DNA of 64,000 bases from Roseicyclus sediminis (lineage in GTDB: Bacteria; Pseudomonadota; Alphaproteobacteria; Rhodobacterales; Rhodobacteraceae). The notes under the pieces were generated by a model that saw only the letters and a program-made list of their open reading frames with translations, searched no databases and was not told where the DNA came from. Of this stretch, positions 1 to 64,000 are shown piece by piece (the stretch's first letter is position 1; every line of letters starts with the position of its first letter). The stretch is from assembly GCF_025515305.1 (NCBI RefSeq), contig NZ_JAOPHT010000005.1:1-64000 (forward strand), written 5' to 3'. The translations under genes were made by a program, and so were the position numbers.

Positions 1-1
1 C

Positions 2-571
2 GTCCTTGTCGCGATGGCCGCGCCGGTCGCAGCCCAGACCCCCTGCCCCACCCGCGCGGATCTGCCGGGTGGGGTCAACCTGGTCCGGATCGAGCCTTAC
101 TTCGCCTCCTCCTTCAGTCTTGCCGCCTACGGCCTGACCGAGACCCGCGTCATCGGGCGGGGTGAAGATGCGAGGAACGTGACCGCGCGCTACGTCCACG
201 GGCTTCTCAACATCGACCAGCGCGAGGCGCGAGGCGACTTCGCGATGACGCTGGACGCCGATCCGGCCCTGCTGGACCGCCTGCCGGAGATCGGTGTCTG
301 GGAAAGCGCCGTGAGCGCGACGTGGAACGGCGACTTCGTGGGCCATGGCGTCTACGCGGCGATCTTCGTCGAGACCGTCCCATGGGAAATCGGCGAATGC
401 ACCTACGACACGTGGTACGTGCAGGAAACGCTGGTCATCGACACGCTCGATCCGATCTTCGTGGACAAGTACTACGCCCCGGCCCTCGGGCTCGTCATCG
501 CAACCGTAATGGTGACGCAGGAGGGCGAAGCCATCAGCAATGTCGTCTACGACGAGGTCACCGCGCGTTAG
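2..571 (+). CDS. Secreted hypothetical protein, 5' end outside window
   Basis: The frame is open from the first base. The first in-window ATG (position 14) sits inside what looks like the end of a signal peptide, with an Ala-x-Ala type cleavage site before Gln-Thr (VAAQT), so the true start is probably upstream of the window. The mature part (about 180 aa) is acidic and has three Cys, which could form a disulfide in the periplasm. I recognise no family. Its 3' end overlaps the convergent membrane-protein gene by 14 bp. Confidence 0.6.
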   Translation, partial: VLVAMAAPVAAQTPCPTRADLPGGVNLVRIEPYFASSFSLAAYGLTETRVIGRGEDARNVTARYVHGLLNIDQREARGDFAMTLDADPALLDRLPEIGVWESAVSATWNGDFVGHGVYAAIFVETVPWEIGECTYDTWYVQETLVIDTLDPIFVDKYYAPALGLVIATVMVTQEGEAISNVVYDEVTAR

Positions 572-971
572 GCTCGGCGTTCGTCCGTGCATGTTCTTCC
601 AGCCACATGAGCCGGGCCAGCATCGGCAACAGCGCGAGACAGGCGAGCGAAACGGTCGCGATGGCCCAGGGCCAGGGGCGCATGCCGACGGCCCTCGCGC
701 GCGGCAGGATCATGATGAACGCGATCGCGGTGGCGAAGAGAAGGTCGAACCAGACCTGGTTCCCGGCCCATGTCGTTGTGTGGTTGATCCAGAACTGCAA
801 CGGCCCTTCCACGACGAGGGTCACCGCCGTCACCAGCGCGAAGGCCGCACCGAGGAGGGCCGGAAAGCGCCAGAGGCCGGGAATACCGGGGCCGGCACCG
901 GCCGTCGCCGCGAACACGGTGACAATCGTGGCGCAATAGAGAAGGATGGGGAGCAACTGGAGCAGCGTCAT
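558..971 (-). CDS. Small integral membrane protein
   Basis: A 137-residue protein with four hydrophobic stretches (about residues 5-24, 36-56, 72-90 and 102-122), so probably a four-helix inner-membrane protein. A conserved-looking polar segment with FWINHTTTW precedes helix 3. The family is not recognised. It is divergent from a TetR gene, and the 85-bp gap holds two matching palindromes. The likely picture is a TetR-controlled membrane protein, but no substrate can be inferred. The 3' end overlaps the convergent upstream gene by 14 bp. Confidence 0.6.
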   Translation of the reverse strand: MTLLQLLPILLYCATIVTVFAATAGAGPGIPGLWRFPALLGAAFALVTAVTLVVEGPLQFWINHTTTWAGNQVWFDLLFATAIAFIMILPRARAVGMRPWPWAIATVSLACLALLPMLARLMWLEEHARTNAEPNAR

Positions 972-1004
972 CGACAGACCTCGTTCGCGTTGACGTCAAA
1001 TAAT

Positions 1005-1045
1005 GTAGCAACCGCTACGTAACATGTTAATGTAGCGAACGCTAC
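1005..1045. promoter_or_regulatory. Double TetR-type operator
   Basis: Two copies of the dyad GTAGC-N4-GCTAC lie at 1005-1018 and 1032-1045, with centres 27 bp apart. Both are preceded by AT (ATGTAGC). A perfect 10-bp palindrome TAACATGTTA (1020-1029) sits between them. All lie in the 85-bp divergent gap between the membrane-protein gene and the TetR gene, the usual place for a TetR operator controlling both directions. The assignment to this TetR is inferred. Confidence 0.75.
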
Positions 1046-1056
1046 ACCAAATCGCG

Positions 1057-1614
1057 ATGGCCCGTCCCAAACCCGACAGAACCGCCCTTCTCGACGCGAT
1101 GGCGGACCACGTGCTGGTCCACGGGCTCAACACCGCGTCGCTGCGCCCATTGGCGCAGGCGGCGGAAACGTCCGACCGGATGCTGATCTATCATTTCGGA
1201 TCGAAGGAGGGACTGGTGGGAGAGCTTCTCGGCCACCTTGCCGCGCGGATGGCGGCAGGTCTTGCCAGTGCTCTGCCCGCCGCGCGGGCGGTGACCGTGG
1301 CCGGGGCCGTGGGCGAAGTCGTGGACCTGATGCGCACCTCCGCGTTCCAGCCCTATGCCCGCGTCTGGCTCGACATCGTGTCCGCCGCCGGACAGGGCGG
1401 CCAGGTTCAGCGCGCGGCGGGCCAGCAGGTGATCGACGGCTTTCTCGACTTCATCACCGGGCGCCTGCCGGAGGACACGCCCGCGCCGGAAGAGACCGCG
1501 CGCCTCGCCCTCACCTTGATCGAGGGTGTCATGGTGATGGATGCCATCGGCCACCGCGACACGGCCGACCGCGCCATTGCCGCGCTCGCCCCGCAGGCGT
1601 CCCGCGGGGACTGA
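1057..1614 (+). CDS. TetR/AcrR family transcriptional regulator
   Basis: A 185-aa protein of normal TetR length. Residues about 10-55 form the DNA-binding domain, with a second helix (LRPLAQAAETSDRMLIYHF) and the typical YHFGSKEGL stretch after the recognition helix. The rest is the helical ligand-binding domain, whose ligand cannot be guessed. It is divergent from the small membrane protein, with paired palindromes 11-52 bp before its start, so autorepression and control of the neighbour are likely. Confidence 0.85.
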   Translation: MARPKPDRTALLDAMADHVLVHGLNTASLRPLAQAAETSDRMLIYHFGSKEGLVGELLGHLAARMAAGLASALPAARAVTVAGAVGEVVDLMRTSAFQPYARVWLDIVSAAGQGGQVQRAAGQQVIDGFLDFITGRLPEDTPAPEETARLALTLIEGVMVMDAIGHRDTADRAIAALAPQASRGD

Positions 1615-2778
<1,164 letters not shown>

Positions 2779-2819
2779 CCCTCCGTTCGCGGGGCATCTG
2801 CCCCTGACCCAGGAGCGCC

Positions 2820-3791
2820 ATGGCACGGGACAGTTACGACAGCGCCTATGCCCGCCCCGTCCGGCGTCTGCTGGTGACGGTGGTCGTGCTGTGCCTTCTC
2901 GTGCTCGTCATCATCTGGCGGATCGACAACCCGCGGGTGGAACGGATGCGTGCGGCCCTGGTCGACCGGGTCGTCCCGAACATGGAATGGGCCATGGCGC
3001 CGGTCACGTCCGTCGCCCGCATCTTCGAGGATTTCCAGAGCTACGCGCGGCTGTTCGAGCAGAACCAGGAACTGCGCCGCGAGTTGCAGCAGATGCGCGC
3101 GTGGCGCGAGGCGGCGCTGCAACTCGAACAGGAGAACGCGCGCCTTCTGGACCTCAACCGGGTGCAGCTCGATCCGGAACTGACCTTCGTCACCGGCCTC
3201 GTGCTCGCCGATAGCGGCTCGCCCTTCCGGCGCTCGGTCCTCATCAACGTGGGCGCGCGCGACGGCATCCTCGACGGCTGGGCGACGATGGACGGTCTGG
3301 GCGTCGTGGGGCGCGTCTCGGGCGTGGGCGAGCGGACGGCACGCGTCCTCCTCCTGACCGACAGCAACAGCCGCATCCCGGTCACGATCCAGCCCTCCGG
3401 GCAGCAGGCGCTGCTGATGGGTGACAATTCGCAGACCCCGCTTCTCGACTTCCTCGAGGCGCGGGAGGACGTGAGCGCGGGCGACCGCATCGTCACCTCG
3501 GGCGATGGCGGATTGTTCCCGCCGGGCCTGCTTGTCGGGCAGGTGATCGAGACGACGGACGGCCGTCTCCGCGCGCGTCTCGCCGCCGATCTCGTACGCC
3601 TGCAATTCCTGCGCGTGATGCGCAGCCACCCCGGCACATCGCTCGACGACCCGGGCAGCCTGATCGGCCCGCCCTGGCCCTTGCCGGAGGATGGTCTGGC
3701 CGTTGAGATGCCCCCGATCGAACCCACGAGCGCGCAGACACCGGAAGACACCGACGAGGCGCGCCTGGAAGACGGGACGAACCGGCCATGA
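2820..3791 (+). CDS. mreC: Rod shape-determining protein MreC
   Basis: A 323-aa bitopic membrane protein. It has a short cytoplasmic tail, one transmembrane helix at about residues 15-33, a heptad-rich coiled coil at about 70-110 and the beta-rich periplasmic MreC domain (about 115-270). The proline- and acid-rich tail is dispensable-looking. MreC couples cytoplasmic MreB to PBP2 and RodA. It lies 41 bp after mreB and its stop overlaps the mreD start (ATGA), which implies translational coupling. Confidence 0.95.
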   Translation: MARDSYDSAYARPVRRLLVTVVVLCLLVLVIIWRIDNPRVERMRAALVDRVVPNMEWAMAPVTSVARIFEDFQSYARLFEQNQELRRELQQMRAWREAALQLEQENARLLDLNRVQLDPELTFVTGLVLADSGSPFRRSVLINVGARDGILDGWATMDGLGVVGRVSGVGERTARVLLLTDSNSRIPVTIQPSGQQALLMGDNSQTPLLDFLEAREDVSAGDRIVTSGDGGLFPPGLLVGQVIETTDGRLRARLAADLVRLQFLRVMRSHPGTSLDDPGSLIGPPWPLPEDGLAVEMPPIEPTSAQTPEDTDEARLEDGTNRP

Positions 3792-4318
3792 GTCCGGCAA
3801 CCTCAGCGCGTCACGTCTGGACCTACCGTGCGCTCTTCCTTCTGCTCTGCGCGGCGCTGATCACGCTGCGCCTCTTGCCGCTCGGCCTTGGCGAAAGCGG
3901 TTTGCCCGGCCCGGACCTTATCCTCGCGCTGACCTTCGCCTGGCTCCTGCGTCAGCCTGCGGTCGTGCCGCTGGTCTCCATCGTGGCGGTCTTCCTTGTC
4001 GCCGATTTCCTGCTTCAGCGTCCTCCTGGCCTCTGGACAGCACTTGCCGTGGTCGCCTCGGAAAGCCTGCGGCGGCGGCGGCTGCAGATGACCGAGTTCC
4101 CCTTTCTCGTGGAATGGGGCGCCATCGCGGGGGCTGTCGCAGGCATGGTCCTGGCCGAAAGGGTCATCCTGTGGATGCTGTTCGTCGATCCGCCCTCGCT
4201 CGGTCTTGCCCTGACGCACGGAATTGTCACCGTGGCGATCTATCCTCTGGTCGTCGCGGTCTCGAAATTCATCTTCGGACTGCGTAAACTCGGCCCTGCC
4301 GAGCTTGAACCCCTGTGA
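3788..4318 (+). CDS. mreD: Rod shape-determining protein MreD
   Basis: A 176-aa polytopic membrane protein with about five hydrophobic segments, of normal length for MreD. The sequence is poorly conserved in the family, so the call rests on its hydrophobic pattern and on its place between mreC and the PBP2 gene. The start codon overlaps the mreC stop by 4 bp. It is a membrane partner of the elongasome. Confidence 0.9.
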   Translation: MSPATSARHVWTYRALFLLLCAALITLRLLPLGLGESGLPGPDLILALTFAWLLRQPAVVPLVSIVAVFLVADFLLQRPPGLWTALAVVASESLRRRRLQMTEFPFLVEWGAIAGAVAGMVLAERVILWMLFVDPPSLGLALTHGIVTVAIYPLVVAVSKFIFGLRKLGPAELEPL

Positions 4319-4339
4319 CCCCGTGAAAGGTCTCCACCC

Positions 4340-6310
4340 GTGAAGCGCAGCCAGAAGGACATCGAGGACAGCGCCCGCGTGGTCGGGCGCCGCGCGATCG
4401 TCATGGGCGGTCTTTTTCTCGGGACGGCGGGCGTCCTTGCGGCCCGGATGCGGTATCTGCAGGTCGAACGCGCCGACGACTTCCGCCTGCTGGCGGAGGA
4501 GAACCGGATCAACATCCGCCTCCTGCCGCCCGAACGCGGGCTGATCTTCGACCGCAACGGCGTGCTCCTGGCAGGCAACGAGCAGAACTACCGCATCACG
4601 CTGGTGCGGGAGGATGCCGATGACGTGGACGCGGTGCTGGAGGAACTGGGCCGCATCGTGAACCTCGATCTGGTAGCCATCGAGCGGGCCCGCGAGGAAA
4701 TCGCGCGCCGCCCGCCGTTCGTGCCCGTGACGGTCGCCGACAGGTTGAGCTGGGAGGAGTTGTCCTCGGTCGCGGTCAACGCGCCCGCCCTGCCCGGCGT
4801 AAACCCCGAGGTCGGCCTGAGCCGCTTCTATCCGCTCGGCGCGGATTTCGCCCATGTGGTGGGCTATGTCGGGCCGGTCTCGGACTACTACATCGAACAG
4901 ACGGGCGACACGGACCCGGTGCTGCAGATCCCCGATTTCCAGGTCGGCCGCTACAACGTCGAGGCACGGATGGAAAGCGCCCTGCGCGGCCGCGCCGGCA
5001 CCAAGCAGGTCGAGGTGAACGCCGCCGGGCGCGAGATGCGCGAGCTCGACCGCGACCCCGCGACCGCGGGATCCGACGTGCAGCTGACGATCGACGCCGG
5101 CCTGCAGAACTACGTCGAGGCGCGCCTGTCGGGCGAAAGCGCCGGCTCGGTCGTGATCGACTGCGAAAGCGGCGAGATCCTCGCGCTCGCCTCCGCACCG
5201 ACCTTCGACCCCAACCTCTTCGTGCGCGGCATCAGCCAGACCCAGTGGACGACGCTGAACGAGGACCGCTACCGCCCGCTCGCCAACAAGGCGACGCAAG
5301 GGCTCTACCCGCCGGGTTCCACCTACAAGATGATCGTCGCGCTCGCCGCGCTGGAAGCCGGGGTGATCGAACCCTCGGAGGAGATCGGGTGCACCGGGCA
5401 TATCGAGCTTGGCGACCGGCGCTTCCATTGCTGGCGGCGGACGGGGCACGGGCGCGTCGACCTCGTCGAGGCCATCTCCCAGAGCTGCGACGTCTATTTC
5501 TACGACCTGGCCCAGCGCGTGGGCATCGAGGCGATCACGGCCATGGCGCTCCGGCTCGGGTGTGGCATCCGTCACGACCTGCCGCTGTCGGGCATCGCCG
5601 AGGGGCTCGCCCCCACGATGCAGTGGAAACGGGAGAACCGCGGCTCGGACTGGGTCGTGGGCGATACGCTGAACGCGTCGATCGGCCAGGGTTTCGTGCT
5701 GACCTCGCCCTTGCAGCTTGCCATCATGACCGCTCGCATCGCCACGGGCCGCGCGGTCGAGCCGGGCATCGTGCGCTCGATCGATGGCGTCCGGGAGCGT
5801 CGCGGCACCGCCCCCGCGCTCGGGATCGCGCCCGAGAACCTCGCCCTCGTCCACCGTGCCATGTGGCAGGTTAACAACGACCGTCGCGGCACGGCCTTCG
5901 AGAGCCGGGTCATGGAGGACGCCTACCTGATCGCCGGCAAGACCGGCACGAGCCAGGTCCGCAACATCACGACCGCCGAGCGCGAGGCCGGCGTGATCGC
6001 CAACGAGGACCTCCCCTGGGAGCGGCGCGACCATGCGCTCTACGTCGGCTATGCGCCGTTCGAGGCGCCGCGCTACGCGGTGTCGGTGGTGGTCGAGCAC
6101 GGCGGCGGCGGGGCCGCGGTCGCGGCTCCCATCGCTCGCGACATCCTTCTGCGGGCGCAGCTGGGCACCATTCCGCCGCTCGAGCTCTACCCCGTCAGCC
6201 AGCGCCGCGACATCGAGGAGCTGCATCGCCGTCTGCCGATCCTCGCCGAGCCGCCGGTGCCCTCGGGTCGGGCCACCGGGCCGCGCGACACGGAGCGCGA
6301 CCGCACATGA
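4340..6310 (+). CDS. mrdA: Penicillin-binding protein 2 (elongation transpeptidase)
   Basis: A 656-aa class B PBP. It has an N-terminal membrane anchor (about residues 20-38), a pedestal/dimerisation domain and a C-terminal transpeptidase domain. The catalytic triplets are visible: STYK with the nucleophile Ser327 and Lys330, SCD at 382-384, and KTGT at 534-537. It cross-links new peptidoglycan during side-wall growth together with RodA. It begins 21 bp after mreD, and its stop overlaps rodA (ATGA). Confidence 0.96.
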   Translation: MKRSQKDIEDSARVVGRRAIVMGGLFLGTAGVLAARMRYLQVERADDFRLLAEENRINIRLLPPERGLIFDRNGVLLAGNEQNYRITLVREDADDVDAVLEELGRIVNLDLVAIERAREEIARRPPFVPVTVADRLSWEELSSVAVNAPALPGVNPEVGLSRFYPLGADFAHVVGYVGPVSDYYIEQTGDTDPVLQIPDFQVGRYNVEARMESALRGRAGTKQVEVNAAGREMRELDRDPATAGSDVQLTIDAGLQNYVEARLSGESAGSVVIDCESGEILALASAPTFDPNLFVRGISQTQWTTLNEDRYRPLANKATQGLYPPGSTYKMIVALAALEAGVIEPSEEIGCTGHIELGDRRFHCWRRTGHGRVDLVEAISQSCDVYFYDLAQRVGIEAITAMALRLGCGIRHDLPLSGIAEGLAPTMQWKRENRGSDWVVGDTLNASIGQGFVLTSPLQLAIMTARIATGRAVEPGIVRSIDGVRERRGTAPALGIAPENLALVHRAMWQVNNDRRGTAFESRVMEDAYLIAGKTGTSQVRNITTAEREAGVIANEDLPWERRDHALYVGYAPFEAPRYAVSVVVEHGGGGAAVAAPIARDILLRAQLGTIPPLELYPVSQRRDIEELHRRLPILAEPPVPSGRATGPRDTERDRT

Positions 6311-7446
6311 GTTTCCTCGAATACAACGTGAAGACGGCACCCTCGGGCTGGCGAAAGATCCTGCACCTGAACTGGGCGCTCGTCCTTCTGCTGGTGGCGG
6401 TAGCATGCCTGGGCTTCCTGATGCTCTACTCCGTTGCCGGTGGCTCGATGCGCCCCTGGGTCGAACCGCAGATGCAGCGTTTCGCGCTCGGCCTCGTGCT
6501 GATGCTGATCGTGGCCATGGTACCGATCTGGCTCTGGCGGAACCTGTCGGGCGTCGCCTTCGGAATGTCGATCCTGCTTTTGCTGTACGTCGAGTTCTTC
6601 GGCGATGTGCGGATGGGTGCCCAGCGCTGGATCGACCTCGGCTTCATGCGGCTGCAGCCGTCCGAGCTGACCAAGATCACGCTCGTGATGGTCCTGGCCG
6701 CCTATTACGACTGGCTCGACCTGAACAAGATCTCCCGTCCGCTCCACGTCCTGATCCCGCTGGCGATCATCGCGGTGCCGACATACCTGACGCTCCGCCA
6801 GCCGGACCTCGGGACGGCGCTTTTGCTGCTGATGGGCGGTGGGGCGGTCATGTTCCTCGCCGGCGTGCACTGGGCGTATTTCGTCGGCGTGATCGCGGCG
6901 GGGGTCGGCGCGGTAAGCGCCGTCTTCGCCTCGCGCGGGACGCCATGGCAACTTTTGCAGGACTATCAGTACCGGCGGATCGACACCTTCCTCGATCCCA
7001 GCCAGGACCCCCTCGGCGCGGGCTATCACATCACCCAGAGCCAGATCGCGCTCGGCTCCGGCGGATGGACCGGGCGCGGCTTCATGGAGGGCACTCAATC
7101 CCGCCTGAACTTCCTGCCCGAGAAGCACACCGACTTCATCTTCACGACGCTGGCCGAGGAATTCGGCTTCGTGGGCGCGGCCTCGCTTCTGACGCTCTAT
7201 ATCCTGATCCTCGCCTTCTGCATCTACACCGCGATCGCGTCGCGCGACCGCTTCGCGTCGCTGCTGGTGATGGGGATCGCGGTCGCCTTCTTCCTCTATT
7301 TCGCGGTCAACATGGCGATGGTGATGGGCCTTGCCCCGGTCGTGGGCGTTCCCCTTCCGCTCGTCAGTTTCGGCGGCTCGGCGATGCTCGTCCTCATGGT
7401 CGCCTTCGGCCTCGTGCAATCAGCCCACGTTCACCGACCGCGCTAG
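6307..7446 (+). CDS. rodA: Peptidoglycan glycosyltransferase RodA (SEDS family)
   Basis: A 379-aa SEDS protein with about ten transmembrane helices. Family-typical stretches include AQRWIDLGF, LQPSELTK, RQPDLGTA and FLPEKHTDFIF, the last being the conserved periplasmic loop. It polymerises lipid II in complex with PBP2. It is the last gene of the rod-shape cluster, starting with a 4-bp overlap. A 54-bp gap separates it from the next gene, which could still be co-transcribed. Confidence 0.96.
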   Translation: MSFLEYNVKTAPSGWRKILHLNWALVLLLVAVACLGFLMLYSVAGGSMRPWVEPQMQRFALGLVLMLIVAMVPIWLWRNLSGVAFGMSILLLLYVEFFGDVRMGAQRWIDLGFMRLQPSELTKITLVMVLAAYYDWLDLNKISRPLHVLIPLAIIAVPTYLTLRQPDLGTALLLLMGGGAVMFLAGVHWAYFVGVIAAGVGAVSAVFASRGTPWQLLQDYQYRRIDTFLDPSQDPLGAGYHITQSQIALGSGGWTGRGFMEGTQSRLNFLPEKHTDFIFTTLAEEFGFVGAASLLTLYILILAFCIYTAIASRDRFASLLVMGIAVAFFLYFAVNMAMVMGLAPVVGVPLPLVSFGGSAMLVLMVAFGLVQSAHVHRPR

Positions 7447-7500
7447 ACGGGGCGCGCGTGCGCTGCTAGCCCTCGGGCCCGCCCGGAACCGGAGGACACC

Positions 7501-8448
7501 ATGCCCGACGCACGCCCCGTCATCCTCTTCGCCGCGAAGACCGAACGCTGGGAACAGTACAGCGGACCGCTGCGGACCGCCTTGAAGGACGCGGGCCTCG
7601 GCTATGCGACGCTGACGACCGAAGCCGCGCCGGAGGACGTCGACTACGTCGTCTATGCGCCCAATAGCGGCCTGACGGATTTCACGCCCTTCACGCGGCT
7701 GAAGGCCGTCCTGAACCTCTGGGCGGGGGTCGAGGACGTGACGGGGAACCCGACGCTGAAGGCGCCGCTGGCGCGGATGGTGGACGATTGCCTGACCGAG
7801 GGAATGGTCGAATGGGTGACGGGGCACGTCCTGCGCCATCACCTCGGCATGGACCTTTATCTCGACGGCCAGGACGGGGTCTGGCGCGCGGGCACCGCCC
7901 CGCCGCTTGCGCGCGACCGCACGGTGGCGATGCTGGGGCTCGGCGTTCTTGGGGCCGCCTGTGCCACCATGCTCGCATCGCTGAACTTCCGTGTCCTCGG
8001 CTGGTCGCGGTCGCGCAAGGATCTGCCCGGCGTCGAGACGGAGCATGGGGCCGAGGGCCTCGACCGCGTTCTGTCCCGCGCCGAGATCGTGGTGCTGCTC
8101 CTGCCCGACACGCCCGCGACGGAAAGCACGCTGAACGCGCGCACGCTGTCGCTTCTGCCGCGTGGCGCGGTGATCGTGAACCCGGGCCGCGGTCGCCTGA
8201 TCGATGACGACGCGCTTCTGGCGGCGCTGGACGAGGGACAGGTCGGGCATGCCACGCTCGACGTGTTCCGCACCGAACCGCTTCCACCGGAACACCCATA
8301 CTGGGCGCATCCCAAGGTGACCGTCACGCCGCACATCGCTTCGGAAACGCGGGCGGTCTCCGCCTCGCGCGTGATCGTCGAGAACATCCGCCGCGGCGAG
8401 GCGGGCGAACCGTTCTTGAACCTCGTGGACCGCGACGCCGGATACTGA
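7501..8448 (+). CDS. D-2-hydroxyacid dehydrogenase (glyoxylate/hydroxypyruvate reductase A type)
   Basis: A 315-aa member of the D-isomer 2-hydroxyacid dehydrogenases, closest in style to GhrA. The Rossmann motif GLGVLG lies near residues 144-149. NPGRGRLIDDDAL and DVFRTEPLP are the usual catalytic-region blocks, and HI in TPHIAS carries the catalytic His near residue 280. The likely reaction is NAD(P)H reduction of glyoxylate or hydroxypyruvate, but substrate specificity cannot be read from sequence. It lies 54 bp after rodA with its own ribosome binding site (CGGAGG). Confidence 0.85.
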   Translation: MPDARPVILFAAKTERWEQYSGPLRTALKDAGLGYATLTTEAAPEDVDYVVYAPNSGLTDFTPFTRLKAVLNLWAGVEDVTGNPTLKAPLARMVDDCLTEGMVEWVTGHVLRHHLGMDLYLDGQDGVWRAGTAPPLARDRTVAMLGLGVLGAACATMLASLNFRVLGWSRSRKDLPGVETEHGAEGLDRVLSRAEIVVLLLPDTPATESTLNARTLSLLPRGAVIVNPGRGRLIDDDALLAALDEGQVGHATLDVFRTEPLPPEHPYWAHPKVTVTPHIASETRAVSASRVIVENIRRGEAGEPFLNLVDRDAGY

Positions 8449-8465
8449 GGCCCGGCGGACCGGCC

Positions 8466-9263
8466 TCAGCGCAAGCGCGGCGGCCGGTCGGGGTCCGTCC
8501 CCGGTGCGGCGCCGGGCGGCGCGTCCGCCACCTCCGCCTCCGGCAGGTCGAAGCGCAATCCCACCCGCAGGAGCCGGTCCGCCACCGGTTCCGTCGTGCG
8601 GAAGAAGCCGACATCGAGCGACCCGGCCTCAAGCCCCGAAAAGCTCAGCGCCTCGCCCACGAGGCGGGCCAACGAAGGTTCCGCCCCCGGTACGACGTCG
8701 AGGAAGGCGAGCAGATGCCCGCGCCCGCCGCCCGCGTAGACCACGGCGACAAGGGCCGCTTCCCGCGCGAGACCGGCGGCACTGGCCAGACGCGCGTCCA
8801 GCGCGGTCAGCAGGGCCTCCGGAAGTCCGGCCGGCGGCGCGATCTCGCGCGGGGCCTCCTCGACCTCTGCGGGTCTTGCCGCCAGCATCCCCGCCAGCCA
8901 GTCGAGCGCGGCCGCATCGAGAATCATCTCGGACGAGACACCGAGATTGACGGCGAGACCGAGGTCCCGACCGGCCAGCATTTCCGCCAGCGCCCGGCCC
9001 GACATCGCGGCATAGGGCGCCTCTCCCCCGGCAAAGCGCGACAGGCGCTCTTCCCGGTCGAAGACGCAGATGAAGGCCCCGTCCTCGACCGCAAAGACGC
9101 GCGGGCGCACGCGGTCGCCCTCGGCCTCCTCCTCCAGCAGGAGGAACAACTCGGAGGCGGCGAGCCGGTCGTACCATTGCAGGCGAACCGTCGCGTCGTC
9201 CCCGGCGGCGGTCATCGCCGCGAAGGCGGCGTCGAGCGGGGTTTCTTCCGGTGTCTCGGTCAC
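8466..9263 (-). CDS. SseB family protein
   Basis: 265 aa. The N-terminal part resembles the SseB domain (PF07179; LDAAFAAM, RVFAVEDGAF, CVFDREERL). The role in bacteria is unclear. I place the start at the GTG at 9263 because GGAGGAGG lies just upstream on this strand and the GTG overlaps the stop of the uracil-glycosylase gene (GTGA). A longer reading to 9356 would run far into that gene. The overlap means the two genes are translationally coupled. Confidence 0.7.
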   Translation of the reverse strand: MTETPEETPLDAAFAAMTAAGDDATVRLQWYDRLAASELFLLLEEEAEGDRVRPRVFAVEDGAFICVFDREERLSRFAGGEAPYAAMSGRALAEMLAGRDLGLAVNLGVSSEMILDAAALDWLAGMLAARPAEVEEAPREIAPPAGLPEALLTALDARLASAAGLAREAALVAVVYAGGGRGHLLAFLDVVPGAEPSLARLVGEALSFSGLEAGSLDVGFFRTTEPVADRLLRVGLRFDLPEAEVADAPPGAAPGTDPDRPPRLR

Positions 9264-9853
9264 GTCTGCAACACCTCCTCCAGGCGGGCACGAAGGGCGG
9301 GGATCAGCTCCGCCTCCATCCAGGGGTTGGCCTTCAGCCACGCGGTATTGCGCCACGACGGATGCGGCAAGGGAAAGACCTCGGGCGCATGGTCGCGCCA
9401 GGCGGAAACCGTCTCCGTCACCCCCGCCCGTGTCCCGAGATGCCAGCGCTGCGCCGCGCCGCCCACGAGCAGCGTAACCTTCAGGTCCGGCAGGTGCTCC
9501 AGCACACGCGCGCGCCAGGTCGCCGCGCAGACGGGTGGCGGCGGCAGGTCCGCGCCTTTCGCGTCATACCCGGGAAAGCACAGCGCCATGGGCAGGATCG
9601 CGACACGCTCGCGGTCATAGAACGTGGCCTCGTCGATGCCCATCCAGTCGCGCAGCCGGTCGCCCGAGGGGTCGGTGAAGGGCCGGCCGGATTGGTGCAC
9701 CCGCAGTCCCGGGGCCTGCCCCGCCACCAGCACGCGCGCGCCCGGCCGAACCCAGAAGACCGGGCGCGGCGCATGCCGCGTTCGCGTCGCCGCGAACCGG
9801 TCGGCGCAGAGGCGGCAGGCGGTGATGTCCCGGGAAAGCGCGTCGAAGTCCAT
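9260..9853 (-). CDS. Uracil-DNA glycosylase superfamily protein
   Basis: A 197-aa protein from the ATG at 9853 (a GTG at 9862 would add three residues). It shows the UDG-like pocket motif GQAPGLRVHQSGRPF near residues 45-60 and the second motif PHPSWRN near 163, with Cys residues near the N-terminus (CRLC). This family removes damaged bases, but the precise class and substrate are not certain, because several small UDG-like proteins of this type lack proven activity. Its stop overlaps the start of the SseB-like gene. Confidence 0.75.
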   Translation of the reverse strand: MDFDALSRDITACRLCADRFAATRTRHAPRPVFWVRPGARVLVAGQAPGLRVHQSGRPFTDPSGDRLRDWMGIDEATFYDRERVAILPMALCFPGYDAKGADLPPPPVCAATWRARVLEHLPDLKVTLLVGGAAQRWHLGTRAGVTETVSAWRDHAPEVFPLPHPSWRNTAWLKANPWMEAELIPALRARLEEVLQT

Positions 9854-9911
9854 GACGAACACTCTAGCCCGCGGAGAGCGGCGTGAAAGACGCTCGACAC
9901 AGGCACATCAT

Positions 9912-9927
9912 TTCTATATTTATAGAA
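9912..9927. promoter_or_regulatory. ArsR-type operator
   Basis: A perfect 16-bp inverted repeat, TTCTATA-TT-TATAGAA, ends 2 bp before the ATG of the ArsR-family gene. It is very AT-rich in a GC-rich genome. Position and form fit an autoregulatory ArsR operator that would block transcription or initiation of the arsR-permease pair. Binding is inferred. Confidence 0.75.
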
Positions 9928-9929
9928 TC

Positions 9930-10274
9930 ATGAAAAACGCCAGTGCCCCCCTCCCCGAACTCACCCTTGCGGCGACCGCTTTCGCGGCACTCGGCTCGGA
10001 GGCACGACTGTCGATCCTCCGCCGCCTGGTGCGCGCCGGCCCCGAGGGGCTGCCGATCGGTGAACTGGGCGAGGATGTGGGCGTGACCGGATCGGTCCTG
10101 ACCCATCACCTGAAACAGCTCGTCTCGGCGGGGCTCGTGACCCAGCGGCGCGAGGGGCGGCGGATCCTGTGTTCCGTCGCGATCGCCGAGGTCGAGGGGC
10201 TGTCGCGCTTTCTCATCGCAGAATGCTGCGCCGACCGCCTTGGAACTCGTCCGAAGGGCCACACCCATGACTGA
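9930..10274 (+). CDS. ArsR family metalloregulator-type repressor
   Basis: A 114-aa winged-helix protein of the ArsR/SmtB type. ALGSEARLSILRRL opens the domain and VTGSVLTHHLKQLVSAGLV is the recognition helix-turn-helix. Thiols are present at one Cys in the wing region (RRILCSV) and a Cys-Cys pair near the C-terminus (AECCAD), and it ends His-Thr-His-Asp. These could bind a thiophilic metal(loid) or sense reactive sulfur. It overlaps the following permease by 8 bp. The start was chosen at 9930 because the operator lies immediately upstream. Confidence 0.85.
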   Translation: MKNASAPLPELTLAATAFAALGSEARLSILRRLVRAGPEGLPIGELGEDVGVTGSVLTHHLKQLVSAGLVTQRREGRRILCSVAIAEVEGLSRFLIAECCADRLGTRPKGHTHD

Positions 10275-11292
10275 CCTGTCCGCCTCGCTCCGGCCCATCG
10301 GAACCGCCTGGGGGCGGATCGACAAGGTGGCGCTGACGGGTGCCCTGATCCTGCTGGTCCTTGCGGCCTTCGACCGGTCCGCCGTGGTCCCCACCATCGC
10401 CGAGACGCTCGACCATTTCGCGGGCACCCTGCCCTATATCCTCTTCGCCGTCGTCGCCATCGCGGGCATGAAGGCCAGCGGGTCCGAGCGCCTGCTCGAC
10501 GGTGCTTTCAAGGGCCGCGAGGGCCGGATGATCGTCATCGGCGCGCTTGTGGGCGGCCTCTCGCCGTTCTGTTCCTGCCAGGTCATTCCCTTCGTCGCGG
10601 CGCTGCTGGCCGCCGGTGCGCCGCTGTCGGCGGTCATGGCCTTCTGGCTGGCCTCGCCGCTGATGGACCCCGCGATGTTCGCGATCACCGCGAGTGGCCT
10701 CGGCTTCGACTTCGCGGTCGCCAAGACGGTCGCGGCGGTCGCCCTCGGGCTCGCGGGCGGCATGACGGTGAAGCTGATGGCTTCGACGCCCGTCTTCGCC
10801 GACCCGCTGAAGGTCGAGCCGAAGATCGGCGGATGCTGCAAGGCGAAGAAACTGACGCTGAACTGGCGGTTCTGGCAGGAAGGCGACCGTCGCCGGATCT
10901 TCGCGGAGAACGGCTGGTCGAACCTGCTGTTCCTCGGCAAGTGGCTGATGCTGGCCTATCTCCTGCAGGCGCTCCTGATCTCCTATGTCCCGGCGGATCT
11001 TGTGGCGACCGTCATCGGCGGCGACGGGATCGGGCCCATCGCTCTGGCCGCGCTGGTCGGTGCCCCGGCCTACCTCAACGGCTATGCCGCCGTGCCGCTC
11101 CTCGAGGGGCTGCTGGCGCAGGGCATGAACCCGGGCGCGGCCATGGCCTTCGTCATCGCGGGCGGTGTCAGCTGCATTCCCGCAGCGGTCGCGGTCTGGG
11201 CGCTGGTGAAGCCGCGCGTCTTCGCCGCCTACATCGCATTCGCCCTTGCGGGCGCGCTTGTCGCCGGGATCGCCTGGGCGGCACTGGCCTGA
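10267..11292 (+). CDS. Permease of the DUF318/ArsP-like family
   Basis: 341 aa with about eight to ten transmembrane helices in two related halves. The first half carries the PFCSCQVIPF motif and the second GGVSCIPAAVA, the paired signature of this permease family. A hydrophilic loop near residues 185-200 contains GGCCKAKK, another thiol pair. Relatives export organoarsenicals or metals, so the thiols and the overlapping ArsR gene favour efflux of a soft metal(loid), but the substrate is unproven. The start overlaps arsR (ATGACTGA). Confidence 0.75.
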   Translation: MTDLSASLRPIGTAWGRIDKVALTGALILLVLAAFDRSAVVPTIAETLDHFAGTLPYILFAVVAIAGMKASGSERLLDGAFKGREGRMIVIGALVGGLSPFCSCQVIPFVAALLAAGAPLSAVMAFWLASPLMDPAMFAITASGLGFDFAVAKTVAAVALGLAGGMTVKLMASTPVFADPLKVEPKIGGCCKAKKLTLNWRFWQEGDRRRIFAENGWSNLLFLGKWLMLAYLLQALLISYVPADLVATVIGGDGIGPIALAALVGAPAYLNGYAAVPLLEGLLAQGMNPGAAMAFVIAGGVSCIPAAVAVWALVKPRVFAAYIAFALAGALVAGIAWAALA

Positions 11293-11299
11293 GATCCCG

Positions 11300-11319
11300 G
11301 CGCCCGCCTGGTCGGGCGC
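11300..11319 (+). terminator. Strong hairpin after the permease gene
   Basis: GCGCCCG (11300-11306) pairs perfectly with CGGGCGC (11313-11319) around a 6-nt loop, and flanking CCCG/CGGG bases can extend the stem. It begins 8 bp after the permease stop. There is no T-tract (AAAACA follows), so it is only a probable terminator. Confidence 0.45.
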
Positions 11320-11571
11320 GCGGGAAAACAAGGGCCCGGAAGCGCCCCCTGAGCCCTGCGGCAAAGGCAGGCCGGGTTTCGCCCGAGACGGCGAAAAAAG
11401 GGGCGGTCCGCCGCTGAGCGGAAACGAATTGTCAAAAAATTCGTGTTGTTTTCGCGGCAGACACCATAAAACCGCCTCAAAGCAAATTTACCGAGCCTGC
11501 GCATATCCCGGCGCCAGATCGGGGAAGAGGCAGGCCGCGAAGAGACGCGCGCAGAAGGGCAGAAGGCGACC
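11320..11571. other. Intergenic, AT-rich leader before the polysaccharide export genes
   Basis: I see no gene here. The part from 11425 to 11500 is clearly AT-richer than its surroundings (runs of A and T around TTGTCAAAAAATTC), as expected for a promoter or untranslated leader of the kpsT-type gene. I cannot assign -35 and -10 boxes with confidence. Confidence 0.4.
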
Positions 11572-12231
11572 ATGCTGGAATTCGCCGACGTATCGAAGTC
11601 GTTCTGGACCGGGGAACGCCGCAAGGTGATCCTCGACCGCGCCTCCTTCAAGGTGAACCTCGGCTATTCGCTCGGCATCCTCGCGCCGAACGGAACCGGC
11701 AAGACAACGCTGATCCGGATGATGGCCGGCCTCGAGCAACCCGACGAGGGGCACATCTACCGCAACTGCCGCATCTCGTTTCCGCTGGGCTTCATGGGTG
11801 GCGTGATCGGCAAGCTGACCGGCACAGAGAACGCCCGCTACATCGCCCGGCTCTACGGCCTCGACCCCGACTACGTCGAAGCGTTCAGCCGATGGGTCTG
11901 CGGGATCGAGGAGTATTTCGACATGCCGGTGGGGACCTATTCCTCCGGCATGCGCGCGCGGTTCAACTTCTCGCTGCTGCTGGCGCTGGAGTTCGACATC
12001 TACCTCATCGACGAGGGGATGCCCGCCTCGACCGACGCCGAGTTCAACCGCCGTGCCGGCAGCATCCTGGCAGACCGGATCCGGGAATCGACGGTTGTCA
12101 TCGTCTCGCACCAGATGCAGACACTGGAGAAGTTCGCGCGACGGGCAGCCGTGCTCCGCGACGGCCAGCTCTACGAATTCGACACGCTCGAAGAAGCAAG
12201 GCAGCTTTATGACTACGAAACCCAGGGCTAG
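11572..12231 (+). CDS. kpsT: Polysaccharide export ABC transporter ATPase (KpsT type)
   Basis: A 219-aa ATPase of the KpsT/BexA/CtrD group that powers export of capsule-type polysaccharide across the inner membrane. The P-loop reads APNGTGKTT near residues 43-51, with Ala at the usual first Gly. The signature is YSSGMRARF near 124, and Walker B is DIYLIDEGM with the H-loop His in VSHQM. It overlaps the KpsE-type gene by 23 bp. No KpsM permease gene is adjacent, which is unusual for this pair. Confidence 0.88.
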   Translation: MLEFADVSKSFWTGERRKVILDRASFKVNLGYSLGILAPNGTGKTTLIRMMAGLEQPDEGHIYRNCRISFPLGFMGGVIGKLTGTENARYIARLYGLDPDYVEAFSRWVCGIEEYFDMPVGTYSSGMRARFNFSLLLALEFDIYLIDEGMPASTDAEFNRRAGSILADRIRESTVVIVSHQMQTLEKFARRAAVLRDGQLYEFDTLEEARQLYDYETQG

Positions 12232-14017
12232 GAAATTCCGGATCCGCCGTCCCGACGGCGGCGCGCCCCCCACGTCCGCCATGCAGCCGCGCGCTCAGGG
12301 CGAGGCGCCGGAGGAGAGCGGCGAGGGCCCTGCGGAGGCCGCGCAGCCGGCGACGGCGTCCTTCAGACCGACCCAACCGCCCCAGGAAGACGGGTTCGGC
12401 GCGGATCCTTTCCCCGGGTCCGCGGCGCATGACCGACTGGAAAGCGCGCGCCGCGCGGCCGACGCGGAGGATGCAGGGCCTGACACCGCCGAGGAACGGC
12501 CCGCGCCGACGGGCAGCCCAGTCGAGCAGGAGCTTGCCGCGATCCGGGCCGAGGGTCTGACGGGCCGGCAGCTGCGCATGGCGCGGCGCATCGCCCAGAA
12601 GCACGGTCTGTCGCCCAGTTCCGATTTCGACGCCGTGCGCCTTCTTCGGCACCGTGGCATCGATCCTTTCGCCCGTGGCGGCAAGCTGGAGCTCGTCGTC
12701 GACGACGGTCTGCGGCAGACCGCAGGCGGCGCCGGGGGGGCGGGCGCGTCGGTCCCCGCGACCGCCGCGCCACCCGATGGCGACCGCACCCTGCCCGCGC
12801 AGCCGCGCCAGACGCAGCCGGCGGCTCCGCCCTCGTCCGCGCCCCGCCCGCTGAGCGCGGACGAACGCGCCGTCGAGATCATGAAGGTGCAGCGAGACAT
12901 CGCGCGTCGCCGTCGGAAGAAACTGATCCTGCTGGCGACGCGGCTTGCGTTCTTCGTCCTGCTGCCCACGCTGCTGGTGTCCTACTACTTCTACCGCGTG
13001 GCGACGCCGATGTACGCCACGAACACCGAATTCCTGATCCAGAAAGCCGAAAGCGGGGGCAGCACCGGCGGCGGCCTCGGTGGACTTCTGGGTGGCGGAG
13101 GTTTCGCCACCGTGCAGGAAAGCATCACCGTGCAGGCGTATCTCGAAAGCCGCGAGGCCATGCTGCGGCTCGACGAGGAACTGGGCTTCCGCGACCATTT
13201 TTCGGCGGAAACGATCGATCCGCTGACGCGCATCGCCCCGGACGCCACGGTCGAGGACATGTACGGCACCTACCTGCGCCACCTGCAGATCGGCTACGAT
13301 CCGACCGAAGGTCTCGTGCGCATGGAGGTCGTCGCGGCGGACCCGATGGTCAGCCAGGCCTTCTCGGAGGCGTTGCTGGGCTACGCGGAGGAACGCGTCG
13401 AGCAGATGAGCCAACGCCTGCGCGAGGACCAGATGTCCGGCGCACGGGACAGTTTCGAGGATGCCGAGAACCGCGTTCTCGAGGCTCAGAGCCGCGTGCT
13501 CCAGCTTCAGGAACAGCGCGGCGTCCTGTCGGCCGAGGCCGAGGTCTCGACCGTGTTCGGCCAGATCCAGAACTTCGAATTGCAGCTTCAGGAGGAACGC
13601 CTTCGCCTCGACGAGTTGCTGTCGGTGGCCCGGCCAAACGAGTCGCGCGTCGAGGTGGCGGAACGCAACATCGCCCGTCTCGAAGCTCTGATCGACGAGC
13701 TGCGGGGCGGCCTGACGGAGACGGGCACCGGCGACGTGTCGCTTGCGCGGATCCAATCGGAACTCATCATCGCGCAGGCCGACCTCGAGACCCGGCAGAT
13801 GATGCTGTCGCAGGCCTTGCAGCAGATGGAAATGGCGCGGATCGAGGCCAACCGCCAGTCGCTCTACCTGTCGATCGGCGTCTACCCGATTCCGCCGGAC
13901 GCCCCGGCCTATCCGCGCGCCTTCGAGAACACGCTCTTGGCGTTCCTGATCTTCTCGGGGATTTACCTCCTGATCTCGATGACGGTATCGATCCTGCGCG
14001 AACAGGTCAGTTCCTGA
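12209..14017 (+). CDS. kpsE: Polysaccharide export inner-membrane protein (KpsE/BexC/CtrB type)
   Basis: 602 aa. The first 225 residues are a Pro/Ala/Gly-rich, probably disordered cytoplasmic part containing one ordered-looking island (GLTGRQLRMARRIAQKHGL). A transmembrane helix follows at about 236-260, then a Wzz-like periplasmic domain with a Gly-rich loop (about 290-300), a long coiled coil (about 390-560) and a second helix near 575-597. This layout is that of polysaccharide co-polymerase/export proteins, but the cytoplasmic extension is much longer than in E. coli KpsE. The ATG at 12209 overlaps kpsT. Confidence 0.85.
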   Translation: MTTKPRARKFRIRRPDGGAPPTSAMQPRAQGEAPEESGEGPAEAAQPATASFRPTQPPQEDGFGADPFPGSAAHDRLESARRAADAEDAGPDTAEERPAPTGSPVEQELAAIRAEGLTGRQLRMARRIAQKHGLSPSSDFDAVRLLRHRGIDPFARGGKLELVVDDGLRQTAGGAGGAGASVPATAAPPDGDRTLPAQPRQTQPAAPPSSAPRPLSADERAVEIMKVQRDIARRRRKKLILLATRLAFFVLLPTLLVSYYFYRVATPMYATNTEFLIQKAESGGSTGGGLGGLLGGGGFATVQESITVQAYLESREAMLRLDEELGFRDHFSAETIDPLTRIAPDATVEDMYGTYLRHLQIGYDPTEGLVRMEVVAADPMVSQAFSEALLGYAEERVEQMSQRLREDQMSGARDSFEDAENRVLEAQSRVLQLQEQRGVLSAEAEVSTVFGQIQNFELQLQEERLRLDELLSVARPNESRVEVAERNIARLEALIDELRGGLTETGTGDVSLARIQSELIIAQADLETRQMMLSQALQQMEMARIEANRQSLYLSIGVYPIPPDAPAYPRAFENTLLAFLIFSGIYLLISMTVSILREQVSS

Positions 14018-14043
14018 CGCGCAGGACCCCGGGGGAAGACACG

Positions 14044-14892
14044 ATGCGAGACGTGGAGATCGGCTCCGGCCTCAAGGGTTCGGTGACCTTCGGCAACGAC
14101 CGCCCCCTTGCGGTGATCGCCGGGCCCTGCCAGCTCGAAAGCCTCGATCATGCGCTGATGATCGCCGAGACGATGGCCGCCGCCTGTGCCGCGGTGGGCG
14201 CGGGCTACGTGTTCAAGGCAAGCTACGACAAGGCCAACCGCACCAGCCTGTCCGGCAAGCGTGGCCTCGGCATGGACAAGGGCCTCGAGATCCTCGCGGA
14301 GGTGCGCAAGCGCGTCGGCTGTCCGGTCCTCACCGACGTCCATGCACCCGAGCACTGCGCGCCGGCCGCCGTGGCCTGCGACATCCTGCAGATCCCCGCC
14401 TTTCTCTGCCGCCAGACGGACCTGCTCCTGGCCGCGGGCGAGACCGGCGCCGCGATCAACGTCAAGAAGGGCCAGTTCCTGGCGCCCTGGGACATGGCGA
14501 ACGTGGCGGCCAAGGTCGCCTCGACCGGCAACGAACGGATCCTCCTGACCGAACGCGGCGTGTCCTTCGGCTACAACACGCTCGTCACGGACATGCGCGC
14601 GCTGCCCGAGATGATGAAGACAGGTTACCCTGTCGTGATGGACGCCACCCATTCGGTGCAGCAACCGGGCGGCCAGGGCTCATCCTCAGGCGGGCAACGG
14701 GAGTTCGCCCCGGTGATGGCGCGGGCCGCTGTCTCGCTCGGCATCGCGGGGGTCTTCATCGAGACGCACGAAGCGCCGGACACGGCGCCCTCGGACGGCC
14801 CCAACATGATCCCGCTGGCCCAGATGCCCGCGCTCATTTCCCGGCTGATGGACTTCGACCGCATCGCAAAGGCCGACCCGATCCGCCTCTGA
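14044..14892 (+). CDS. kdsA: 3-deoxy-8-phosphooctulonate synthase (KDO-8-P synthase)
   Basis: A 282-aa TIM-barrel enzyme joining phosphoenolpyruvate and arabinose 5-phosphate to give KDO-8-P, a precursor of lipid A core and of some capsules. Typical blocks are AGPCQLES near residues 30-37, FKASYDKANR near 59-68, TDVHAPEH near 97-104, and the late FIETHEAPD and SDGPNMI. It follows the export genes by 26 bp, matching the use of KDO as a linker in KpsT-exported polysaccharides. Confidence 0.96.
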   Translation: MRDVEIGSGLKGSVTFGNDRPLAVIAGPCQLESLDHALMIAETMAAACAAVGAGYVFKASYDKANRTSLSGKRGLGMDKGLEILAEVRKRVGCPVLTDVHAPEHCAPAAVACDILQIPAFLCRQTDLLLAAGETGAAINVKKGQFLAPWDMANVAAKVASTGNERILLTERGVSFGYNTLVTDMRALPEMMKTGYPVVMDATHSVQQPGGQGSSSGGQREFAPVMARAAVSLGIAGVFIETHEAPDTAPSDGPNMIPLAQMPALISRLMDFDRIAKADPIRL

Positions 14893-14966
14893 GGCCGCGC
14901 GCCCTTCACGCTCCATCGAAAGCCGCTTAGGCTCCGGACCATCCCCTCCGGACCGCCAGAGCCGCC

Positions 14967-16310
14967 ATGCCTCGCTTCACGTCCCTTCTTCTGCTTGTTC
15001 TTCTCGCGGTCGCGCCCCTGCCCGCTCTCGCCCAGACCGAAGGGGGACAGCCCGCCGGCACGATCGCCGTCCAAAGCGACATCGCCCTCGACACCGCAAT
15101 AGCCGACCGGATTCGCGACATCCTGCGGCAACTCGACGGTTACCGGAACGTGTCGGTCTCCGTGGCCGACGGCATCGTCACCTTGCGCGGTACGGTCCTC
15201 GACTCCGCCCAAATCGATGCGTTGAACGGGCTCGTCGGGCGCGTCGAAGGCGTCGTGGCCATCGAGAACGAGGTCACCGAAAGCACGGACATGCGCGAGC
15301 GCCTCGATCCCGCGATCGAACGAATCGAGGGGCGCCTCGCCCAGTTCCTGGCTTTCCTGCCGCTTATCCTCGTGGCTCTCGCCGCCGGACTTGCCGTGAT
15401 GTTCGCGGGCTTCTTTATCGCCGCGCGAAAATGGCCCTGGGATCGCATCGCGCCGAATGCCTTCATCGCCGACATCTACCGGCAGATCGTGCGCCTCGCG
15501 TTCATCGTGTTCGGCGTCGTGCTGGCGCTCGATCTGCTGAACCTGACCGCGCTACTGGGCACGATCCTGGGCGCGGCCGGGATCGTGGGCCTCGCCATCG
15601 GCTTCGCCGTCCGGGACACCGTCGAGAACTTCATTGCCTCGATCATGCTGTCCATCCGGCAGCCCTTCCGCCCCAAGGACCTCGTGGAGATCGAGGGCGA
15701 AACGGGCCACGTCATCCGCCTGACCAGCCGCGCGACGATCCTTCTCAGCCTCGATGGAAATCACATCCGCCTTCCCAACGCGACGGTCTTCAAGTCGAAG
15801 ATCATCAACTACAGCCGGAACGACGAACGCCGCTTCACCTTCCTGATCGGCATCGACCCCGGCGCCGACATCGCGCGGGCGCAGGAGATCGTCCTCGCCG
15901 CGCTGACCGAGCTTCCCTTCGTGCTGGACAGCCCCGCACCCGCCGTCTGGGTCGAAGGCCTCGGGCCCTCCACGATCGACCTCACGGCGGCCGGCTGGAT
16001 CATGCAGCACCAGACCTCGATCGGCATGGCCAAGGGCGAAGCGATCCGCGTGGTGAAGGCGCGGCTGGAGGAGGCGGGCATCGGCTTGCCCGAACCGACC
16101 TACCGAATTCTGGGCGCCCTGCCTGCGCCCACGGGCGCCGCGGCCGCTGCGCCGAAACCGGCCGCGGCACCGCCTACACCTCCGCCCGCGCCGGTCGAGG
16201 TGCAGGAGGTCGGCGTGACCGAAACGGCTGATCTCGAGACGCTGATCGAGGCCGAACGCGAGGCGCTTTCCGACGACGATCTGCTTCGCCGCGAAGCGCC
16301 GCAGGAATAG
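14967..16310 (+). CDS. Mechanosensitive channel of the MscS family with BON domain
   Basis: 447 aa. A signal peptide (about 1-22, ending ALAQ) is followed by a periplasmic BON domain (about 38-95, with VSVADGIVTLRGTVLDS), three membrane helices (about 125-225) and the MscS beta and alpha/beta domains. The pore-helix region contains GAAGIVGLAIGFAVRDTVEN, close to the MscS consensus. The tail is Pro/Ala-rich. It should open under membrane tension to release solutes. The BON domain could bind lipid or envelope components. It is monocistronic. Confidence 0.88.
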   Translation: MPRFTSLLLLVLLAVAPLPALAQTEGGQPAGTIAVQSDIALDTAIADRIRDILRQLDGYRNVSVSVADGIVTLRGTVLDSAQIDALNGLVGRVEGVVAIENEVTESTDMRERLDPAIERIEGRLAQFLAFLPLILVALAAGLAVMFAGFFIAARKWPWDRIAPNAFIADIYRQIVRLAFIVFGVVLALDLLNLTALLGTILGAAGIVGLAIGFAVRDTVENFIASIMLSIRQPFRPKDLVEIEGETGHVIRLTSRATILLSLDGNHIRLPNATVFKSKIINYSRNDERRFTFLIGIDPGADIARAQEIVLAALTELPFVLDSPAPAVWVEGLGPSTIDLTAAGWIMQHQTSIGMAKGEAIRVVKARLEEAGIGLPEPTYRILGALPAPTGAAAAAPKPAAAPPTPPPAPVEVQEVGVTETADLETLIEAEREALSDDDLLRREAPQE

Positions 16311-16385
16311 CGCGTCCAGCCAGCCAAAAAACCTTGCACGGGGCTTGATCCCCCGCAGCCGATTGAGTAGCTAGCACGGCACGGT

Positions 16386-16460
16386 TGGGGTGTAGCCAAG
16401 CGGTAAGGCAGCGGTTTTTGGTACCGTGTACCGTAGGTTCGAATCCTACCACCCCAGCCA
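16386..16460 (+). tRNA. trnQ: tRNA-Gln (anticodon TTG)
   Basis: 75 nt including an encoded CCA. The acceptor stem TGGGGTG pairs with CACCCCA, followed by discriminator G and CCA. The anticodon loop in the GCGGTTTTTGGTACCGT region presents TTG, and the T-arm is GTAGGTTCGAATCCTAC. It marks the border between core genes and the accessory region that begins immediately downstream. Confidence 0.97.
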
Positions 16461-16632
16461 GTCACTTCCGCAAATCGAGACGGTACGAGGTACGGTGCAG
16501 ATAGTGCCGTCGTTTCCGCAGCTTGCCGGCGTCTGTCATATTTGCAGACCGCGAACCGCCCTTCACATGCCCCGTAAACAGCCCGAAGTCTGCGCAGGGC
16601 ATTTCCATGGTACGAGGTGTGGGTGATTGCGA
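16461..16632. repeat. Element-end repeat, copy A (next to tRNA-Gln)
   Basis: This 172-bp stretch runs from the tRNA 3' end to the recombinase stop codon. Almost the same stretch recurs at 47842-48014, starting with AGCCAGTCACTT in both. The last about 50 bp (AGTCTGCGCAGGGCA ... GGTACGAGGTGTG) recur a third time at 47550-47596. The shared block next to each recombinase 3' end looks like an element terminus or att arm. Percent identity was not computed. Confidence 0.7.
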
Positions 16633-18273
16633 TCAGAGAGTCGCGACCAGAGCGCGCTGCTCGGACCAGTCGGACGGCAGGTCGTGGGTCTTGCACCAGT
16701 CCGATGTAAACCCTGCAGGCTGCTTTCCATCCAGCACATCCCGAACGATGTCCGGCGCGAGGAAGGCAAGGTCGATCATCTGCTGGATGCGGCGCTTCGA
16801 TGTGCCGTCCGTTTCGGCGATCTCTGCGAAGGTCGCGCGAGCCTTGATCCGTCCGAACCAGGCATGGGCACGTGCGATGTTGCGGATGAGCGTCTCGTCC
16901 TGACCCGCGAGCGTATCGGCCATGACGACCTTCGTCTCGACGCCGCGCTTGCGCAGCTGGAACGGATGGCGCGATGTGAGAGCATCCGCATTGATGCACT
17001 CCGCATCGACAGCGATCCGCTCCGCGAGGATCACGGCATCCATCTTCAGTGTCATCGACCCGGGTGCGATGTCGACGCGGGCGACAAGCACGAGGAGATC
17101 CTCGGGCCTGGCATCCGCAAGCCACGCGGCGGCGGCGGCCGATGCGCGGGCGATGGCATCGGCGCTCTCCCCCTGCATCACCGACGCGATGAAGCCGTTC
17201 CGGGAGATCGTTGTGCGTACGCGGTCTGCAACGCGCTTCTCCAGATCGTTTGCCGGCAAGCGCCACGCTCCGGGATGCGCTTCACCGCTCCGCGCGACAA
17301 GCCGATGGGAGATGTAATACCTGAGCCGCGTGCCTGTCCTCGTCTTCGAATGCGACGGCGTCAGTCGATCACCGGTCTCGTCGAACAGCTTGCCGCACAG
17401 CAGTGACGTCCGACCGAGTGACGCCTTCCGCCTGCTCCTCGCCGCGCCATCCTGAAGCCGCAGCTGGATCGCATCCCAGCGGTCGGGATCGATGATCGCC
17501 GGGTGCTGGCCCGCGTAGACTTGTCTGCGGTGACGGATGCGCCCGGCATAGATCGGGTTCGTCAGGATGTGATGGATGTGTCCCCGGTCAATGGCGCCGC
17601 CGCCTGAGTGTGTGCCATCGGCCGCTGCCCGGGCGCGGCTCCTAAGGCCAAGACGATCAGCTTCCTCCTTAACCTGCCGAACGGTGCCATGTTCTTCGTA
17701 GAGTTCGTAGAGCCTGCGGATGGTCTTTGCCTCGGTCTCGTTAACCTTCAGCGACCGCCCATCGCGATCGTATCCCAGCGGCACCTTGCCGCCCATCCAG
17801 AGCCCCTTGCGCTTGGACGCCGCGATCTTGTCCCGGATGCGCTCTGCGGTGACCTCGCGCTCGAACTGCGCGAAGGACAGGAGCATGTTCAGCGTCAGGC
17901 GGCCCATGCTGGTGGCCGTATTGAAGGACTGCGTCACCGACACGAAGGACGCGCCAGCCGCATCGAGGACGTCGACGATCTTCGCGAAGTCCGCAAGCGA
18001 CCGGGTCAGCCGGTCGATCTTGTAAACCACGATCTGGTCGACCCGGCCGCTCCGGACATCGTCGAGAAGTTGCTGTAGCGCCGGGCGTTCCAGACTGCCG
18101 CCGGACAGGCCGCCATCGTCGTATTGGTCGGGCAGCATCACCCAGCCCTCGTGCCTCTGGCTGGCGATGTAGGCGGCGCAGGCCTCCCGCTGCGCATGGA
18201 GCGAGTTGAACTCCTGCTCCAGCCCGTCCTCAGAACTCTTGCGAGTGTAGATCGCGCAGCGGGTCTTCGTCAT
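16633..18273 (-). CDS. Large serine recombinase
   Basis: 546 aa. The N-terminal resolvase domain (about 1-150) has the nucleophile Ser13 in YTRKSS and the conserved QYDDGGLSGG and KIDRLTRS blocks. A recombinase domain follows (about 170-280, including a PIYAG motif), then a zinc-ribbon-like/coiled region and a long C-terminal DNA-binding part. Such enzymes integrate and excise mobile elements at specific att sites. The start overlaps the DUF2924 stop (ATGA). A C-terminal fragment of a close relative lies at 47597-47815. Confidence 0.9.
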   Translation of the reverse strand: MTKTRCAIYTRKSSEDGLEQEFNSLHAQREACAAYIASQRHEGWVMLPDQYDDGGLSGGSLERPALQQLLDDVRSGRVDQIVVYKIDRLTRSLADFAKIVDVLDAAGASFVSVTQSFNTATSMGRLTLNMLLSFAQFEREVTAERIRDKIAASKRKGLWMGGKVPLGYDRDGRSLKVNETEAKTIRRLYELYEEHGTVRQVKEEADRLGLRSRARAAADGTHSGGGAIDRGHIHHILTNPIYAGRIRHRRQVYAGQHPAIIDPDRWDAIQLRLQDGAARSRRKASLGRTSLLCGKLFDETGDRLTPSHSKTRTGTRLRYYISHRLVARSGEAHPGAWRLPANDLEKRVADRVRTTISRNGFIASVMQGESADAIARASAAAAAWLADARPEDLLVLVARVDIAPGSMTLKMDAVILAERIAVDAECINADALTSRHPFQLRKRGVETKVVMADTLAGQDETLIRNIARAHAWFGRIKARATFAEIAETDGTSKRRIQQMIDLAFLAPDIVRDVLDGKQPAGFTSDWCKTHDLPSDWSEQRALVATL

Positions 18274-18680
18274 GCGCCGCCTCCGGACCTGTCGGTCATC
18301 CCGAAGAAGCGCGGGCCGGACCAAGTCGTGCCTGTGATGTGCTTTGCGATCGCCGAGAGCGACGGCCACGCGCGCCCATCCATCCGGTATCCCTTTGCCA
18401 GCACCTCGACCTGATAGGTCCGACCATTCCATTCCCGCACGAGATGCGCGCCGGGCCGGGCGATCAGCTTCGTACTCTCCGTGACAGACTGGCCGTCCGC
18501 GATCCGCTTCAACGCGCGCCGCGTGGCCGCTGGCAGGCCCCCATGCTTGCGGCACTGCGCCTCGTGAGCAAGTGCCCTCCGCATGAAGGCGACCGACAGG
18601 TAGGGCGGAGGCGGAGACCCGAAGGTCTCCGCCCAGTCCTGCAGAACAGCGGCCCGATCAGGGTCCGCCTTACCCGGCAT
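18270..18680 (-). CDS. DUF2924 family protein
   Basis: A 136-aa basic protein with the DUF2924 style core (GAHLVREWNGRTYQVEVLAKGY, then AWPSLSAIAKHITGTTWSGPRFFG). The family is found next to serine recombinases in alphaproteobacterial elements, and its function is not known. Here it overlaps both neighbours (11 bp with DUF3489, 4 bp with the recombinase), so the three form one operon. A role as recombination helper or directionality factor is only a guess. Confidence 0.8.
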   Translation of the reverse strand: MPGKADPDRAAVLQDWAETFGSPPPPYLSVAFMRRALAHEAQCRKHGGLPAATRRALKRIADGQSVTESTKLIARPGAHLVREWNGRTYQVEVLAKGYRMDGRAWPSLSAIAKHITGTTWSGPRFFGMTDRSGGGA

Positions 18681-18954
18681 CGACGGTCTCCTCCGGCGCT
18701 GCCGCAGACTGGGCGTCACCTTCGGCCGCTGGCGGTTCTGCGATGATCCGGTAGCGGGTCGGCTTGCCGCCGTCGGTCTTCTCCACCGTGATCTCGTAGC
18801 CGGCCTTCCTGAGGCCCGTGATCGCTGCGCGCGTGGTATGGGTCTGCCAAGCGAGTTTGCCGCTGATCGTTGCGATGTCGGCGCCAGCCCTGGCTGACAG
18901 CATCCTGATCAGCTGCGCCTTCTTCGTTGTACGGGGTTTGGTCTTCGTCGTCAT
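18670..18954 (-). CDS. DUF3489 family protein
   Basis: A 94-aa protein with a Lys/Thr-rich N-terminus and a winged-helix-like core (KKAQLIRMLSARAGADIATI, then THTTRAAITGLRKAGYEI), consistent with DNA binding. It is the first gene of the DUF3489-DUF2924-recombinase operon. The family recurs in this setting, and a regulatory or accessory role in element mobility is likely but not shown. Confidence 0.78.
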   Translation of the reverse strand: MTTKTKPRTTKKAQLIRMLSARAGADIATISGKLAWQTHTTRAAITGLRKAGYEITVEKTDGGKPTRYRIIAEPPAAEGDAQSAAAPEETVDAG

Positions 18955-19262
18955 CTCGATCTCCTGGTTGGGTCAGGAGCACCCTGCCCCTGCTACCAGG
19001 CAGAGCCCGGAGGTCCGGGCAGAGATCGACGACTGCGTCGGCGGTCGCAGCACACTACCGCTCTGTTCAGGCACGAAGTCCAATCGAAAGTGAGCAAATG
19101 ACGGGTTCTTTGGCAATGTGGCGAGCGAACGGCCCAGGATTGGATTGCGCTAAATCGACGTCTGGTTTGCGCAAAGAAGGCGCCGTCCACATCGTGGAGC
19201 GAACTGTCCGCTCTGCGGACAATCCGGCCATTTGGGCGCCAAGAAAAGCACGGAAAAGAGGG
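18955..19262. other. Upstream region of the recombinase operon, probable element flank
   Basis: No gene is seen. A perfect palindrome GCCCGGA-GG-TCCGGGC (19005-19020) lies 51 bp upstream of the DUF3489 start and could be an operator. A second palindrome, GTCCGC-TCT-GCGGAC, is at 19206-19220. No copy of the left-end repeat is visible here, so the right border of the element remains undefined. Confidence 0.45.
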
Positions 19263-20228
19263 CTACGCCCGGGATTGAGGACAGATGATTCTATCGACGG
19301 ATAGTCTGGCTTCCGCTTCGGCTTGAAGCCTTCGATAGGTCTCGATCACGATCGAACGGATCCATGCGCCACCGGCATCGTTCGCCAGCCGTGAACTCCA
19401 GAAGAACCTGACAAGAACCGGCTCCAGATCGATGGGCGGCTTCATTGGTTTCAGTCCGAAGGCATCCATGTCCCATGCAAGCAGGATCGCTGGAAAGGTC
19501 GCGAGGAAATCCGACCTTGCGAGAAGCGATGCTACGCCGGCCGAGTCTCCGATCATCGCGCTTACACGACGCGCACCAACATCTCCGCCAGTTCCGAGGG
19601 GAAAGGGGTTCTGCATGGATCTAGTGACGTTGACCATGAGATGCGGATAGCGGTGCCACGCTTCGATGCCCCAGTTGGAACAGGCCGGGTGATCGCCGCG
19701 CGCAAAGGTCACCCATGAGAAAGGTTCCATCGTTTGCTGCTCGAGCCCGTCGGGCAGGCGCGGTTCGCCGCCAAGATGGGCGAGATCGATCAAGCCTTCG
19801 CTCAGGGCCGAGTAGACGTCGTGATGGGCGGGCAGCCATTCGATCTTCACGTTCGGGGCCTCTGCCTCGACGCGCTTCGAAACCTCGGCAATCACCTTGG
19901 TCAATGTCGGCATCGCGATCCGGAACACCCGGTCGCTGGTTCCGGGATCGAAAAGGCTTCGCGGCGCGATGACCCGGCGTATGCTGCGCAGAATGGGTTT
20001 CACGTCCTCGATGATCAGTTCGGCGAAAGGACTGGGTTCCATCTTGCCGCCGACACGGACCAGCAGCGGATCGCCAAGCTGCTCTCTCAGTCGCGCCAGG
20101 GAGTGGCTGACGGCGGACTGCGTGCGACCGATCCGATCGGCCGTCGCGGTGACGCTCCTCGTCTCCATCAGCGTTTCGAAGACCACAAGAAGATTGAGGT
20201 CGATCCGATGCAAATCGATTTCGTTCAT
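19263..20228 (-). CDS. LysR family transcriptional regulator (NodD/NahR-like)
   Basis: 321 aa. The N-terminal HTH (about 8-65) has DLNLLVVFETLMETRSVTAT and GRTQSAVSHSLARLREQLGD, followed by a substrate-binding domain that begins FRIAMPTL. It is divergent from the sulfotransferase-type gene with a 112-bp gap, so that gene is its likely target. Base composition from here to about 21.5 kb is less GC-rich than the core region, suggesting acquisition with the adjacent mobile element. Confidence 0.85.
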   Translation of the reverse strand: MNEIDLHRIDLNLLVVFETLMETRSVTATADRIGRTQSAVSHSLARLREQLGDPLLVRVGGKMEPSPFAELIIEDVKPILRSIRRVIAPRSLFDPGTSDRVFRIAMPTLTKVIAEVSKRVEAEAPNVKIEWLPAHHDVYSALSEGLIDLAHLGGEPRLPDGLEQQTMEPFSWVTFARGDHPACSNWGIEAWHRYPHLMVNVTRSMQNPFPLGTGGDVGARRVSAMIGDSAGVASLLARSDFLATFPAILLAWDMDAFGLKPMKPPIDLEPVLVRFFWSSRLANDAGGAWIRSIVIETYRRLQAEAEARLSVDRIICPQSRA

Positions 20229-20340
20229 GACCTATGAAATCTTCTTGTTTCTGTTTTCAAACATTCTTCGTCAGTCTTTCCTCACAAAGCCCGATACCCA
20301 GGGCCTTGATAAATCTGGTTCATAAAGGAGTTCGAGAACC

Positions 20341-20976
20341 ATGACACTTGAAATCGTCGGTGCCGGCTTTGGGCGAACCGGGACCTATTCGCTCAAGACC
20401 GCCCTAGAGATGATCGGTTTCGGTCCCTGTCACCACATGTCCGAGGTGATCGACAACCCGGAGCAGATCCTTCACTGGACGGATGTCGCCGCAGGCCAGG
20501 CTGATTTCGACAGCATCTTCGCCGGGTACCGCGCGGCTGTCGATTTTCCGGTCTCTGCCTACTGGCAGGATGTCCTTGCAGCCAACCCTGACGCCAGGGT
20601 CATCCTGTCCGCCCGCGACCCGGACGATTGGTACGGAAGCTTCTCGCAAACCATCCTGCCACTCATTCTCGAAAAGGCATCATGGCCTGACGAGCGGCGG
20701 TCCTGGTTCGAGATGATCGAACGGGTGATCGTCGGGCAGGCTCTTGGTGGCCGGACCGACCGTGAAGGCATCCTCGCAGCCTACCGCGCAAATGCGGAAG
20801 CCGTCGAACGTCTCGTCGAAGACGGACGGGCGCTTGTGTTCCGTGCTCAGGATGGGTGGGCGCCGTTATGCACCTTCCTCGGCGTTGAGATCCCCGACGA
20901 TCCGTATCCGAAGACCAATGCCCGCGCGGATTTTTTCGCGGCCGTGAAGTCCGGCGCCGAAGAGACCGCCGGTTAA
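20341..20976 (+). CDS. Sulfotransferase family protein
   Basis: 211 aa. It opens with GAGFGRTGTYSLKTALEMIG, the 5'-PSB-type phosphosulfate-binding loop of the sulfotransferase_4 family (PF17784), followed by FGPCHHMSEV. The mid block ILSARDPDDWYGSF holds the 3'-phosphate site. It probably transfers sulfate from PAPS to an unknown small acceptor. AAGGAG lies 10 bp before the ATG. The divergent LysR is a candidate regulator, and the NTF2-like gene follows after 84 bp. Confidence 0.8.
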   Translation: MTLEIVGAGFGRTGTYSLKTALEMIGFGPCHHMSEVIDNPEQILHWTDVAAGQADFDSIFAGYRAAVDFPVSAYWQDVLAANPDARVILSARDPDDWYGSFSQTILPLILEKASWPDERRSWFEMIERVIVGQALGGRTDREGILAAYRANAEAVERLVEDGRALVFRAQDGWAPLCTFLGVEIPDDPYPKTNARADFFAAVKSGAEETAG

Positions 20977-21060
20977 TAGAACCTCCGAAAAATCTCAAAC
21001 GAGCAGATCACGGCGAGTGCTGGGGCCGATCCCGCTCGGCACAACGAAAGGAAACACCTC

Positions 21061-21492
21061 ATGTCAGAGCTGACCAATGTACGCAAAGCATCCTCAACCT
21101 TTTATAGTGCCCTTAGCCGCATGGCTGCCGGCGATGTTGCGCCGATGGCGGAGGCGTGGGCGCGAACCGACGACGTCTCGGCGCTCCACCCGATCGGTGG
21201 TCGAGACCTAGGCTATGACGCCGTGATTGCGAGCTTTTCCAAGGTCGCAGAAATCGCGGGAGGCGGGCAAATCCGCATTGAGGATCAGATGCTGATGCTC
21301 ACCGACGAACTCGCCGTTGAAACTGGTGTCGAAACCGGAACGCTCGTGATCGCTGGACGAACCGCAGATATCCATCACCGGGTCACGAACGTCTATCGAA
21401 GAGCAAGCGGACAGTGGAAGTTGGTGCACCACCACACTGATACCTCGGCGGCGATGCTGGACATATTGAAAGATCTGGCGGCTGTCGAATAG
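21061..21492 (+). CDS. NTF2-like/SnoaL-type protein (DUF4440 style)
   Basis: A 143-aa protein with the small cone-shaped NTF2 fold pattern: an N-terminal helix, MAAGDVAPMAEAWA, then strands ending HRVTNVYRRASGQWKLVHHHTD, which is typical of YybH/DUF4440 proteins. The pocket binds or converts a small ligand, which cannot be specified. An AAAGGAAA ribosome binding site precedes it. It is probably co-transcribed with the sulfotransferase-type gene. Confidence 0.75.
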   Translation: MSELTNVRKASSTFYSALSRMAAGDVAPMAEAWARTDDVSALHPIGGRDLGYDAVIASFSKVAEIAGGGQIRIEDQMLMLTDELAVETGVETGTLVIAGRTADIHHRVTNVYRRASGQWKLVHHHTDTSAAMLDILKDLAAVE

Positions 21493-21650
21493 CGACCGAA
21501 CTGCAGAGGGGTGGAGCGGCCAAGAGGTAAGGCCACCTCCAGCCCCTGGGCCAGTTCTTGAGACATTGGTGAAACGGCTGCTCTCACCGGTAGCGGACAC
21601 AGACCTCGTCAGTTCCGACCGGCGGCTTCGCGGACGAAGCGGCCATGAAC

Positions 21651-22250
21651 CTAGGCCACGGCGCCATCGCTTTCCTGGGTCCTGACTGCTGGCTCGTCGC
21701 CTGTCGCTTCCTGCTTCAGCCAATCGGCGAACACCTCTCTGCGCGGATCGATAAGCCGGCTCTGCGGGAAGACGATATGGATACCTTGCGGGCGTTCGAC
21801 GGTGAGCGGATGCAGCCGGACGAGGCGGCCTCTGGCTTCGTCCAGTGCCGTCATGCGGAGATCGAAGATCGCCATCGCCTGTCCTGACAAGACCGCATCA
21901 AAGACCAGCGCACGGCTGTCATAAACGGTTGGCGAGACATTCGCATCGGGCGGAAGACCCGCCTCGGCGAACCATTGCTCCCAGTCGCCCGGCCATTGCG
22001 ACGTGGTCACCTGCGGGAGTGCTGCCAAAGTTTCGATGTCCAGAGGCTCTGCCATGTTGCCGAGCAGTTCCGGCGCAGCGACAGGGCCCACGCAGTCGCG
22101 GTAGATCAGTTGGCTGGTCAGGCCCGGCCAGTCGCCGGTACCGTAGCGCAGCGCGCCATCGAAGCCTTCGCTCTCCAGATCCACGAGGTCGAAGGACAGG
22201 ACCGTCTCAATGTCGATCTCGGGATGAAGCGACCGCTCGCGTGGGCGAGT
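21651..22250 (-). pseudogene. LysR regulator remnant, DNA-binding domain missing
   Basis: Reading leftward, the frame opens at about 22250 and gives HPEIDIETVLSFDLVDLES followed by about 170 residues of a GcvA-like LysR substrate-binding domain (GFDGALRYGTGDWPGL, then FDAVLSGQAMAI). The HTH and linker that should precede are absent, and an in-frame stop lies at 22254-22256. The break falls only a few bases from the stop of the ChaC-type gene, so a recombination joint removed the first third of the gene. The remaining part is uninterrupted, so the loss may be recent. Confidence 0.75.
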
Positions 22251-22253
22251 ACT

Positions 22254-23000
22254 TCAGTCCGCCGCGTGAACGTCGTGAACAGCGCCACGAGCGGTGGCCA
22301 TAGGGCTCGAGAGCCGTTCCAGACGCTCCGCCACCATCTCCTGCAGGCGCCAAAGATGCAGGTCATGGACGCCGGCCCGCTCCAGTTCGGTGACGGTGTT
22401 CAGCAGGTATTCGGCCATGGTGCCGACGTGCCCCACGGCACGGGCGAGCATGTCGGCCAGCTCTTCCATTGGCGGCTCGGGCCGGTACAGCGGAAAGTGG
22501 GGATCGGCGGCGAAGAGGATCGCCTCGACCGGGCCGGCCGCGGTTTCGGCGGTCACGTGTTCGGGCGGCACCGGGGGCTCTTTCTGCAGAAGGCTCGACA
22601 AAGCGGCCAGCGGGTCGTCGCCGGTGTCCATCCGCAGGACCACACCGGAACAGGCCCCGCCCCGGTCGAGGGACATCATCAGTCCCGGCGTCGAGGGGCA
22701 GCCGCGGAAGCGCCGGTCGGTCAGGCAGAACGCCCGCCGCCACCCGGTCACTTGCGCGGCCCGGCGTTCGGCCACCTCCATGCGCGGGTTCCAGATCAGG
22801 GATCCTGCGGCAAAGACCCAGACCGCGCCTTGCGTGTCGAGCCGCTCAAGGATCCCGGCAGCGGTCCGGTGGTAGAACTCCGGCGGGGGATCCTCGAGCA
22901 TCACGGGCCCGCGTTCATCGACGCGCGGCGGCAGCCGATCGACAAGGGTGCGCGTGAGGCACAGGGGCGGGACGATGGGCGAATGCTTCAGGCCGGACAT
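22254..23000 (-). CDS. Gamma-glutamylcyclotransferase (ChaC type), copy 1
   Basis: A 248-aa protein with the ChaC nucleotide-like loop AAGSLIWNP near residues 65-73 and later blocks CSGVVLRMD and AEYLLNTVTELERAGVHD. ChaC enzymes split glutathione, or other gamma-glutamyl compounds, to 5-oxoproline and the remaining dipeptide. Its start overlaps the dipeptidase stop (TGATG). The loop is less canonical (AAGSLIW) than in copy 2 (GYGSLMW), so the two copies may differ in substrate. It is the last gene of a five-gene operon. Confidence 0.82.
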   Translation of the reverse strand: MSGLKHSPIVPPLCLTRTLVDRLPPRVDERGPVMLEDPPPEFYHRTAAGILERLDTQGAVWVFAAGSLIWNPRMEVAERRAAQVTGWRRAFCLTDRRFRGCPSTPGLMMSLDRGGACSGVVLRMDTGDDPLAALSSLLQKEPPVPPEHVTAETAAGPVEAILFAADPHFPLYRPEPPMEELADMLARAVGHVGTMAEYLLNTVTELERAGVHDLHLWRLQEMVAERLERLSSPMATARGAVHDVHAAD

Positions 23001-24064
23001 CAGTTCAGGCACCGGTCGAGACAGGCGAGCCAGTTCTCGCGCGCCAGCTTCGCGATCAGCTGCGCGTCGTAGCCATGCGCGGCCATCGCCTCGAACAGGT
23101 GCTGTACGCCGGTGACGTCGCCGATCAGGTCGGGCAGGACACAACCGTCAAAGTCCGACCCCAGCCCGACGTGATCCTCGCCCGCCTGCGCGATCAGGTG
23201 GTCGAGCTGGCGCAGCATCACGTCCCATCCAGTGTCCGTGTCCGCCGTGCCGTCGGCGTTCAGGTAGAAGGTGGCGAAGTTGAACCCCACCATCCCACCG
23301 CGCTCCCGGATCATGTGCAACTGCCGATCCGTCAGGTTGCGCGGGCTGTCGCACAGCGCATGGGCGTTGGAATGGGTCGCCACCAGCGGCGCTGATGAGA
23401 CCCGGGCGACATCGTCGAAGCCCTTTTCGTTCAGATGCGACAGGTCGATCACGATACCCAGTTCCTCGCACAGGCGCACCAGGTCCTGGCCTGCCTCGGT
23501 AAGGCCCGGCCCGGTGTCGGGGCTGCCCGGAAAGGCCATCGGCACGCCGTGGCCGAAGATCGTCGGCCGGCTCCAGACCGGGCCGAGCGAGCGCAGGCCC
23601 ATGTCGTGAAACAGGTAGAGCGCGTCAAGGTCGGGGCCGATCGCCTCGGCCCCTTCCATATGCATCACTCCGGCGATCACGCCTTGGGCCATGGCGGCGC
23701 GGATTTCGGCGACCGACCGGCAGACGCGGAAGTCATTGGGTGCCGAGCGTTCCATCCAGTGCAACAGCCCCGCCATGGCCAGCGCGTCGGGCTGGGCCTG
23801 TGGATGCGTCATTTCGGGCGGCATCGGCAGGGCGTAGGGCGGTTCGGCCATCAGCGCCTTGAAGTCAGGCGGCGGGCCGCTGGATGCAGGTGGGACGAAA
23901 ATCGCGAACAGCCCGCCGGCAAAGCCCGCATCCTTCATCCGCGCGAGGTCCAGATGGCCGTGGCCAGCCGTGCCCAACCAGGTCTCTTCGCGCGGGGCGG
24001 GGGTTTTCATGAGGCGCAGCAGGAAATCGTTGTGGCCGTCGAAAAACGGAGTGGGCGCGGTCAT
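23000..24064 (-). CDS. Membrane-dipeptidase family metallopeptidase (M19)
   Basis: A 354-aa renal-dipeptidase-like enzyme. The metal-site motifs are visible: DGHNDFL near residue 9, HMEGAEAI near 142, IDLSHLNEKG near 213 and THSNAHAL near 234, followed by HVGLGSDFDG. M19 enzymes hydrolyse dipeptides including Cys-Gly. It has no signal peptide, so it should act in the cytoplasm. It lies between two ChaC genes with 4-bp and 1-bp overlaps, which fits removal of the Cys-Gly released from glutathione. Confidence 0.9.
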   Translation of the reverse strand: MTAPTPFFDGHNDFLLRLMKTPAPREETWLGTAGHGHLDLARMKDAGFAGGLFAIFVPPASSGPPPDFKALMAEPPYALPMPPEMTHPQAQPDALAMAGLLHWMERSAPNDFRVCRSVAEIRAAMAQGVIAGVMHMEGAEAIGPDLDALYLFHDMGLRSLGPVWSRPTIFGHGVPMAFPGSPDTGPGLTEAGQDLVRLCEELGIVIDLSHLNEKGFDDVARVSSAPLVATHSNAHALCDSPRNLTDRQLHMIRERGGMVGFNFATFYLNADGTADTDTGWDVMLRQLDHLIAQAGEDHVGLGSDFDGCVLPDLIGDVTGVQHLFEAMAAHGYDAQLIAKLARENWLACLDRCLN

Positions 24065-24819
24065 TGGGCAGTTTCCTTGTTCGTGAGCGCGGCGAGGTGG
24101 GCATCCACCGCGCATAACAGGTCGCTGCAATGCGCATCGGTGATCCCGAGATGCGTGAAATGCCCGACGATATTGGCCAGATAGTCTCGGCTGGTGCCAA
24201 GATCGCCCGCGCCATGTGCGATATAACGAACCTGTTCCGCGTAGGTAAGGTCGGGGCGCACGTCCGGCACGTTGTGGTCCGCGACAAAGGTCAACACGCG
24301 AATTTCCGCATCGCCGATCCGGGCCGGAACAAACCGGGCGAGGTAGCCGGGCGCGATCATCTCGCGCCGGAACAGGATCTCGGTCTCGGTCTCGACATCC
24401 GCCGCCGCGATCCGAAAGGCCAGCCCCTCGCACCCGTCGCACCCTTCGACGGCATCCAGCGTCGCGAACAGGCCGGGTGCCTCTTTGGTGCCGCGGCCGC
24501 CCCTGGTGTCTATCAGGATCAGGCGGCGGGCATGGCCCGCGACATGGGCGCGCCGCACCTCGGCAAAGCGCAAGGCCGGATCCCACATCAGCGACCCATA
24601 GCCGAAGATCCACAGATCGCCCGAATGGTCGGCCAGCGCCTCGGCCCGGATCGCCTCGCGCTGCGCGTCGGAATGGACCCAGTCGCGTAACGCCTCCTGG
24701 CGGGGGTCTGCTGCCATGATCGCCTCAACGTTGAATGTTCGAAAGTAGGACGTCTCGGTGTCCGCGATCCGGTCGCGCAATTCAGGGTGATGGGCAAAAG
24801 GGTCGGTCAGTTCAGGCAA
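24061..24819 (-). CDS. Gamma-glutamylcyclotransferase (ChaC type), copy 2
   Basis: 252 aa with the canonical ChaC loop FGYGSLMWDP near residues 71-80, then GLAFRIAAAD and YLANIVGHFTHLGI. An N-terminal extension of about 65 residues precedes the core. Predicted activity is cleavage of gamma-glutamyl-Cys-Gly to 5-oxoproline and Cys-Gly. It overlaps the GNAT gene upstream by 8 bp and the dipeptidase downstream by 4 bp (ATGA), so production of the pathway enzymes is coupled. Confidence 0.85.
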   Translation of the reverse strand: MPELTDPFAHHPELRDRIADTETSYFRTFNVEAIMAADPRQEALRDWVHSDAQREAIRAEALADHSGDLWIFGYGSLMWDPALRFAEVRRAHVAGHARRLILIDTRGGRGTKEAPGLFATLDAVEGCDGCEGLAFRIAAADVETETEILFRREMIAPGYLARFVPARIGDAEIRVLTFVADHNVPDVRPDLTYAEQVRYIAHGAGDLGTSRDYLANIVGHFTHLGITDAHCSDLLCAVDAHLAALTNKETAQ

Positions 24820-25372
24820 GGCGGCTCTCCTCTTTGGTCTCGCGGACCGGTATCATTTCCATGCAGATGTCGACGCCTTCGACGATGCCCGGAAAATCCG
24901 GTGAACCGGGCACGTCACGAAATCCGGCGCGCCGGTAAAGCGACTGCGCGGCATGCAGTTCGTGATGGGTGGACAAACGGTAGCGGACGTATCCGGCGGC
25001 CTCGGCCTCGGTCAGCAACACTTTCAGCATCTGCGCGCCGATCCCGTGACCCCATCCATCGGGACGCACGAACATGCGCTTGATCTCCATCGTCGTCGCG
25101 TCCTGCCCGTAGAAGGCGACACAACCTACCGGCGCCGCGTCGAGCCGCGCCAGCAGCAGACAGCCCGAGGGCGGACCGAAACGTCCCGGCAGGCCGGCAA
25201 GCTCGGCTTCGAGGTTGGCGAAGACCGACGGGTTCGGGTCTTTCTCGCCCTTGGCCACATTCTCCATCGCCCAGGCGAAGAAGTCGCGGAACAACGCCCG
25301 CACGGCGTCGAGGTCTTCGGGCGTCTCGGCGCGAGTGATGGTCAGGGTCACGGCAGCACTCCGCACCGTCAT
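24812..25372 (-). CDS. GNAT family N-acetyltransferase
   Basis: A 186-aa acetyltransferase. The acetyl-CoA-binding strand/helix reads KRMFVRPDGWGHGIGAQML (R-x-x-G-x-G/A type), and the C-terminal part has SLYRRAGFRDV, as in GNAT enzymes. Its substrate is unknown. Because it lies within the gamma-glutamyl/dipeptide operon (1-bp overlap upstream, 8-bp downstream), it may acetylate an amino acid or thiol product such as cysteine or a cysteine conjugate. This is inference only. Confidence 0.82.
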   Translation of the reverse strand: MTVRSAAVTLTITRAETPEDLDAVRALFRDFFAWAMENVAKGEKDPNPSVFANLEAELAGLPGRFGPPSGCLLLARLDAAPVGCVAFYGQDATTMEIKRMFVRPDGWGHGIGAQMLKVLLTEAEAAGYVRYRLSTHHELHAAQSLYRRAGFRDVPGSPDFPGIVEGVDICMEMIPVRETKEESRLA

Positions 25373-25602
25373 CAGAACTGTCCAGAATAGTGCAGCATAA
25401 CGGCCTGTACGTCCAAATCACCGGAAAAGGCGTCGGGGTTGCGTGCGGTCATCTCACGAACGAAGTCCCGGCGCGTGCGCGCGTCGTCCGGATCGACGGG
25501 CACCGACAGCCGCGCGGCAAGGCCGCGTAGCAGGGCAGCGGCGCGGCGCAGCGAGGCAGCGGGGCGAAGGGCGAAGGCGAGGTTGGTGTCGATGGCGGCC
25601 AT
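25372..25602 (-). CDS. Small conserved-looking protein heading the ChaC-dipeptidase operon
   Basis: 76 aa, soluble, Ala/Arg-rich at the N-terminus and acidic in the middle (PDAFSGDLDVQAVMLHYSGQF tail). I recognise no family. It is supported by an AAGGAT ribosome binding site 7 bp before the ATG and by a 1-bp stop/start overlap (TGATG) with the GNAT gene. It is the first gene of the operon, divergent from the LysR gene at 25713. Confidence 0.6.
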   Translation of the reverse strand: MAAIDTNLAFALRPAASLRRAAALLRGLAARLSVPVDPDDARTRRDFVREMTARNPDAFSGDLDVQAVMLHYSGQF

Positions 25603-25712
25603 GATCGGGATCCTTCCAGGCTTGCAGTGTTCGATCCGGCTTGATCCTCTGACAGAACTCTACCTCGCACTATCGAGGTGATCTTGTTTTCTGTGTTCGA
25701 TATAATCGAACA

Positions 25713-26615
25713 ATGATGGATCACCTTGCCCGGATGGCGGTTTTTCAGGCCGTGGCGGATGCGGGATCGTTTCGCGGTGCGGCGAAGCGGCTCGGCATTT
25801 CGCCATCGGTTGTCAGCCACCATGTCAGCCAGCTCGAGATGCAGCTCGATCTGCCCTTGTTCTATCGGTCGACGCGGAACCTCTCGTTAACCGATGCGGG
25901 GGCCGAACTGCTGCGTAGCACGCGTCTGATGACTCAGGCGGCCGATAAGGGCATGGCGGCGATGCAAATGCGCAAGGCACAACCCGTCGGCCACATTCGG
26001 GTGACGCTGCCGTCAGGCGCACAGCACCCCGCGTTCGGGGCAGCCTGGGCCCAGTTGCTGAAGAGATTTCCAGGACTGACCTTTTCGATCACCTTCACGG
26101 ACGCATTCAGCGATCTCTCGGGATCGCAGTTCGACCTCGCGATCCGGGGTGGAACGTCCGGTCTTAAGGATTCAACCTACAAATCCCGCCTGTTTCGACG
26201 CTTTGAAGTCTGGCTGACTGCATCACCAGACTATGTGACGGCCCGGTCGCCCGCAAAGGTAATCGAGGATCTGGCGGCCTGGGACTGGATCGAGTTTCCA
26301 CCCGGGTTGCGCCTGAACGATTTTCTGCTCGAGCCGAGGCCTGCCGGTCAGCGTGTCGAGCCCCGCATCGCGGCCACGCTGGATTCCATGTTGGTGGCGG
26401 AAGAACTCGCGCGCGAAGGGATTGGCTTTCTTGCGATCCCGAAAGATGTGGTCCAAGACCATGTGCGGGACGGGAGGCTTGTGCGTCTTCTTCCAGATGT
26501 GCCGCTTCGTCCCATAGAAACCTATGCGATCTGGCCAGCCAATGTGGGTGACGCAAGCCCGGTTCGGATGGTGCTGGATTTCCTGCTCGAGAACTTGCCC
26601 AAGAGCCGCAATTGA
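25713..26615 (+). CDS. LysR family transcriptional regulator
   Basis: 300 aa. The HTH at about 3-60 (LARMAVFQAVADAGSFRGAAKRLGIS, SVVSHHVSQLE) is followed by a CrgA-like substrate-binding domain (IRVTLPSG, then FDLAIRGG). It is divergent from the five-gene ChaC/dipeptidase operon with a 110-bp gap that is AT-richer than its flanks. The arrangement suggests that it controls that operon. Confidence 0.87.
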   Translation: MMDHLARMAVFQAVADAGSFRGAAKRLGISPSVVSHHVSQLEMQLDLPLFYRSTRNLSLTDAGAELLRSTRLMTQAADKGMAAMQMRKAQPVGHIRVTLPSGAQHPAFGAAWAQLLKRFPGLTFSITFTDAFSDLSGSQFDLAIRGGTSGLKDSTYKSRLFRRFEVWLTASPDYVTARSPAKVIEDLAAWDWIEFPPGLRLNDFLLEPRPAGQRVEPRIAATLDSMLVAEELAREGIGFLAIPKDVVQDHVRDGRLVRLLPDVPLRPIETYAIWPANVGDASPVRMVLDFLLENLPKSRN

Positions 26616-27210
26616 GGTCCGGGCAGGTCACTGAAAACCATGTCACGATTGAAGGACGGAAAGTCGATGCTTGCGTATGTCGACGCATCGCCCTGCCGGT
26701 GTCCCTGCGGCACGCGCGGCTGGCTGGTCCGGCGCACTACAAAGTAGAACGTTGGCCCGTCTGAAGGGCAGCAAGACGGGCCGCAGTTCCGGTTCGGGCT
26801 TGGCGAGGGAACGTCCGGAAAGTCCGCATGTGAGACGTCAAGCTGCCACGCGGCGAATGTCCGGTTCAGATCTGTCCCATTCAACCGTGCTCGAACGACC
26901 GCTTCGGGGAAGGCGTGCTGCACTGCCGCAAGGCCCATCGCGACCCGGCCGTGCCGCAGCGGTGAACGTCGCTGCACCGGCATCAGTCCGGTTCGTCCGC
27001 AGAGCGGCCATTGATGGTGTATGCAGCGACGGCCGCAATCCCGACCAGAGCCGCCATTGGCTACAAGCGCGCCCAACGACCGCTGTGCGGACTTTTCGGA
27101 CCTTCGCCTAAGCGGCATCAACCGTCATAATCGGCCCACTTCGGGCCTTGGGATCTTGTCGTTCGGACGTCGGCTTTCGGTTCAGCGGATCGGGCGGCCG
27201 GAACGTCGCG
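26616..27210. other. Intergenic, no gene supported
   Basis: About 600 bp without a convincing coding frame. It contains short palindromic patches of a type seen in other gaps of this window, GTCCGC-AGA-GCGGCC (26995-27009) and GACCGC-TGT-GCGGAC (27078-27092), each with one mismatch to GTCCGC/GCGGAC. It looks like decayed intergenic sequence. Confidence 0.5.
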
Positions 27211-28191
27211 TCACACTGCGTCGTCGGAAGCGGAATTGCAGGCGACCAGCAACGCTTTCGTCACGGCGCGCGCGCACAATTCCTGACGATAGGCATCCTT
27301 GCCCACGCCCGGATCTGCCCGTGAGACGCAGGCGCGGCCGGCCTGCAGGAACGTGTTCCTGTCCGCGATGCGCCCCTGCAGCCAATCCTCGACGCCCCTG
27401 CAGCGCCATGGCACGGAAGCCACGCCCCCAAGGGCGACACGCGCCGCCACCACGGTTCGCCCCTCCAGCCGAACGCACACGGCGGCCGAGGCGCTTGCGA
27501 AGCCATAGGAGGCGCGCTCCCTGAGTTTCACGTAGGTCTGCCCCGTCCAGTCGGGGAGCGGCAGGTGGATGCCGGTGATCAGTTCGCCCGGGTCCAGCGC
27601 GGTCTCGACATGGGGCGTATCTCCCGGCAGGCGGTGCAGGTCGCTCCCCGCCATCCCTCGCACGGAACCGTCGGCCGCCTCGACCGACAGGGTCGCGTCG
27701 AGCGCCACCAAGGCAACCGCGAGGTCGCCCGGATAGGTGGCGACGCAGTGCCCGGACGCACCGAACAGTGCCCGAGGCTCGTCGGGGTTGCCGATCGCGC
27801 TGCATCCCGCGCCCGGGTTGCGTTTGTTGCAGGCCGAGCGTCCATCGCGGAAGAAGGTGCATCTCGTCCGCTGCAGGAGGTTCCCGCCCAGAGTGGCCAT
27901 CTCGCGGATCTGGGGACTCGCGGCAAGCGACAGCGCAAGATGCACGGCGGGGTAGCGCTGGCGGATGCGGGGGTCGCGCTCGGCTTCCGCCATGGTCGTC
28001 ATGGCGCCGAGGGTGAGCATACCTTCGGCCTCCGTAATCCTGGCGAGTTCGCCCCGCCGGGCGCCAAGATCGACGAGGCCCGCGGGCCGTTCGACGCCAA
28101 GCTTCATCAGGTCCACGAGGGTCGTGCCCCCGGCGATCCATTTCTCTCCGCCAAGGGGAAGGCCATCGCGGCGCAGGACAGGCGGGGTCAT
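27211..28191 (-). CDS. Aldehyde oxidoreductase FAD subunit with [4Fe-4S] insertion (PaoB type)
   Basis: 326 aa. The CO-dehydrogenase/xanthine-dehydrogenase flavoprotein fold shows the FAD loops AGGTTLVDLMK (about 20-30) and TLGGNLLQRTRC (about 100-111). Four Cys at 111, 121, 130 and 149 (RTRC, CNKRNPGAGC, GHC) match the extra [4Fe-4S] site of PaoB/4-hydroxybenzoyl-CoA reductase-like flavoproteins. It transfers electrons within the molybdenum enzyme. The start overlaps the [2Fe-2S] subunit stop (ATGA). It is the last gene of the operon. Confidence 0.85.
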   Translation of the reverse strand: MTPPVLRRDGLPLGGEKWIAGGTTLVDLMKLGVERPAGLVDLGARRGELARITEAEGMLTLGAMTTMAEAERDPRIRQRYPAVHLALSLAASPQIREMATLGGNLLQRTRCTFFRDGRSACNKRNPGAGCSAIGNPDEPRALFGASGHCVATYPGDLAVALVALDATLSVEAADGSVRGMAGSDLHRLPGDTPHVETALDPGELITGIHLPLPDWTGQTYVKLRERASYGFASASAAVCVRLEGRTVVAARVALGGVASVPWRCRGVEDWLQGRIADRNTFLQAGRACVSRADPGVGKDAYRQELCARAVTKALLVACNSASDDAV

Positions 28192-28652
28192 CGCGCGACC
28201 TCCCCGGCCTTGGTGGCACAGGCGCGGATGGCTGCGCGGATCTGGGGATAGGCCGCGCAGCGGCAGAGGTTCCCGGACATCCACTCCGCGATCTCGCGGT
28301 CCGATCCGGCATGGCCTTCGGCCACGCAGGCGATGGCGGACATGATCTGGCCCGGGGTGCAGTAGCCGCACTGGTAGGCGTCGTGGTCCAGGAACGCCGC
28401 CTGCATGGGATGCAGATCGTCGCCGGTCGACAGGCCCTCGATGGTGGTCACCGGGCCCCTGACGGTCGCCGCCAGCTGAAGGCAGGACAGCACCCGCCGC
28501 CCGTCAACGAGCACAGTGCAGGCGCCGCACTGGCCGTGGTCGCAGCCCTTCTTCGTGCCGGTCAGCGAAAGATCCTCCCGCAGGACGTCCAGAAGCGTCG
28601 TGTGGGCAGTCTCCGGCACCGGGTAGTCCCGTCCGTTGATGGTCAGCGTCAT
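28188..28652 (-). CDS. Aldehyde oxidoreductase [2Fe-2S] subunit (PaoA type)
   Basis: A 154-aa iron-sulfur subunit of a molybdenum hydroxylase. Cys37, Cys42, Cys45 and Cys57 form the plant-ferredoxin-type cluster (GCDHGQCGAC), and Cys95, Cys98, Cys130 and Cys132 (CGYC, CRC) form the second cluster. Unlike E. coli PaoA there is no Tat signal, so the enzyme should be cytoplasmic. It overlaps both neighbours by 4 bp. Confidence 0.92.
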   Translation of the reverse strand: MTLTINGRDYPVPETAHTTLLDVLREDLSLTGTKKGCDHGQCGACTVLVDGRRVLSCLQLAATVRGPVTTIEGLSTGDDLHPMQAAFLDHDAYQCGYCTPGQIMSAIACVAEGHAGSDREIAEWMSGNLCRCAAYPQIRAAIRACATKAGEVAR

Positions 28653-30931
28653 TCCGAGGCCACTCCTTGGGCGATGGGTTCGAGGGCGGAGACGGCGCGC
28701 AGCCGTTCCACATAGGTCATGGGCAGCGAACGGATGAGCCCGCCCGTCGCGTCCGCGAAGGCCGAGGCGATGGCGGGGGCGACGCCCACGATCGCCGTCT
28801 CGGCGATGCCCTTGAAGTTCAGGGGGCCGTCGTCCGTGCCCGACCCCACCGTCAGGACCTCGACATGCGGGACGTCCGCCTGCGTAGGGATCAGCGCCTC
28901 GCCGAGTTCGGCGTTGGTCCACGCTCCCGTCCGCCGGTCGAGGCGGGTCTCCTCCATCAACGCCTGTCCCAGACCCATGATCATTGCCCCGCGCAATTGT
29001 GCGGCGGCGATGGCCGGTTGCAGGACGCGTCCGCAATCATAGGCGCCGACCAGCCGGACGACCTCGATCTCGAGCGTGACCGGGTCGACGGCCATCTCGC
29101 AGAAGACGGCGCCGAAGCTCGCCTTGGCCTTGCCGGAGGCGCCGAAGGTCAACCCCGCGCGGCCGGACCCCGACTGGTCCCCATGCCGATACAGGAGGTC
29201 GGCCAGCGGGGCGCGCGATCCATCGGCAAGGGCCAGATCGGGGCCTTCGATCCGCGCCCTCTTCGCCTTGCGCCCAAACAGCGGAGAGGCGCGGTCCTTC
29301 CGCGTCCGATCCGCCAGCCGGGTCGCGATGCGATGGAGCGCGTCCTGAATGGCGGCAGCGTTCGAATAGGTGCCGGTGGACCCGATGGACCCGGCGGCAT
29401 ACGCCTCGGAGATCGCCTGTCGCCTGAGCGTGATCCGGTCGGGCGGCAGGCCCGTCATCTCGGACACGAGCCCGGTCAGCCCGGTCAGCAGCCCCTGGCC
29501 CATCTCGGCCACCGCAATGGAGACGACGGCGCGCGCGTCGGCCGTCAGCGTGACATGCGCGGTCGCGGGAAACTGCCGCCCGAGGTCGATGGCGGACGCC
29601 ATGCCGTAGCCGGTGAGGCGGCCATCCGGCCTGATGGTGCCGCCCTTCGGGCGGTCCCGCCACCCGATCGCGGCGGCGCCGGCGGCGTAGGCCCCGCGCA
29701 GGGCCTTCGCCTCCCACGGCGTGCCGCTGACGGGATGTGTGCCCGCGTGATTGAGGAGGCGGAGGTCCAGCGGGTCCATCCTCAGTCGCGCGGCCAGCCG
29801 GTCCATCCCCTGTTCCAGCGCGAAGATCGCGTGGGCGACCCCGGGGCCGCGCATCCAGCCCGCACCCGGCAGGTCGAGCTGCGCCACCCGGGAGGTCAGG
29901 CGATGGGTGTCATGGGTGTAAAGCTGGAACGGCATCTCGCCCACGGGCTCGACGAAGGCGGCATTGCCCTTCGCGATGTCGGGCTCGAGCACGATGGACG
30001 CGAGGCGTCCGTCGGGGTGCGCGCCAAGGCGGAGCCTCTGGCGCACCTCCGACCTGTGCGACATGAGCGAGAAGGTGTCGCGCCGGGTCTGGACGAATTT
30101 CACCGGCGCGCCCGCGACCCGCGCCGCCATGGGCGCGAGCAGCAGCGCCTGATACGAGATGTTGCGCCCGAAGGCCCCGCCGGAGAAGTGGTTGAAGAGT
30201 CGCACCCTGCTTTCGTGCCGCGACCTGCCGATCACCCGGCGCAGCAAGCCGGGCATCCCGTCGGACCATCCCAGCCCGAAAGCCTGCCCGATCATCATCG
30301 CGTCGATGTGGTGCCACTGGACCGCGGCATGAACGGTAACGCCGCCATCCCCATCCCACCGGGCGACGACAGCGCCGGGCTCGAGCGGGTTCTGGTGGTG
30401 GGGCGCGTTGTGGAAGGTGTCGTCCGTTGTGACCGTTGCGGCGGCAAGCGCCGAGTCGGCATTCCCCTTCCGGCTGCGCCCGGGACCTATCCCCGCACGC
30501 TTCACCGCCCGCAGGCGGTTGTCGGCATCCTCCAGCGTCACGACCGGGGCCGGACCGGGTTCGATGTCCAGCGCAATGGCGGCAACTCCTTGGCGGGCCG
30601 CCATCAGCGTCTCGGCGACGACCACCGCGACGACCTGACCCGCATAGGCGATCCGCGGCGATTGCAGAGGCAGACGGACCCCCGGCTCGGACATGCTGAG
30701 CGAGATGACCTTGCGCAGGCGCGGGGCGTTTTCGTGGGTCATGATCGCCCGCACGCCGGGCAGACGAAGCGCCGCATCGGTGTCGATCCGCCGGATGGTT
30801 CCGGAGCCTACCGGCGCCGTCACCGCGAGGGCGATCAGCGGGGTAAACCCGAGGACATCTTCGCGCAGGTCATCGACGAAGGGAGCCCGTCCCCGGACCT
30901 TGTCGGCGCCTTCGATCCTGTGGCCCCTCAT
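28649..30931 (-). CDS. Aldehyde oxidoreductase molybdenum-binding subunit (PaoC/xanthine oxidase family)
   Basis: A 760-aa catalytic subunit. The N-terminal a/b-hammerhead (about 15-125) is followed by the molybdopterin-binding halves, with blocks such as SGGAFGRNIS, RGPGVAHAIFALEQ, MGQGLLTGL and the late GIAETAIVGVAPAI carrying the probable active-site Glu. It should hydroxylate aldehydes or N-heterocycles using water. The gene order here is large-2Fe2S-FAD, whereas E. coli paoABC has the large subunit last. No XdhC/PaoD-type chaperone gene is seen nearby. Confidence 0.9.
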   Translation of the reverse strand: MRGHRIEGADKVRGRAPFVDDLREDVLGFTPLIALAVTAPVGSGTIRRIDTDAALRLPGVRAIMTHENAPRLRKVISLSMSEPGVRLPLQSPRIAYAGQVVAVVVAETLMAARQGVAAIALDIEPGPAPVVTLEDADNRLRAVKRAGIGPGRSRKGNADSALAAATVTTDDTFHNAPHHQNPLEPGAVVARWDGDGGVTVHAAVQWHHIDAMMIGQAFGLGWSDGMPGLLRRVIGRSRHESRVRLFNHFSGGAFGRNISYQALLLAPMAARVAGAPVKFVQTRRDTFSLMSHRSEVRQRLRLGAHPDGRLASIVLEPDIAKGNAAFVEPVGEMPFQLYTHDTHRLTSRVAQLDLPGAGWMRGPGVAHAIFALEQGMDRLAARLRMDPLDLRLLNHAGTHPVSGTPWEAKALRGAYAAGAAAIGWRDRPKGGTIRPDGRLTGYGMASAIDLGRQFPATAHVTLTADARAVVSIAVAEMGQGLLTGLTGLVSEMTGLPPDRITLRRQAISEAYAAGSIGSTGTYSNAAAIQDALHRIATRLADRTRKDRASPLFGRKAKRARIEGPDLALADGSRAPLADLLYRHGDQSGSGRAGLTFGASGKAKASFGAVFCEMAVDPVTLEIEVVRLVGAYDCGRVLQPAIAAAQLRGAMIMGLGQALMEETRLDRRTGAWTNAELGEALIPTQADVPHVEVLTVGSGTDDGPLNFKGIAETAIVGVAPAIASAFADATGGLIRSLPMTYVERLRAVSALEPIAQGVASE

Positions 30932-31599
30932 CGGACCGCCCCGGCAAAGGAGAGGAGCGGCATGGCATCGCGGGCAAGCCGCTCGACCCTGTCTGGGATC
31001 TCGCCGGAGAGCCAGAGATCGCGCCCTAGGTCCTCGCGCAGGATCAGTGACTTCAGGCGGATCTCGGCGGCGTGCGGATGACCGGCGTGGTCGGTGAAGC
31101 CCTTCGGCATGGCCGTCAGGCTGTCGCCTCGGTCGAGATCGCGCCCCGCCTGCGTCAAGCCGGCCTTGATCGCCGCGAAGTCCCCGGCGCGCGCGATCAT
31201 CGCGTCCCGGATCGGGCCCAGTTCGGCGGGGCTCAGGCCGTAGTAGCCCGCGGCCGCGAAGCCCCCCGTGGCGTCGAGCTGGAGATAGACGATCCCGCCT
31301 GCCTCCTTCTTCGTGCCCGAGGCCGTCAAGAGACCGGAGAGATTGGTCTTGTAGGGGCGCTTATCCTCGCTGAATCGCACGTCGCGGTTCATGCGGAACA
31401 CCGTTGCCTTGCCACCCGAGACGGGCCGGGGCGCATCGGCCAGCCGGTTGCTCAGCGTTTCGAGCAGGTGGATGAACGGCCGCTCGAGCCGGGTTGCGAA
31501 GACCGCCTTGTTGGCGGTGAACCAGTCGCGGTCGTTGTGCGCCGCAAGGGTTTCGAGGAAGTCGAAGCTGTGGGCGTCGAAGGCGTGGTCGGGCGTCAT
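30928..31599 (-). CDS. DUF2461 family protein
   Basis: A 223-aa protein of the DUF2461/TIGR02453 family (FLETLAAHNDRDWFTANK at the N-terminus, then MNRDVRFSEDKRPYKTN). The function is unknown. It is first in the operon with the aldehyde-oxidoreductase subunits, its stop overlapping the large-subunit start (ATGA). This is an unusual partner and may be accidental, though the coupling is tight. Confidence 0.85.
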   Translation of the reverse strand: MTPDHAFDAHSFDFLETLAAHNDRDWFTANKAVFATRLERPFIHLLETLSNRLADAPRPVSGGKATVFRMNRDVRFSEDKRPYKTNLSGLLTASGTKKEAGGIVYLQLDATGGFAAAGYYGLSPAELGPIRDAMIARAGDFAAIKAGLTQAGRDLDRGDSLTAMPKGFTDHAGHPHAAEIRLKSLILREDLGRDLWLSGEIPDRVERLARDAMPLLSFAGAVR

Positions 31600-31729
31600 G
31601 CTGCGGAGTCCTTTTTGTGGGAATGCCGAGGATCTTCGTGCCGGCGGACAGCACGACCGGGTGACCCGCTTGCGGGGCGGTTGAAATCGCTTACCCATGA
31701 GCTTAGCTGTCCGACACCATTGCCATCCG

Positions 31730-31739
31730 ACCGTTCGGT
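31730..31739. promoter_or_regulatory. Possible TetR operator
   Basis: ACCG-TT-CGGT, a short dyad 24 bp before the TetR start, lies in the divergent gap between the DUF2461/aldehyde-oxidoreductase operon and the TetR gene. ACCG/CGGT half-sites are common in TetR operators, but this copy is short and single. Confidence 0.4.
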
Positions 31740-31763
31740 AGGCAAATAGACGAGCCGAGGGGC

Positions 31764-32411
31764 ATGTCAATGACGAAGAACGATCCGGCCCAGGCGTCCG
31801 GCCGGCGCGCCGACATTCTGGAGCGGGCGACCGAGGCCTTCGTGAGCCACGGCTATGCCGGCACCTCGATGGCGGATCTCGCGCGCGCCATCGGCATCCA
31901 GAAGGCAAGCCTCTACCACCACTTCCGGTCGAAGGAGTCCCTCTTCGTCGCCTGCGTCACGGAAGGCTACGACGGCGCCGTCCGCCGGCTCGAAGCGATC
32001 CGGTCCGATGACGCCATCTCCGATCCCGCCCGCATCAGGGCCGCGATGGAGGAGATCTACCGGATCAACCTCACAACGCCCGTAGGCCGAATGGCGCCCC
32101 TGATCGCCGAGATCGCGGCGACGATCCCCGAAGTCGCGCAGGCCTTCCACAGCGGCTTCATCGCCCGCCACTACGCCACGGTGACCGGCATGATCGAGGA
32201 CGGGATCGCCCGCGGCAGCTTCGCGCACGTCGATCCGCTCGGCATGCAGCACCTGATCTTCGGGCCGGTGATCACGCTTGCCCTGTCGCGCGAGATGACG
32301 GCGTCGTTCCCGGACAGGGACGCGCTGTATCCGGTCGACCGCATCAGGGAGACGCACATCGGGCTGATCCTGCGGCTCCTCACGGGGAAGGGATCCGCCG
32401 ATGGATCCTGA
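31764..32411 (+). CDS. TetR/AcrR family transcriptional regulator
   Basis: A 215-aa protein. The DNA-binding domain (about 12-60) contains GTSMADLARAIGIQKASLYHHF followed by RSKESLF, the standard TetR pattern. The C-terminal domain is of the AcrR type. It is divergent from the molybdenum-hydroxylase operon (gap 164 bp) and overlaps the YdeI-like gene by 11 bp, so it may control both sides. An alternative start at 31770 would remove two residues. Confidence 0.87.
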   Translation: MSMTKNDPAQASGRRADILERATEAFVSHGYAGTSMADLARAIGIQKASLYHHFRSKESLFVACVTEGYDGAVRRLEAIRSDDAISDPARIRAAMEEIYRINLTTPVGRMAPLIAEIAATIPEVAQAFHSGFIARHYATVTGMIEDGIARGSFAHVDPLGMQHLIFGPVITLALSREMTASFPDRDALYPVDRIRETHIGLILRLLTGKGSADGS

Positions 32412-32973
32412 CAGGTTCGAGCACGTCGAGGTTGCCTCGGAACAGGCGCTCTGGGACTGGCTCGGCCGGCATCACGCGCGCCCCGACAGCGTCTGGCTGG
32501 TGACCTGGAAGGCCGCGCATCCCGACCGATACGTCTCGCGCGAGGCGGTTCTCGACGCGCTGATCGCCCACGGCTGGATCGACGGCCGGCGCCTGAAGCT
32601 CGACGACGCGCGCACGATGCAACTGATCGCGCCGCGCCGGCAGCAGGCCTGGGCGCAGAGCTACAAGGACCGCGCGGCGCGGCTGGAGGCCGAGGGGCGC
32701 ATGCACCCCGCGGGCCGCAACGCTGTCGTCGAAGGGCAGTGGAGCGGAAAGTGGCACGACTCCGACCCCATCGACGCGCTCATCGACCCGGAGGACCTGA
32801 CCGAGGCGCTCGAGACTCGCGGCGCGACGACATGGTGGCTGGCCGCTGCCCCGTCCTACCGGCGCAACGTCCTGCGCTGGATCGCGGGGGCCAGGCGCCT
32901 GGAGACACGGCGGGCGCGGATCGAGACGGTCGCCGCCGCTGCATCGAGGGGAGAGAAGGTCCCGCAGTACTGA
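32401..32973 (+). CDS. YdeI/OmpD-associated family protein
   Basis: A 190-aa protein with the family pattern WLGRHHARPDSVWLVTWK and EAVLDALIAHGWIDGRRLKLD near the N-terminus and a C-terminal helical part with YRRNVLRWIAGARRLETR. Members are linked to envelope stress and antimicrobial-peptide tolerance in some bacteria, without a known biochemical activity. The start lies inside the end of the TetR gene (11-bp overlap), so the two are probably expressed together. Confidence 0.75.
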   Translation: MDPDRFEHVEVASEQALWDWLGRHHARPDSVWLVTWKAAHPDRYVSREAVLDALIAHGWIDGRRLKLDDARTMQLIAPRRQQAWAQSYKDRAARLEAEGRMHPAGRNAVVEGQWSGKWHDSDPIDALIDPEDLTEALETRGATTWWLAAAPSYRRNVLRWIAGARRLETRRARIETVAAAASRGEKVPQY

Positions 32974-33540
32974 TTGAGAGATCAATGACCGGACAACGAT
33001 ACAAGGCGCAGCGATGGTCCGCTTGCCGCCCGTAGCGACGAATGCTGTGTCGAACACAAAGGTCCGCTTCGGGCTCGTTGCCGCTATTCGCTGCGCTCAG
33101 CACCAACGACCGGGGTTTGACGCTTAGCGGACATCTGATGTTTCTTGTCAGATGTCTCTATCGAGCCCGATCCTGACAATGCAGCGGCCTGAACGAATGC
33201 CTAGAAAGCGCGATGCCACGGCCGTTCGAGTTGGTTCCAGAACACGCTCAGCAACGAAATGCACCTATTTGCGCTTGATATTGGAGCGTTGCGCCGTTCG
33301 GCATGTAGCTCATGTTCACGCTTCGATGCTGCCCTGACATATGATGTTCAGGTTTCCCCATTTCGAAGCCGTACACCGCAGAGCCCAGTCTCCTGCCAGT
33401 CTGGTGCCAGGCCGAAAACGAACCATAGAGTGACGCGTCACAGTATTCGAGACGACATGGATGTAGCGCCCGCCGTCCCGCATGCGCGCACGAGTTACGT
33501 CGAGCGCAATGGTCCACGACACGCGACGCCAAACGAGAGC
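32974..33540. other. Intergenic, no gene supported
   Basis: About 570 bp, AT-richer than its flanks toward 33150-33400. No frame shows a ribosome binding site plus a recognisable protein. It holds GGTCCGCTT patches like those in other gaps of the window and probably represents decayed accessory DNA. Confidence 0.45.
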
Positions 33541-33903
33541 TCAATCCTGCGTCGGCGCTCCACGCCGAAACAGCAGCCTCTCTACGGTATAAACGAGGAT
33601 TGCGCCGCCGACGGCGCCCATGGCGGCAATGCCGAGCAAGACGATGACGTCGACCGGCCCGCCGATATCGGCAAGGTGGCTGTCGGTCATCTTCATGACG
33701 AACCAAACGGCCAGCACCGCCCCCACCGGCATGAAGAGCTGCGCTACCAGGAACTGGCGCATCCCGAGGCTTCGGTCGCGGATCAGAACGTAGATCCAGC
33801 CCAGCGTCACCAGCACCGCCGCGGCGACCATCGTCCAGAACAGGCCGCGGCCGAAGATCTCTTCGAAGACCGCGATCAGGGTGTCAAATGTCAATTCCTG
33901 CAT
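33541..33903 (-). CDS. DUF5368 family membrane protein
   Basis: A 120-aa protein with three hydrophobic helices (about 20-40, 52-70 and 84-105) and the opening FDTLIAVFEEIFGRGLFW that I associate with DUF5368. The function is unknown. It starts 13 bp after the sulfide:quinone oxidoreductase-type gene on the same strand, so it is very likely in one operon and may be a membrane partner for that flavoprotein. Confidence 0.7.
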   Translation of the reverse strand: MQELTFDTLIAVFEEIFGRGLFWTMVAAAVLVTLGWIYVLIRDRSLGMRQFLVAQLFMPVGAVLAVWFVMKMTDSHLADIGGPVDVIVLLGIAAMGAVGGAILVYTVERLLFRRGAPTQD

Positions 33904-33916
33904 TGTCGCGTCTCCC

Positions 33917-35233
33917 TCAAGCCTGTCCGCGCAACATCGCGTTGTAGGTGGCCTTCAGCGCCACCTCCTTCATCAGCCAGCTGATCCAAAGCTCTTCCAG
34001 CGGGGCGATGATACCCGGGAAGGACGGGGTCAGGTCGTTGTTGTAGTCGAACTCGATCAGCATCGCCCGCCCGATCCGCGTGATCAGCGGACAGGAGGTG
34101 TAGCCGTTGTAGGTCTCGGTTCCCTCGGCCCCCTGGATCGCGGCCACCAGATGATCCTCGACCACCGGCACCTGCCATTTCACGCTCGCCGCCGTCTTGC
34201 CCTTCGGCACGCCCGCCACGTCGCCCACGGCCCAGATGTTGGCGTAGCGGTTGTGGCGCAGCGTGGCCGGGTCGCAATCGACCCAGCCCTGGTCGGTCCA
34301 CCGGTCGGCCCATGCCAGACCCGACTGGCGCACGAACTCGGGTGCACGCTGCGGCGGGATGACGTGGAGGTAGTCGTACTCCTCGTCGTGGGTGAACCCG
34401 TCGGCATCGGTGAATGTGGCGATCTTCGTCCCGGCGTCGATGCTACGGAGCGTCCGCCCGTAGGTGTAATTGATGTCGCGCTCGTCAAAAAGCATGCGCA
34501 CCCGTTCGGCCACGATCGGCACCCCGAAGAGCGAGGATTGCGGCGCGATATAGTCGATCCGCGCGGCCCCTCGGGTCTCGGCCCGCGTCAGCCGGTCGTC
34601 GATCAGGAAAGTGTGCTTAAGCGGTGCACCCGCGCATTTCATCTCCGTCGCGGGTCGGGTGAAGACACCGCGCCCGCCCTCCTCGATGAAGCGGCTGGCC
34701 GCATGCCACGTCCGCGCGGCGTAGTCAGGCCCCGCGTAAAGCGCGCCGATGCCGTTCTCGCCCACCAAGTCGAGCGAGAAGCCCTCGATCGCGTCATGGT
34801 CGAGAATCAGCCCCGGTGCCACGACGAGGAAGTCATAGTCCAGCGTCTCGCCCCTTTCGGTCGAGACGGTCTGCGCCTCGGGGTCGACCGCCGCGACCCG
34901 CGCGGGGATCAGCGTGACGCCATCGGGCAGCCAGTCGGTGGTCTGGCTGACGACATAACTCGGAGGCTTGAGGCCCGCGGCGACCAGCGTGAGGCCCGGC
35001 TGATAGAGATGTTCGACCCGCGGGTCGATCAGGGTGATCTGCGCCCCCTCCAGCCGGTCGACGAGGCGATTGACCAGCGCCGTGCCCGCAGCGCCTGCGC
35101 CGATGATGACGATGCGCGCGTTGGTCGGCACCGCCTGCGCTTGTACAGCCTCGCCCGGCAAGGCCGCAGCAGCACCGCCCGCTGCGGCAAGGGCCAGAAA
35201 GGCGCGGCGACTGGTCTGAAACTCTCGGGTCAT
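33917..35233 (-). CDS. sqr: Sulfide:quinone oxidoreductase, type II-like, with Tat signal
   Basis: 438 aa. A Tat-type signal (SRRAFLALAAAGG, about residues 8-33) precedes an FAD Rossmann motif GAGAAG (45-50). The two redox cysteines are Cys200 (KCAGAP) and Cys381 (YTSCPL), in the same local motifs as mitochondrial SQOR. HVIPPQRAPEF and AEFDY-like (IEFDYNN) blocks also match that group. It should oxidise sulfide to bound sulfane sulfur and pass electrons to quinone. The Tat signal places it on the periplasmic side. It follows the dsrE-like gene by 86 bp. Confidence 0.85.
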   Translation of the reverse strand: MTREFQTSRRAFLALAAAGGAAAALPGEAVQAQAVPTNARIVIIGAGAAGTALVNRLVDRLEGAQITLIDPRVEHLYQPGLTLVAAGLKPPSYVVSQTTDWLPDGVTLIPARVAAVDPEAQTVSTERGETLDYDFLVVAPGLILDHDAIEGFSLDLVGENGIGALYAGPDYAARTWHAASRFIEEGGRGVFTRPATEMKCAGAPLKHTFLIDDRLTRAETRGAARIDYIAPQSSLFGVPIVAERVRMLFDERDINYTYGRTLRSIDAGTKIATFTDADGFTHDEEYDYLHVIPPQRAPEFVRQSGLAWADRWTDQGWVDCDPATLRHNRYANIWAVGDVAGVPKGKTAASVKWQVPVVEDHLVAAIQGAEGTETYNGYTSCPLITRIGRAMLIEFDYNNDLTPSFPGIIAPLEELWISWLMKEVALKATYNAMLRGQA

Positions 35234-35319
35234 GTCATGTCTCCTACGGCGGTCGGGCGATTTGGCCCATCGGCCCGCCAGCGACCTGGGTGTGGCGGGC
35301 GACCGAGCCGGCTGGGGGA

Positions 35320-35760
35320 TCAGAAATTCAGGACACGGGTATCGGCATCCATGAGGCGTGCGGCCATCGCGTCGGGTGCGGCCACGCCGATGCCGTCAAG
35401 CAGCACCGAGGCGTCCTCGCCGCGCCCGGGCAGGTAGATCGCGCAGACCTCGACCGTGGCACCGGTTTGCGCGCGGATCACCTGCATCAGGCCCTGTGGG
35501 CTCATGTCACGCGGAGGCTGGCCCGCGGTGGCACTTTCGGGCGCGTCGTTCAGTGCGATGTCACCGGCCGGTCCGCAGAGCATGATATGCGCGTTCGCGC
35601 CCTGTTGGGCGGCTTGGAAGGTCAGCACGAGGGCCATCAGCTGCGTCTGGGGCTCGGGAGAGGTGATGATCGTCACGAGGTCGGGGCCGTCCTGAGCGGC
35701 GGCCATGCCGGAGGTGAGGGTCGTGGCAGCCAGGGCGACAGTTGCAAGAAGGTTTTTCAT
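35320..35760 (-). CDS. Periplasmic DsrE-family sulfur-relay-type protein
   Basis: A 146-aa protein with a signal peptide (about 1-22, ending MAAAQ) and a DsrE-like core: TIITSPEPQTQLMALVLTFQAA, then the conserved Cys in HIMLCGPAGD near residue 62 and a second Cys near 105 (VEVCAIYLPG). DsrE-type proteins carry sulfur on a Cys. Next to an exported SQR it could accept or bind sulfane sulfur in the periplasm. It begins downstream of a terminator that closes the cyd operon. Confidence 0.75.
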   Translation of the reverse strand: MKNLLATVALAATTLTSGMAAAQDGPDLVTIITSPEPQTQLMALVLTFQAAQQGANAHIMLCGPAGDIALNDAPESATAGQPPRDMSPQGLMQVIRAQTGATVEVCAIYLPGRGEDASVLLDGIGVAAPDAMAARLMDADTRVLNF

Positions 35761-35824
35761 TGGTTTCTCCAGAATGTTGATCCGCGAGGTCGCGCCGGTA
35801 GCGCGCGGCGTTTAATGGAAAAGA

Positions 35825-35857
35825 GGGGGCCGTGATCCGTGATTGGGCACGGCCCCC
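35825..35857 (-). terminator. Rho-independent terminator of the cydABX operon
   Basis: GGGGGCCGTG (35825-35834) and CACGGCCCCC (35848-35857) form a perfect 10-bp stem with a 13-nt loop. On the minus strand the hairpin is followed by CTCTTTTCC, a short T-tract. It lies 45 bp past the cydX stop and 65 bp before the dsrE-like start, separating the two units. Confidence 0.8.
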
Positions 35858-35901
35858 AGGGAACTTCGAAGGGATGATCGAAGTTGTCTCGGGATCGGGA
35901 G

Positions 35902-36018
35902 TCAGTCCTCGTGCTCTTCGGCGAGGATCTGGTCTTCGCGCATCTCGAGCCACATGGCGTTGACGACGGCGAAGATCGCGGCGAGCGGAAGGCCGAGAAG
36001 CCAGGCGAAATACCACAT
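35902..36018 (-). CDS. cydX: Cytochrome bd oxidase small subunit CydX
   Basis: A 38-residue protein, MWYFAWLLGLPLAAIFAVVN followed by AMWLEMREDQ and an acidic tail EEHED. The single transmembrane helix, the MWYFAW start and the acidic C-terminus are the CydX/YbgT signature. It lies 12 bp downstream of cydB on the same strand, with GGAGACC just before the ATG. CydX stabilises the haem groups of the CydAB oxidase. Confidence 0.93.
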   Translation of the reverse strand: MWYFAWLLGLPLAAIFAVVNAMWLEMREDQILAEEHED

Positions 36019-36030
36019 GATGGGTCTCCT

Positions 36031-37194
36031 TCAGTAGACGGTGTCGGAGTTGGCGGTGACATCGGCCTCGGTCACCTTGCCCCAGAGCACCCGGTAGACC
36101 CAGGCGGTGTAGGCAAGGATGATCGGCATGAAGATCGCCGTCACGACAAGCATGATGAAAAGCGTGAGGTGGGAGCTGGAGCTGTCCCAGACTGTGAGCG
36201 AGCTATTCGGATCCACGGTCGAGGGCAGGATGAAGGGGAACATCGTCAGGCCGACGGTCGAGATCATCCCGAAGATACCGAGCTTGGACCACAAGAGCGT
36301 GCTCACCTCGGAGCCCGACCGCAGGCCGCGGATGGCCATGGCGGTGCCGAGGAAGCCCAGCATGGGCGCGAGCGCGATCCAAGGCCGCGCGGCATAGGCG
36401 GCAAACCAGCTGTCGGTGCGTATGACCTCGGACATCAGCGGGTTCGATGGGCCGTCGGTGACGACATCGCCAGCGAAGGCATAACCTTCGATCCCCACGG
36501 CCAGCCACAGCCCCGACAGGGCGAAGCCCGCCATGGTCAGCATCCCCGTGATGGTGCCGATGCGCCTCGCGCGCTCTACGATCACGCCTTCGGACTTCAG
36601 GCCCAGCCAGGCTGCGCCATGGGTCAGCAGCATCGAAAGCGATACGACGCCCACGAGCAGCGCGAAGGGGTTCAGAAGCCCGAGGAACTTGGCGTGGAAC
36701 GTGCCGTCATACATCGGGTACAGCGTGTCGGTCAGGTGAAATGGAACGCCCTGCAACACGTTGCCGACCGCCACGCCGAAGATCAGCGCGGGTACCGCGC
36801 CACCGGCAAACAGCGCCCAGTCCCAGGCCGACCGCCAGGCGGGCGAGACCCGCTTGGAGCGGTACTTGAACGCCACGGGCCGGACGATGAAGGCCGCCAG
36901 GACGACGAACATCGCAAGGTAGAAGCCCGAGAAGCTGACCGCGTAGAGCGGCGGCCAGGCGGCGAAGATGGCGCCGCCGCCGAGGATGAACCACACTTGG
37001 TTGCCCTCCCAGACGGGGCCCACAGTGTTGATGACCATGCGCCGTTCGGTGTCAGTCCGGCCTACGAAGGGCAGGAGCGCGCCGACGCCCATGTCGAAGC
37101 CGTCCGTCAGAGCGAAGCCGATCAGAAGCACGCCCAGAAGCAGCCACCAGATGACTCGCAGGACATCGTAGGAGATGAGATCGTAAAGGGTCAT
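36031..37194 (-). CDS. cydB: Cytochrome bd ubiquinol oxidase subunit II
   Basis: 387 aa from the ATG at 37194, which has GGAG 8 bp upstream and gives the family-like N-terminus [21 protein letters not shown] at 37203 overlapping the cydA stop (GTGA) is possible but lacks a spaced ribosome binding site. About nine transmembrane helices are present. [16 protein letters not shown] is the family block in helix 1-2, and [16 protein letters not shown] follows. It forms the quinol oxidase with CydA and CydX in the inner membrane. Confidence 0.96.
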
Positions 37195-37199
37195 GTCCG

Positions 37200-38816
37200 T
37201 CACTCCGCGGGGGTTGCGATGGCACCCGGCACGTTGCCGTCATGGGTGCGTAAACGGTGTTCGTGGCGGGCCATCCAGGCGTCGGTTTCTTCGACATCGA
37301 GGAAGGGGCCCTTGCGGATGTACTTCACCATCAGGCCCATCTCGACGACGAACAGGACCGAGTAGAAGGTGACGAAACCCGCCAGCGTGATCAGAAGCTC
37401 GGCCGCGCCCAGGTGGCTGACCGACATTGCGGTGGGCAGCACGCCGTCGACCGTCCATGGCTGGCGTCCAAATTCGGCGACGAACCAGCCGAGTTCGGCC
37501 GCGATCCAGGGCGCGGGGATCACCGCGACCGCGCCCCAGAGCGCCCAGCGGGGGAACCGCATGCCACGGAACGACGCGCGATAGAAGAAGTAGGCCATCA
37601 TCCCGATGAAGGCGAAGCCGAGCGCGACCATCAGGCGGAAGGCCCAGAACAGCGGCCAGACCATCGGGATCGTGTCCTCGGCGGCCAGCGTGATCTGGTC
37701 GTCCGTCGCCTGCCGCGGATCGTCGATGTAGCGCAGCAGAAGGAAGGCGAAGCCGAGATCGGCGGAGTGCTCCTCGAAGGTCGCAGTGACGGTGGGGTCG
37801 GCGGCCTCGCCCTCCGCGCGGATCGTCTGCAGTGCGTCATAGGCGATGATGCCCGAGCGTATGCGCTCTTCGGCCCGCTGCTCCAGGTCGTTGATGCCCG
37901 GGATCTCGGTGTCGAGCGAACGCGTGCCGATCAGGCCCATCGCCCAGGGGATGTGGACGGCGTAATGCGTCTCGCGCGTTTCGAGATCGGGGAACCCGAA
38001 GGCGGTGAAGGGGGCGGGGGCCTCTTCCGTTTCCCACATCGCCTCGATCGCGGCGAGTTTCATCTGTTGGGAATGGGTGGCCGAATAGCCCGACTCGTCG
38101 CCCAGCACGACGACCGACAGCGCCGAGGCGAGCCCGAAGCTGGCCGCGACCGCGATGGAGCGGCGGGCAAGCTCTGTGTGGCGGCCCTTCAGCAGGTACC
38201 AGGCCGAGACGCCGAGGACGAAAACCGAGGCGGTGACGTAGCCCGCGCTGACGGTGTGAACGAACTTCGCCTGCGCGACCTCGTTGAAGAGCACGTCGAA
38301 GAACGACGTCATCTCCATCCGCATGGTCATCGGGTTGAATTCCGCGCCGACCGGGTTCTGCATCCAGCCGTTGGCGATGAGGATCCAGAGCGCCGAGAAG
38401 TTCGAGCCGATGGCGACGAGCCAAGTGACGACGGCATGGGCCGTCTTCGACATCTTGTCCCAGCCGAAGAACATCAGGCCCACGAAGGTCGCCTCGAGGA
38501 AGAAGGCCATGAGCCCCTCGATCGCGAGCGGCGCACCGAAGATATCGCCGACATAGTGGCTGTAGTAGCTCCAGTTCATACCGAACTGGAATTCCATGGT
38601 GATGCCGGTGGCGACGCCGAGAACGAAGTTGATGCCGAAGAGCGTGGCCCAGAATTTCGTCATCTGCCGCCAGATCGGGCGGTTGGTCATCACATAGACC
38701 GTCTCCATGATCGCCACGATGATCGACAGACCCAGCGTGAGCGGCACGAAGAGGAAGTGATACATAGCGGTCATCGCGAATTGCAGTCGCGACAGTTCGA
38801 CCACGTCGAGTTCCAT
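37200..38816 (-). CDS. cydA: Cytochrome bd ubiquinol oxidase subunit I
   Basis: A 538-aa haem-binding subunit. His20 in [12 protein letters not shown] is the probable haem b595 ligand, and GRQPW (in [12 protein letters not shown]) is the conserved Q-loop/quinol-site end. The long periplasmic Q-loop between helices 6 and 7 indicates the L-type, as in E. coli CydA. It reduces O2 to water using quinol, with high oxygen affinity and resistance to NO and sulfide. The ATG at 38816 follows AAGGAGACGGAGAC. A perfect FNR box lies 83 bp upstream. Confidence 0.97.
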
Positions 38817-38898
38817 GTCTCCGTCTCCTTTTGTCTTTCCGAAGGGGCACTCCTCCCCGGGTTTGGCTGCCGTTCTAAGGGGGCGGGCAGGGGCGGCC

Positions 38899-38912
38899 TT
38901 GATCTGGATCAA
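38899..38912. promoter_or_regulatory. FNR/FnrL box upstream of cydAB
   Basis: TTGAT-CTGG-ATCAA matches the FNR consensus in all ten defined positions. It lies between the end of cydC and the cydA start, 83 bp from the latter. It is consistent with low-oxygen induction of cydABX by FnrL. An adjacent AT-rich stretch (ATATATTCAAGATAT, 38918-38932) may bind a second regulator. Confidence 0.8.
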
Positions 38913-38922
38913 ATAGATATAT

Positions 38923-40581
38923 TCAAGATATGCTTTTTATCGTCAACTTTCTGTCGCAGGCCGAGAGGTCGGTGTCTCGGTGCGTCGCAAGCAGGACGGC
39001 GGCGTTCGGCAGGTGGGACTTGATCGTGGCCAGCACACCGTTAGCGCTGTTCGGGTCCAGCCCTTCGGTCGGCTCGTCGAGCAGCAGGATCGCGGGGTGG
39101 CGCAGAATCACGCGGGCCAGCGCCACGCGCCGTGCCTCGCCCCCCGACAGGCCCGTGCCACCTTCGCCAAGCGCCATGTCGAGCCCACCGCGAGGCGCGA
39201 GCGCGGGCCAGAGGCCCAGATCGGTCAGCAGGGTCTGCATCTGGCCGTCGGTCACGTCCGGCGCGGCCAGCCTCAAGTTGCTGCGGATGGTTCCGGACAC
39301 CAGACGGCTGGCCTGCGGAAGGTAGCCAAGCCGGGCCCGCAACGTGCCCTCGGACAGGTCATCAGGGGCGCTGCCGTCCAGCAGGATCGTGCCCGACAGC
39401 GGCTGCGCAAGGCCCGAGATGGCGTTAAGCAGCGTCGATTTTCCACGGCCCGACCGCCCGGTCAGGGCGACAATTTCGCCGGGTGCGACATGCAGGTCGA
39501 TCGGCCGTATCAGGGCTGTCGCCGAGCCGGGCGCAGCCACGGAGACGCCCCGTAGGCTGAGGCCCGGTTCGACCTCTCCGACATGGCCGACACTTGACCG
39601 CGGGTCCTGCCGCGCTTCGAGGGTCGGTGCCAGCCGCGCCGCGGCGTCGCGCATCCGACCGATCTCGGCGATGCCGCGATGGAGGGGCGCGAGCGCCTCG
39701 GCCAGGGCGAGGGCCGCGAAGACCGCGATGGCTGCGGCGGCAGGAGTGATCGCCTCTTCAAGCGCCATTTGCCCACCGATCGCCAGCGCCCCCGCCGCGG
39801 CGAGCATTGCACTGCCCGAGGCCATGGTCGCGGCGCGCCTGTCGAGCTGCGTTAGCCTGCGCTCGGCGGTCCGCGCCGCGGCGTCGTGCGCGAGGACCTG
39901 CGCCCGTTCGGACAGGAGCGACCCGGCGAAGGTCAGGATGGCGCGCGCGCGCAGGTGTTCGACTGCAGCACTTCGCAGCGCCTGCCGGGCCGCCTCGGCT
40001 TCGGCAGCCGGTGCGATGGCGCGGCGTCCCTCTACGATCATGGCCAGCGCCGCGCCCGTGGCCAACGTACCGACGACCCAAAGCGCGACGACCGGCGCGA
40101 CCAGCCATACCAGCAAGGCGCCCGCCGCGACGAGTGTGACCCCCCCGGCGAGGATCGGAAAGACCAACCGGATCGCCACGCCGTCCAGTGCGTCCACATC
40201 CGCCGTAACTCGGTTGAGCATCGACGGGCTGCGCAGCCGGGCCAGCGTTTCTACAGGTTGCATCGACAGCCCATCCAGCACCCGCAGGCGCAGGCGCGCC
40301 AATGAGCGCAGGGTCGCGTCATGGGTCAGGATGCGCTCGCCATAGCGTGCGGCGGTGCGGCCTAGTGCCAGCATCCGCACGCCTGCCGAGGGGCGAAAGA
40401 CGTCGAAGGCGATGCCGATCCCCGCCACCCCTGCGGCCCCCGTGGCGGTCACGAACCAGCCAGACAGCCCCAGCAGGGCCGCCCCCGCAAGAAGCACAAT
40501 GACCGACAGGGCCAGCCCGCGGGCTAGCGCCGTGCGTTCCTCGCCCCATATGGCACGTGCGATGCGCCAGAGCGGGCTCAT
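38923..40581 (-). CDS. cydC: ABC transporter CydC (cytochrome bd assembly)
   Basis: 552 aa. An N-terminal six-helix exporter domain (about 15-300) is followed by the ATPase with P-loop GRSGRGKST, signature LSGGEARRVALAR and Walker B ILLLDEPTEG. CydDC exports cysteine/glutathione to the periplasm and is needed for haem insertion into cytochrome bd. The start overlaps the cydD stop (ATGA). It ends 11 bp before the FNR box that precedes cydA. Confidence 0.93.
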   Translation of the reverse strand: MSPLWRIARAIWGEERTALARGLALSVIVLLAGAALLGLSGWFVTATGAAGVAGIGIAFDVFRPSAGVRMLALGRTAARYGERILTHDATLRSLARLRLRVLDGLSMQPVETLARLRSPSMLNRVTADVDALDGVAIRLVFPILAGGVTLVAAGALLVWLVAPVVALWVVGTLATGAALAMIVEGRRAIAPAAEAEAARQALRSAAVEHLRARAILTFAGSLLSERAQVLAHDAAARTAERRLTQLDRRAATMASGSAMLAAAGALAIGGQMALEEAITPAAAAIAVFAALALAEALAPLHRGIAEIGRMRDAAARLAPTLEARQDPRSSVGHVGEVEPGLSLRGVSVAAPGSATALIRPIDLHVAPGEIVALTGRSGRGKSTLLNAISGLAQPLSGTILLDGSAPDDLSEGTLRARLGYLPQASRLVSGTIRSNLRLAAPDVTDGQMQTLLTDLGLWPALAPRGGLDMALGEGGTGLSGGEARRVALARVILRHPAILLLDEPTEGLDPNSANGVLATIKSHLPNAAVLLATHRDTDLSACDRKLTIKSIS

Positions 40582-42275
40582 GCGGCCCCCTCCATCGCCT
40601 GTGGCGCAAGGGCGACCCGACGGTCCATCGCAGCCGCAAGCGCTGCGTCATGGGTCGCCACGATGACGGTCACACCGCCGGCCTTGAGCGCCATGAGCGC
40701 CGCGATGACCTCGGCGGCGGTGGCGGCGTCGAGGTCGGCTGTCGGCTCGTCCGCAAGCAACACGGGCCGACCCGACAGGGCCGCACGCGCCAGGATCAGC
40801 CGCCGCGCCTCACCACCCGAAACGCCGCCACCGCTTTCGCCTAGCTCTGCATCGAGGCCGCCCGGAAGGCGGGCGACGATATCCCAGGCCGAGGCGAGGG
40901 CGAGCGCGGAATCGATCTCAGCTTCGGTCGGTTGGGTCGGGCGGCCGAGCGTCAGCGTTTTCCGCAGCGGACCAGCCAGCATCTGTGCGGCCTGCGGCAC
41001 CCAGGCGATCCGGGCGCGCCACCCATCCGCAGTGGTAGCCGAAAGCGGCACCCCGTCGATCATGATCTCGCCCCGATCCGGCGTCTCGAGGCCGCCGATC
41101 AGGGACAGAAGCGTCGACTTCCCGCTGCCCGACGGGCCTGTCAGGGCCACAGCCTCGCACGGTCTAAGCGTCAAGTCGGGGAAAGCCAGCGCGCCGAGTT
41201 GCAGGCCGGTCAGGGTGAGGGTCGGCGCGTTCGGCGCGGGACCGTCGGCCCCGCCAGTACCAATGATCTCGGCAGCGTTTTTGGCTTCGGTCTCGGCCAG
41301 TTCCCCCGTGACAGCGAGCGCGCCCGCCTTGTCATGCCAGGCCGCGGCGAGGTCGCGGAGCGGCTGGAAGAACTCGGGCGCCAGCATCAGGAGGAAGATC
41401 CCCTCGCTGAGCGTGAGCGGCTTGGCCCATGCGCCGTACGGAATCTCTCCCAACAGCGCGAAACCGACATAGACTGCGACCATCGCCACCCCGATGGCCG
41501 AGAAGAGTTCCAACACCGTGGACGACAGGAAGGCGACGCGCAGCACGGCCATGGTGCGGGCGCGCAGCCCCTCGGCCCGGTCGGCGAATTCGGCGCTCAT
41601 GCGCCCGCGCGCGTCCAGCAGGCGGATATCGGTCAGTGCCGAGAGGCGTTCGCCCAGCAGCCCCGAGAGCGAGCCAATCTCGTCCATCTGCCGCTCACTC
41701 GCCTCGCGCGCGGCCATGCCGACGAGCGCCATGAAGACGGGGATCAGGGAGCCTGCCAAGGCAAGAATCATGGCGACGGCCCATGAGAACGGCAGGGCAA
41801 AGGCGAGATAGGCGAGCGGCAGGATCGCGGCACGCAGCGCCGCGGGGCGTTGGCGCAGGATCGCGGGCCGCAGGAGTGGCAGCTTTTCGGTGAGCATGGC
41901 CGCCGTCGCTGCCGAGGGTGCCCGCTCGGCCCGCGGCGCGAGGCGGTCCTGCGATGTGAGAAGTGCTGCGCGTTCACGGGCCAGGATGTGGTCGGCCGCG
42001 TGGTCGAGCCGCGCCGCCGCCCAGTGGTTGGCCCCGATGCGCAGAGCGCCCGCGGCAAGAAACAGGCCGGTCATCGCCCAGATGATGGAGGGCGCTGCCT
42101 GCCCCTCGACCAGCCGCCCGAAGGTAGTCGCCACCGCGGCGGCCATGGCGGGCCAGGCCAGGCCCGCGATGACGGTCAGCGCGGCGGCCCGCGTGATGCC
42201 GGGCGCTTCGGGCGCGATGGCCTGCGCGAAGCGTGCTTGCGCCGGGTCGGGGGATTTCTTGCTAAAACGTCGCAT
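40578..42275 (-). CDS. cydD: ABC transporter CydD (cytochrome bd assembly)
   Basis: A 565-aa exporter half. The transmembrane domain (about 30-320) is followed by the ATPase with P-loop GPSGSGKST, signature VSGGEARRLILAR and Walker B PVLLADEPTADLD. It works as a heterodimer with CydC. It is the first gene of cydDC, divergent from the Rrf2 regulator. The 106-bp gap carries an FNR-like box and an AT-rich dyad reaching into the start codon. Confidence 0.93.
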   Translation of the reverse strand: MRRFSKKSPDPAQARFAQAIAPEAPGITRAAALTVIAGLAWPAMAAAVATTFGRLVEGQAAPSIIWAMTGLFLAAGALRIGANHWAAARLDHAADHILARERAALLTSQDRLAPRAERAPSAATAAMLTEKLPLLRPAILRQRPAALRAAILPLAYLAFALPFSWAVAMILALAGSLIPVFMALVGMAAREASERQMDEIGSLSGLLGERLSALTDIRLLDARGRMSAEFADRAEGLRARTMAVLRVAFLSSTVLELFSAIGVAMVAVYVGFALLGEIPYGAWAKPLTLSEGIFLLMLAPEFFQPLRDLAAAWHDKAGALAVTGELAETEAKNAAEIIGTGGADGPAPNAPTLTLTGLQLGALAFPDLTLRPCEAVALTGPSGSGKSTLLSLIGGLETPDRGEIMIDGVPLSATTADGWRARIAWVPQAAQMLAGPLRKTLTLGRPTQPTEAEIDSALALASAWDIVARLPGGLDAELGESGGGVSGGEARRLILARAALSGRPVLLADEPTADLDAATAAEVIAALMALKAGGVTVIVATHDAALAAAMDRRVALAPQAMEGAA

Positions 42276-42293
42276 TTCAAATATACATTATCG
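42272..42293. promoter_or_regulatory. AT-rich site at the cydD start, possible NsrR/Rrf2 operator
   Basis: On the minus strand it reads ATGTATATTTGAAATGC, a partial match (about 12 of 16 half-site positions) to the NsrR-type pattern ATGYATTT-N-AAATRCAT. The cydA upstream region shares the YATAT(C/T)TTGAA part near 38917-38935. It overlaps the cydD start codon and is 90 bp from the divergent Rrf2 gene. The assignment is tentative. Confidence 0.4.
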
Positions 42294-42312
42294 TGGGATG
42301 CGCCGCGGCGGA

Positions 42313-42326
42313 TTGATCAGGGTCAA
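42313..42326. promoter_or_regulatory. FNR-like box between cydD and the Rrf2 gene
   Basis: TTGAT-CAGG-GTCAA differs from the FNR consensus at one position. It lies 38 bp upstream of cydD and 56 bp upstream of the Rrf2 regulator, so it could serve either direction. Confidence 0.7.
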
Positions 42327-42381
42327 TGTTCCGCGAGGGCCGATGCGCCATGTCGGAGCACGGGCAAGAACGGAGGCCGGG

Positions 42382-42822
42382 ATGCGGCTGACGACGAAAA
42401 CCAATCTGGCGATGCGCGTGCTGATGGCCTGCGCGGTCAACCGTGGGCAGGTGCTGCGCAAGCATGACCTCGCAAGCGCGGTGAACGCCTCGGAGGCGCA
42501 TCTGGCCGTGGTGATCAACCAGCTCGGAAGGCTCGGCTTCTTGACCACGGTGCGGGGGAGGAACGGTGGGCTCAAGTTGCGCCTCGCGCCCGAGGAGATC
42601 TCGGTCGGCAAGGTCTTTCGCCTCTTCGAAGGGGGGATGCCGCTTGCCGAATGCTTTGACCGCGAGACCAATACTTGCCCGCTGTCGTCCTGTTGCCGGC
42701 TGAGCGGCTCGATCGGTCGCGCGCTTGAGGCGTTCTTCGCCACGCTCGACGGCGTGACGCTGGCCGACCTGGTGGAGGAGAACGCGGGCCTTGCCCGCAT
42801 CTTGCAGATCGAGCCCGCCTGA
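42382..42822 (+). CDS. Rrf2 family regulator, NsrR-like
   Basis: 146 aa. A winged HTH at about 1-65 (ASEAHLAVVINQLGRLGF, VRGRNGGLKL) and Cys91, Cys99, Cys104 and Cys105 in CFDRETNTCPLSSCC. The spacing Cys91-x7-Cys99-x5-Cys105 fits the [4Fe-4S] nitric-oxide sensor NsrR. The start at 42382 was chosen because the family begins MRLTTKTNLAMRVL, and a longer frame upstream runs into cydD. It is divergent from cydDC, which it probably controls in response to NO or iron-sulfur damage. Confidence 0.8.
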   Translation: MRLTTKTNLAMRVLMACAVNRGQVLRKHDLASAVNASEAHLAVVINQLGRLGFLTTVRGRNGGLKLRLAPEEISVGKVFRLFEGGMPLAECFDRETNTCPLSSCCRLSGSIGRALEAFFATLDGVTLADLVEENAGLARILQIEPA

Positions 42823-42838
42823 CCGCGCGCAGCCCACC

Positions 42839-43822
42839 TCAGCCGCCTCCGATCAGCGCGCCCGCCGCGAAGACCAGCGCGCCGCCCAGCACCACTTGAA
42901 AGGTCGCGCGCAGAAACGGTGTGTCCATGAAGCGGTTCTGGATCCAGACGATGGCCCAGAGCTCGACGAAGACCACGATGATGGCGGTGATCGTGGCGGT
43001 CCAGAAATCGGGGATGAGATATGGCAGGGCGTGGCCAAGGCCCCCCAGCGTCGTCATGATGCCGGAGGCGAAACCGCGCTTTGCCGGCGAGCCGCGGCCC
43101 GACAACTCCCCATCGTCGGAGGCAGCCTCGGTGAAACCCATCGAGATGCCCGCCCCGACCGAGGCGGCGAGCCCGACGAGGAATGTCGTCCAGGTGTCCT
43201 GCGTGGCAAAGGCGGTGGCGAAGATCGGGGCCAGCGTCGACACAGAGCCATCCATCAGCCCGGCCAGCCCCGGTTGAACCCAGGTCAGCACGAATTGCCG
43301 GTGGGCGCGGTCGTCCTCGGTCTCGCGGGCATCGGCATCCAGATGCGCCTCGGCGGCACGGTCGGCACTGGCGCGGTGGCTGGCCTCGGCCCGAGCAAGA
43401 TCGCCCAGAAGCTTGCGGGTGGCGGCATCTTCGGTGCGCGCGGCGGCTTTGAGGTAGAATGCTTCGGCGTCCTGCTCCATGGCCGCGGCCTCGTCCCGGA
43501 TCCGGTCGAGGCCCAGGTTCTCGACCAGCCAGACGGGGCGGCGTGCGAAATAGCCCGCGACATGTTCGCGGCGGATCAGCGGGATGACCTCGCCGAAGCG
43601 GGCGCGGTGCAGCTCGATCAGGCGTTGGCGGTGGCTGTCCTCCTCTGCTGCCATTTCGTCGAACATTGCGGCGCTGTCTTGGTAGTCGGCGCGTAGGCGT
43701 TCGGCGTAGCTGCGGTAGATGCGGGCGTCATCTTCCTCGGAGGAGATGGCCAGTGCCAGCACCTCCTGTTCGGACAGGTCGCGGAACCTGAGGCGGTTGA
43801 ACCCGAACCCTTCCAGTCCCAT
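42839..43822 (-). CDS. mbfA: Membrane-bound ferritin-like iron exporter MbfA
   Basis: 327 aa. The N-terminal ferritin-like domain (about 1-170) has diiron-type Glu/His motifs (SEEDDARIYRSYAERL, EEDSHRQRL, EQDAEAFYLKAA, EASHRASADRA). It is fused to a VIT1/CCC1-type transporter domain with about five helices (WVQPGLAGLMDGSVSTL onward). MbfA exports iron and protects against peroxide in related alphaproteobacteria, where Irr controls it. Its place near the peroxiredoxin and OxyR-like genes fits that role. Confidence 0.93.
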   Translation of the reverse strand: MGLEGFGFNRLRFRDLSEQEVLALAISSEEDDARIYRSYAERLRADYQDSAAMFDEMAAEEDSHRQRLIELHRARFGEVIPLIRREHVAGYFARRPVWLVENLGLDRIRDEAAAMEQDAEAFYLKAAARTEDAATRKLLGDLARAEASHRASADRAAEAHLDADARETEDDRAHRQFVLTWVQPGLAGLMDGSVSTLAPIFATAFATQDTWTTFLVGLAASVGAGISMGFTEAASDDGELSGRGSPAKRGFASGIMTTLGGLGHALPYLIPDFWTATITAIIVVFVELWAIVWIQNRFMDTPFLRATFQVVLGGALVFAAGALIGGG

Positions 43823-43883
43823 CGGATGAACCCCCTTGGCTCATAGGCGGTGCGCCCGTCGGGGCGCACCGGATAGTGTGCCC

Positions 43884-44321
43884 TCAGCCGCGGTTCGGGC
43901 CGAAATCGGCGGTCGTGATGACGCCATCTCCGTCGCGGTCCATGCCGGCAATCCAGGTGGTGACCCGGGCAAGAAACTCCTCCAGGCTGACGGCACCATC
44001 GGCATCGACATCGTTGAAGGGCAGCGTCATGCCTTCGGATACGCGCATCATCGCGCCCTGGCCGTGGCCACCGTTGTTTTCCATGTCGAGCGCGCGGGTT
44101 TCGTCGAAGAGCACGTATTCTTCGGCATCGAGCAGACCGTCTTCGTTCATGTCGAACATCGCAAAGACATCGCCGCGGCGGGCGGTGGCTTCTTCAACGG
44201 TTACGATACCATCCATATCCGCATCCCAGCTTTCTATGAAATGGGCACCGGGCTGGCCCTGCTGCGCGAGGGCCTGCGCGGCGGCGAGAAGGGCCGCAAG
44301 GGTGAGAGGGACGAGTTTCAT
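43884..44321 (-). CDS. Secreted EF-hand calcium-binding protein
   Basis: A 145-aa protein with a signal peptide (about 1-19, ending ALAQQ). Four EF-hand-type loops are visible: DADMDGIVTVEE, DMNEDGLLDAEE, DVDADGAVSLEE and DRDGDGVITTAD. It is very acidic and probably a periplasmic calcium sensor or buffer. The start at 44321 follows GAAAGGA. It lies between mbfA and the peroxiredoxin on the same strand. Its partner is unknown. Confidence 0.85.
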   Translation of the reverse strand: MKLVPLTLAALLAAAQALAQQGQPGAHFIESWDADMDGIVTVEEATARRGDVFAMFDMNEDGLLDAEEYVLFDETRALDMENNGGHGQGAMMRVSEGMTLPFNDVDADGAVSLEEFLARVTTWIAGMDRDGDGVITTADFGPNRG

Positions 44322-44349
44322 GGCTGATCCTTTCAGCATTGAGCGAATG

Positions 44350-45003
44350 TCACAGGGCACGGGTGGAGAAATACCAGTCGGCGGTATCGTAGCCCTCAGC
44401 CATGCGGGCCTCGGCGGCCTCGGTAGTCTGCGGGGTCGGCACGATCACGTCTTCGCCGGGATGCCAGTTCTCGGGCGTGGCCACCTTGTGCGTGTCTGAG
44501 GTCTGGAGCGCGACCAGCAGGCGGTGGATCTCGTCGACAGAGCGGCCATTGGTCATCGGGTAGTAGACCATCGCGCGCAGAACACCCTCGGGGTCGATCA
44601 CGAAGGTCGCGCGGACGGCTTGCGTGTCGGACGCGCCGGGCTGGATCATGCCGTAGGCACGCGCCACGGCCATGTCGAGATCGGCGATGATCGGAAAGGT
44701 GACGTCGACGCCGAAGCTCGCCTTGATCGAGCGGACCCAGGCGATGTGGGCGTAGTGGCTGTCGATCGACAGGCCCAGAAGCTCGGTGTTCATCGCGGCG
44801 AACTCATCGGCGCGGCGGGCGAAGGCCATGAATTCGGTCGTGCAGACAGGGGTGAAGTCGGCAGGATGCGAGAACAGGATCAGCCATTTGCCGCGGTAAT
44901 CGGCGAGGCTCTTGCGGCCATGGGTGGTCAACGCGTCGAACTCCGGCGCGGCCTCGTTCAGACGGGGCAAGGTCGTGGGTTGGGTTGGGGTGATGGCGTT
45001 CAT
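44350..45003 (-). CDS. 1-Cys peroxiredoxin (Prx6 type)
   Basis: A 217-aa thiol peroxidase. The peroxidatic Cys54 lies in HPADFTPVCTTE, and the long C-terminal part (PMTNGRSVDEIHRLLVALQ, then ATPENWHPGEDVI) is that of the Prx6/AhpE-like 1-Cys group. It reduces H2O2 and organic peroxides. It is divergent from the OxyR-like gene (gap 106 bp), the classic regulator/target layout. Confidence 0.92.
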   Translation of the reverse strand: MNAITPTQPTTLPRLNEAAPEFDALTTHGRKSLADYRGKWLILFSHPADFTPVCTTEFMAFARRADEFAAMNTELLGLSIDSHYAHIAWVRSIKASFGVDVTFPIIADLDMAVARAYGMIQPGASDTQAVRATFVIDPEGVLRAMVYYPMTNGRSVDEIHRLLVALQTSDTHKVATPENWHPGEDVIVPTPQTTEAAEARMAEGYDTADWYFSTRAL

Positions 45004-45109
45004 CGGGGACACTCCGTTCGTGCGGTTGCGATGAGCCCGAGGTAACGATTGCTCGGCTATCTTGGAAATTGATTTACAAGACAGCGGTAATCTGTTTTTT
45101 CGATAACCG

Positions 45110-46021
45110 ATGACGACGCTCCGGCAGATGCGCTTTCTTGTGGCCCTGGCCGACACCGGGAATTTCTCCCGCGCGGCGGAGCTGTGCCATGTCACCCAAT
45201 CCACTCTTTCCACCGGCCTGAAAGAGATGGAGGCGCGGTTGGGCGTGCAGGTCGCCGAACGCTCGACCCATTCGGTCCTGATGACGCCAGTAGGCCGGGA
45301 CCTGGCCGAGCGGGCGCGGGATATCCTGGTCCGTGTCGGCGATTTCGAGGCGCGCGCAAAATCCGAGGCCGAGGCGGGTGTAACGACGCTGCGCTTAGGG
45401 GCTATCCCCACGGTTGGGCCGTTCCTTCTACCCCATGCCCTGCCGATGATCCGCCGCCTCAAGCCCGGCATGAAGGTCTACCTGCGCGAGGAACTGACCG
45501 AGGCGTTGGTCGCGGGGCTGATCGAGGGGCGGCTCGACCTGATCCTGATCGCGCTGCCGCATGAGCTGCCGCCGCAGATCGCCACGCATCCGCTGTTCGA
45601 GGATGGCTATTCGCTCGCCACCCCGCGCGCGCATCCTTTGGCCAACCTTTCACTGGTTGAAGGGCCGGACCTGCAAGGCCGCGATCTGTTGTTGCTGGAA
45701 CGCGGGCATTGCCTGCAGCAGCATGCGTTGTCGAGCATGCCGGGCGTAGCGCTTGGCGAAAGCGGATCCTTCTCGGCCACCAGCCTGCCGACACTGGTGG
45801 CGATGGTGGAGGAAGGGTTGGGCATAACGCTTCTGCCCGATCTCGCACGTGATGGTGGCGTGGCGCGCGGGCATGATCTCCAACTGACCGCGCTGGCAGG
45901 CGCGACACCGCGTCAGATCGCGCTAGCCTGGCGCAACAGCACAAGCCACGCGGGGCTTTACAACGAGATTGGCGACATTCTGGCCGCGGCGCGAAACGAC
46001 TTGCACAGTCGTGAACACTGA
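45110..46021 (+). CDS. OxyR-like LysR regulator lacking the second sensor cysteine
   Basis: 303 aa. The HTH at about 2-60 contains NFSRAAELCHVTQSTLSTGLKEME, which is OxyR-like, and the sensing loop LLLLERGHCLQQHAL puts Cys201 at the OxyR Cys199 position. The following segment is SSMPGVALGES, with no Cys where E. coli OxyR has Cys208. The regulatory domain resumes with FSATSLPTLVAMVEEGLGITLLP. A peroxide sensor using one Cys (sulfenate or mixed disulfide) is the likely reading. It is divergent from the peroxiredoxin gene. Confidence 0.85.
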   Translation: MTTLRQMRFLVALADTGNFSRAAELCHVTQSTLSTGLKEMEARLGVQVAERSTHSVLMTPVGRDLAERARDILVRVGDFEARAKSEAEAGVTTLRLGAIPTVGPFLLPHALPMIRRLKPGMKVYLREELTEALVAGLIEGRLDLILIALPHELPPQIATHPLFEDGYSLATPRAHPLANLSLVEGPDLQGRDLLLLERGHCLQQHALSSMPGVALGESGSFSATSLPTLVAMVEEGLGITLLPDLARDGGVARGHDLQLTALAGATPRQIALAWRNSTSHAGLYNEIGDILAAARNDLHSREH

Positions 46022-46483
46022 GCCGAATTCGCGTCATTCCAATTCGAGTCTTTCCCAGAAAAATTGCGGTATATGCAGGGGCTATCGGTCCGTGATCGCG
46101 TCCACGAATGTCGCGCGTTCGCGTACTGATCTGATCAAAGCCCCGAGCACGCTTGATCATCGCCACATGATGGATGTGATGGAGCCAGGATTTCGCGGGC
46201 GGCACTGGCTGCCTTGGATACCGCTGGCCATGCGCCAGCCCGGGAGAGACCCGAGGTATTCCACGCGTTGGTTCGTGACTGGCTATACCGGCTGTAAGCT
46301 GAAATCAGACATCTCCGTAGTGGCGGCTTTGTCCGCGTTGCAGTCGCCCAGACACAATCAGGTCAATGGCCGCTTAAGCGAATAACGGACGGGTCACGCA
46401 CATTGCGCGATCGTCTGCTTTTCAAGAAAGGGCGCCCTTTGCGTCTCCAGTTATTGAAGCGGTGGTCATGTCGCTCATCATGC
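46022..46483. other. Intergenic, no gene supported
   Basis: About 460 bp, AT-richer than the flanking genes. No convincing coding frame, tRNA or hairpin is seen. Fragments such as GGCGGCTTTGTCCGCG near 46322 resemble the patches in other gaps. It marks the transition from the oxidative-stress genes to the mobile-element remnants. Confidence 0.45.
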
Positions 46484-47215
46484 TCAATACGGTCCCCGTC
46501 TTGCCCCGAGCCGCCCGTCAATGATCTCGACGATGCGCCGTGATCGCCGGATGTCCTCGTCAACGCGCTCGATCTCTCGTGGATCGTCCAGTGACTTGCG
46601 GTATTCAAGCAACTCATCGACCTCAGCCTGGAAGTCGTATCGACGACGCATGAACTCGTCGTACTCCGCCTTTTCCTCCTTCGTTGCGGGTCCGACGACA
46701 CGAGCCGTCCCTTCGTTCATGTCGATGATGATGTCATCGGGATGCGGCAACGGGTCGGGCAGGTCCGTGATGCCAAGTTGCTCGCGACGACGCAGTTCCT
46801 TCTCCCACTCCACCTTGTAGGTGATCGCTACGTCGAGCCATTCGTCGTGCAGAGCCTTGTTGGCGTTCTCCGTTGAGGCGAGCAGCTCGGCGAACAAGCG
46901 TTGTGCCCGCGCATGCCCCTTGGCGGCATTGACCGCGATCGAGCGCATGACGGCCTGTGCCATTGGGATCGTCACGTTGCGGTCCCCATCCCGAACCTGG
47001 ATGCCACGATAGGCCTCGTCGAGGATGATACCCTTCATGCGCTCCTCGTGAAGCGCAGGCCGCTTATTCTTCGCACCCTTCGGCCGCCCGCGCGGATTGC
47101 CGGACTGACCCGGCTTGAACCGTGTTGCCTCGGGCGGTTTGCCGTATCCGACCTCGTAGCCCGGCCGAGGCATCAGCGCCCTGCCCTTCTCTCCGCTGTT
47201 CTTAACGTCCTTCAT
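46484..47215 (-). CDS. DUF5681 domain protein
   Basis: A 243-aa protein. The DUF5681 core (YGKPPEATRFKPGQSGNPRGR, then PKGAKNK) lies at about residues 24-50, followed by a charged, probably helical region. This domain is common in phages and integrated elements, often beside a DNA methylase or terminase, and its function is unknown. The start overlaps the methyltransferase stop (ATGA), so the two genes once formed one operon. Confidence 0.8.
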   Translation of the reverse strand: MKDVKNSGEKGRALMPRPGYEVGYGKPPEATRFKPGQSGNPRGRPKGAKNKRPALHEERMKGIILDEAYRGIQVRDGDRNVTIPMAQAVMRSIAVNAAKGHARAQRLFAELLASTENANKALHDEWLDVAITYKVEWEKELRRREQLGITDLPDPLPHPDDIIIDMNEGTARVVGPATKEEKAEYDEFMRRRYDFQAEVDELLEYRKSLDDPREIERVDEDIRRSRRIVEIIDGRLGARRGPY

Positions 47216-47549
47216 TCCGCGGCCTCCTGGAGGATAGCCGGCGGCACCCAGCCACAAACCAGCTGCTCGGCCTCATCCTTGGCGAAAGCCTCCCATCGGG
47301 CGAGGATCCGGTCGCAATAGATCGGGTCGAGCTCGCAAAGATAGCCGCGACGGCCCGTCTTCTCAGCAGCAATGAGCGTCGAGCCAGAACCGCCAAAGAG
47401 ATCGAGGACAATCTCGCCACGCCCCGAGACATCGCGGATGGCGTCAGCGATCATCTGCACGGGCTTCACCGTGGGATGCAGGCTCAGCTCCTCCATCCGG
47501 CCCTTCCGCATCGTGTTGACGCCCTTGTACTGCCAGACGTTCGTCCGGT
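47212..47549 (-). pseudogene. DNA methyltransferase (N4/N6 type), N-terminal part missing
   Basis: Only about the last 110 residues remain. TNVWQYKGVNTMR, LHPTVKPVQMIADAI, VLDLFGGSGSTLIAAE and YLCELDPIYCDRIL are the C-terminal part of a beta-class methylase (motifs X and I). The catalytic (D/N/S)PP(Y/W) motif and the rest are absent. The homology stops at about 47550, exactly where the element-end repeat begins, so an insertion or later deletion cut the gene there. It overlaps the DUF5681 gene. Confidence 0.82.
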
Positions 47550-47596
47550 AGTCTGCGCAGGGCAATTCCGCGATACGAGGTGTGCGTGTGGAGGGA
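47550..47596. repeat. Element-end repeat, copy B
   Basis: AGTCTGCGCAGGGCA-ATTCCGCGATACGAGGTGTG matches copy A (from about 16584) and copy C (from about 47966). It directly follows the broken methylase and ends at the stop codon of the recombinase remnant. The point where A and B stop matching (47550) is the best estimate of the element terminus. Confidence 0.7.
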
Positions 47597-47815
47597 TCAG
47601 AGAGACGCGATTAGCGACCGCTGCTCGGACCAGTCTGAGGGAATCTCATGCCGGAGACACCAATCCGAGGTGAAGCCCATCGGCTGCTTTCCATCCAGCA
47701 CATCCCGAACGATATCGGCCGCGAGGAAGGCAAGGTCGATCATCTGCTGGACGCGACGTTTGGAGGTGCCTTCCGTTTCTGCGATCTCTGCAAAGGTCGC
47801 GCCGGCCTTGACCGG
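47597..47815 (-). pseudogene. Large serine recombinase remnant (C-terminal fragment)
   Basis: About 70 residues align with the last 70 of the recombinase at 16633-18273. ATFAEIAETEGTSKRR, QQMIDLAFLA and DVLDGKQPMGFTSDWC recur with a few substitutions, and both end SDWSEQR plus five residues. Homology stops near 47815 and is followed by element-end copy C. The resolvase domain is absent, so it cannot be active. Confidence 0.85.
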
Positions 47816-47841
47816 ATGGCGCGAGCTTGGCAGCACAGCCA

Positions 47842-48040
47842 GTCACTTACCGAAATCGAGACGGTGCGCGGTACGGTGCAGATAGTGCCGTAGTCTCGGC
47901 CGCCTGCCGACCTGCAGGGACATCCGAAGACCGTGAACTGCCCCATCAAGGCGCCCAGCTTCGCTTGAAGTCCGCACTCGGCATTTCCGCGGTACGAGGC
48001 GTGGCTAGTGTGGATCAGCGAGATACGATCTGAGCGCGTT
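47842..48040. repeat. Element-end repeat, copy C, with the last codons of a third recombinase
   Basis: It begins with AGCCAGTCACTT (from 47840), the same bases that follow CC at the tRNA-Gln 3' end, and stays similar to 16461-16632 throughout. It then continues past a stop codon (48015-48017) into about nine codons resembling a recombinase C-terminus (QR-x-x-I/L-V/A-S/T), and the match ends near 48040. It is a remnant of a second element lying against remnant B. Confidence 0.7.
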
Positions 48041-48144
48041 GAACCTGGCTCCCCCAAAAAAGAAGTGGGGAGTCGCGGGAAATGGCTCGGAAAAAGACTT
48101 GGCGGCTGGCTTTTTCGCGGCCCCGGCAAGCGTCCGCGTTGAGC

Positions 48145-48345
48145 TCAAGATAGCCGTGCGCTGCACCTTTGCTGAAGGTCCGCCGCCAACGGGCGCGGCC
48201 GTCGACCGCGGCGAACCCGAGCGGCCTGATTGCGGACTTCGATGTCCTCACGCCAGTTTCCCTCGAACTCGAGCGCCGCCGCCATCGGCCAGAGCCACAG
48301 GACCGAATGCTCGTGGACGGGTGAGTGTTTGACTTTCCGGGTCAT
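48145..48345 (-). CDS. Short frame of unknown identity, possibly a gene fragment
   Basis: 66 aa. The first 40 residues (MTRKVKHSPVHEHSVLWLWP, then MAAALEFEGNWREDIEVRNQ) look like a genuine protein with ordinary composition, whereas the Arg-rich tail does not. A GGATGGAGAC sequence precedes the ATG. It could be a gene whose 3' part was lost when the adjacent element remnants formed. I do not recognise a family. Confidence 0.3.
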   Translation of the reverse strand: MTRKVKHSPVHEHSVLWLWPMAAALEFEGNWREDIEVRNQAARVRRGRRPRPLAADLQQRCSARLS

Positions 48346-48384
48346 GTCTCCATCCGCTTTGAGCCTGCCGCTACATCTGGGGGC

Positions 48385-49698
48385 CTATCGATGCCGAACC
48401 GGGTGAGAACGGTAGCGCCGCCTGACCTCCCGATCGGTCATCCAGTGCAACAGGATTTCGGTCGCGAAGGCGAAGCCGAAGAACGCTCCGATCCACATCA
48501 GAAGAAGCGGCGATGTTCCGGCGATGTGATACGCGCCCAGGACGATCGCGCCCGCATTGGCAGCGATGGCCAGCACGATGAGCGGCCGTGCCGCCCCGGT
48601 CGCCCTGATGAGGCGCAGGTGTCCGACATGGACCGTCAGGTGAATGATCAACATGGACAAGGCGCCAATGGCCGCGATCTGCGACAGGTCGAAAACCGTG
48701 GCGAAAAGGATGACGAGGGCCGAGCTGACCACGAGCCCTTCCTTGCTGTGCGCAATGGGCTTGCCGAAGGCGCTGGGCAGTTCGCCAAGACGCGCGAGGC
48801 GGTAGGTCACGTTGGTCACGGCATAGAGGCTCGCGTTGATCGCCGAGGCCGTGGCGAATAGCGCGGCGATGGCCACGATCTGGAAGCCGGTCTGTCCCAG
48901 GATCGGTCGCGCGGCTTCGGCCAGGGCGAAATCCTGCGCGGCGATGACGCGATCCGGCGGCAGGTTGCCGAAAACGCTCACGGCGATCGCGATGTAGACG
49001 GCCATCACCAACACGATCGCCGTCATGATCGCGCGCGGCAGCGTACGGGCGGGATCGTGCATGTCCTCCGCCGCGTTGCCAACGATGCGGAAACCCTCGT
49101 AGGCGAAAAAGGTGACGGCGACGCCGTAAAGGATCATCGAGACCGGCGGATAGGTGGCGGGCGAGAGGTAGTCCGGTGAAATGAATGCCATCCCGATCGC
49201 CGCGAAGCCGATCAGAACCGACATCTTCACCAGGACGACCAGGTTCTCGATCCGCGCCATGGCGCGGGCGCCCTCGAGATTGATCAGCATGAACGTCACG
49301 ATGATCCCGGCTGCAAAGACCTCAATCATCCAGTCAGGCGATCCGTCCGGAAGAAGGGCGTTGGCATAGGCGCCGAAGGTGCGCGCCACGAGCGACACGG
49401 CCACGAGCGAGCCCAGATACATCATGACGCTCATCGTCCCGGAAAATCGGCCCACGCCATAGGCCTGCACGAGGTATTCGACGACACCGCCGGCGGACGG
49501 GTAGCGCGCGCCCAACCGCCCTATCGAATAGCCGCTCAGCAGTGCCACGAAGCCCCCGATGAGAAACGAGAGCCAGACGGCGCTGCCCGCGATCGCGCCG
49601 GCCTGGCCGAGGAGCGCGAATATCCCCGCGCCCACCATCGCGCCGATGCCCATGGCCACGGCGGACCAGAAAGATACCTCGTTGCCGGGCTTGTGCAT
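48385..49698 (-). CDS. APC family amino acid permease
   Basis: A 437-aa transporter with twelve predicted helices. The substrate-binding G-x-G region in helix 1 reads GIGAMVGAGIFALLGQAG (residues about 17-34), and helix 6 has VAVTFFAYEGFRIVGN. The family imports or exchanges amino acids or amines with protons, and the substrate here is unknown. It is a single gene with a long upstream region (608 bp). Confidence 0.87.
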   Translation of the reverse strand: MHKPGNEVSFWSAVAMGIGAMVGAGIFALLGQAGAIAGSAVWLSFLIGGFVALLSGYSIGRLGARYPSAGGVVEYLVQAYGVGRFSGTMSVMMYLGSLVAVSLVARTFGAYANALLPDGSPDWMIEVFAAGIIVTFMLINLEGARAMARIENLVVLVKMSVLIGFAAIGMAFISPDYLSPATYPPVSMILYGVAVTFFAYEGFRIVGNAAEDMHDPARTLPRAIMTAIVLVMAVYIAIAVSVFGNLPPDRVIAAQDFALAEAARPILGQTGFQIVAIAALFATASAINASLYAVTNVTYRLARLGELPSAFGKPIAHSKEGLVVSSALVILFATVFDLSQIAAIGALSMLIIHLTVHVGHLRLIRATGAARPLIVLAIAANAGAIVLGAYHIAGTSPLLLMWIGAFFGFAFATEILLHWMTDREVRRRYRSHPVRHR

Positions 49699-50124
49699 GT
49701 CGGACTATCCCGACCAGGACAGCGGACGGTCCCAGGCCTTCCGCGCGCCGCCCTTCGCCAGGGGTTCGGCAAACAGCATCGCCTTTCGGGCTGTCCGCGC
49801 ACGCAATTTCGCATGGCGTCGGGGCGAGCGGCCGACAGGCATCGCGCAGTCACCGCACGCATGAAGAAAGGCAGATCGGGGACAGGCCGCCCGCATTCCG
49901 CGCGGGAATGGCACGCGCGATCCGGTCGAGATATTCGCCTTAGGTTTCGTCCCGCACCCATCGGGCGGGTGGCGTCCCACTCGAGGTTGACTTGAAAGGC
50001 TCATTGCTCGTGCAATCAGGTTTGACGGTCATATCCGGGACAGCGTTTCAGCATCCCCGACCAACACTGCCCCCCGGTCCATCTTCCCACTTCGCATAAT
50101 TTAAGGTGCTTCTGGCACGACACC

Positions 50125-50138
50125 TTGATCCAGGTCAG
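50125..50138. promoter_or_regulatory. FNR-like box, distal
   Basis: TTGAT-CCAG-GTCAG has two mismatches to the TTGAT-N4-ATCAA consensus. It lies 168 bp upstream of the gene at 50307 and 49 bp (start to start) from a better copy. Confidence 0.5.
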
Positions 50139-50173
50139 CGTTCGGGTTTTCGGCGCTCCCACATCGGTCGTTC

Positions 50174-50187
50174 TTGATGCGGGTCAA
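50174..50187. promoter_or_regulatory. FNR-like box, proximal
   Basis: TTGAT-GCGG-GTCAA has one mismatch to the FNR consensus and the same form as the box upstream of cydD. It lies 119 bp upstream of the stress-type gene at 50307. It suggests control by FnrL or a related Crp/Fnr (NO-responsive) regulator. Confidence 0.65.
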
Positions 50188-50306
50188 GGTGAGCCGAGTT
50201 GATGAGCGATATTCGTTTCAGCACGAAAGTTTGTGGATCGCAAAGGCCGAACAGTCTCTGGCGACTCATCTCGTCCATCAACATGCAAGAATGAAGTGGG
50301 GAAGGA

Positions 50307-50930
50307 ATGTCCGAAGCTACACCAAAGACCGGCAATACAGTGCGCGAGGTCGTCGCTGTGTTTCACGATGCCGAAAAGCTCGAAGCAGCGGCGAACGCGC
50401 TTCTGAAGGCCGGTGTTCCGGAAAGACGGCTGAGCCTGCTGGGCGACAAGGAAACGGTCGCGAAAAGGCTTGGCCATCATTTCGAGCCGGTCGAGCTGAT
50501 GGAGGACGATCCTCGCATCCCCCAGAGCGCGTTCGTCTTCAAGGAGGACCGGCAAGCGGCCGAAGCCGTTGCCATCGGACTTCCCATGTATGTGGGCGCG
50601 ATGGGCGGCGCTCTGATGCTGGTGGCCAGCGGAGGCGCATTGGCGGCGGTCCTGCTGGCGGCGGCCGCCGGGGGAACCGTTGGCGCGGGCCTCGGCGCAG
50701 TGATTGCCGAGGCAATCGGCAAGACTCATGCCGACCGTATGGAAGAGAACCTCCGGAACGGCGGGATTCTCCTTTGGGTGTTTGTCGAGGACGCTGCCGA
50801 GGAGCAGGAGGCCATCGAGATTCTGGAACGCGAAGGCGGCACGGATGTCCACGCCCACGAGATCGCCCGAACAATGGGCGAGGAAGAGAGCCCTTTGAAG
50901 GGTTGGAACCCGGATCCGTTCCTGGACTGA
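50307..50930 (+). CDS. Stress-type protein with central glycine-rich hydrophobic segment
   Basis: 207 aa. An N-terminal ferredoxin-like part (VREVVAVFHDAEKLEAAANA, as in general stress protein 17M/YflT) is followed by a Gly/Ala-rich hydrophobic hairpin (about 92-135) and a second alpha/beta part (GGILLWVFVEDAAEEQEAIE). The pattern resembles proteins that insert a hairpin into a membrane. The function is unknown. It lies 112 bp before the metallo-beta-lactamase-fold gene on the same strand, and FNR-like boxes precede it. Confidence 0.65.
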   Translation: MSEATPKTGNTVREVVAVFHDAEKLEAAANALLKAGVPERRLSLLGDKETVAKRLGHHFEPVELMEDDPRIPQSAFVFKEDRQAAEAVAIGLPMYVGAMGGALMLVASGGALAAVLLAAAAGGTVGAGLGAVIAEAIGKTHADRMEENLRNGGILLWVFVEDAAEEQEAIEILEREGGTDVHAHEIARTMGEEESPLKGWNPDPFLD

Positions 50931-51042
50931 AAGATGCCGCTGATTGCGCGGCAATAGACAGGCCGCCCCCGCACCGCAGGGCCCGATCACGACGATCCGG
51001 CCGTGCGGCGCCTCAACCATGACTGCGAAGGATGGCCGCTCC

Positions 51043-51972
51043 ATGCCAAATGCCTTGATCCGGACTTATGCCTCGCTCGCCGCTGTGGTGGCGCTGGCCC
51101 TGACCGGCCCGGCGCTCGCCGACTTGCAAGGCGTGCCCGTGGCGGATGGCATTTGGGCCATCGTAGGCGACAAGGGCCAACGCAGCCCGGAAAACCTGGG
51201 CAACAACGCCACTTTCGGCCTTGTCGAAACCGACGAGGGTGCAGTTCTGATCGACGCGGGCGGCAGTTATCTGGGCGCCGAACAGCTACACGCCGCGATC
51301 CGCAATCTGACGGATCAGCCTGTGACGCTCGTCATCGACACTGGCGGTCAGGATCACCGTTGGATGGGCAACGGATACTGGGCAGAACACGGAGCCCGGA
51401 TTCTTGCTGCAGAAGCGGCTGTCGCGGATCAGCAGGCGCGCGTCTCGCTGCAGATGACCATGCTCAGCCAATTGATCGGTGAAGGCCTTGCCGGCACGGA
51501 ACCGGTCTACGCTTCCGAGACTTTCGAGGACCACATGGAACTCGACATCGGGGGTCGAACCATCGAGGTTTTCCATGCCGCCCCCGCCCATACGCCAGGC
51601 GACACCTTTGTCTGGCTACCTGAGGACCGGGTCGTCTTTGCGGGCGATATCGTGTTCACCGAACGGCTTCTTGGCGTGCTGGATGTCTCCAGTTCCGCAG
51701 GCTGGCTCGAAGCTTTCGAGGCGTTGGCCGCGCTCGAACCGCTGCACGTGGTCCCGGGGCACGGCAGTCCGACCACGCTGGAGACCGCGCGAGCGGAAAC
51801 CTACGACTACCTCGTCAACCTCCGAGACGAGATGCGCGACTACATCGATGACGGCGGCGACATCATAGGCTCCGTCGAGGTGGACCAGTCCGCATTCCGC
51901 CACCTGGAGCAGTTCGAGGCGCTCGCAGGGCGGAACGCTCAGGCCGTGTTCCAGGAGATGGAGTGGGAGTGA
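51043..51972 (+). CDS. Secreted metallo-beta-lactamase-fold protein with incomplete metal motif
   Basis: 309 aa from the ATG at 51043 (AAGGA 11 bp upstream), giving a signal peptide of about 23 residues ending ALAD. The fold is clear: TFGLVETDEGAVLIDAG, later HTPGDTFVWLPEDRVVFAGDIVF and VVPGHGSP. The usual H-x-H-x-D-H motif is TGGQDHRW, keeping only the last Asp-His. The protein may bind a single metal or have changed chemistry. It is probably in the same unit as the stress-type protein. Confidence 0.78.
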   Translation: MPNALIRTYASLAAVVALALTGPALADLQGVPVADGIWAIVGDKGQRSPENLGNNATFGLVETDEGAVLIDAGGSYLGAEQLHAAIRNLTDQPVTLVIDTGGQDHRWMGNGYWAEHGARILAAEAAVADQQARVSLQMTMLSQLIGEGLAGTEPVYASETFEDHMELDIGGRTIEVFHAAPAHTPGDTFVWLPEDRVVFAGDIVFTERLLGVLDVSSSAGWLEAFEALAALEPLHVVPGHGSPTTLETARAETYDYLVNLRDEMRDYIDDGGDIIGSVEVDQSAFRHLEQFEALAGRNAQAVFQEMEWE

Positions 51973-52241
51973 AAAAAACGAATTCCCATGCCGAAAGCGC
52001 GGTCGTCGGCCAGATCCGCATTCGACGGACCATGCAGTTGCGTGCCGAACGACAGCTTTCGATCGGGGCCACTCACTCCGGCTGGTGCGACCGCTGCCCG
52101 GAACGGGAGCGTGCCGTGCAGTGCTGCCAGTGCCGTGTCACCTGGATCGGCAAGGACCGTCACGCCGCGGACGCGCGCGACCGCTCCGTCCGCCACTCGG
52201 TCGCTCCCGTCCCAAGGTGAACGGCGGCTTTGCGGCGACCG

Positions 52242-53105
52242 CTATCTCCAGGGTCCGTCGGCGGCTCTGCGTGTCTCTTGACCCGCCAGAGCCCGAAGCG
52301 CCGCAATCCGCTTTTCGACCGGTGGATGCGTCGCGAACAGGCTGTCGTAGGCCTGCATGTGCAAGGGGTTGATGATGAACATGTGGGCCGTCGCTGGATT
52401 GCGCTCGGCTGCGATGTTGTCGATACGCCCCGAGAGCTGGCCCAGACGCTGCAATGCCGAGGCGAGCCACAAGGGGTTGCCGCATATGGCCGCGCCGGCC
52501 TTGTCCGCCTCGTATTCCCGGGTCCGGCTGATCGCCATCTGAACCATGCCGGCCGCCAGGGGCGCCAGGATCATCATTGCGATCGTACCGACGAGCCCCA
52601 TCGGGCGATCGCGGCCACCCCCGAAGAACAAGGCAAAATTCGCAAGCATGGAGACTGCGCCGGCAAGCGTCGCGGTGATGGTCATCGTCAGCGTGTCGCG
52701 GTTCTTGATATGCGCGAGTTCATGGGCCACGACGCCTGCCACCTCTTCCCGGTTCATGCTTCCGAGCAGGCCCCTCGTCACGGCGACGGCGGCATTGTCG
52801 GGATTGCGGCCCGTGGCGAACGCATTGGGTTGCTCGGTCTCGAGGATGAACAGCTTCGGCATGGGCAAGCCCGCGTTTCGAGCGAGCTCTTCCGTCATGC
52901 GATAGAGGTCCGGGGCCGATCGCGCATCGATCTCTCGCGCGTCATGCATCCTGAGAACGACCTTGTCGGAGTTCCAGTAGGCGAAAAAGTTCATGCCGAA
53001 GGCGAACACGAGGGCAACTGCGAGGCCGGTTTCGCCACCGAGAAAAAGCCCGAAGACGCCCACCAGCGCCGTCATCGCGGCCATAAGCACAAAGGTCCTA
53101 ACCAT
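52242..53105 (-). CDS. htpX: Membrane zinc protease HtpX
   Basis: A 287-aa M48 metallopeptidase. Two N-terminal helices (about 5-45) precede the zinc motif HELAH in [13 protein letters not shown] near residue 128, with the third ligand Glu in [13 protein letters not shown]. Later hydrophobic segments lie at about 147-195. HtpX degrades misfolded inner-membrane proteins. The ATG at 53105 gives the normal N-terminus ([14 protein letters not shown]). It is monocistronic. Confidence 0.94.
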
Positions 53106-53809
53106 GGGATTCTCCAAAACGGATCTGACGGCCAGACTACACCTACAGTGTCGCCGAGATAAGTTGGTGATGTCAGGGCGAAGCACGGGTCACCGAACGC
53201 TCGGGATGCTCGGATTTGTCCGCGCTCCGGACATCGGGGGCACGGATTTCGCTGTGGTCGTCTGGAGTGGCCGCCCTTCGTTTCGCGTCGCAGCTGTCTG
53301 TTTCGGCCGGCTTGTGCTGCGTCCGCGACCGCCGGAGCCACGCCAGGTCCGCAAAGGGTTCCGAAGCCGTCGTTTGCTGCGCCCCAAGGTGAACGTCCGC
53401 TGCGACCCAGAGCGGACGAGGCATTCCGCAACCAATATGTCGGGGCCGCGGACGAAGGCGGTTTGCATCCCCGCTTTTTTCTTGACCTGTCTATAGTTTC
53501 ACACATTAGGACGGCCTTAACATTCGAGAACGGGCATGAGCGGACAAGGCGGCGGATGGTGCGGATTCCGGAACTGGCGGAGAGCCTGGGCCTCTCCCGC
53601 ACGAGGCTGGGGCGTTCTGGCGTTCTCCGAGATGGTCTGGCGCAGCGATGCAGCTTCGGACGACCTGCGCGCTGAACTTGCCGCCTACCAAGCCTGCGAC
53701 GGGATCGTTAGCTTCGAGATGCTCGTGTTGCAGAAGCCATGACGGGCAGCGCGATGCCGATCATCAATCGCGGCACGGCAGTGCAGGTCCCGCCGACGGA
53801 GACATGACG
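53106..53809. other. Intergenic, palindrome-bearing, no gene supported
   Basis: About 700 bp. It contains GTCCG-CGCTC-CGGAC (53218-53232) and GTCCGCT-N9-AGCGGAC (53395-53417), the same half-sites as patches in other gaps. A 67-residue frame at 53536-53742 ends plausibly (GIVSFEMLVLQKP) but has a Trp/Arg-rich start and no recognisable family. I leave it uncalled. Confidence 0.5.
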
Positions 53810-54349
53810 ATGGACTATTCAGCAGACTACGAAACCAAGGCGGACGCGATCGCGGACCTTTGCGCGTCGAGCTTCACTGCCTCCGAGGGCGTGGAGGAAG
53901 GCGCGCTGATCGGCGCCCTCGCGCGCCGCCTGATCACCGAAACGCCCGCCGAGGACCTGCGGGTCTTCACCGCCTGGGAGAACGGCGCACTTCTCGGCGG
54001 CATCTTCTTCACGCGCCTCACCTACGAAGGCGATCCCCGCACGGTCTTCATGATGGCCCCCGTGGCGGTGGCGACCGAACGGCAAGGTCAGGGGATTGGG
54101 CAGCGTCTGATCGCCCACGGCCTCGATGCGCTCCGGCAGGAGGGCGTGGACATCGCCGTGACCTACGGCGATCCGGCCTTCTACGGGCGCGTCGGTTTCA
54201 ATTCCGTCTCGGAAGCCGACCTGCCGGCGCCGCAACCGCTTCAGCAGCCGCAGGGCTGGATTGCCCAATCCCTGACCGACGCGCCGTTGACGCCGCTCCG
54301 CGGGCCGGCGCGCTGCGTCGCCGCGTTCGACGATCCCGCACTCTGGTAG
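53810..54349 (+). CDS. GNAT family N-acetyltransferase
   Basis: A 179-aa acetyltransferase with the acetyl-CoA motif VAVATERQGQGIGQRLIAHG (R/Q-x-x-G-x-G/A) and DPAFYGRVGFNSV near the end, typical of the YhbS-like branch. The ATG at 53810 is preferred over 53804 because GGAG lies 8 bp upstream of it and only 2 bp from the other. The substrate is unknown. rsgA starts 4 bp after its stop. Confidence 0.82.
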   Translation: MDYSADYETKADAIADLCASSFTASEGVEEGALIGALARRLITETPAEDLRVFTAWENGALLGGIFFTRLTYEGDPRTVFMMAPVAVATERQGQGIGQRLIAHGLDALRQEGVDIAVTYGDPAFYGRVGFNSVSEADLPAPQPLQQPQGWIAQSLTDAPLTPLRGPARCVAAFDDPALW

Positions 54350-54353
54350 GCCC

Positions 54354-55430
54354 ATGGTCCGCGACTACTCCGCCTTCCTGCCCGGTGGCACACCGCAACG
54401 GCGAGAGCCCACGGCGCTCGAGCGGCTGGGCTGGGGCCCGGCCTTCGCAAGCCAGATAGACGCCGGCGCCCTGACCGAAACGCCCCCCGTCCGGGTCGTC
54501 GCCGTGCATCGCAGCGGGTTGCAGGTGGCGGGCGACGGGATCGATGAGACCATCCCGCCGGGGCCTGAAGCCACGGTGGGCGACTGGCTGCTTCTCGATC
54601 GCGCGCGCCCCCGGTCGAGCCGCGTCCTGGAGCGAAAGAGCCTGATCAAGCGCCGCGCACCGGGAACGGGCCGCGAGGTGCAGCTGATCGCGGCGAACAT
54701 CGACACGGTCTTCGTCGTCACGTCCTGCAACGCGGATTTCAACGTGGCACGGCTGGAGCGTTACGTGGCGCTCGCCTTCGAGGCCGGGATCGACCCTGTG
54801 ATCCTCCTGACCAAGGCCGACCTCACCGAAGATACCGCGCCCTATGTCGACGCCGCGCAGGCCGTGTCGGACCGGGTTCCGGTCGTGGCGCTGGACGCCC
54901 GCGGCGCGGAACCGGCACAGGTGCTGACCGACTGGTGCAAGTCCGGCCGCACCGTCGCCTTCCTCGGCTCCTCCGGCGTGGGCAAGTCCACGCTGACCAA
55001 TGCGCTCCTCGGCGCGCAGGCCATCGCCACCAAGGGTATCCGCGAGGACGACGCGAAGGGCCGGCACACCACGACCCGGCGCGAACTGCACGCGACCCCC
55101 GGCGGCTGCCTTGTGCTCGACACGCCGGGCATGCGCGAATTGCAGCTGACCGACGCCGCCACCGGCATCGCCGATGTCTTCGAGGACATTGAAGCGCTGA
55201 CCGGCCGCTGCCGCTTCACCGACTGCCGTCACGAGACCGAGCCCGGCTGCGCCGTCCAGGCCGCGATCGAAGACGGCAGTCTCGATCCAGCCCGCCTCAA
55301 CCGCTGGCGCAAGCTGCAGGCGGAGGACGCGTTCAATTCCGCCAGCCTCGCGGAACGCCGTGAAAAGGACCGCGCCTTCGGAAAGCTCGTGCGCAGGGCG
55401 GTGAAGGCGAAATCGGATCGAGAGGGATAG
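54354..55430 (+). CDS. rsgA: Ribosome small subunit-dependent GTPase RsgA
   Basis: A 358-aa circularly permuted GTPase. The OB-fold at about 40-110 is followed by the G-domain with NKxD-type motif TKAD near 151, P-loop GSSGVGKST (205-213) and the G3 DTPGM. The C-terminal zinc module has Cys/His ligands in CRFTDCRHETEPGC. RsgA helps mature the 30S subunit. The 4-bp spacing to the acetyltransferase gene implies a joint transcript. Confidence 0.95.
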   Translation: MVRDYSAFLPGGTPQRREPTALERLGWGPAFASQIDAGALTETPPVRVVAVHRSGLQVAGDGIDETIPPGPEATVGDWLLLDRARPRSSRVLERKSLIKRRAPGTGREVQLIAANIDTVFVVTSCNADFNVARLERYVALAFEAGIDPVILLTKADLTEDTAPYVDAAQAVSDRVPVVALDARGAEPAQVLTDWCKSGRTVAFLGSSGVGKSTLTNALLGAQAIATKGIREDDAKGRHTTTRRELHATPGGCLVLDTPGMRELQLTDAATGIADVFEDIEALTGRCRFTDCRHETEPGCAVQAAIEDGSLDPARLNRWRKLQAEDAFNSASLAERREKDRAFGKLVRRAVKAKSDREG

Positions 55431-55652
55431 GTCCTTTCAACATGCCCGCGACTGGTCCCGCATCACCAAGGCGCGGATCACGGGTTTGCTGCGTTGCGCT
55501 GAGGGCGGATGTTCCGGAATGGAGGCTTGTCCCCCACGGAGGGGTCAAAACACGAATCCACAACGCCCCATTCGGGGAGCCTCCTTTGCAACCGCGTCCG
55601 GATCTCTTCGCTTATGGTTCGTGTGGCCGAAGCCCGGAGGAGATGCCGCACA

Positions 55653-56909
55653 TCAATGGGTTTCGGAGAGAGCGGTCGGCAGGATCCGCAGGCTGTACCA
55701 CCCCACAAGCGTTCCAACGAAAACCGGAACCGCCAATCCGCCGCCGACGGTGAACAGCATGATCGCCCCGGCAACCAGCGGGCGGGCCATGCCCACTGCT
55801 GCGGCAGCGGACATGCCTGCGGCGACGCCGAGGACCGGATCGAGCCAAGGCAGAAGAAACAACACCGCTGCCCCGGCCGCGGCGCCGGCGAAGCACATGG
55901 GAAAAATCACGCCGCCCTGCCAATGGCTCGCCACACAAACCGCACAGACGAGCGCCTTGCCGATACCAAGCAGGACCAGCAGGCCTGGTCCATGCTCTGC
56001 GCCCAGACGCAGCATCTCGCCGATCTCGTTGTGACCGGAGAAAAGCAAAATCGGAGCGAGCGTGCATAGAAGGCCAGCCGCTGCCCCCCCGGCGACAGGT
56101 TGCCAGAACCGCGACGCGACGGACCGTGACAACACCGCCGAGACTCGGCTGCGAAAAACAAGAAAGACGGCGCCCGCGGCAGCGCCCGCGGCCCCGGCAA
56201 AGCATGCTGTCAACGCATCCCAGACAGTGCTTTCCGCGGTGAACCGGGGAAGCCGCATCATTGCGATCGCGCCCTGCATCAGCGTTTCGGCCACGACGAC
56301 GAAGCCCACGAAGCCCGCCAGACCGGCAACGAGCAACACGGGTTTCGGGACGGTATCCCTGGGTTCCGCATGGACCGGCCCGCCCGCCGGCGAGCCGTAG
56401 AACCCGGCCAGAGCACCGGAAATGCAGGCCTCTGCCAGCATTCGGCGGCTTGCAGCCGTGCGCGCCAGACGCAGTGAAACGATCGACGAAAGCTGCGCTG
56501 TCACCGCGAGGATGCCCGCTTCCGGTCCGATCACGCCGCCGAAGGCCACCGCACAGATCGCGCCGAGCGCGATCCAGATCGCCTCGCGCCGATGGATGGC
56601 CTGCGGATCCCGGGCCTGTGCGATCTGCGCTTCGAGGTCGGGACCGGCCGCCATCAGGCGGGTCAGCCCGATCGCCGCGCCGCCGGCCACCATGACCGGC
56701 AGGATGACCCACCGGGTGTCGGGCAGCGTCCCCCAGATCGCGCCTTGCAGAACGATCATCGCCCAGTAGGTCACGGCGGCGATCGCGCCCGCGGCGAGGC
56801 CGAGCGCCATGGCCTGCAGGCCGAGCCCGAGACCCGACCAGGGCGGTGGCAGGTGCATCGCCTGCGGCCCCTGCGTCCGATCCCCTCTGCCCGAAATGTC
56901 CTCGCCCAT
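55653..56909 (-). CDS. ClC family chloride channel/transporter
   Basis: 418 aa from the ATG at 56909, which has GGAG 6 bp upstream (an ATG at 56966 would add 19 residues). About ten to twelve helices. The selectivity-filter blocks are GGVIGPEAG (in place of the common GREGP) and QGGVIFPMCFAGAAAG. The first conserved GSGIP-type block is not obvious, so ion specificity is uncertain. Members conduct or exchange chloride or fluoride. It is monocistronic and convergent with rsgA. Confidence 0.82.
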   Translation of the reverse strand: MGEDISGRGDRTQGPQAMHLPPPWSGLGLGLQAMALGLAAGAIAAVTYWAMIVLQGAIWGTLPDTRWVILPVMVAGGAAIGLTRLMAAGPDLEAQIAQARDPQAIHRREAIWIALGAICAVAFGGVIGPEAGILAVTAQLSSIVSLRLARTAASRRMLAEACISGALAGFYGSPAGGPVHAEPRDTVPKPVLLVAGLAGFVGFVVVAETLMQGAIAMMRLPRFTAESTVWDALTACFAGAAGAAAGAVFLVFRSRVSAVLSRSVASRFWQPVAGGAAAGLLCTLAPILLFSGHNEIGEMLRLGAEHGPGLLVLLGIGKALVCAVCVASHWQGGVIFPMCFAGAAAGAAVLFLLPWLDPVLGVAAGMSAAAAVGMARPLVAGAIMLFTVGGGLAVPVFVGTLVGWYSLRILPTALSETH

Positions 56910-57184
56910 CCCGCGCTCCAAAGTGCCGGTCACGGGCGAGCTTTGCACATGGATGGCCGATTGCAAATCCGGCGGCGGAAGCCCGCTGGAAGCTCACGGA
57001 AGGCCGGGCATCCTGCGCGGCGCGCGGTCGCGTCCTGTCCGCTCCCGCTTCCGGACGCGGATGACATCCTGATCGTCGCGGCGGAGACGCAACTTGGCTT
57101 CGCGCCGTGATCCTGCGTCGGGCCGCGCCGCCGAGGATGGCAACGCGCCCTGACGGCGTCCTTGCGCGAGAAAGTTCGCGCTGA

Positions 57185-58732
57185 CTAGAGGATCCACTCG
57201 ACCGGCAGCCAGCTCATGAACGTGACCATGCCGCGCTGGAAGGCGGAAGTATTGGGCTCACGGTCGAAGGTGACTACTTCGCCCCCCTCGATGGTCTCCG
57301 TCCAGATGATCGCACCGTCAGGACCGGCACTCACTTGAAAGAAGGTTTCGGTCGCATCGAGCGCCCGGGACAGCGCGGTCGCGATCTCGGGGCTGTCGAT
57401 CAGGAACCCCATCTCGGTGTTCAGGCTGGCCGAGCGCGGATCGAAATTGAACGATCCTATGAAGATGCGCTCCCCGTCCACGGCGAAGGTCTTGGCATGG
57501 AGGCTTGATTGCGAGCCGGTGAGAAGCTGAAGCAGCGACGCGCCTTCGGGCCGGTCGGGGCGGGAGCGCAACTCGAGAATTTCGGCGCCCTCGCGCACGA
57601 GCCGATCCCGATACCCGATCCACGCGCTGTGCACGACCGGCACGTCGGTCGCCTCCAGCGAGTTCGTGACCAGGCGCGTGCGGATCCCGTCGGCCAGGTA
57701 GCCCTCGATCTGCGCGGTGCCGATCTCGCCCGGGATCAGGTAGGCGGACACGAGATCGAGCGTCCGTTCGGGCCGGCCGATCAGCATGGGCAGCTGATCG
57801 ATCAGCAGACCGTCCTCCGCGGCCTGCCCGAGGCCCTTGGCCGGATCGTCGCTCACCAGGGTGACCGTGGTCCACTCCAGCACGTCCTCGCCCGCCAGCA
57901 CCCGGGACAGGACCGGCGCCTCTGCCACCACGGCGGCATAAGCCGATGCGCGGGCGCTGGTCTCGGCCTCGGCGACGGCGGCCGCCATCTCCTCTAGGCC
58001 GCCCTCGGAGGCGGGCAGGACATCGGCGGCGGCATAGCTCGAGCCGCTGGTCCAGTAGGCATCGAAGTTGTCGGAAACGTCTGCCGCGGCAGGCCCGACC
58101 GCCAGCACGTCGAAGTCGAAATAGGCCGTGCCCTCGCCATAGGCAAAGTAGATATCGCCGATGTTGCGCCCGCCGATCACGGTCGCGATGCCATCCACCG
58201 TCATCGACTTGTTGTGCATCCGCCGGTTCAGGCGGAAGAAGTCGAAGGCGTAGGACAGCAGCTTGGGGCTGCGCATCGTGAACGGGTTGAAGATGCGGAC
58301 CTCGACGTTCTCCATCGCATCAAGGGCGGACAGCACGTTGTCGAGGCCGGGGATGCCGTTGTCGTCGAGAAGGAGCCGGACGCGGACGCCCCGTTCGGCC
58401 GCGGCGCGCAACTCGTCGAGCAGAAGCCAGCCGGTCGTATCCATCTGCCAGATGTAATACTGGACATCGATGCTTTCCTCCGCCGCGCGCGCCAGCAGGA
58501 TGCGGGCGGCCAGCGCATCGCGGCCGTCGGCCAGCGGCACCACCCCGCTCAGGCCCTCGTGCCGGGCCATCAGCGGCAGGATCGCCGCCCCGAGCTGGGT
58601 GTCGGCGCTGGCAGGGATGGCGGCCGAGGCCTCTCCGCCCGGCAGATCGGGCAGCGGATGGGTCAGGCGCAGCACCACCACGGCCAGCACCAGCACAACG
58701 ACGATTTTCAGAAGCGCCCTCAGAAACCGCAT
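57185..58732 (-). CDS. Phospholipase D family protein (cardiolipin-synthase-like)
   Basis: 515 aa from the ATG at 58732, which follows GGAGGGG. An N-terminal membrane anchor (about 5-25) precedes two PLD domains, with HNKSMTVD in the first (N-terminal half) and HAKTFAVD in the second, plus IGGRNIGD and IGSFNFDPRS as the usual companions. It resembles ClsC-type enzymes that transfer phosphatidyl groups in the envelope, although a phospholipase role is possible. A GTG further upstream at 58774 is less likely. Confidence 0.85.
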   Translation of the reverse strand: MRFLRALLKIVVVLVLAVVVLRLTHPLPDLPGGEASAAIPASADTQLGAAILPLMARHEGLSGVVPLADGRDALAARILLARAAEESIDVQYYIWQMDTTGWLLLDELRAAAERGVRVRLLLDDNGIPGLDNVLSALDAMENVEVRIFNPFTMRSPKLLSYAFDFFRLNRRMHNKSMTVDGIATVIGGRNIGDIYFAYGEGTAYFDFDVLAVGPAAADVSDNFDAYWTSGSSYAAADVLPASEGGLEEMAAAVAEAETSARASAYAAVVAEAPVLSRVLAGEDVLEWTTVTLVSDDPAKGLGQAAEDGLLIDQLPMLIGRPERTLDLVSAYLIPGEIGTAQIEGYLADGIRTRLVTNSLEATDVPVVHSAWIGYRDRLVREGAEILELRSRPDRPEGASLLQLLTGSQSSLHAKTFAVDGERIFIGSFNFDPRSASLNTEMGFLIDSPEIATALSRALDATETFFQVSAGPDGAIIWTETIEGGEVVTFDREPNTSAFQRGMVTFMSWLPVEWIL

Positions 58733-58807
58733 GCGCCCCTCCCGACGTGGATCGACCTGCACCCGATGTGACACGCGACCGACCGCTGGGGCAACCCTCT
58801 GCGTCGC

Positions 58808-59950
58808 TCAGCCCACATCCCTAGGACTCGGATCAGGCGGGGCCTTTTCGCCGCGTTCGGACAGCAGGACGGCGATGAAGTGCGTCGACTCGAAATTCGA
58901 TGTCACGATGATGAGGATGGAGGTCATGGGGATCGCGAGGATCGCGCCCGGAATGCCCCAGAGCGCGCCCCAGACCGACAGGGCGACCAGCACGACGAAG
59001 GGGCTCATGTTGAGCTGCCGCCCGATCCAGCGCGGTTCCAGCACGTTGCCGACCCAGGTCTGCGCCGCCACCAGCATCGCCAGAAGGATCAGCGTCGTCT
59101 GCAACGACGCGAACTGCCCCAGCGACAGGATCACGGGGAACGCGACCCCGAGGTAGGAGCCGACATAGGGGATGTAGTTCAGAAGCGCGATGGTGATGGC
59201 CCAGAACAGGGCGAAATCGACATCGAGCAGCCAAAGAATCGCGAAGGAAATCAGACCAAGGATGAGGTTTATCAGCGTCTTGACGGCGAGGTACTGGCTG
59301 ATCTGCTCGTTGATGTCGGTGATCACGCGCAGGGTCTTCGAGGCACTTTCGGTATCGGTCAGGGCCGCCGAGATCTTGGCCGGGAATGCCCCGCGCTCGG
59401 CAATCAGGAAGCCGGCGTAGATGACGACCAGGAACACCGTGATCCCCACCGACGTGAACCCGCCGAGCGCGGCCAGCAGGAGCTGCTGCATGTCGATCTG
59501 GTCGAGGGTGACGGCGCGGATCTCCTCCCAAAGCGTCTGGCTCTCGAGGTCGAACCGCTGTGCCACCGCCTGGACCATGGTTTCAATGTTCTGCTGGTAG
59601 GCCGGCAGCGCCGCGCCGATGTCCCGCACGGTTCCCGCAACGACCACGGCGAACGCGAGGAGCGCGACCGCGAAGGCCAGCAGAACCAGTGCGCGAAGCA
59701 GGATCGGTGGCGCTCGGTTCAGCACCGGCAGACGTGCCAACATGTCGGAGGCGGACATCATGACATAGACCGAGATCACGGCCGTCACGATCGGCAGGAT
59801 GATCTGGCGTCCCGCCACCAGCAGCCAGCCGACGGCGATGACCAGGACCACCGCAAGTACGAGGTTCAGGAACGGTGCATTCTTCAAGGCGTCATCCAAC
59901 TCTCGGCTCGTACCTGCCCCGAGGCTGAAAGCAAAACCTCGGTGGGTCAA
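58808..59950 (-). CDS. AI-2E family transporter (PerM-like)
   Basis: 380 aa if it starts at the TTG at 59950. A shorter start a few codons into SRELDDALKNAPF is equally possible. Seven to eight helices are seen, and the family blocks NYIPYVGSYLGV and VGNVLEPRWIGRQLNMSPFVV sit in the C-terminal half. The family exports diverse small molecules or acts as an antiporter, so the autoinducer-2 name should not be taken literally. It precedes the PLD gene on the same strand. Confidence 0.8.
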   Translation of the reverse strand: MTHRGFAFSLGAGTSRELDDALKNAPFLNLVLAVVLVIAVGWLLVAGRQIILPIVTAVISVYVMMSASDMLARLPVLNRAPPILLRALVLLAFAVALLAFAVVVAGTVRDIGAALPAYQQNIETMVQAVAQRFDLESQTLWEEIRAVTLDQIDMQQLLLAALGGFTSVGITVFLVVIYAGFLIAERGAFPAKISAALTDTESASKTLRVITDINEQISQYLAVKTLINLILGLISFAILWLLDVDFALFWAITIALLNYIPYVGSYLGVAFPVILSLGQFASLQTTLILLAMLVAAQTWVGNVLEPRWIGRQLNMSPFVVLVALSVWGALWGIPGAILAIPMTSILIIVTSNFESTHFIAVLLSERGEKAPPDPSPRDVG

Positions 59951-60148
59951 CTCCCGGGGCGCACAGGCCCGGCCGCGGGCTTACAAGTGTATCCGGTTGC
60001 CACAAAGCCAATCGGTTCACGACTGTCGCAAGAGGCCGGACAGTGCCTGCTGCACGCGTTCCGGGCGGGCGTGCCGGGTTGCAGACCAGCGCCGACCATG
60101 TCGCCCGGCGCGCGCTGGGTTCGGCCCGCTCCTCTGTGCGCGCCGCGA

Positions 60149-60595
60149 TCAGCTGTCCGGTTCGGCCCCGTCCCGCCGCAGGCCGGTCAGGAGGTCGGCC
60201 ACCGTAGCGCCGAGCCCGTCGAAGGCCGACGTGACCGCCCGATCGATCAGCGCCTCGGGGTCCACTCCAAGCGCCGTGACGGCGGCCGTCAGCCGGGCCA
60301 GTTCGGCCTCCACTCCCGCGATCCTCTGATCGAGCGCGGCGCGCTCCGTTACGCCATCGGCTCGAAGCCCGGCCAGTTCCGCCCGGGTCGCAGCGATCTC
60401 CGCGGTCAGGGTGACGATCTCGGCCCGCAGAGGCAGCACCGTTTCGGCCGCCGAATTGATCTGCCCGGCGACACGCTCCGCCGAGGACAGAGCGCCCCAG
60501 GCAAGCCAGAGGCAGATCGCGGCGAGGAGGAGGGTGGCATTCAGAAGCGCGAGGAGGAGGCTCTTGACGCTTCGCCCAAGGCTGCGGTCCGCCAT
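60149..60595 (-). CDS. Small coiled-coil membrane protein
   Basis: 148 aa from the ATG at 60595, which follows GGGAG by 6 bp. One helix at about residues 12-34 (LLLALLNATLLLAAICLWLAW) is followed by a long amphipathic coiled coil (about 45-105, Leu/Glu/Arg-rich heptads) and an acidic tail. I recognise no family. It lies between the AI-2E transporter and the antiporter on the same strand and may belong to either unit. Confidence 0.6.
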   Translation of the reverse strand: MADRSLGRSVKSLLLALLNATLLLAAICLWLAWGALSSAERVAGQINSAAETVLPLRAEIVTLTAEIAATRAELAGLRADGVTERAALDQRIAGVEAELARLTAAVTALGVDPEALIDRAVTSAFDGLGATVADLLTGLRRDGAEPDS

Positions 60596-60665
60596 CTGCA
60601 ACTCCCTTCCTTCTCGATCGTCTCCGAGGATCGCATGGCAACCTCGCTGCAACAAGCGACCGCTG

Positions 60666-61850
60666 TCAGCCTGACCTGGTCCCGCCGGTCTTCAGGGCAA
60701 GCGCGGCCAAGCCTGGAAACACGATCACCGTCACGACACCTGCCACCACCAGCGAGGCGCCGCACCAGCCCGGCATCGCCCCCTGCTCCACCGCGATGGC
60801 GGCGATGGCGACCACCAGGGGCAGCTGCGTCGCCGAATGGAAGGCCAGAGCGATCCGCTGCCGGATCCCGAGAACGCCCCGGAACAGGATAAGCACCGGT
60901 ACGCCCCGCGCGATGAGCATCATCAGGACAAAAACCGGAACGAGCGCGATCGCGGTCTGCGAACCTGCCAGCGCCGCGATGTCGAGTTCGGTGCCTGAGG
61001 TCACAAAGAAGATCGGGATCAGGAACCCGTAGCCGACCGCCGACAGGCGCTGCATCAGGTCGTCATGCAGATCTTCGGGCAGAAGCGTGCGCAACACCGC
61101 GCCGGCGACGAACGCCCCCAAGACGAGGTCGAGCCCGAGGCTCTGACCGAACAGCGCGAAGCTGATGGTGAGAAAGACCGCGAAGCGGATCGGGAACTGC
61201 CCGGAACTGCTCATCGTCTCATGGAACAGGGGCGGCAACGGCAGTTGGCGGATGCGCCCCGCAAGGGCAATCGCCAAAAGGCCGGTCGCCGCGAAGAGGA
61301 CCAGCACGACGCTCTGCGTTCCGAACCCCGCGACACCCGCAAGGGCCAGCGACAACGCAACCAGCGGCAACGCCTCACCCACCGCCCCCGACGCGAGGAC
61401 GAAGGGACCGTAGGGCGGCGCAAGCAACCCGGCGTCCTTCAGGATCGGCATCAACGCCCCGATCGCGGTTGTCGCGATGGCGATGGCGACGAACCCGCCG
61501 CCGCTGAACAGGCCCAGCGCCTGACCGCCGAAACCCAGGACAAGACCGATCGCAAGCGACAGGACCCAGCCGCGCAGGGCAAGCTGGGTCGGCGCGCCGC
61601 GCACCTGGCCGGGATTGATCTCGAGCCCCGCGATCAGGAACAGGATGGCCAGCCCCAGTTCCGACAGGACGTCGAGTATCTCGTTGTGATGGACGAGGCC
61701 CATGCCTTGCGGCCCGATCGCCACGCCAAAGAGGATTTCAAGGACGACCGCGGGCAAGATGGCCAGACGCAGCACCGCCGGGATGAGGGCGGCGAGCGCT
61801 ATGGCAAAGGAAACGGCGACAGCACCAATGGCAAACTCTGCCGCGTCCAT
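60666..61850 (-). CDS. Cation:proton antiporter (CPA2 family)
   Basis: A 394-aa transporter with twelve to thirteen helices. The KefB/NapA-like core has AILFLIAGLEINPGQVR near residues 68-84 and the later LVLGAFVAGAVLRTLLPEDL and FLIPIFFVTSGTELD. The C-terminal NAD-binding (TrkA-N) domain of KefB/KefC is missing, so it is the short transporter-only form. Potassium or sodium exchange for protons is expected. Confidence 0.85.
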   Translation of the reverse strand: MDAAEFAIGAVAVSFAIALAALIPAVLRLAILPAVVLEILFGVAIGPQGMGLVHHNEILDVLSELGLAILFLIAGLEINPGQVRGAPTQLALRGWVLSLAIGLVLGFGGQALGLFSGGGFVAIAIATTAIGALMPILKDAGLLAPPYGPFVLASGAVGEALPLVALSLALAGVAGFGTQSVVLVLFAATGLLAIALAGRIRQLPLPPLFHETMSSSGQFPIRFAVFLTISFALFGQSLGLDLVLGAFVAGAVLRTLLPEDLHDDLMQRLSAVGYGFLIPIFFVTSGTELDIAALAGSQTAIALVPVFVLMMLIARGVPVLILFRGVLGIRQRIALAFHSATQLPLVVAIAAIAVEQGAMPGWCGASLVVAGVVTVIVFPGLAALALKTGGTRSG

Positions 61851-62123
61851 GTGCTCGGCTCTCCGTATTGGTCGTCACGGTAAGCTTGCCCTTTGGCGCT
61901 GCAGTGTGGAAGCCGTTTTCTTCCGGCGGGAAAAGCGCCGGCGTCAATCCCGGGCCTGGCCCGCCCCTCCCGCCAGAGACCCATATCGGTTCGCCTGGTA
62001 CGGAGAGGGCGCGGCCGCGGCAGATGAAGCGGCCGACCAGACCGGCCTGGATTCGCCCGGTAGCCAACGGGGGCGCCGCCATTCCTTCGGGACGCGATAC
62101 CGCGCGGCACCGCGCCGGGTCAG

Positions 62124-63587
62124 TCAGCTTCCGCCATGCTCCGCCCATCTGGCGGGAATATCGCTGCCACCCTCCACGGAATAGCGCGTTCCGGTACGGA
62201 ACAGCATGGGATCCGCCGCGATACGGCCCGCCGCAAGACCTTCGCCGAGACCGAAGGTCGAGGCCTGGCGGATCAGCGTGGAAGGTACATGTGAGAAGAC
62301 CGTCGCAAGGTGGTCGATATCGCTTGTGGAATTCATCCGCATCAGGAGGAGGTTCTCGCACTGGGACAGCACGTTGACATGGATCTTCTGCGGACGCTGG
62401 GTCACGAGCAGGAGGTAGAGGCCGAACTTGCGCCCCTCTCCGGCGATCGCCGCCAGTTCCTCGGCGGCCATCGCCTGGAAACGGTCGGCCGGGGTCTGGG
62501 GACAGACATTGTGGGCTTCGTCGATCACGAGAAGCGTGGGCTGCCGGTCGTGGCGCGCTTGCCAGAAATGCGCGACGGCGCTTGCGGCCATCATCGACCG
62601 TTCTCCGGCCGAGGGAAGGCTTCCAAGGTCGAGGACGAGCGCGCGCCAGTCCTTTGGCACGAGATCGATCATCGCGGGTTCTCCCGTGGGGGCCCAGATA
62701 CCCAGATCCTCCACATCGAGGTTCTCGATGCGAATGGCGAGGTCGCGCGCGCCCTCGTCGAACATCGCGATCGCCCGCTGACGGACATCGCCGAGCGTGT
62801 ATTCCGTGCTGCCAATCTCGCGGATGATCCGCCGGAAGACGTTGTATTGGCGGGCGTCCCGGATCGGATCGAGATCCAGGACGAGAGCCTGCTGCGCGAG
62901 GGGAAGCCGGCCGAAACGCGAGCGCAGAGGCTTTTGCCCGGGGCGCGTTCCATGAACCGAAAGCCCGTTCACCGCCGCGCCGTAACGGCCTGAAAGCTCG
63001 GCATGGGCGGTCGGGTCCATGCCCAGCCTGCCGGCATCGGCGAGCTCGCCCAGACGGACGTAGTCGGAGTTCGGGTCGAGCACGGCGATCCGGAGGTTCG
63101 TTTCCAGCAGAAGCCGTTCGAGGATGACCCCGAGGGAGTATGTCTTGCCGGACCCGGATTGACCGCAGACCAGCGTGTGCCGGCCGAAACCGGCCGCCTG
63201 AAGCGTGGCCGGCGCCCCCCCGGAAACGCGGCGCATCTTGCCGATCTCGAGGCCCGCTTTCTTGCCGCGCAGTTTTCCGAAATGGGAAAGGACGAGCTTG
63301 GGGTCGGCCGGAACAAGCCGCGCGGCGCCGAACGGGGCCGGCTTTTCGTCGATGATCTCGGTCCCGTCGGTCACAGCCCGGATCTCGCCCCGACCGGCGA
63401 TCCGCATGGTTCCGGCCCTCGCGTCGAGCATGTCGATGTCGAGGATCTGGCCCAGGAACGACGCTTCGCCATCCCGGTCGAGGTTCACATATCCCCCCAC
63501 TTCCAAAGCGGGATCGATGCTGGACGTGAAATGAAAAAGGTGGCCGTCAATCGAATAGGCCGTGTTTTCTTCAATCATGAAACCCAC
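62124..63587 (-). CDS. HerA-like ATPase (DUF87 family)
   Basis: 487 aa. A beta-rich N-terminal HAS-barrel-like domain (about 1-125) is followed by a RecA-type ATPase with Walker A GQSGSGKT (142-149) and Walker B LLVIDEAHN, then the sensor-like TQRPQKI. It belongs to the FtsK-HerA superfamily of DNA-translocating or remodelling hexamers. Neither NurA nor a SIR2/DUF4297-type partner gene is next to it in this window. The start may be this GTG or the ATG at 63578. Confidence 0.85.
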   Translation of the reverse strand: MGFMIEENTAYSIDGHLFHFTSSIDPALEVGGYVNLDRDGEASFLGQILDIDMLDARAGTMRIAGRGEIRAVTDGTEIIDEKPAPFGAARLVPADPKLVLSHFGKLRGKKAGLEIGKMRRVSGGAPATLQAAGFGRHTLVCGQSGSGKTYSLGVILERLLLETNLRIAVLDPNSDYVRLGELADAGRLGMDPTAHAELSGRYGAAVNGLSVHGTRPGQKPLRSRFGRLPLAQQALVLDLDPIRDARQYNVFRRIIREIGSTEYTLGDVRQRAIAMFDEGARDLAIRIENLDVEDLGIWAPTGEPAMIDLVPKDWRALVLDLGSLPSAGERSMMAASAVAHFWQARHDRQPTLLVIDEAHNVCPQTPADRFQAMAAEELAAIAGEGRKFGLYLLLVTQRPQKIHVNVLSQCENLLLMRMNSTSDIDHLATVFSHVPSTLIRQASTFGLGEGLAAGRIAADPMLFRTGTRYSVEGGSDIPARWAEHGGS

Positions 63588-63805
63588 GATGTCCTTTCAT
63601 TCGCCGTCCCGCCTGATCGGAATATCATTTGCGAAGGCCGTTTCAAACAGGATCGAACTCTTTGTCCGACTGGCCCGCACATGGCGATCCGCAATTCCGG
63701 GCGATAGACAAGGGGGGCACGGCTGACGTAGATTTTGGAGGAATGGCGGGCTCCCGCGAACGCAGTCTCGCGTCCATTTCGAAACCGGGAGGTTTACAAA
63801 ACACG

Positions 63806-64000
63806 ATGCGGCGCTTTGCATTTGCGATTGCGGTTCTGCCTGGTGTGGCGATGGCCGACACCCTGGCCCTTACGGATGTGCTGGACGCGCGGCATTGGAT
63901 TACCGAGGAAGCACGCTGTTCCGATGTCATTCCGCTCTTCACCACGCCTGCGGAGGCGGCAGCCGACGTGCCGGCAGACCTTTCGCTGCGCCTTCTCTTC
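63806..64000 (+). CDS. Secreted protein, 3' end outside window
   Basis: 65 codons are visible. A signal peptide (MRRFAFAIAVLPGVAMADTL, cleavage after VAMA) begins at the ATG at 63806, with GGGAGG 13 bp upstream. The mature start contains one Cys (EEARCSDVIPLF) and is Ala-rich after that. There is too little to assign a family. It is divergent from the HerA-like gene with a gap of about 220 bp. Confidence 0.5.
   Translation, partial: MRRFAFAIAVLPGVAMADTLALTDVLDARHWITEEARCSDVIPLFTTPAEAAADVPADLSLRLLF

Follow-up and report, generated by a model that had tools for sequence, protein, structure and literature searches.

A Tat-signal sulfide:quinone oxidoreductase and its DUF5368 neighbor beside cytochrome bd genes: a probable low-oxygen sulfide respiration module in Roseicyclus sediminis

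Flavocytochrome c sulfide dehydrogenase (FCSD) and SoxF are exported through the Tat pathway and pass their electrons to a cytochrome c. Type II sulfide:quinone oxidoreductases (SQRs), which include human SQOR and the SQRs of bacterial SQR-PDO systems, form a second group of sulfide-oxidizing flavoproteins relevant here. According to the available excerpt of one report, the bd oxidases of Escherichia coli are insensitive to sulfide and keep oxidizing quinol in its presence (PMC4815019). In Acinetobacter, sulfide induces SQR, PDO and cydAB, for which a link through the quinone pool has been predicted; the SQR and cydAB genes are co-induced and, in the excerpt available, are not described as one cluster (PMC7315123). 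At the locus described here they are neighbors, and the SQR carries a Tat signal.

The locus lies in a 64,000-nucleotide stretch of R. sediminis DNA (contig NZ_JAOPHT010000005.1, positions 1 to 64,000; hereafter the window). It begins with an Rrf2 regulator, followed by cydDCABX, a gene for a DsrE-fold protein, the Tat-signal SQR (Tat-SQR) and DUF5368. We found all of the genes named in a preliminary description of this DNA and confirmed the coordinates given there, although the label "DsrE" has no Pfam match behind it and "NsrR-like" proved weak. To that description we add another Tat-SQR-DUF5368 pair elsewhere in the genome, two FNR-type boxes, a terminator-like hairpin 3' of cydX, and a peroxiredoxin gene with an OxyR-like gene past the right-hand end of the cluster. 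We propose that the locus encodes a low-oxygen sulfide respiration module in which a periplasm-facing path would carry electrons from sulfide through quinone to cytochrome bd, a reading to which we assign, from sequence, a probability of about two in three. The features are as follows.

33541..33903, minus strand: DUF5368 membrane protein (PF17336, 161 bits)
33917..35233, minus strand: Tat-signal type II SQR (TIGR01409, structure match, cysteine pair)
35320..35760, minus strand: DsrE-fold protein with a signal-peptide-like start; C62 and C106 conserved in alignments
35817..35857, minus strand: terminator-like hairpin and T-rich tract, 3' of cydX
35905..36018, minus strand: cydX, small bd subunit of 37 aa (PF08173, E 1e-14)
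36031..37203, minus strand: cydB, bd oxidase subunit II (TIGR00203, 425 bits, above the NCBIfam cut-off); an alternative start at 37194 is possible
37200..38816, minus strand: cydA, bd oxidase subunit I with a long Q loop (PF01654, 582 bits)
38899..38912, minus strand: FNR-type box TTGATCCAGATCAA, 96 bases 5' of the cydA start
38923..40581, minus strand: cydC, ABC exporter subunit for bd assembly (TIGR02868, 343 bits, above cut-off)
40578..42275, minus strand: cydD, ABC exporter subunit for bd assembly (best match TIGR02857, 416 bits against a cut-off of 435)
42313..42326, minus strand: FNR-type box TTGACCCTGATCAA, 51 bases 5' of the cydD start
42382..42822, plus strand: Rrf2-family regulator, divergent to cydD, with cysteines spaced C-X7-C-X5-C (PF02082, 102.7 bits)
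44350..45003, minus strand: 1-Cys-type peroxiredoxin (NF009668, 289 bits, above cut-off; PF10417), a recurrent neighbor
45110..46021, plus strand: OxyR-like LysR regulator, divergent to the peroxiredoxin (best model OxyR, 198 bits, below its cut-off of 329)

The closest solved structure to the Tat-SQR is the human-type mitochondrial SQOR (E 1e-62, 215 bits over 397 residues). Scores were lower for 3hyv (53 bits) and 3sxi (32 bits), which we take to represent other SQR types, and for FCSD entries (55-69 bits). Both catalytic cysteines, C200 and C381, are invariant in an alignment of 23 sequences that includes the one from the window, and the C-terminal region is conserved as well. The protein thus resembles type II SQRs in sequence, cysteine pair and C-terminal end, but differs from SQR-PDO systems in its Tat signal, its DUF5368 neighbor and the lack of PDO in its own unit. 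FCSD and SoxF are weakly similar flavoproteins (E 4e-18 to 5e-14), from which the Tat-SQR unit is set apart by having no cytochrome gene; a separate SoxF-like gene is found within the sox cluster of this genome. The genome also encodes a normal SQR-PDO set, apart from the Tat-SQR, whose SQR has a BLH/DUF442-like domain and, unlike the Tat-SQR, belongs to a Crp-YeeE-PDO-SQR-SulP cluster. Beside rplM-rpsI, the genome has a further Tat-SQR-DUF5368 pair (83% identity). The Tat signal itself exceeds the threshold of its profile (TIGR01409, 17.8 bits; cut-off 16.7), and a twin arginine is present in every member checked: 35/35 loci from our genome survey, 80/80 of a named set (the best 80 of 583) and 10/10 over-cut-off loci outside the family. 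A type II SQR bearing such a signal is expected to cross the inner membrane in folded form and to reside on its periplasmic side, where the preliminary description had placed it.

Gene calls from our home-made caller were incomplete, and the neighborhood surveys rest on tblastn. The Tat-SQR-DUF5368 pair occurs in 34 of the 196 genomes searched. DUF5368 directly follows the Tat-SQR at all 35 survey loci, at 79 of the 80 named loci (best 80 of 583; the contig of the 80th stops within the SQR) and at all 10 over-cut-off loci outside the family; one DUF5368 match below the cut-off (G266) had no Tat-SQR on the stretch examined. An AlphaFold model of DUF5368 (pLDDT 86) comprises an amphipathic N-terminal helix and three long helices, and its best conserved zone is predicted, from charge and conservation by zone, to face the periplasm. 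Searching the fold against the PDB returned eight matches, none at E <0.001, and the titles and abstract starts of the open-licence literature that we searched contained no mention of DUF5368 or of a Tat-SQR-DUF5368-cyd cluster. The earlier proposal that DUF5368 is a membrane partner of the SQR is strongly supported as a gene pairing, though not as a function. What appears to be new is DUF5368 as a dedicated membrane partner of the Tat-SQR, which would give a family whose name is absent from that literature its first testable role.

The oxidase half is a cytochrome bd of the long-Q-loop kind: CydA, CydB, CydX, CydDC and the long Q loop are all present, the last as an insert relative to the genome's own CIO-type paralogue. 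The pair sits behind cydABX in 9 of the 34 survey genomes, including G098, whose contig begins inside cydB and which was assigned to the long type from its cydB and cydX, and at 39 of the 80 named loci, which are the most similar of 583 and give no frequency. The two sets share several genomes and are tallied apart, except in the counts of FNR-box position, FNR-box background and hairpins, which are pooled. Comparing neighborhoods across relatives bore out recurrent linkage to cyd, but 26 of the 35 Tat-SQR loci in the survey have no cyd genes next to them, which goes part of the way toward the refuting outcome named in the preliminary description. Long-Q-loop cydA is commoner in genomes with a Tat-SQR (18/34) than in others (14/162). 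Among genomes with both genes, the Tat-SQR lies less than 10 kb from long-Q-loop cydA in 8 of 17 and from CIO-type cydA in 0 of 20 (p 6e-4); CIO counts, here and below, are of the cydA matches listed and are to be read as "at least", and kinship among genomes means that all p values given overstate independence. Cytoplasmic SQR-PDO clusters lie near genes of the other bd subfamily, the CIO type, in 9 of 39 genomes with both and near the long type in 1 of 13; this leaning of the normal SQR toward CIO is not significant (p 0.42). Linkage changed 7 times on a tree of 35 rows, whose bootstrap had not settled, and 17 times on a quick-method tree of 90 rows, at least 10 of these being forced by starred branches; gains and losses are indistinguishable in these counts, which speak against a single origin of the cyd/Tat-SQR linkage.

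The FNR-type boxes point to low-oxygen control of the SQR half and of the cyd half, but similar motifs are also bound by other Crp/FNR regulators. Where the Tat-SQR unit is unlinked, such a box precedes it at 17/26 survey and 22/39 named loci; where it is linked, at 0/9 and 1/39 (p 1e-3 for the survey and 1e-7 for the named set, the best 80 of 583). In the pooled loci, the pattern occurs 5' of cydA at 46/68 and 5' of cydD at 6/69, against a mean background of 0.016 per 260 bases. Of the linked loci where this region could be inspected, 4/8 in the survey and 10/36 in the named set (best 80 of 583) have no FNR-type box at cydA or cydD either. The regulator beside cydD belongs to the Rrf2 superfamily (PF02082, 102.7 bits over a cut-off of 30; TIGR00738, 82.7 over 73.3). 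We do not retain the label NsrR-like given to it earlier, because its NsrR score (91 bits) falls short of the NCBIfam cut-off of 182 and is lower than that for RirA (129 bits, also short of its cut-off of 193). On a quick-method tree, the Rrf2 clade to which it belongs is found next to linked loci as well as to cyd-only and SQR-only ones.

Between cydX and the DsrE-fold gene lies a terminator-like hairpin, both in the window and at L152 (pooled survey and named loci); that of the window is absent from a hairpin scan with a loop limit of 8. A same-genus locus without the SQR insert (L127) has a similar hairpin at the equivalent place, as judged by eye. The window's SQR half is probably a recent insertion downstream of the cyd terminator. 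The hairpin weakens the case for a single cyd-SQR transcript in the window, and a recent arrival would mean that coupling there is by neighborhood and shared conditions. Together with the many unlinked loci, this speaks against describing the SQR and cyd genes as one block. The electron path that the preliminary description proposed fares better, through the recurrent linkage, the bias toward long-Q-loop cydA, the FNR-type boxes and the shared Rrf2 clade, with the unlinked loci and the hairpin weighing on the other side.

In the path that we favor, the Tat-SQR, predicted to be exported in folded form to the periplasmic side of the inner membrane, and DUF5368 would act as a pair to oxidize periplasmic H2S and pass the electrons on to ubiquinone; DUF5368 would dock the SQR or shape its access to quinone. 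Sulfide-tolerant CydABX, active where haem-copper oxidases are blocked, would then oxidize the quinol, and both halves would come under low-oxygen control via the FNR-type boxes. The quinone link between SQR and bd oxidase, drawn from co-induction in the excerpt available (PMC7315123), would become a deletable gene set, and a type II SQR oxidizing sulfide outside the cytoplasm is suggested, which bears on marine bacteria at sulfide-oxygen boundaries. More tentatively, and with the odds against it, DUF5368 may be an obligate integral-membrane subunit of a two-subunit periplasmic sulfide dehydrogenase whose quinol would pass to the long-Q-loop bd oxidase on that same side of the membrane. In that case, these alphaproteobacteria would run two circuits for sulfide respiration, a periplasmic one of Tat-SQR, DUF5368 and CydABX and a cytoplasmic one of SQR-PDO and CIO, each with its own Rrf2 clade.

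The boxes found separately at Tat-SQR units and at cyd, the 26 unlinked survey loci and the position of the window's insert behind a hairpin would also fit an account with no dedicated circuit, in which shared low-oxygen regulation clusters the genes and the SQR feeds a general quinone pool that serves all oxidases. We consider this unlikely given the proximity of the Tat-SQR to long-Q-loop cydA (8/17) and not to the listed CIO-type genes (0/20), and given the number of linkage changes forced on the tree.

A peroxiredoxin gene and an OxyR-like gene lie to the right of the cluster, and the pair recurs in similar settings. A gene for the iron exporter MbfA is also beside the cluster in the window. 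With the Rrf2 gene, these neighbors could mark an island that responds to stress from nitric oxide, iron or peroxide, in which the SQR would be one detoxifier among several; this is improbable, as the peroxiredoxin/OxyR-like pair turns up at PDO-SQR sulfide clusters too (L072, L074, L112, L209) and MbfA was seen near no other linked locus on the stretches examined. Still less probable is a periplasmic sulfur donor other than sulfide (thiols or persulfides) as the Tat-SQR substrate: the protein is distant from tested enzymes and the genome has a normal SQR-PDO set, but conservation extends to both cysteines and to the C-terminal region, and some unlinked copies stand beside PDO, YeeE or SulP genes (L178, L182, L207).

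A Pfam search with the DsrE-fold protein returned nothing up to E 10, and the protein's assignment to a DsrE/DsrF-like fold rests on an AlphaFold model (pLDDT 88) that Foldseek matched to the DsrE/YchN structures 1jx7 (E 7.7e-7), 2hy5 and 2d1p (chains of the latter two). By sequence it reaches YchN at E 0.057, with a conserved cysteine opposite a YchN cysteine. It shares the predicted fold of the DsrE/YchN/TusD family but differs in its signal-peptide-like start and the lack of DsrF/DsrH neighbors. Through its conserved cysteines it may accept periplasmic sulfane sulfur, a role proposed for it earlier and weakened by the fact that 3 of the 9 linked loci in the survey lack the gene nearby. Sulfur transfer from DsrE to Sox as a general sink is disfavored, with SoxB not enriched in Tat-SQR genomes (25/34 vs 94/162, p 0.12). 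SoxB is present in 28 of the 32 genomes with the DsrE gene (33 if a weak match in G162, E 9e-4, is counted) and in 91 of the 164 without it (p 6e-4).

Family scans confirmed DUF5368, cydA, cydB, cydC and cydX in the window, and cydD gave the right best match at a score slightly below the model cut-off; the set of cyd, SQR and DUF5368 genes in the preliminary description therefore stands. The relevant features are as follows.

cydD-cydC-cydA-cydB-cydX-dsrE-sqr-DUF5368, minus strand, with a divergent Rrf2 gene at its head
42839-43822, MbfA iron exporter (above the NCBIfam cut-off), between the Rrf2 gene and a peroxiredoxin gene
43884-44321, EF-hand protein, likewise between the Rrf2 gene and the peroxiredoxin gene

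The regulator had been called NsrR-like, an assignment we withdraw: this Rrf2 protein scores below both the NsrR and RirA cut-offs. The window's peroxiredoxin and OxyR-like genes recur near linked Tat-SQR loci, those with the unit behind cydABX (L072, L074, L077, L086), and also beside a PDO-SQR cluster (L112). No other linked locus has MbfA nearby within the stretches examined.

The closest solved structure to the window SQR is human-type SQOR (215 bits, against at most 69 for the next best), and its Tat signal exceeds the model cut-off, bearing out its description as a Tat-signal type II SQR. Every one of the 35 survey loci, the 80 named loci (the best 80 of 583) and the ten over-cut-off loci outside the family has a twin arginine; in L070 and L087, missed by the automatic pattern listing, it was read from their sequences. 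The SQR of Rhodobacter capsulatus is reportedly periplasmic, going by a paper title (Schutz 1999, cited in PMC5061849). Among the matches listed, the window SQR has its closest named relatives in Roseicyclus (92% and 84%). The same genome encodes a second Tat-SQR-DUF5368 pair (83% identity) neighboring rplM-rpsI and speD, a normal SQR that carries an extra BLH/DUF442-like domain and lies in a Crp-YeeE-YeeE-PDO-SQR-SulP cluster, and a sox cluster including a SoxF-like gene (sox names are our own assignments, except SoxB).

Tat-SQR occurs in 34 of 196 genomes of the order (35 loci, 62-100% identity), and DUF5368 exceeds its cut-off in exactly those 34. DUF5368 lies directly 3' of Tat-SQR in every survey locus (35/35) and in 79 of the 80 named loci (best 80 of 583), the contig of the 80th stopping inside SQR. 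Sampling 289 genomes of the class and 249 of the phylum yielded ten over-cut-off DUF5368 loci outside the family, each immediately preceded by an SQR (49-79% identical); with the window's family included, DUF5368 exceeds the cut-off in 11/289 and 5/249 genomes, respectively. The stretch from G266, a genome with a below-cut-off DUF5368 match, contains no such SQR. Judged from this gene order, Tat-SQR and DUF5368 are to be regarded as one unit. In the DUF5368 model (pLDDT 86), three long helices follow a short N-terminal one, and a structure search gave no PDB match below E 0.001. The loop that follows the first long helix has a mean of 3.8 lysines plus arginines, against 0.7 for the one following the second; these charges predict an N-out orientation, and residues 1-18, the best conserved zone, would therefore face the periplasm, on the same side as the exported SQR.

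Comparison of neighborhoods upholds the proposed junction with cytochrome bd in part: 9 of 34 survey genomes have Tat-SQR immediately after cydABX (counting G098, whose contig begins in cydB), but it is unlinked at 26 of the 35 survey loci. In the named set, cydX or cydB is found within 3.5 kb upstream of Tat-SQR in 39/80 loci (best 80 of 583), the linked ones belonging to Roseobacteraceae, Paracoccaceae and a few Rhizobiaceae, Amorphaceae and Stappiaceae. Usual gene orders are cydDCABX-(TDT/SLAC1)-(dsrE)-sqr-DUF5368, or TDT and dsrE downstream of DUF5368. On SQR trees, linkage requires 7 changes with 35 rows and 17 with 90 rows, at least 10 of the latter forced by starred branches. A TDT/SLAC1 transporter gene frequently follows cydX or DUF5368 (L114, L118, L076, L094); its product may be an exporter of sulfite or some other sulfur anion.

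The association is with the long-Q-loop subfamily of bd oxidases, whose cydA is commoner in Tat-SQR genomes (18/34 versus 14/162 without; p 2e-8, inflated by shared ancestry). Where both genes occur, Tat-SQR is within 10 kb of long-Q-loop cydA in 8/17 genomes, versus 0/20 for CIO-type cydA (among the matches listed; p 6e-4). Normal SQR is near CIO in 9/39 genomes (among the matches listed) and near the long type in 1/13, a difference that is not significant (p 0.42). Those nine CIO loci with a normal SQR nearby (L100-L104, L107-L110) all have a divergent Rrf2 gene adjoining the sulfide cluster; eight have a peroxiredoxin and five a DsrE gene, before cioA twice and after cioB three times (one of these split). 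In a quick tree, the Rrf2 proteins form two groups (support 100): the first has 37 rows, drawn from linked, SQR-only and cyd-only loci, the second 12, drawn from 11 CIO loci and one PDO-SQR cluster.

Adjacency of the genes had suggested a single block. The genes are indeed adjacent, but a terminator-like hairpin separates cydX from dsrE in the window (stem of 10-11 bases, T-rich tract, region z -2.4), which counts against one block; any read-through would be putative. A scan limiting loops to 8 did not list this hairpin. The nearest relative, L152, has the same hairpin, and the same-genus genome G016 (cydA 89%) has a cyd operon without SQR, a terminator-like hairpin in the corresponding position (by eye) and its Tat-SQR beside rplM. 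Because of these hairpins and the SQR-less operon of G016, we infer from sequence comparison that, in the lineage of the window, dsrE-sqr-DUF5368 probably came to lie downstream of the old cyd terminator. In the pooled survey and named sets, a hairpin follows cydX in 3/39 loci when sqr or dsrE is next, 2/10 when TDT is next and 13/23 with other next genes.

We also sought TTGA-N6-TCAA, which we take to be the FnrL motif, within 300 bases upstream of genes (background mean 0.016 sites per 260 bases). Unlinked Tat-SQR units are preceded by this box in 17/26 survey and 22/39 named loci, versus 0/9 and 1/39 for linked units (named loci from the best 80 of 583; p 1e-3 and 1e-7, respectively). It precedes cydA in 46/68 loci and speD, which can share its upstream region with Tat-SQR, in 3/4; counts elsewhere are DUF5368 0/114, cydC 0/66, cydB 2/69, cydD 6/69, dsrE 6/63, TDT 3/35, PDO 1/35 and cioA 0/13. 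Where the region is visible, linked loci have a box before cydA or cydD in 4/8 survey and 26/36 named cases, and those lacking one largely form one tree group (L072, L155 and kin). In the window, cydD and cydA each have an upstream box, and the 300 bases ahead of dsrE and of sqr contain none; the genome's second Tat-SQR copy has one at -82. The pattern can be read simply: as a low-oxygen gene, the SQR unit would have shed its own box once behind cyd. For the L072/L155 group this points to no particular regulator.

The protein previously described as DsrE has no Pfam match, but its AlphaFold model (28 aligned sequences, pLDDT 88) matches structures of YchN and DsrEFH. Two alignments (21 and 28 sequences) keep C62 and C106 without exception, and the listed relatives have a signal-peptide-like N-terminal stretch (by eye). 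The gene is commoner in Tat-SQR genomes (20/34 versus 12/162 without; p 1e-10, inflated by shared ancestry). Since it adjoins Crp-YeeE-PDO clusters in L112 and L150, with no bd gene within the stretch examined, DsrE may accompany sulfide oxidation in general. Two copies appear broken, L104:14849-15285 (split frame) and G176:C16:14433-14744 (internal stop); intact ones occur elsewhere.

The Q loop of bd oxidases faces the periplasm. We envisage that H2S would be oxidized at the periplasmic face, with electrons passing into ubiquinone aided by DUF5368, CydABX consuming quinol at low O2 and DsrE taking up sulfane sulfur. What the sequences show directly is which genes are present, their export signals and catalytic cysteines, how strictly SQR and DUF5368 pair, how the linkage recurs and where the boxes lie. 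The individual parts are of already known kinds; what is new is a Tat-signal type II SQR strictly paired with an uncharacterized membrane protein and repeatedly joined to a long-Q-loop bd oxidase. By title and start of abstract, none of the open-licence papers found concerned this arrangement. The bd oxidases of E. coli are reported to be insensitive to sulfide (PMC4815019). In Acinetobacter, according to excerpts of the source, SQR, PDO and cydAB are induced by sulfide and a quinone-pool link is predicted (PMC7315123; review PMC8148161).

Elsewhere in the window, 16386-22000 holds tRNA-Gln followed by a large-serine-recombinase-like gene (16633-18273, minus strand, by eye), with G+C down to 0.60, and is a possible integrated element. 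Short genes at 46484-47836, one like a DNA methylase end (by eye), coincide with a G+C dip to 0.61, possibly a mobile remnant near the sulfide block. At 27211-30931, three adjacent frames resemble molybdenum hydroxylase medium, small and large subunits (by eye).
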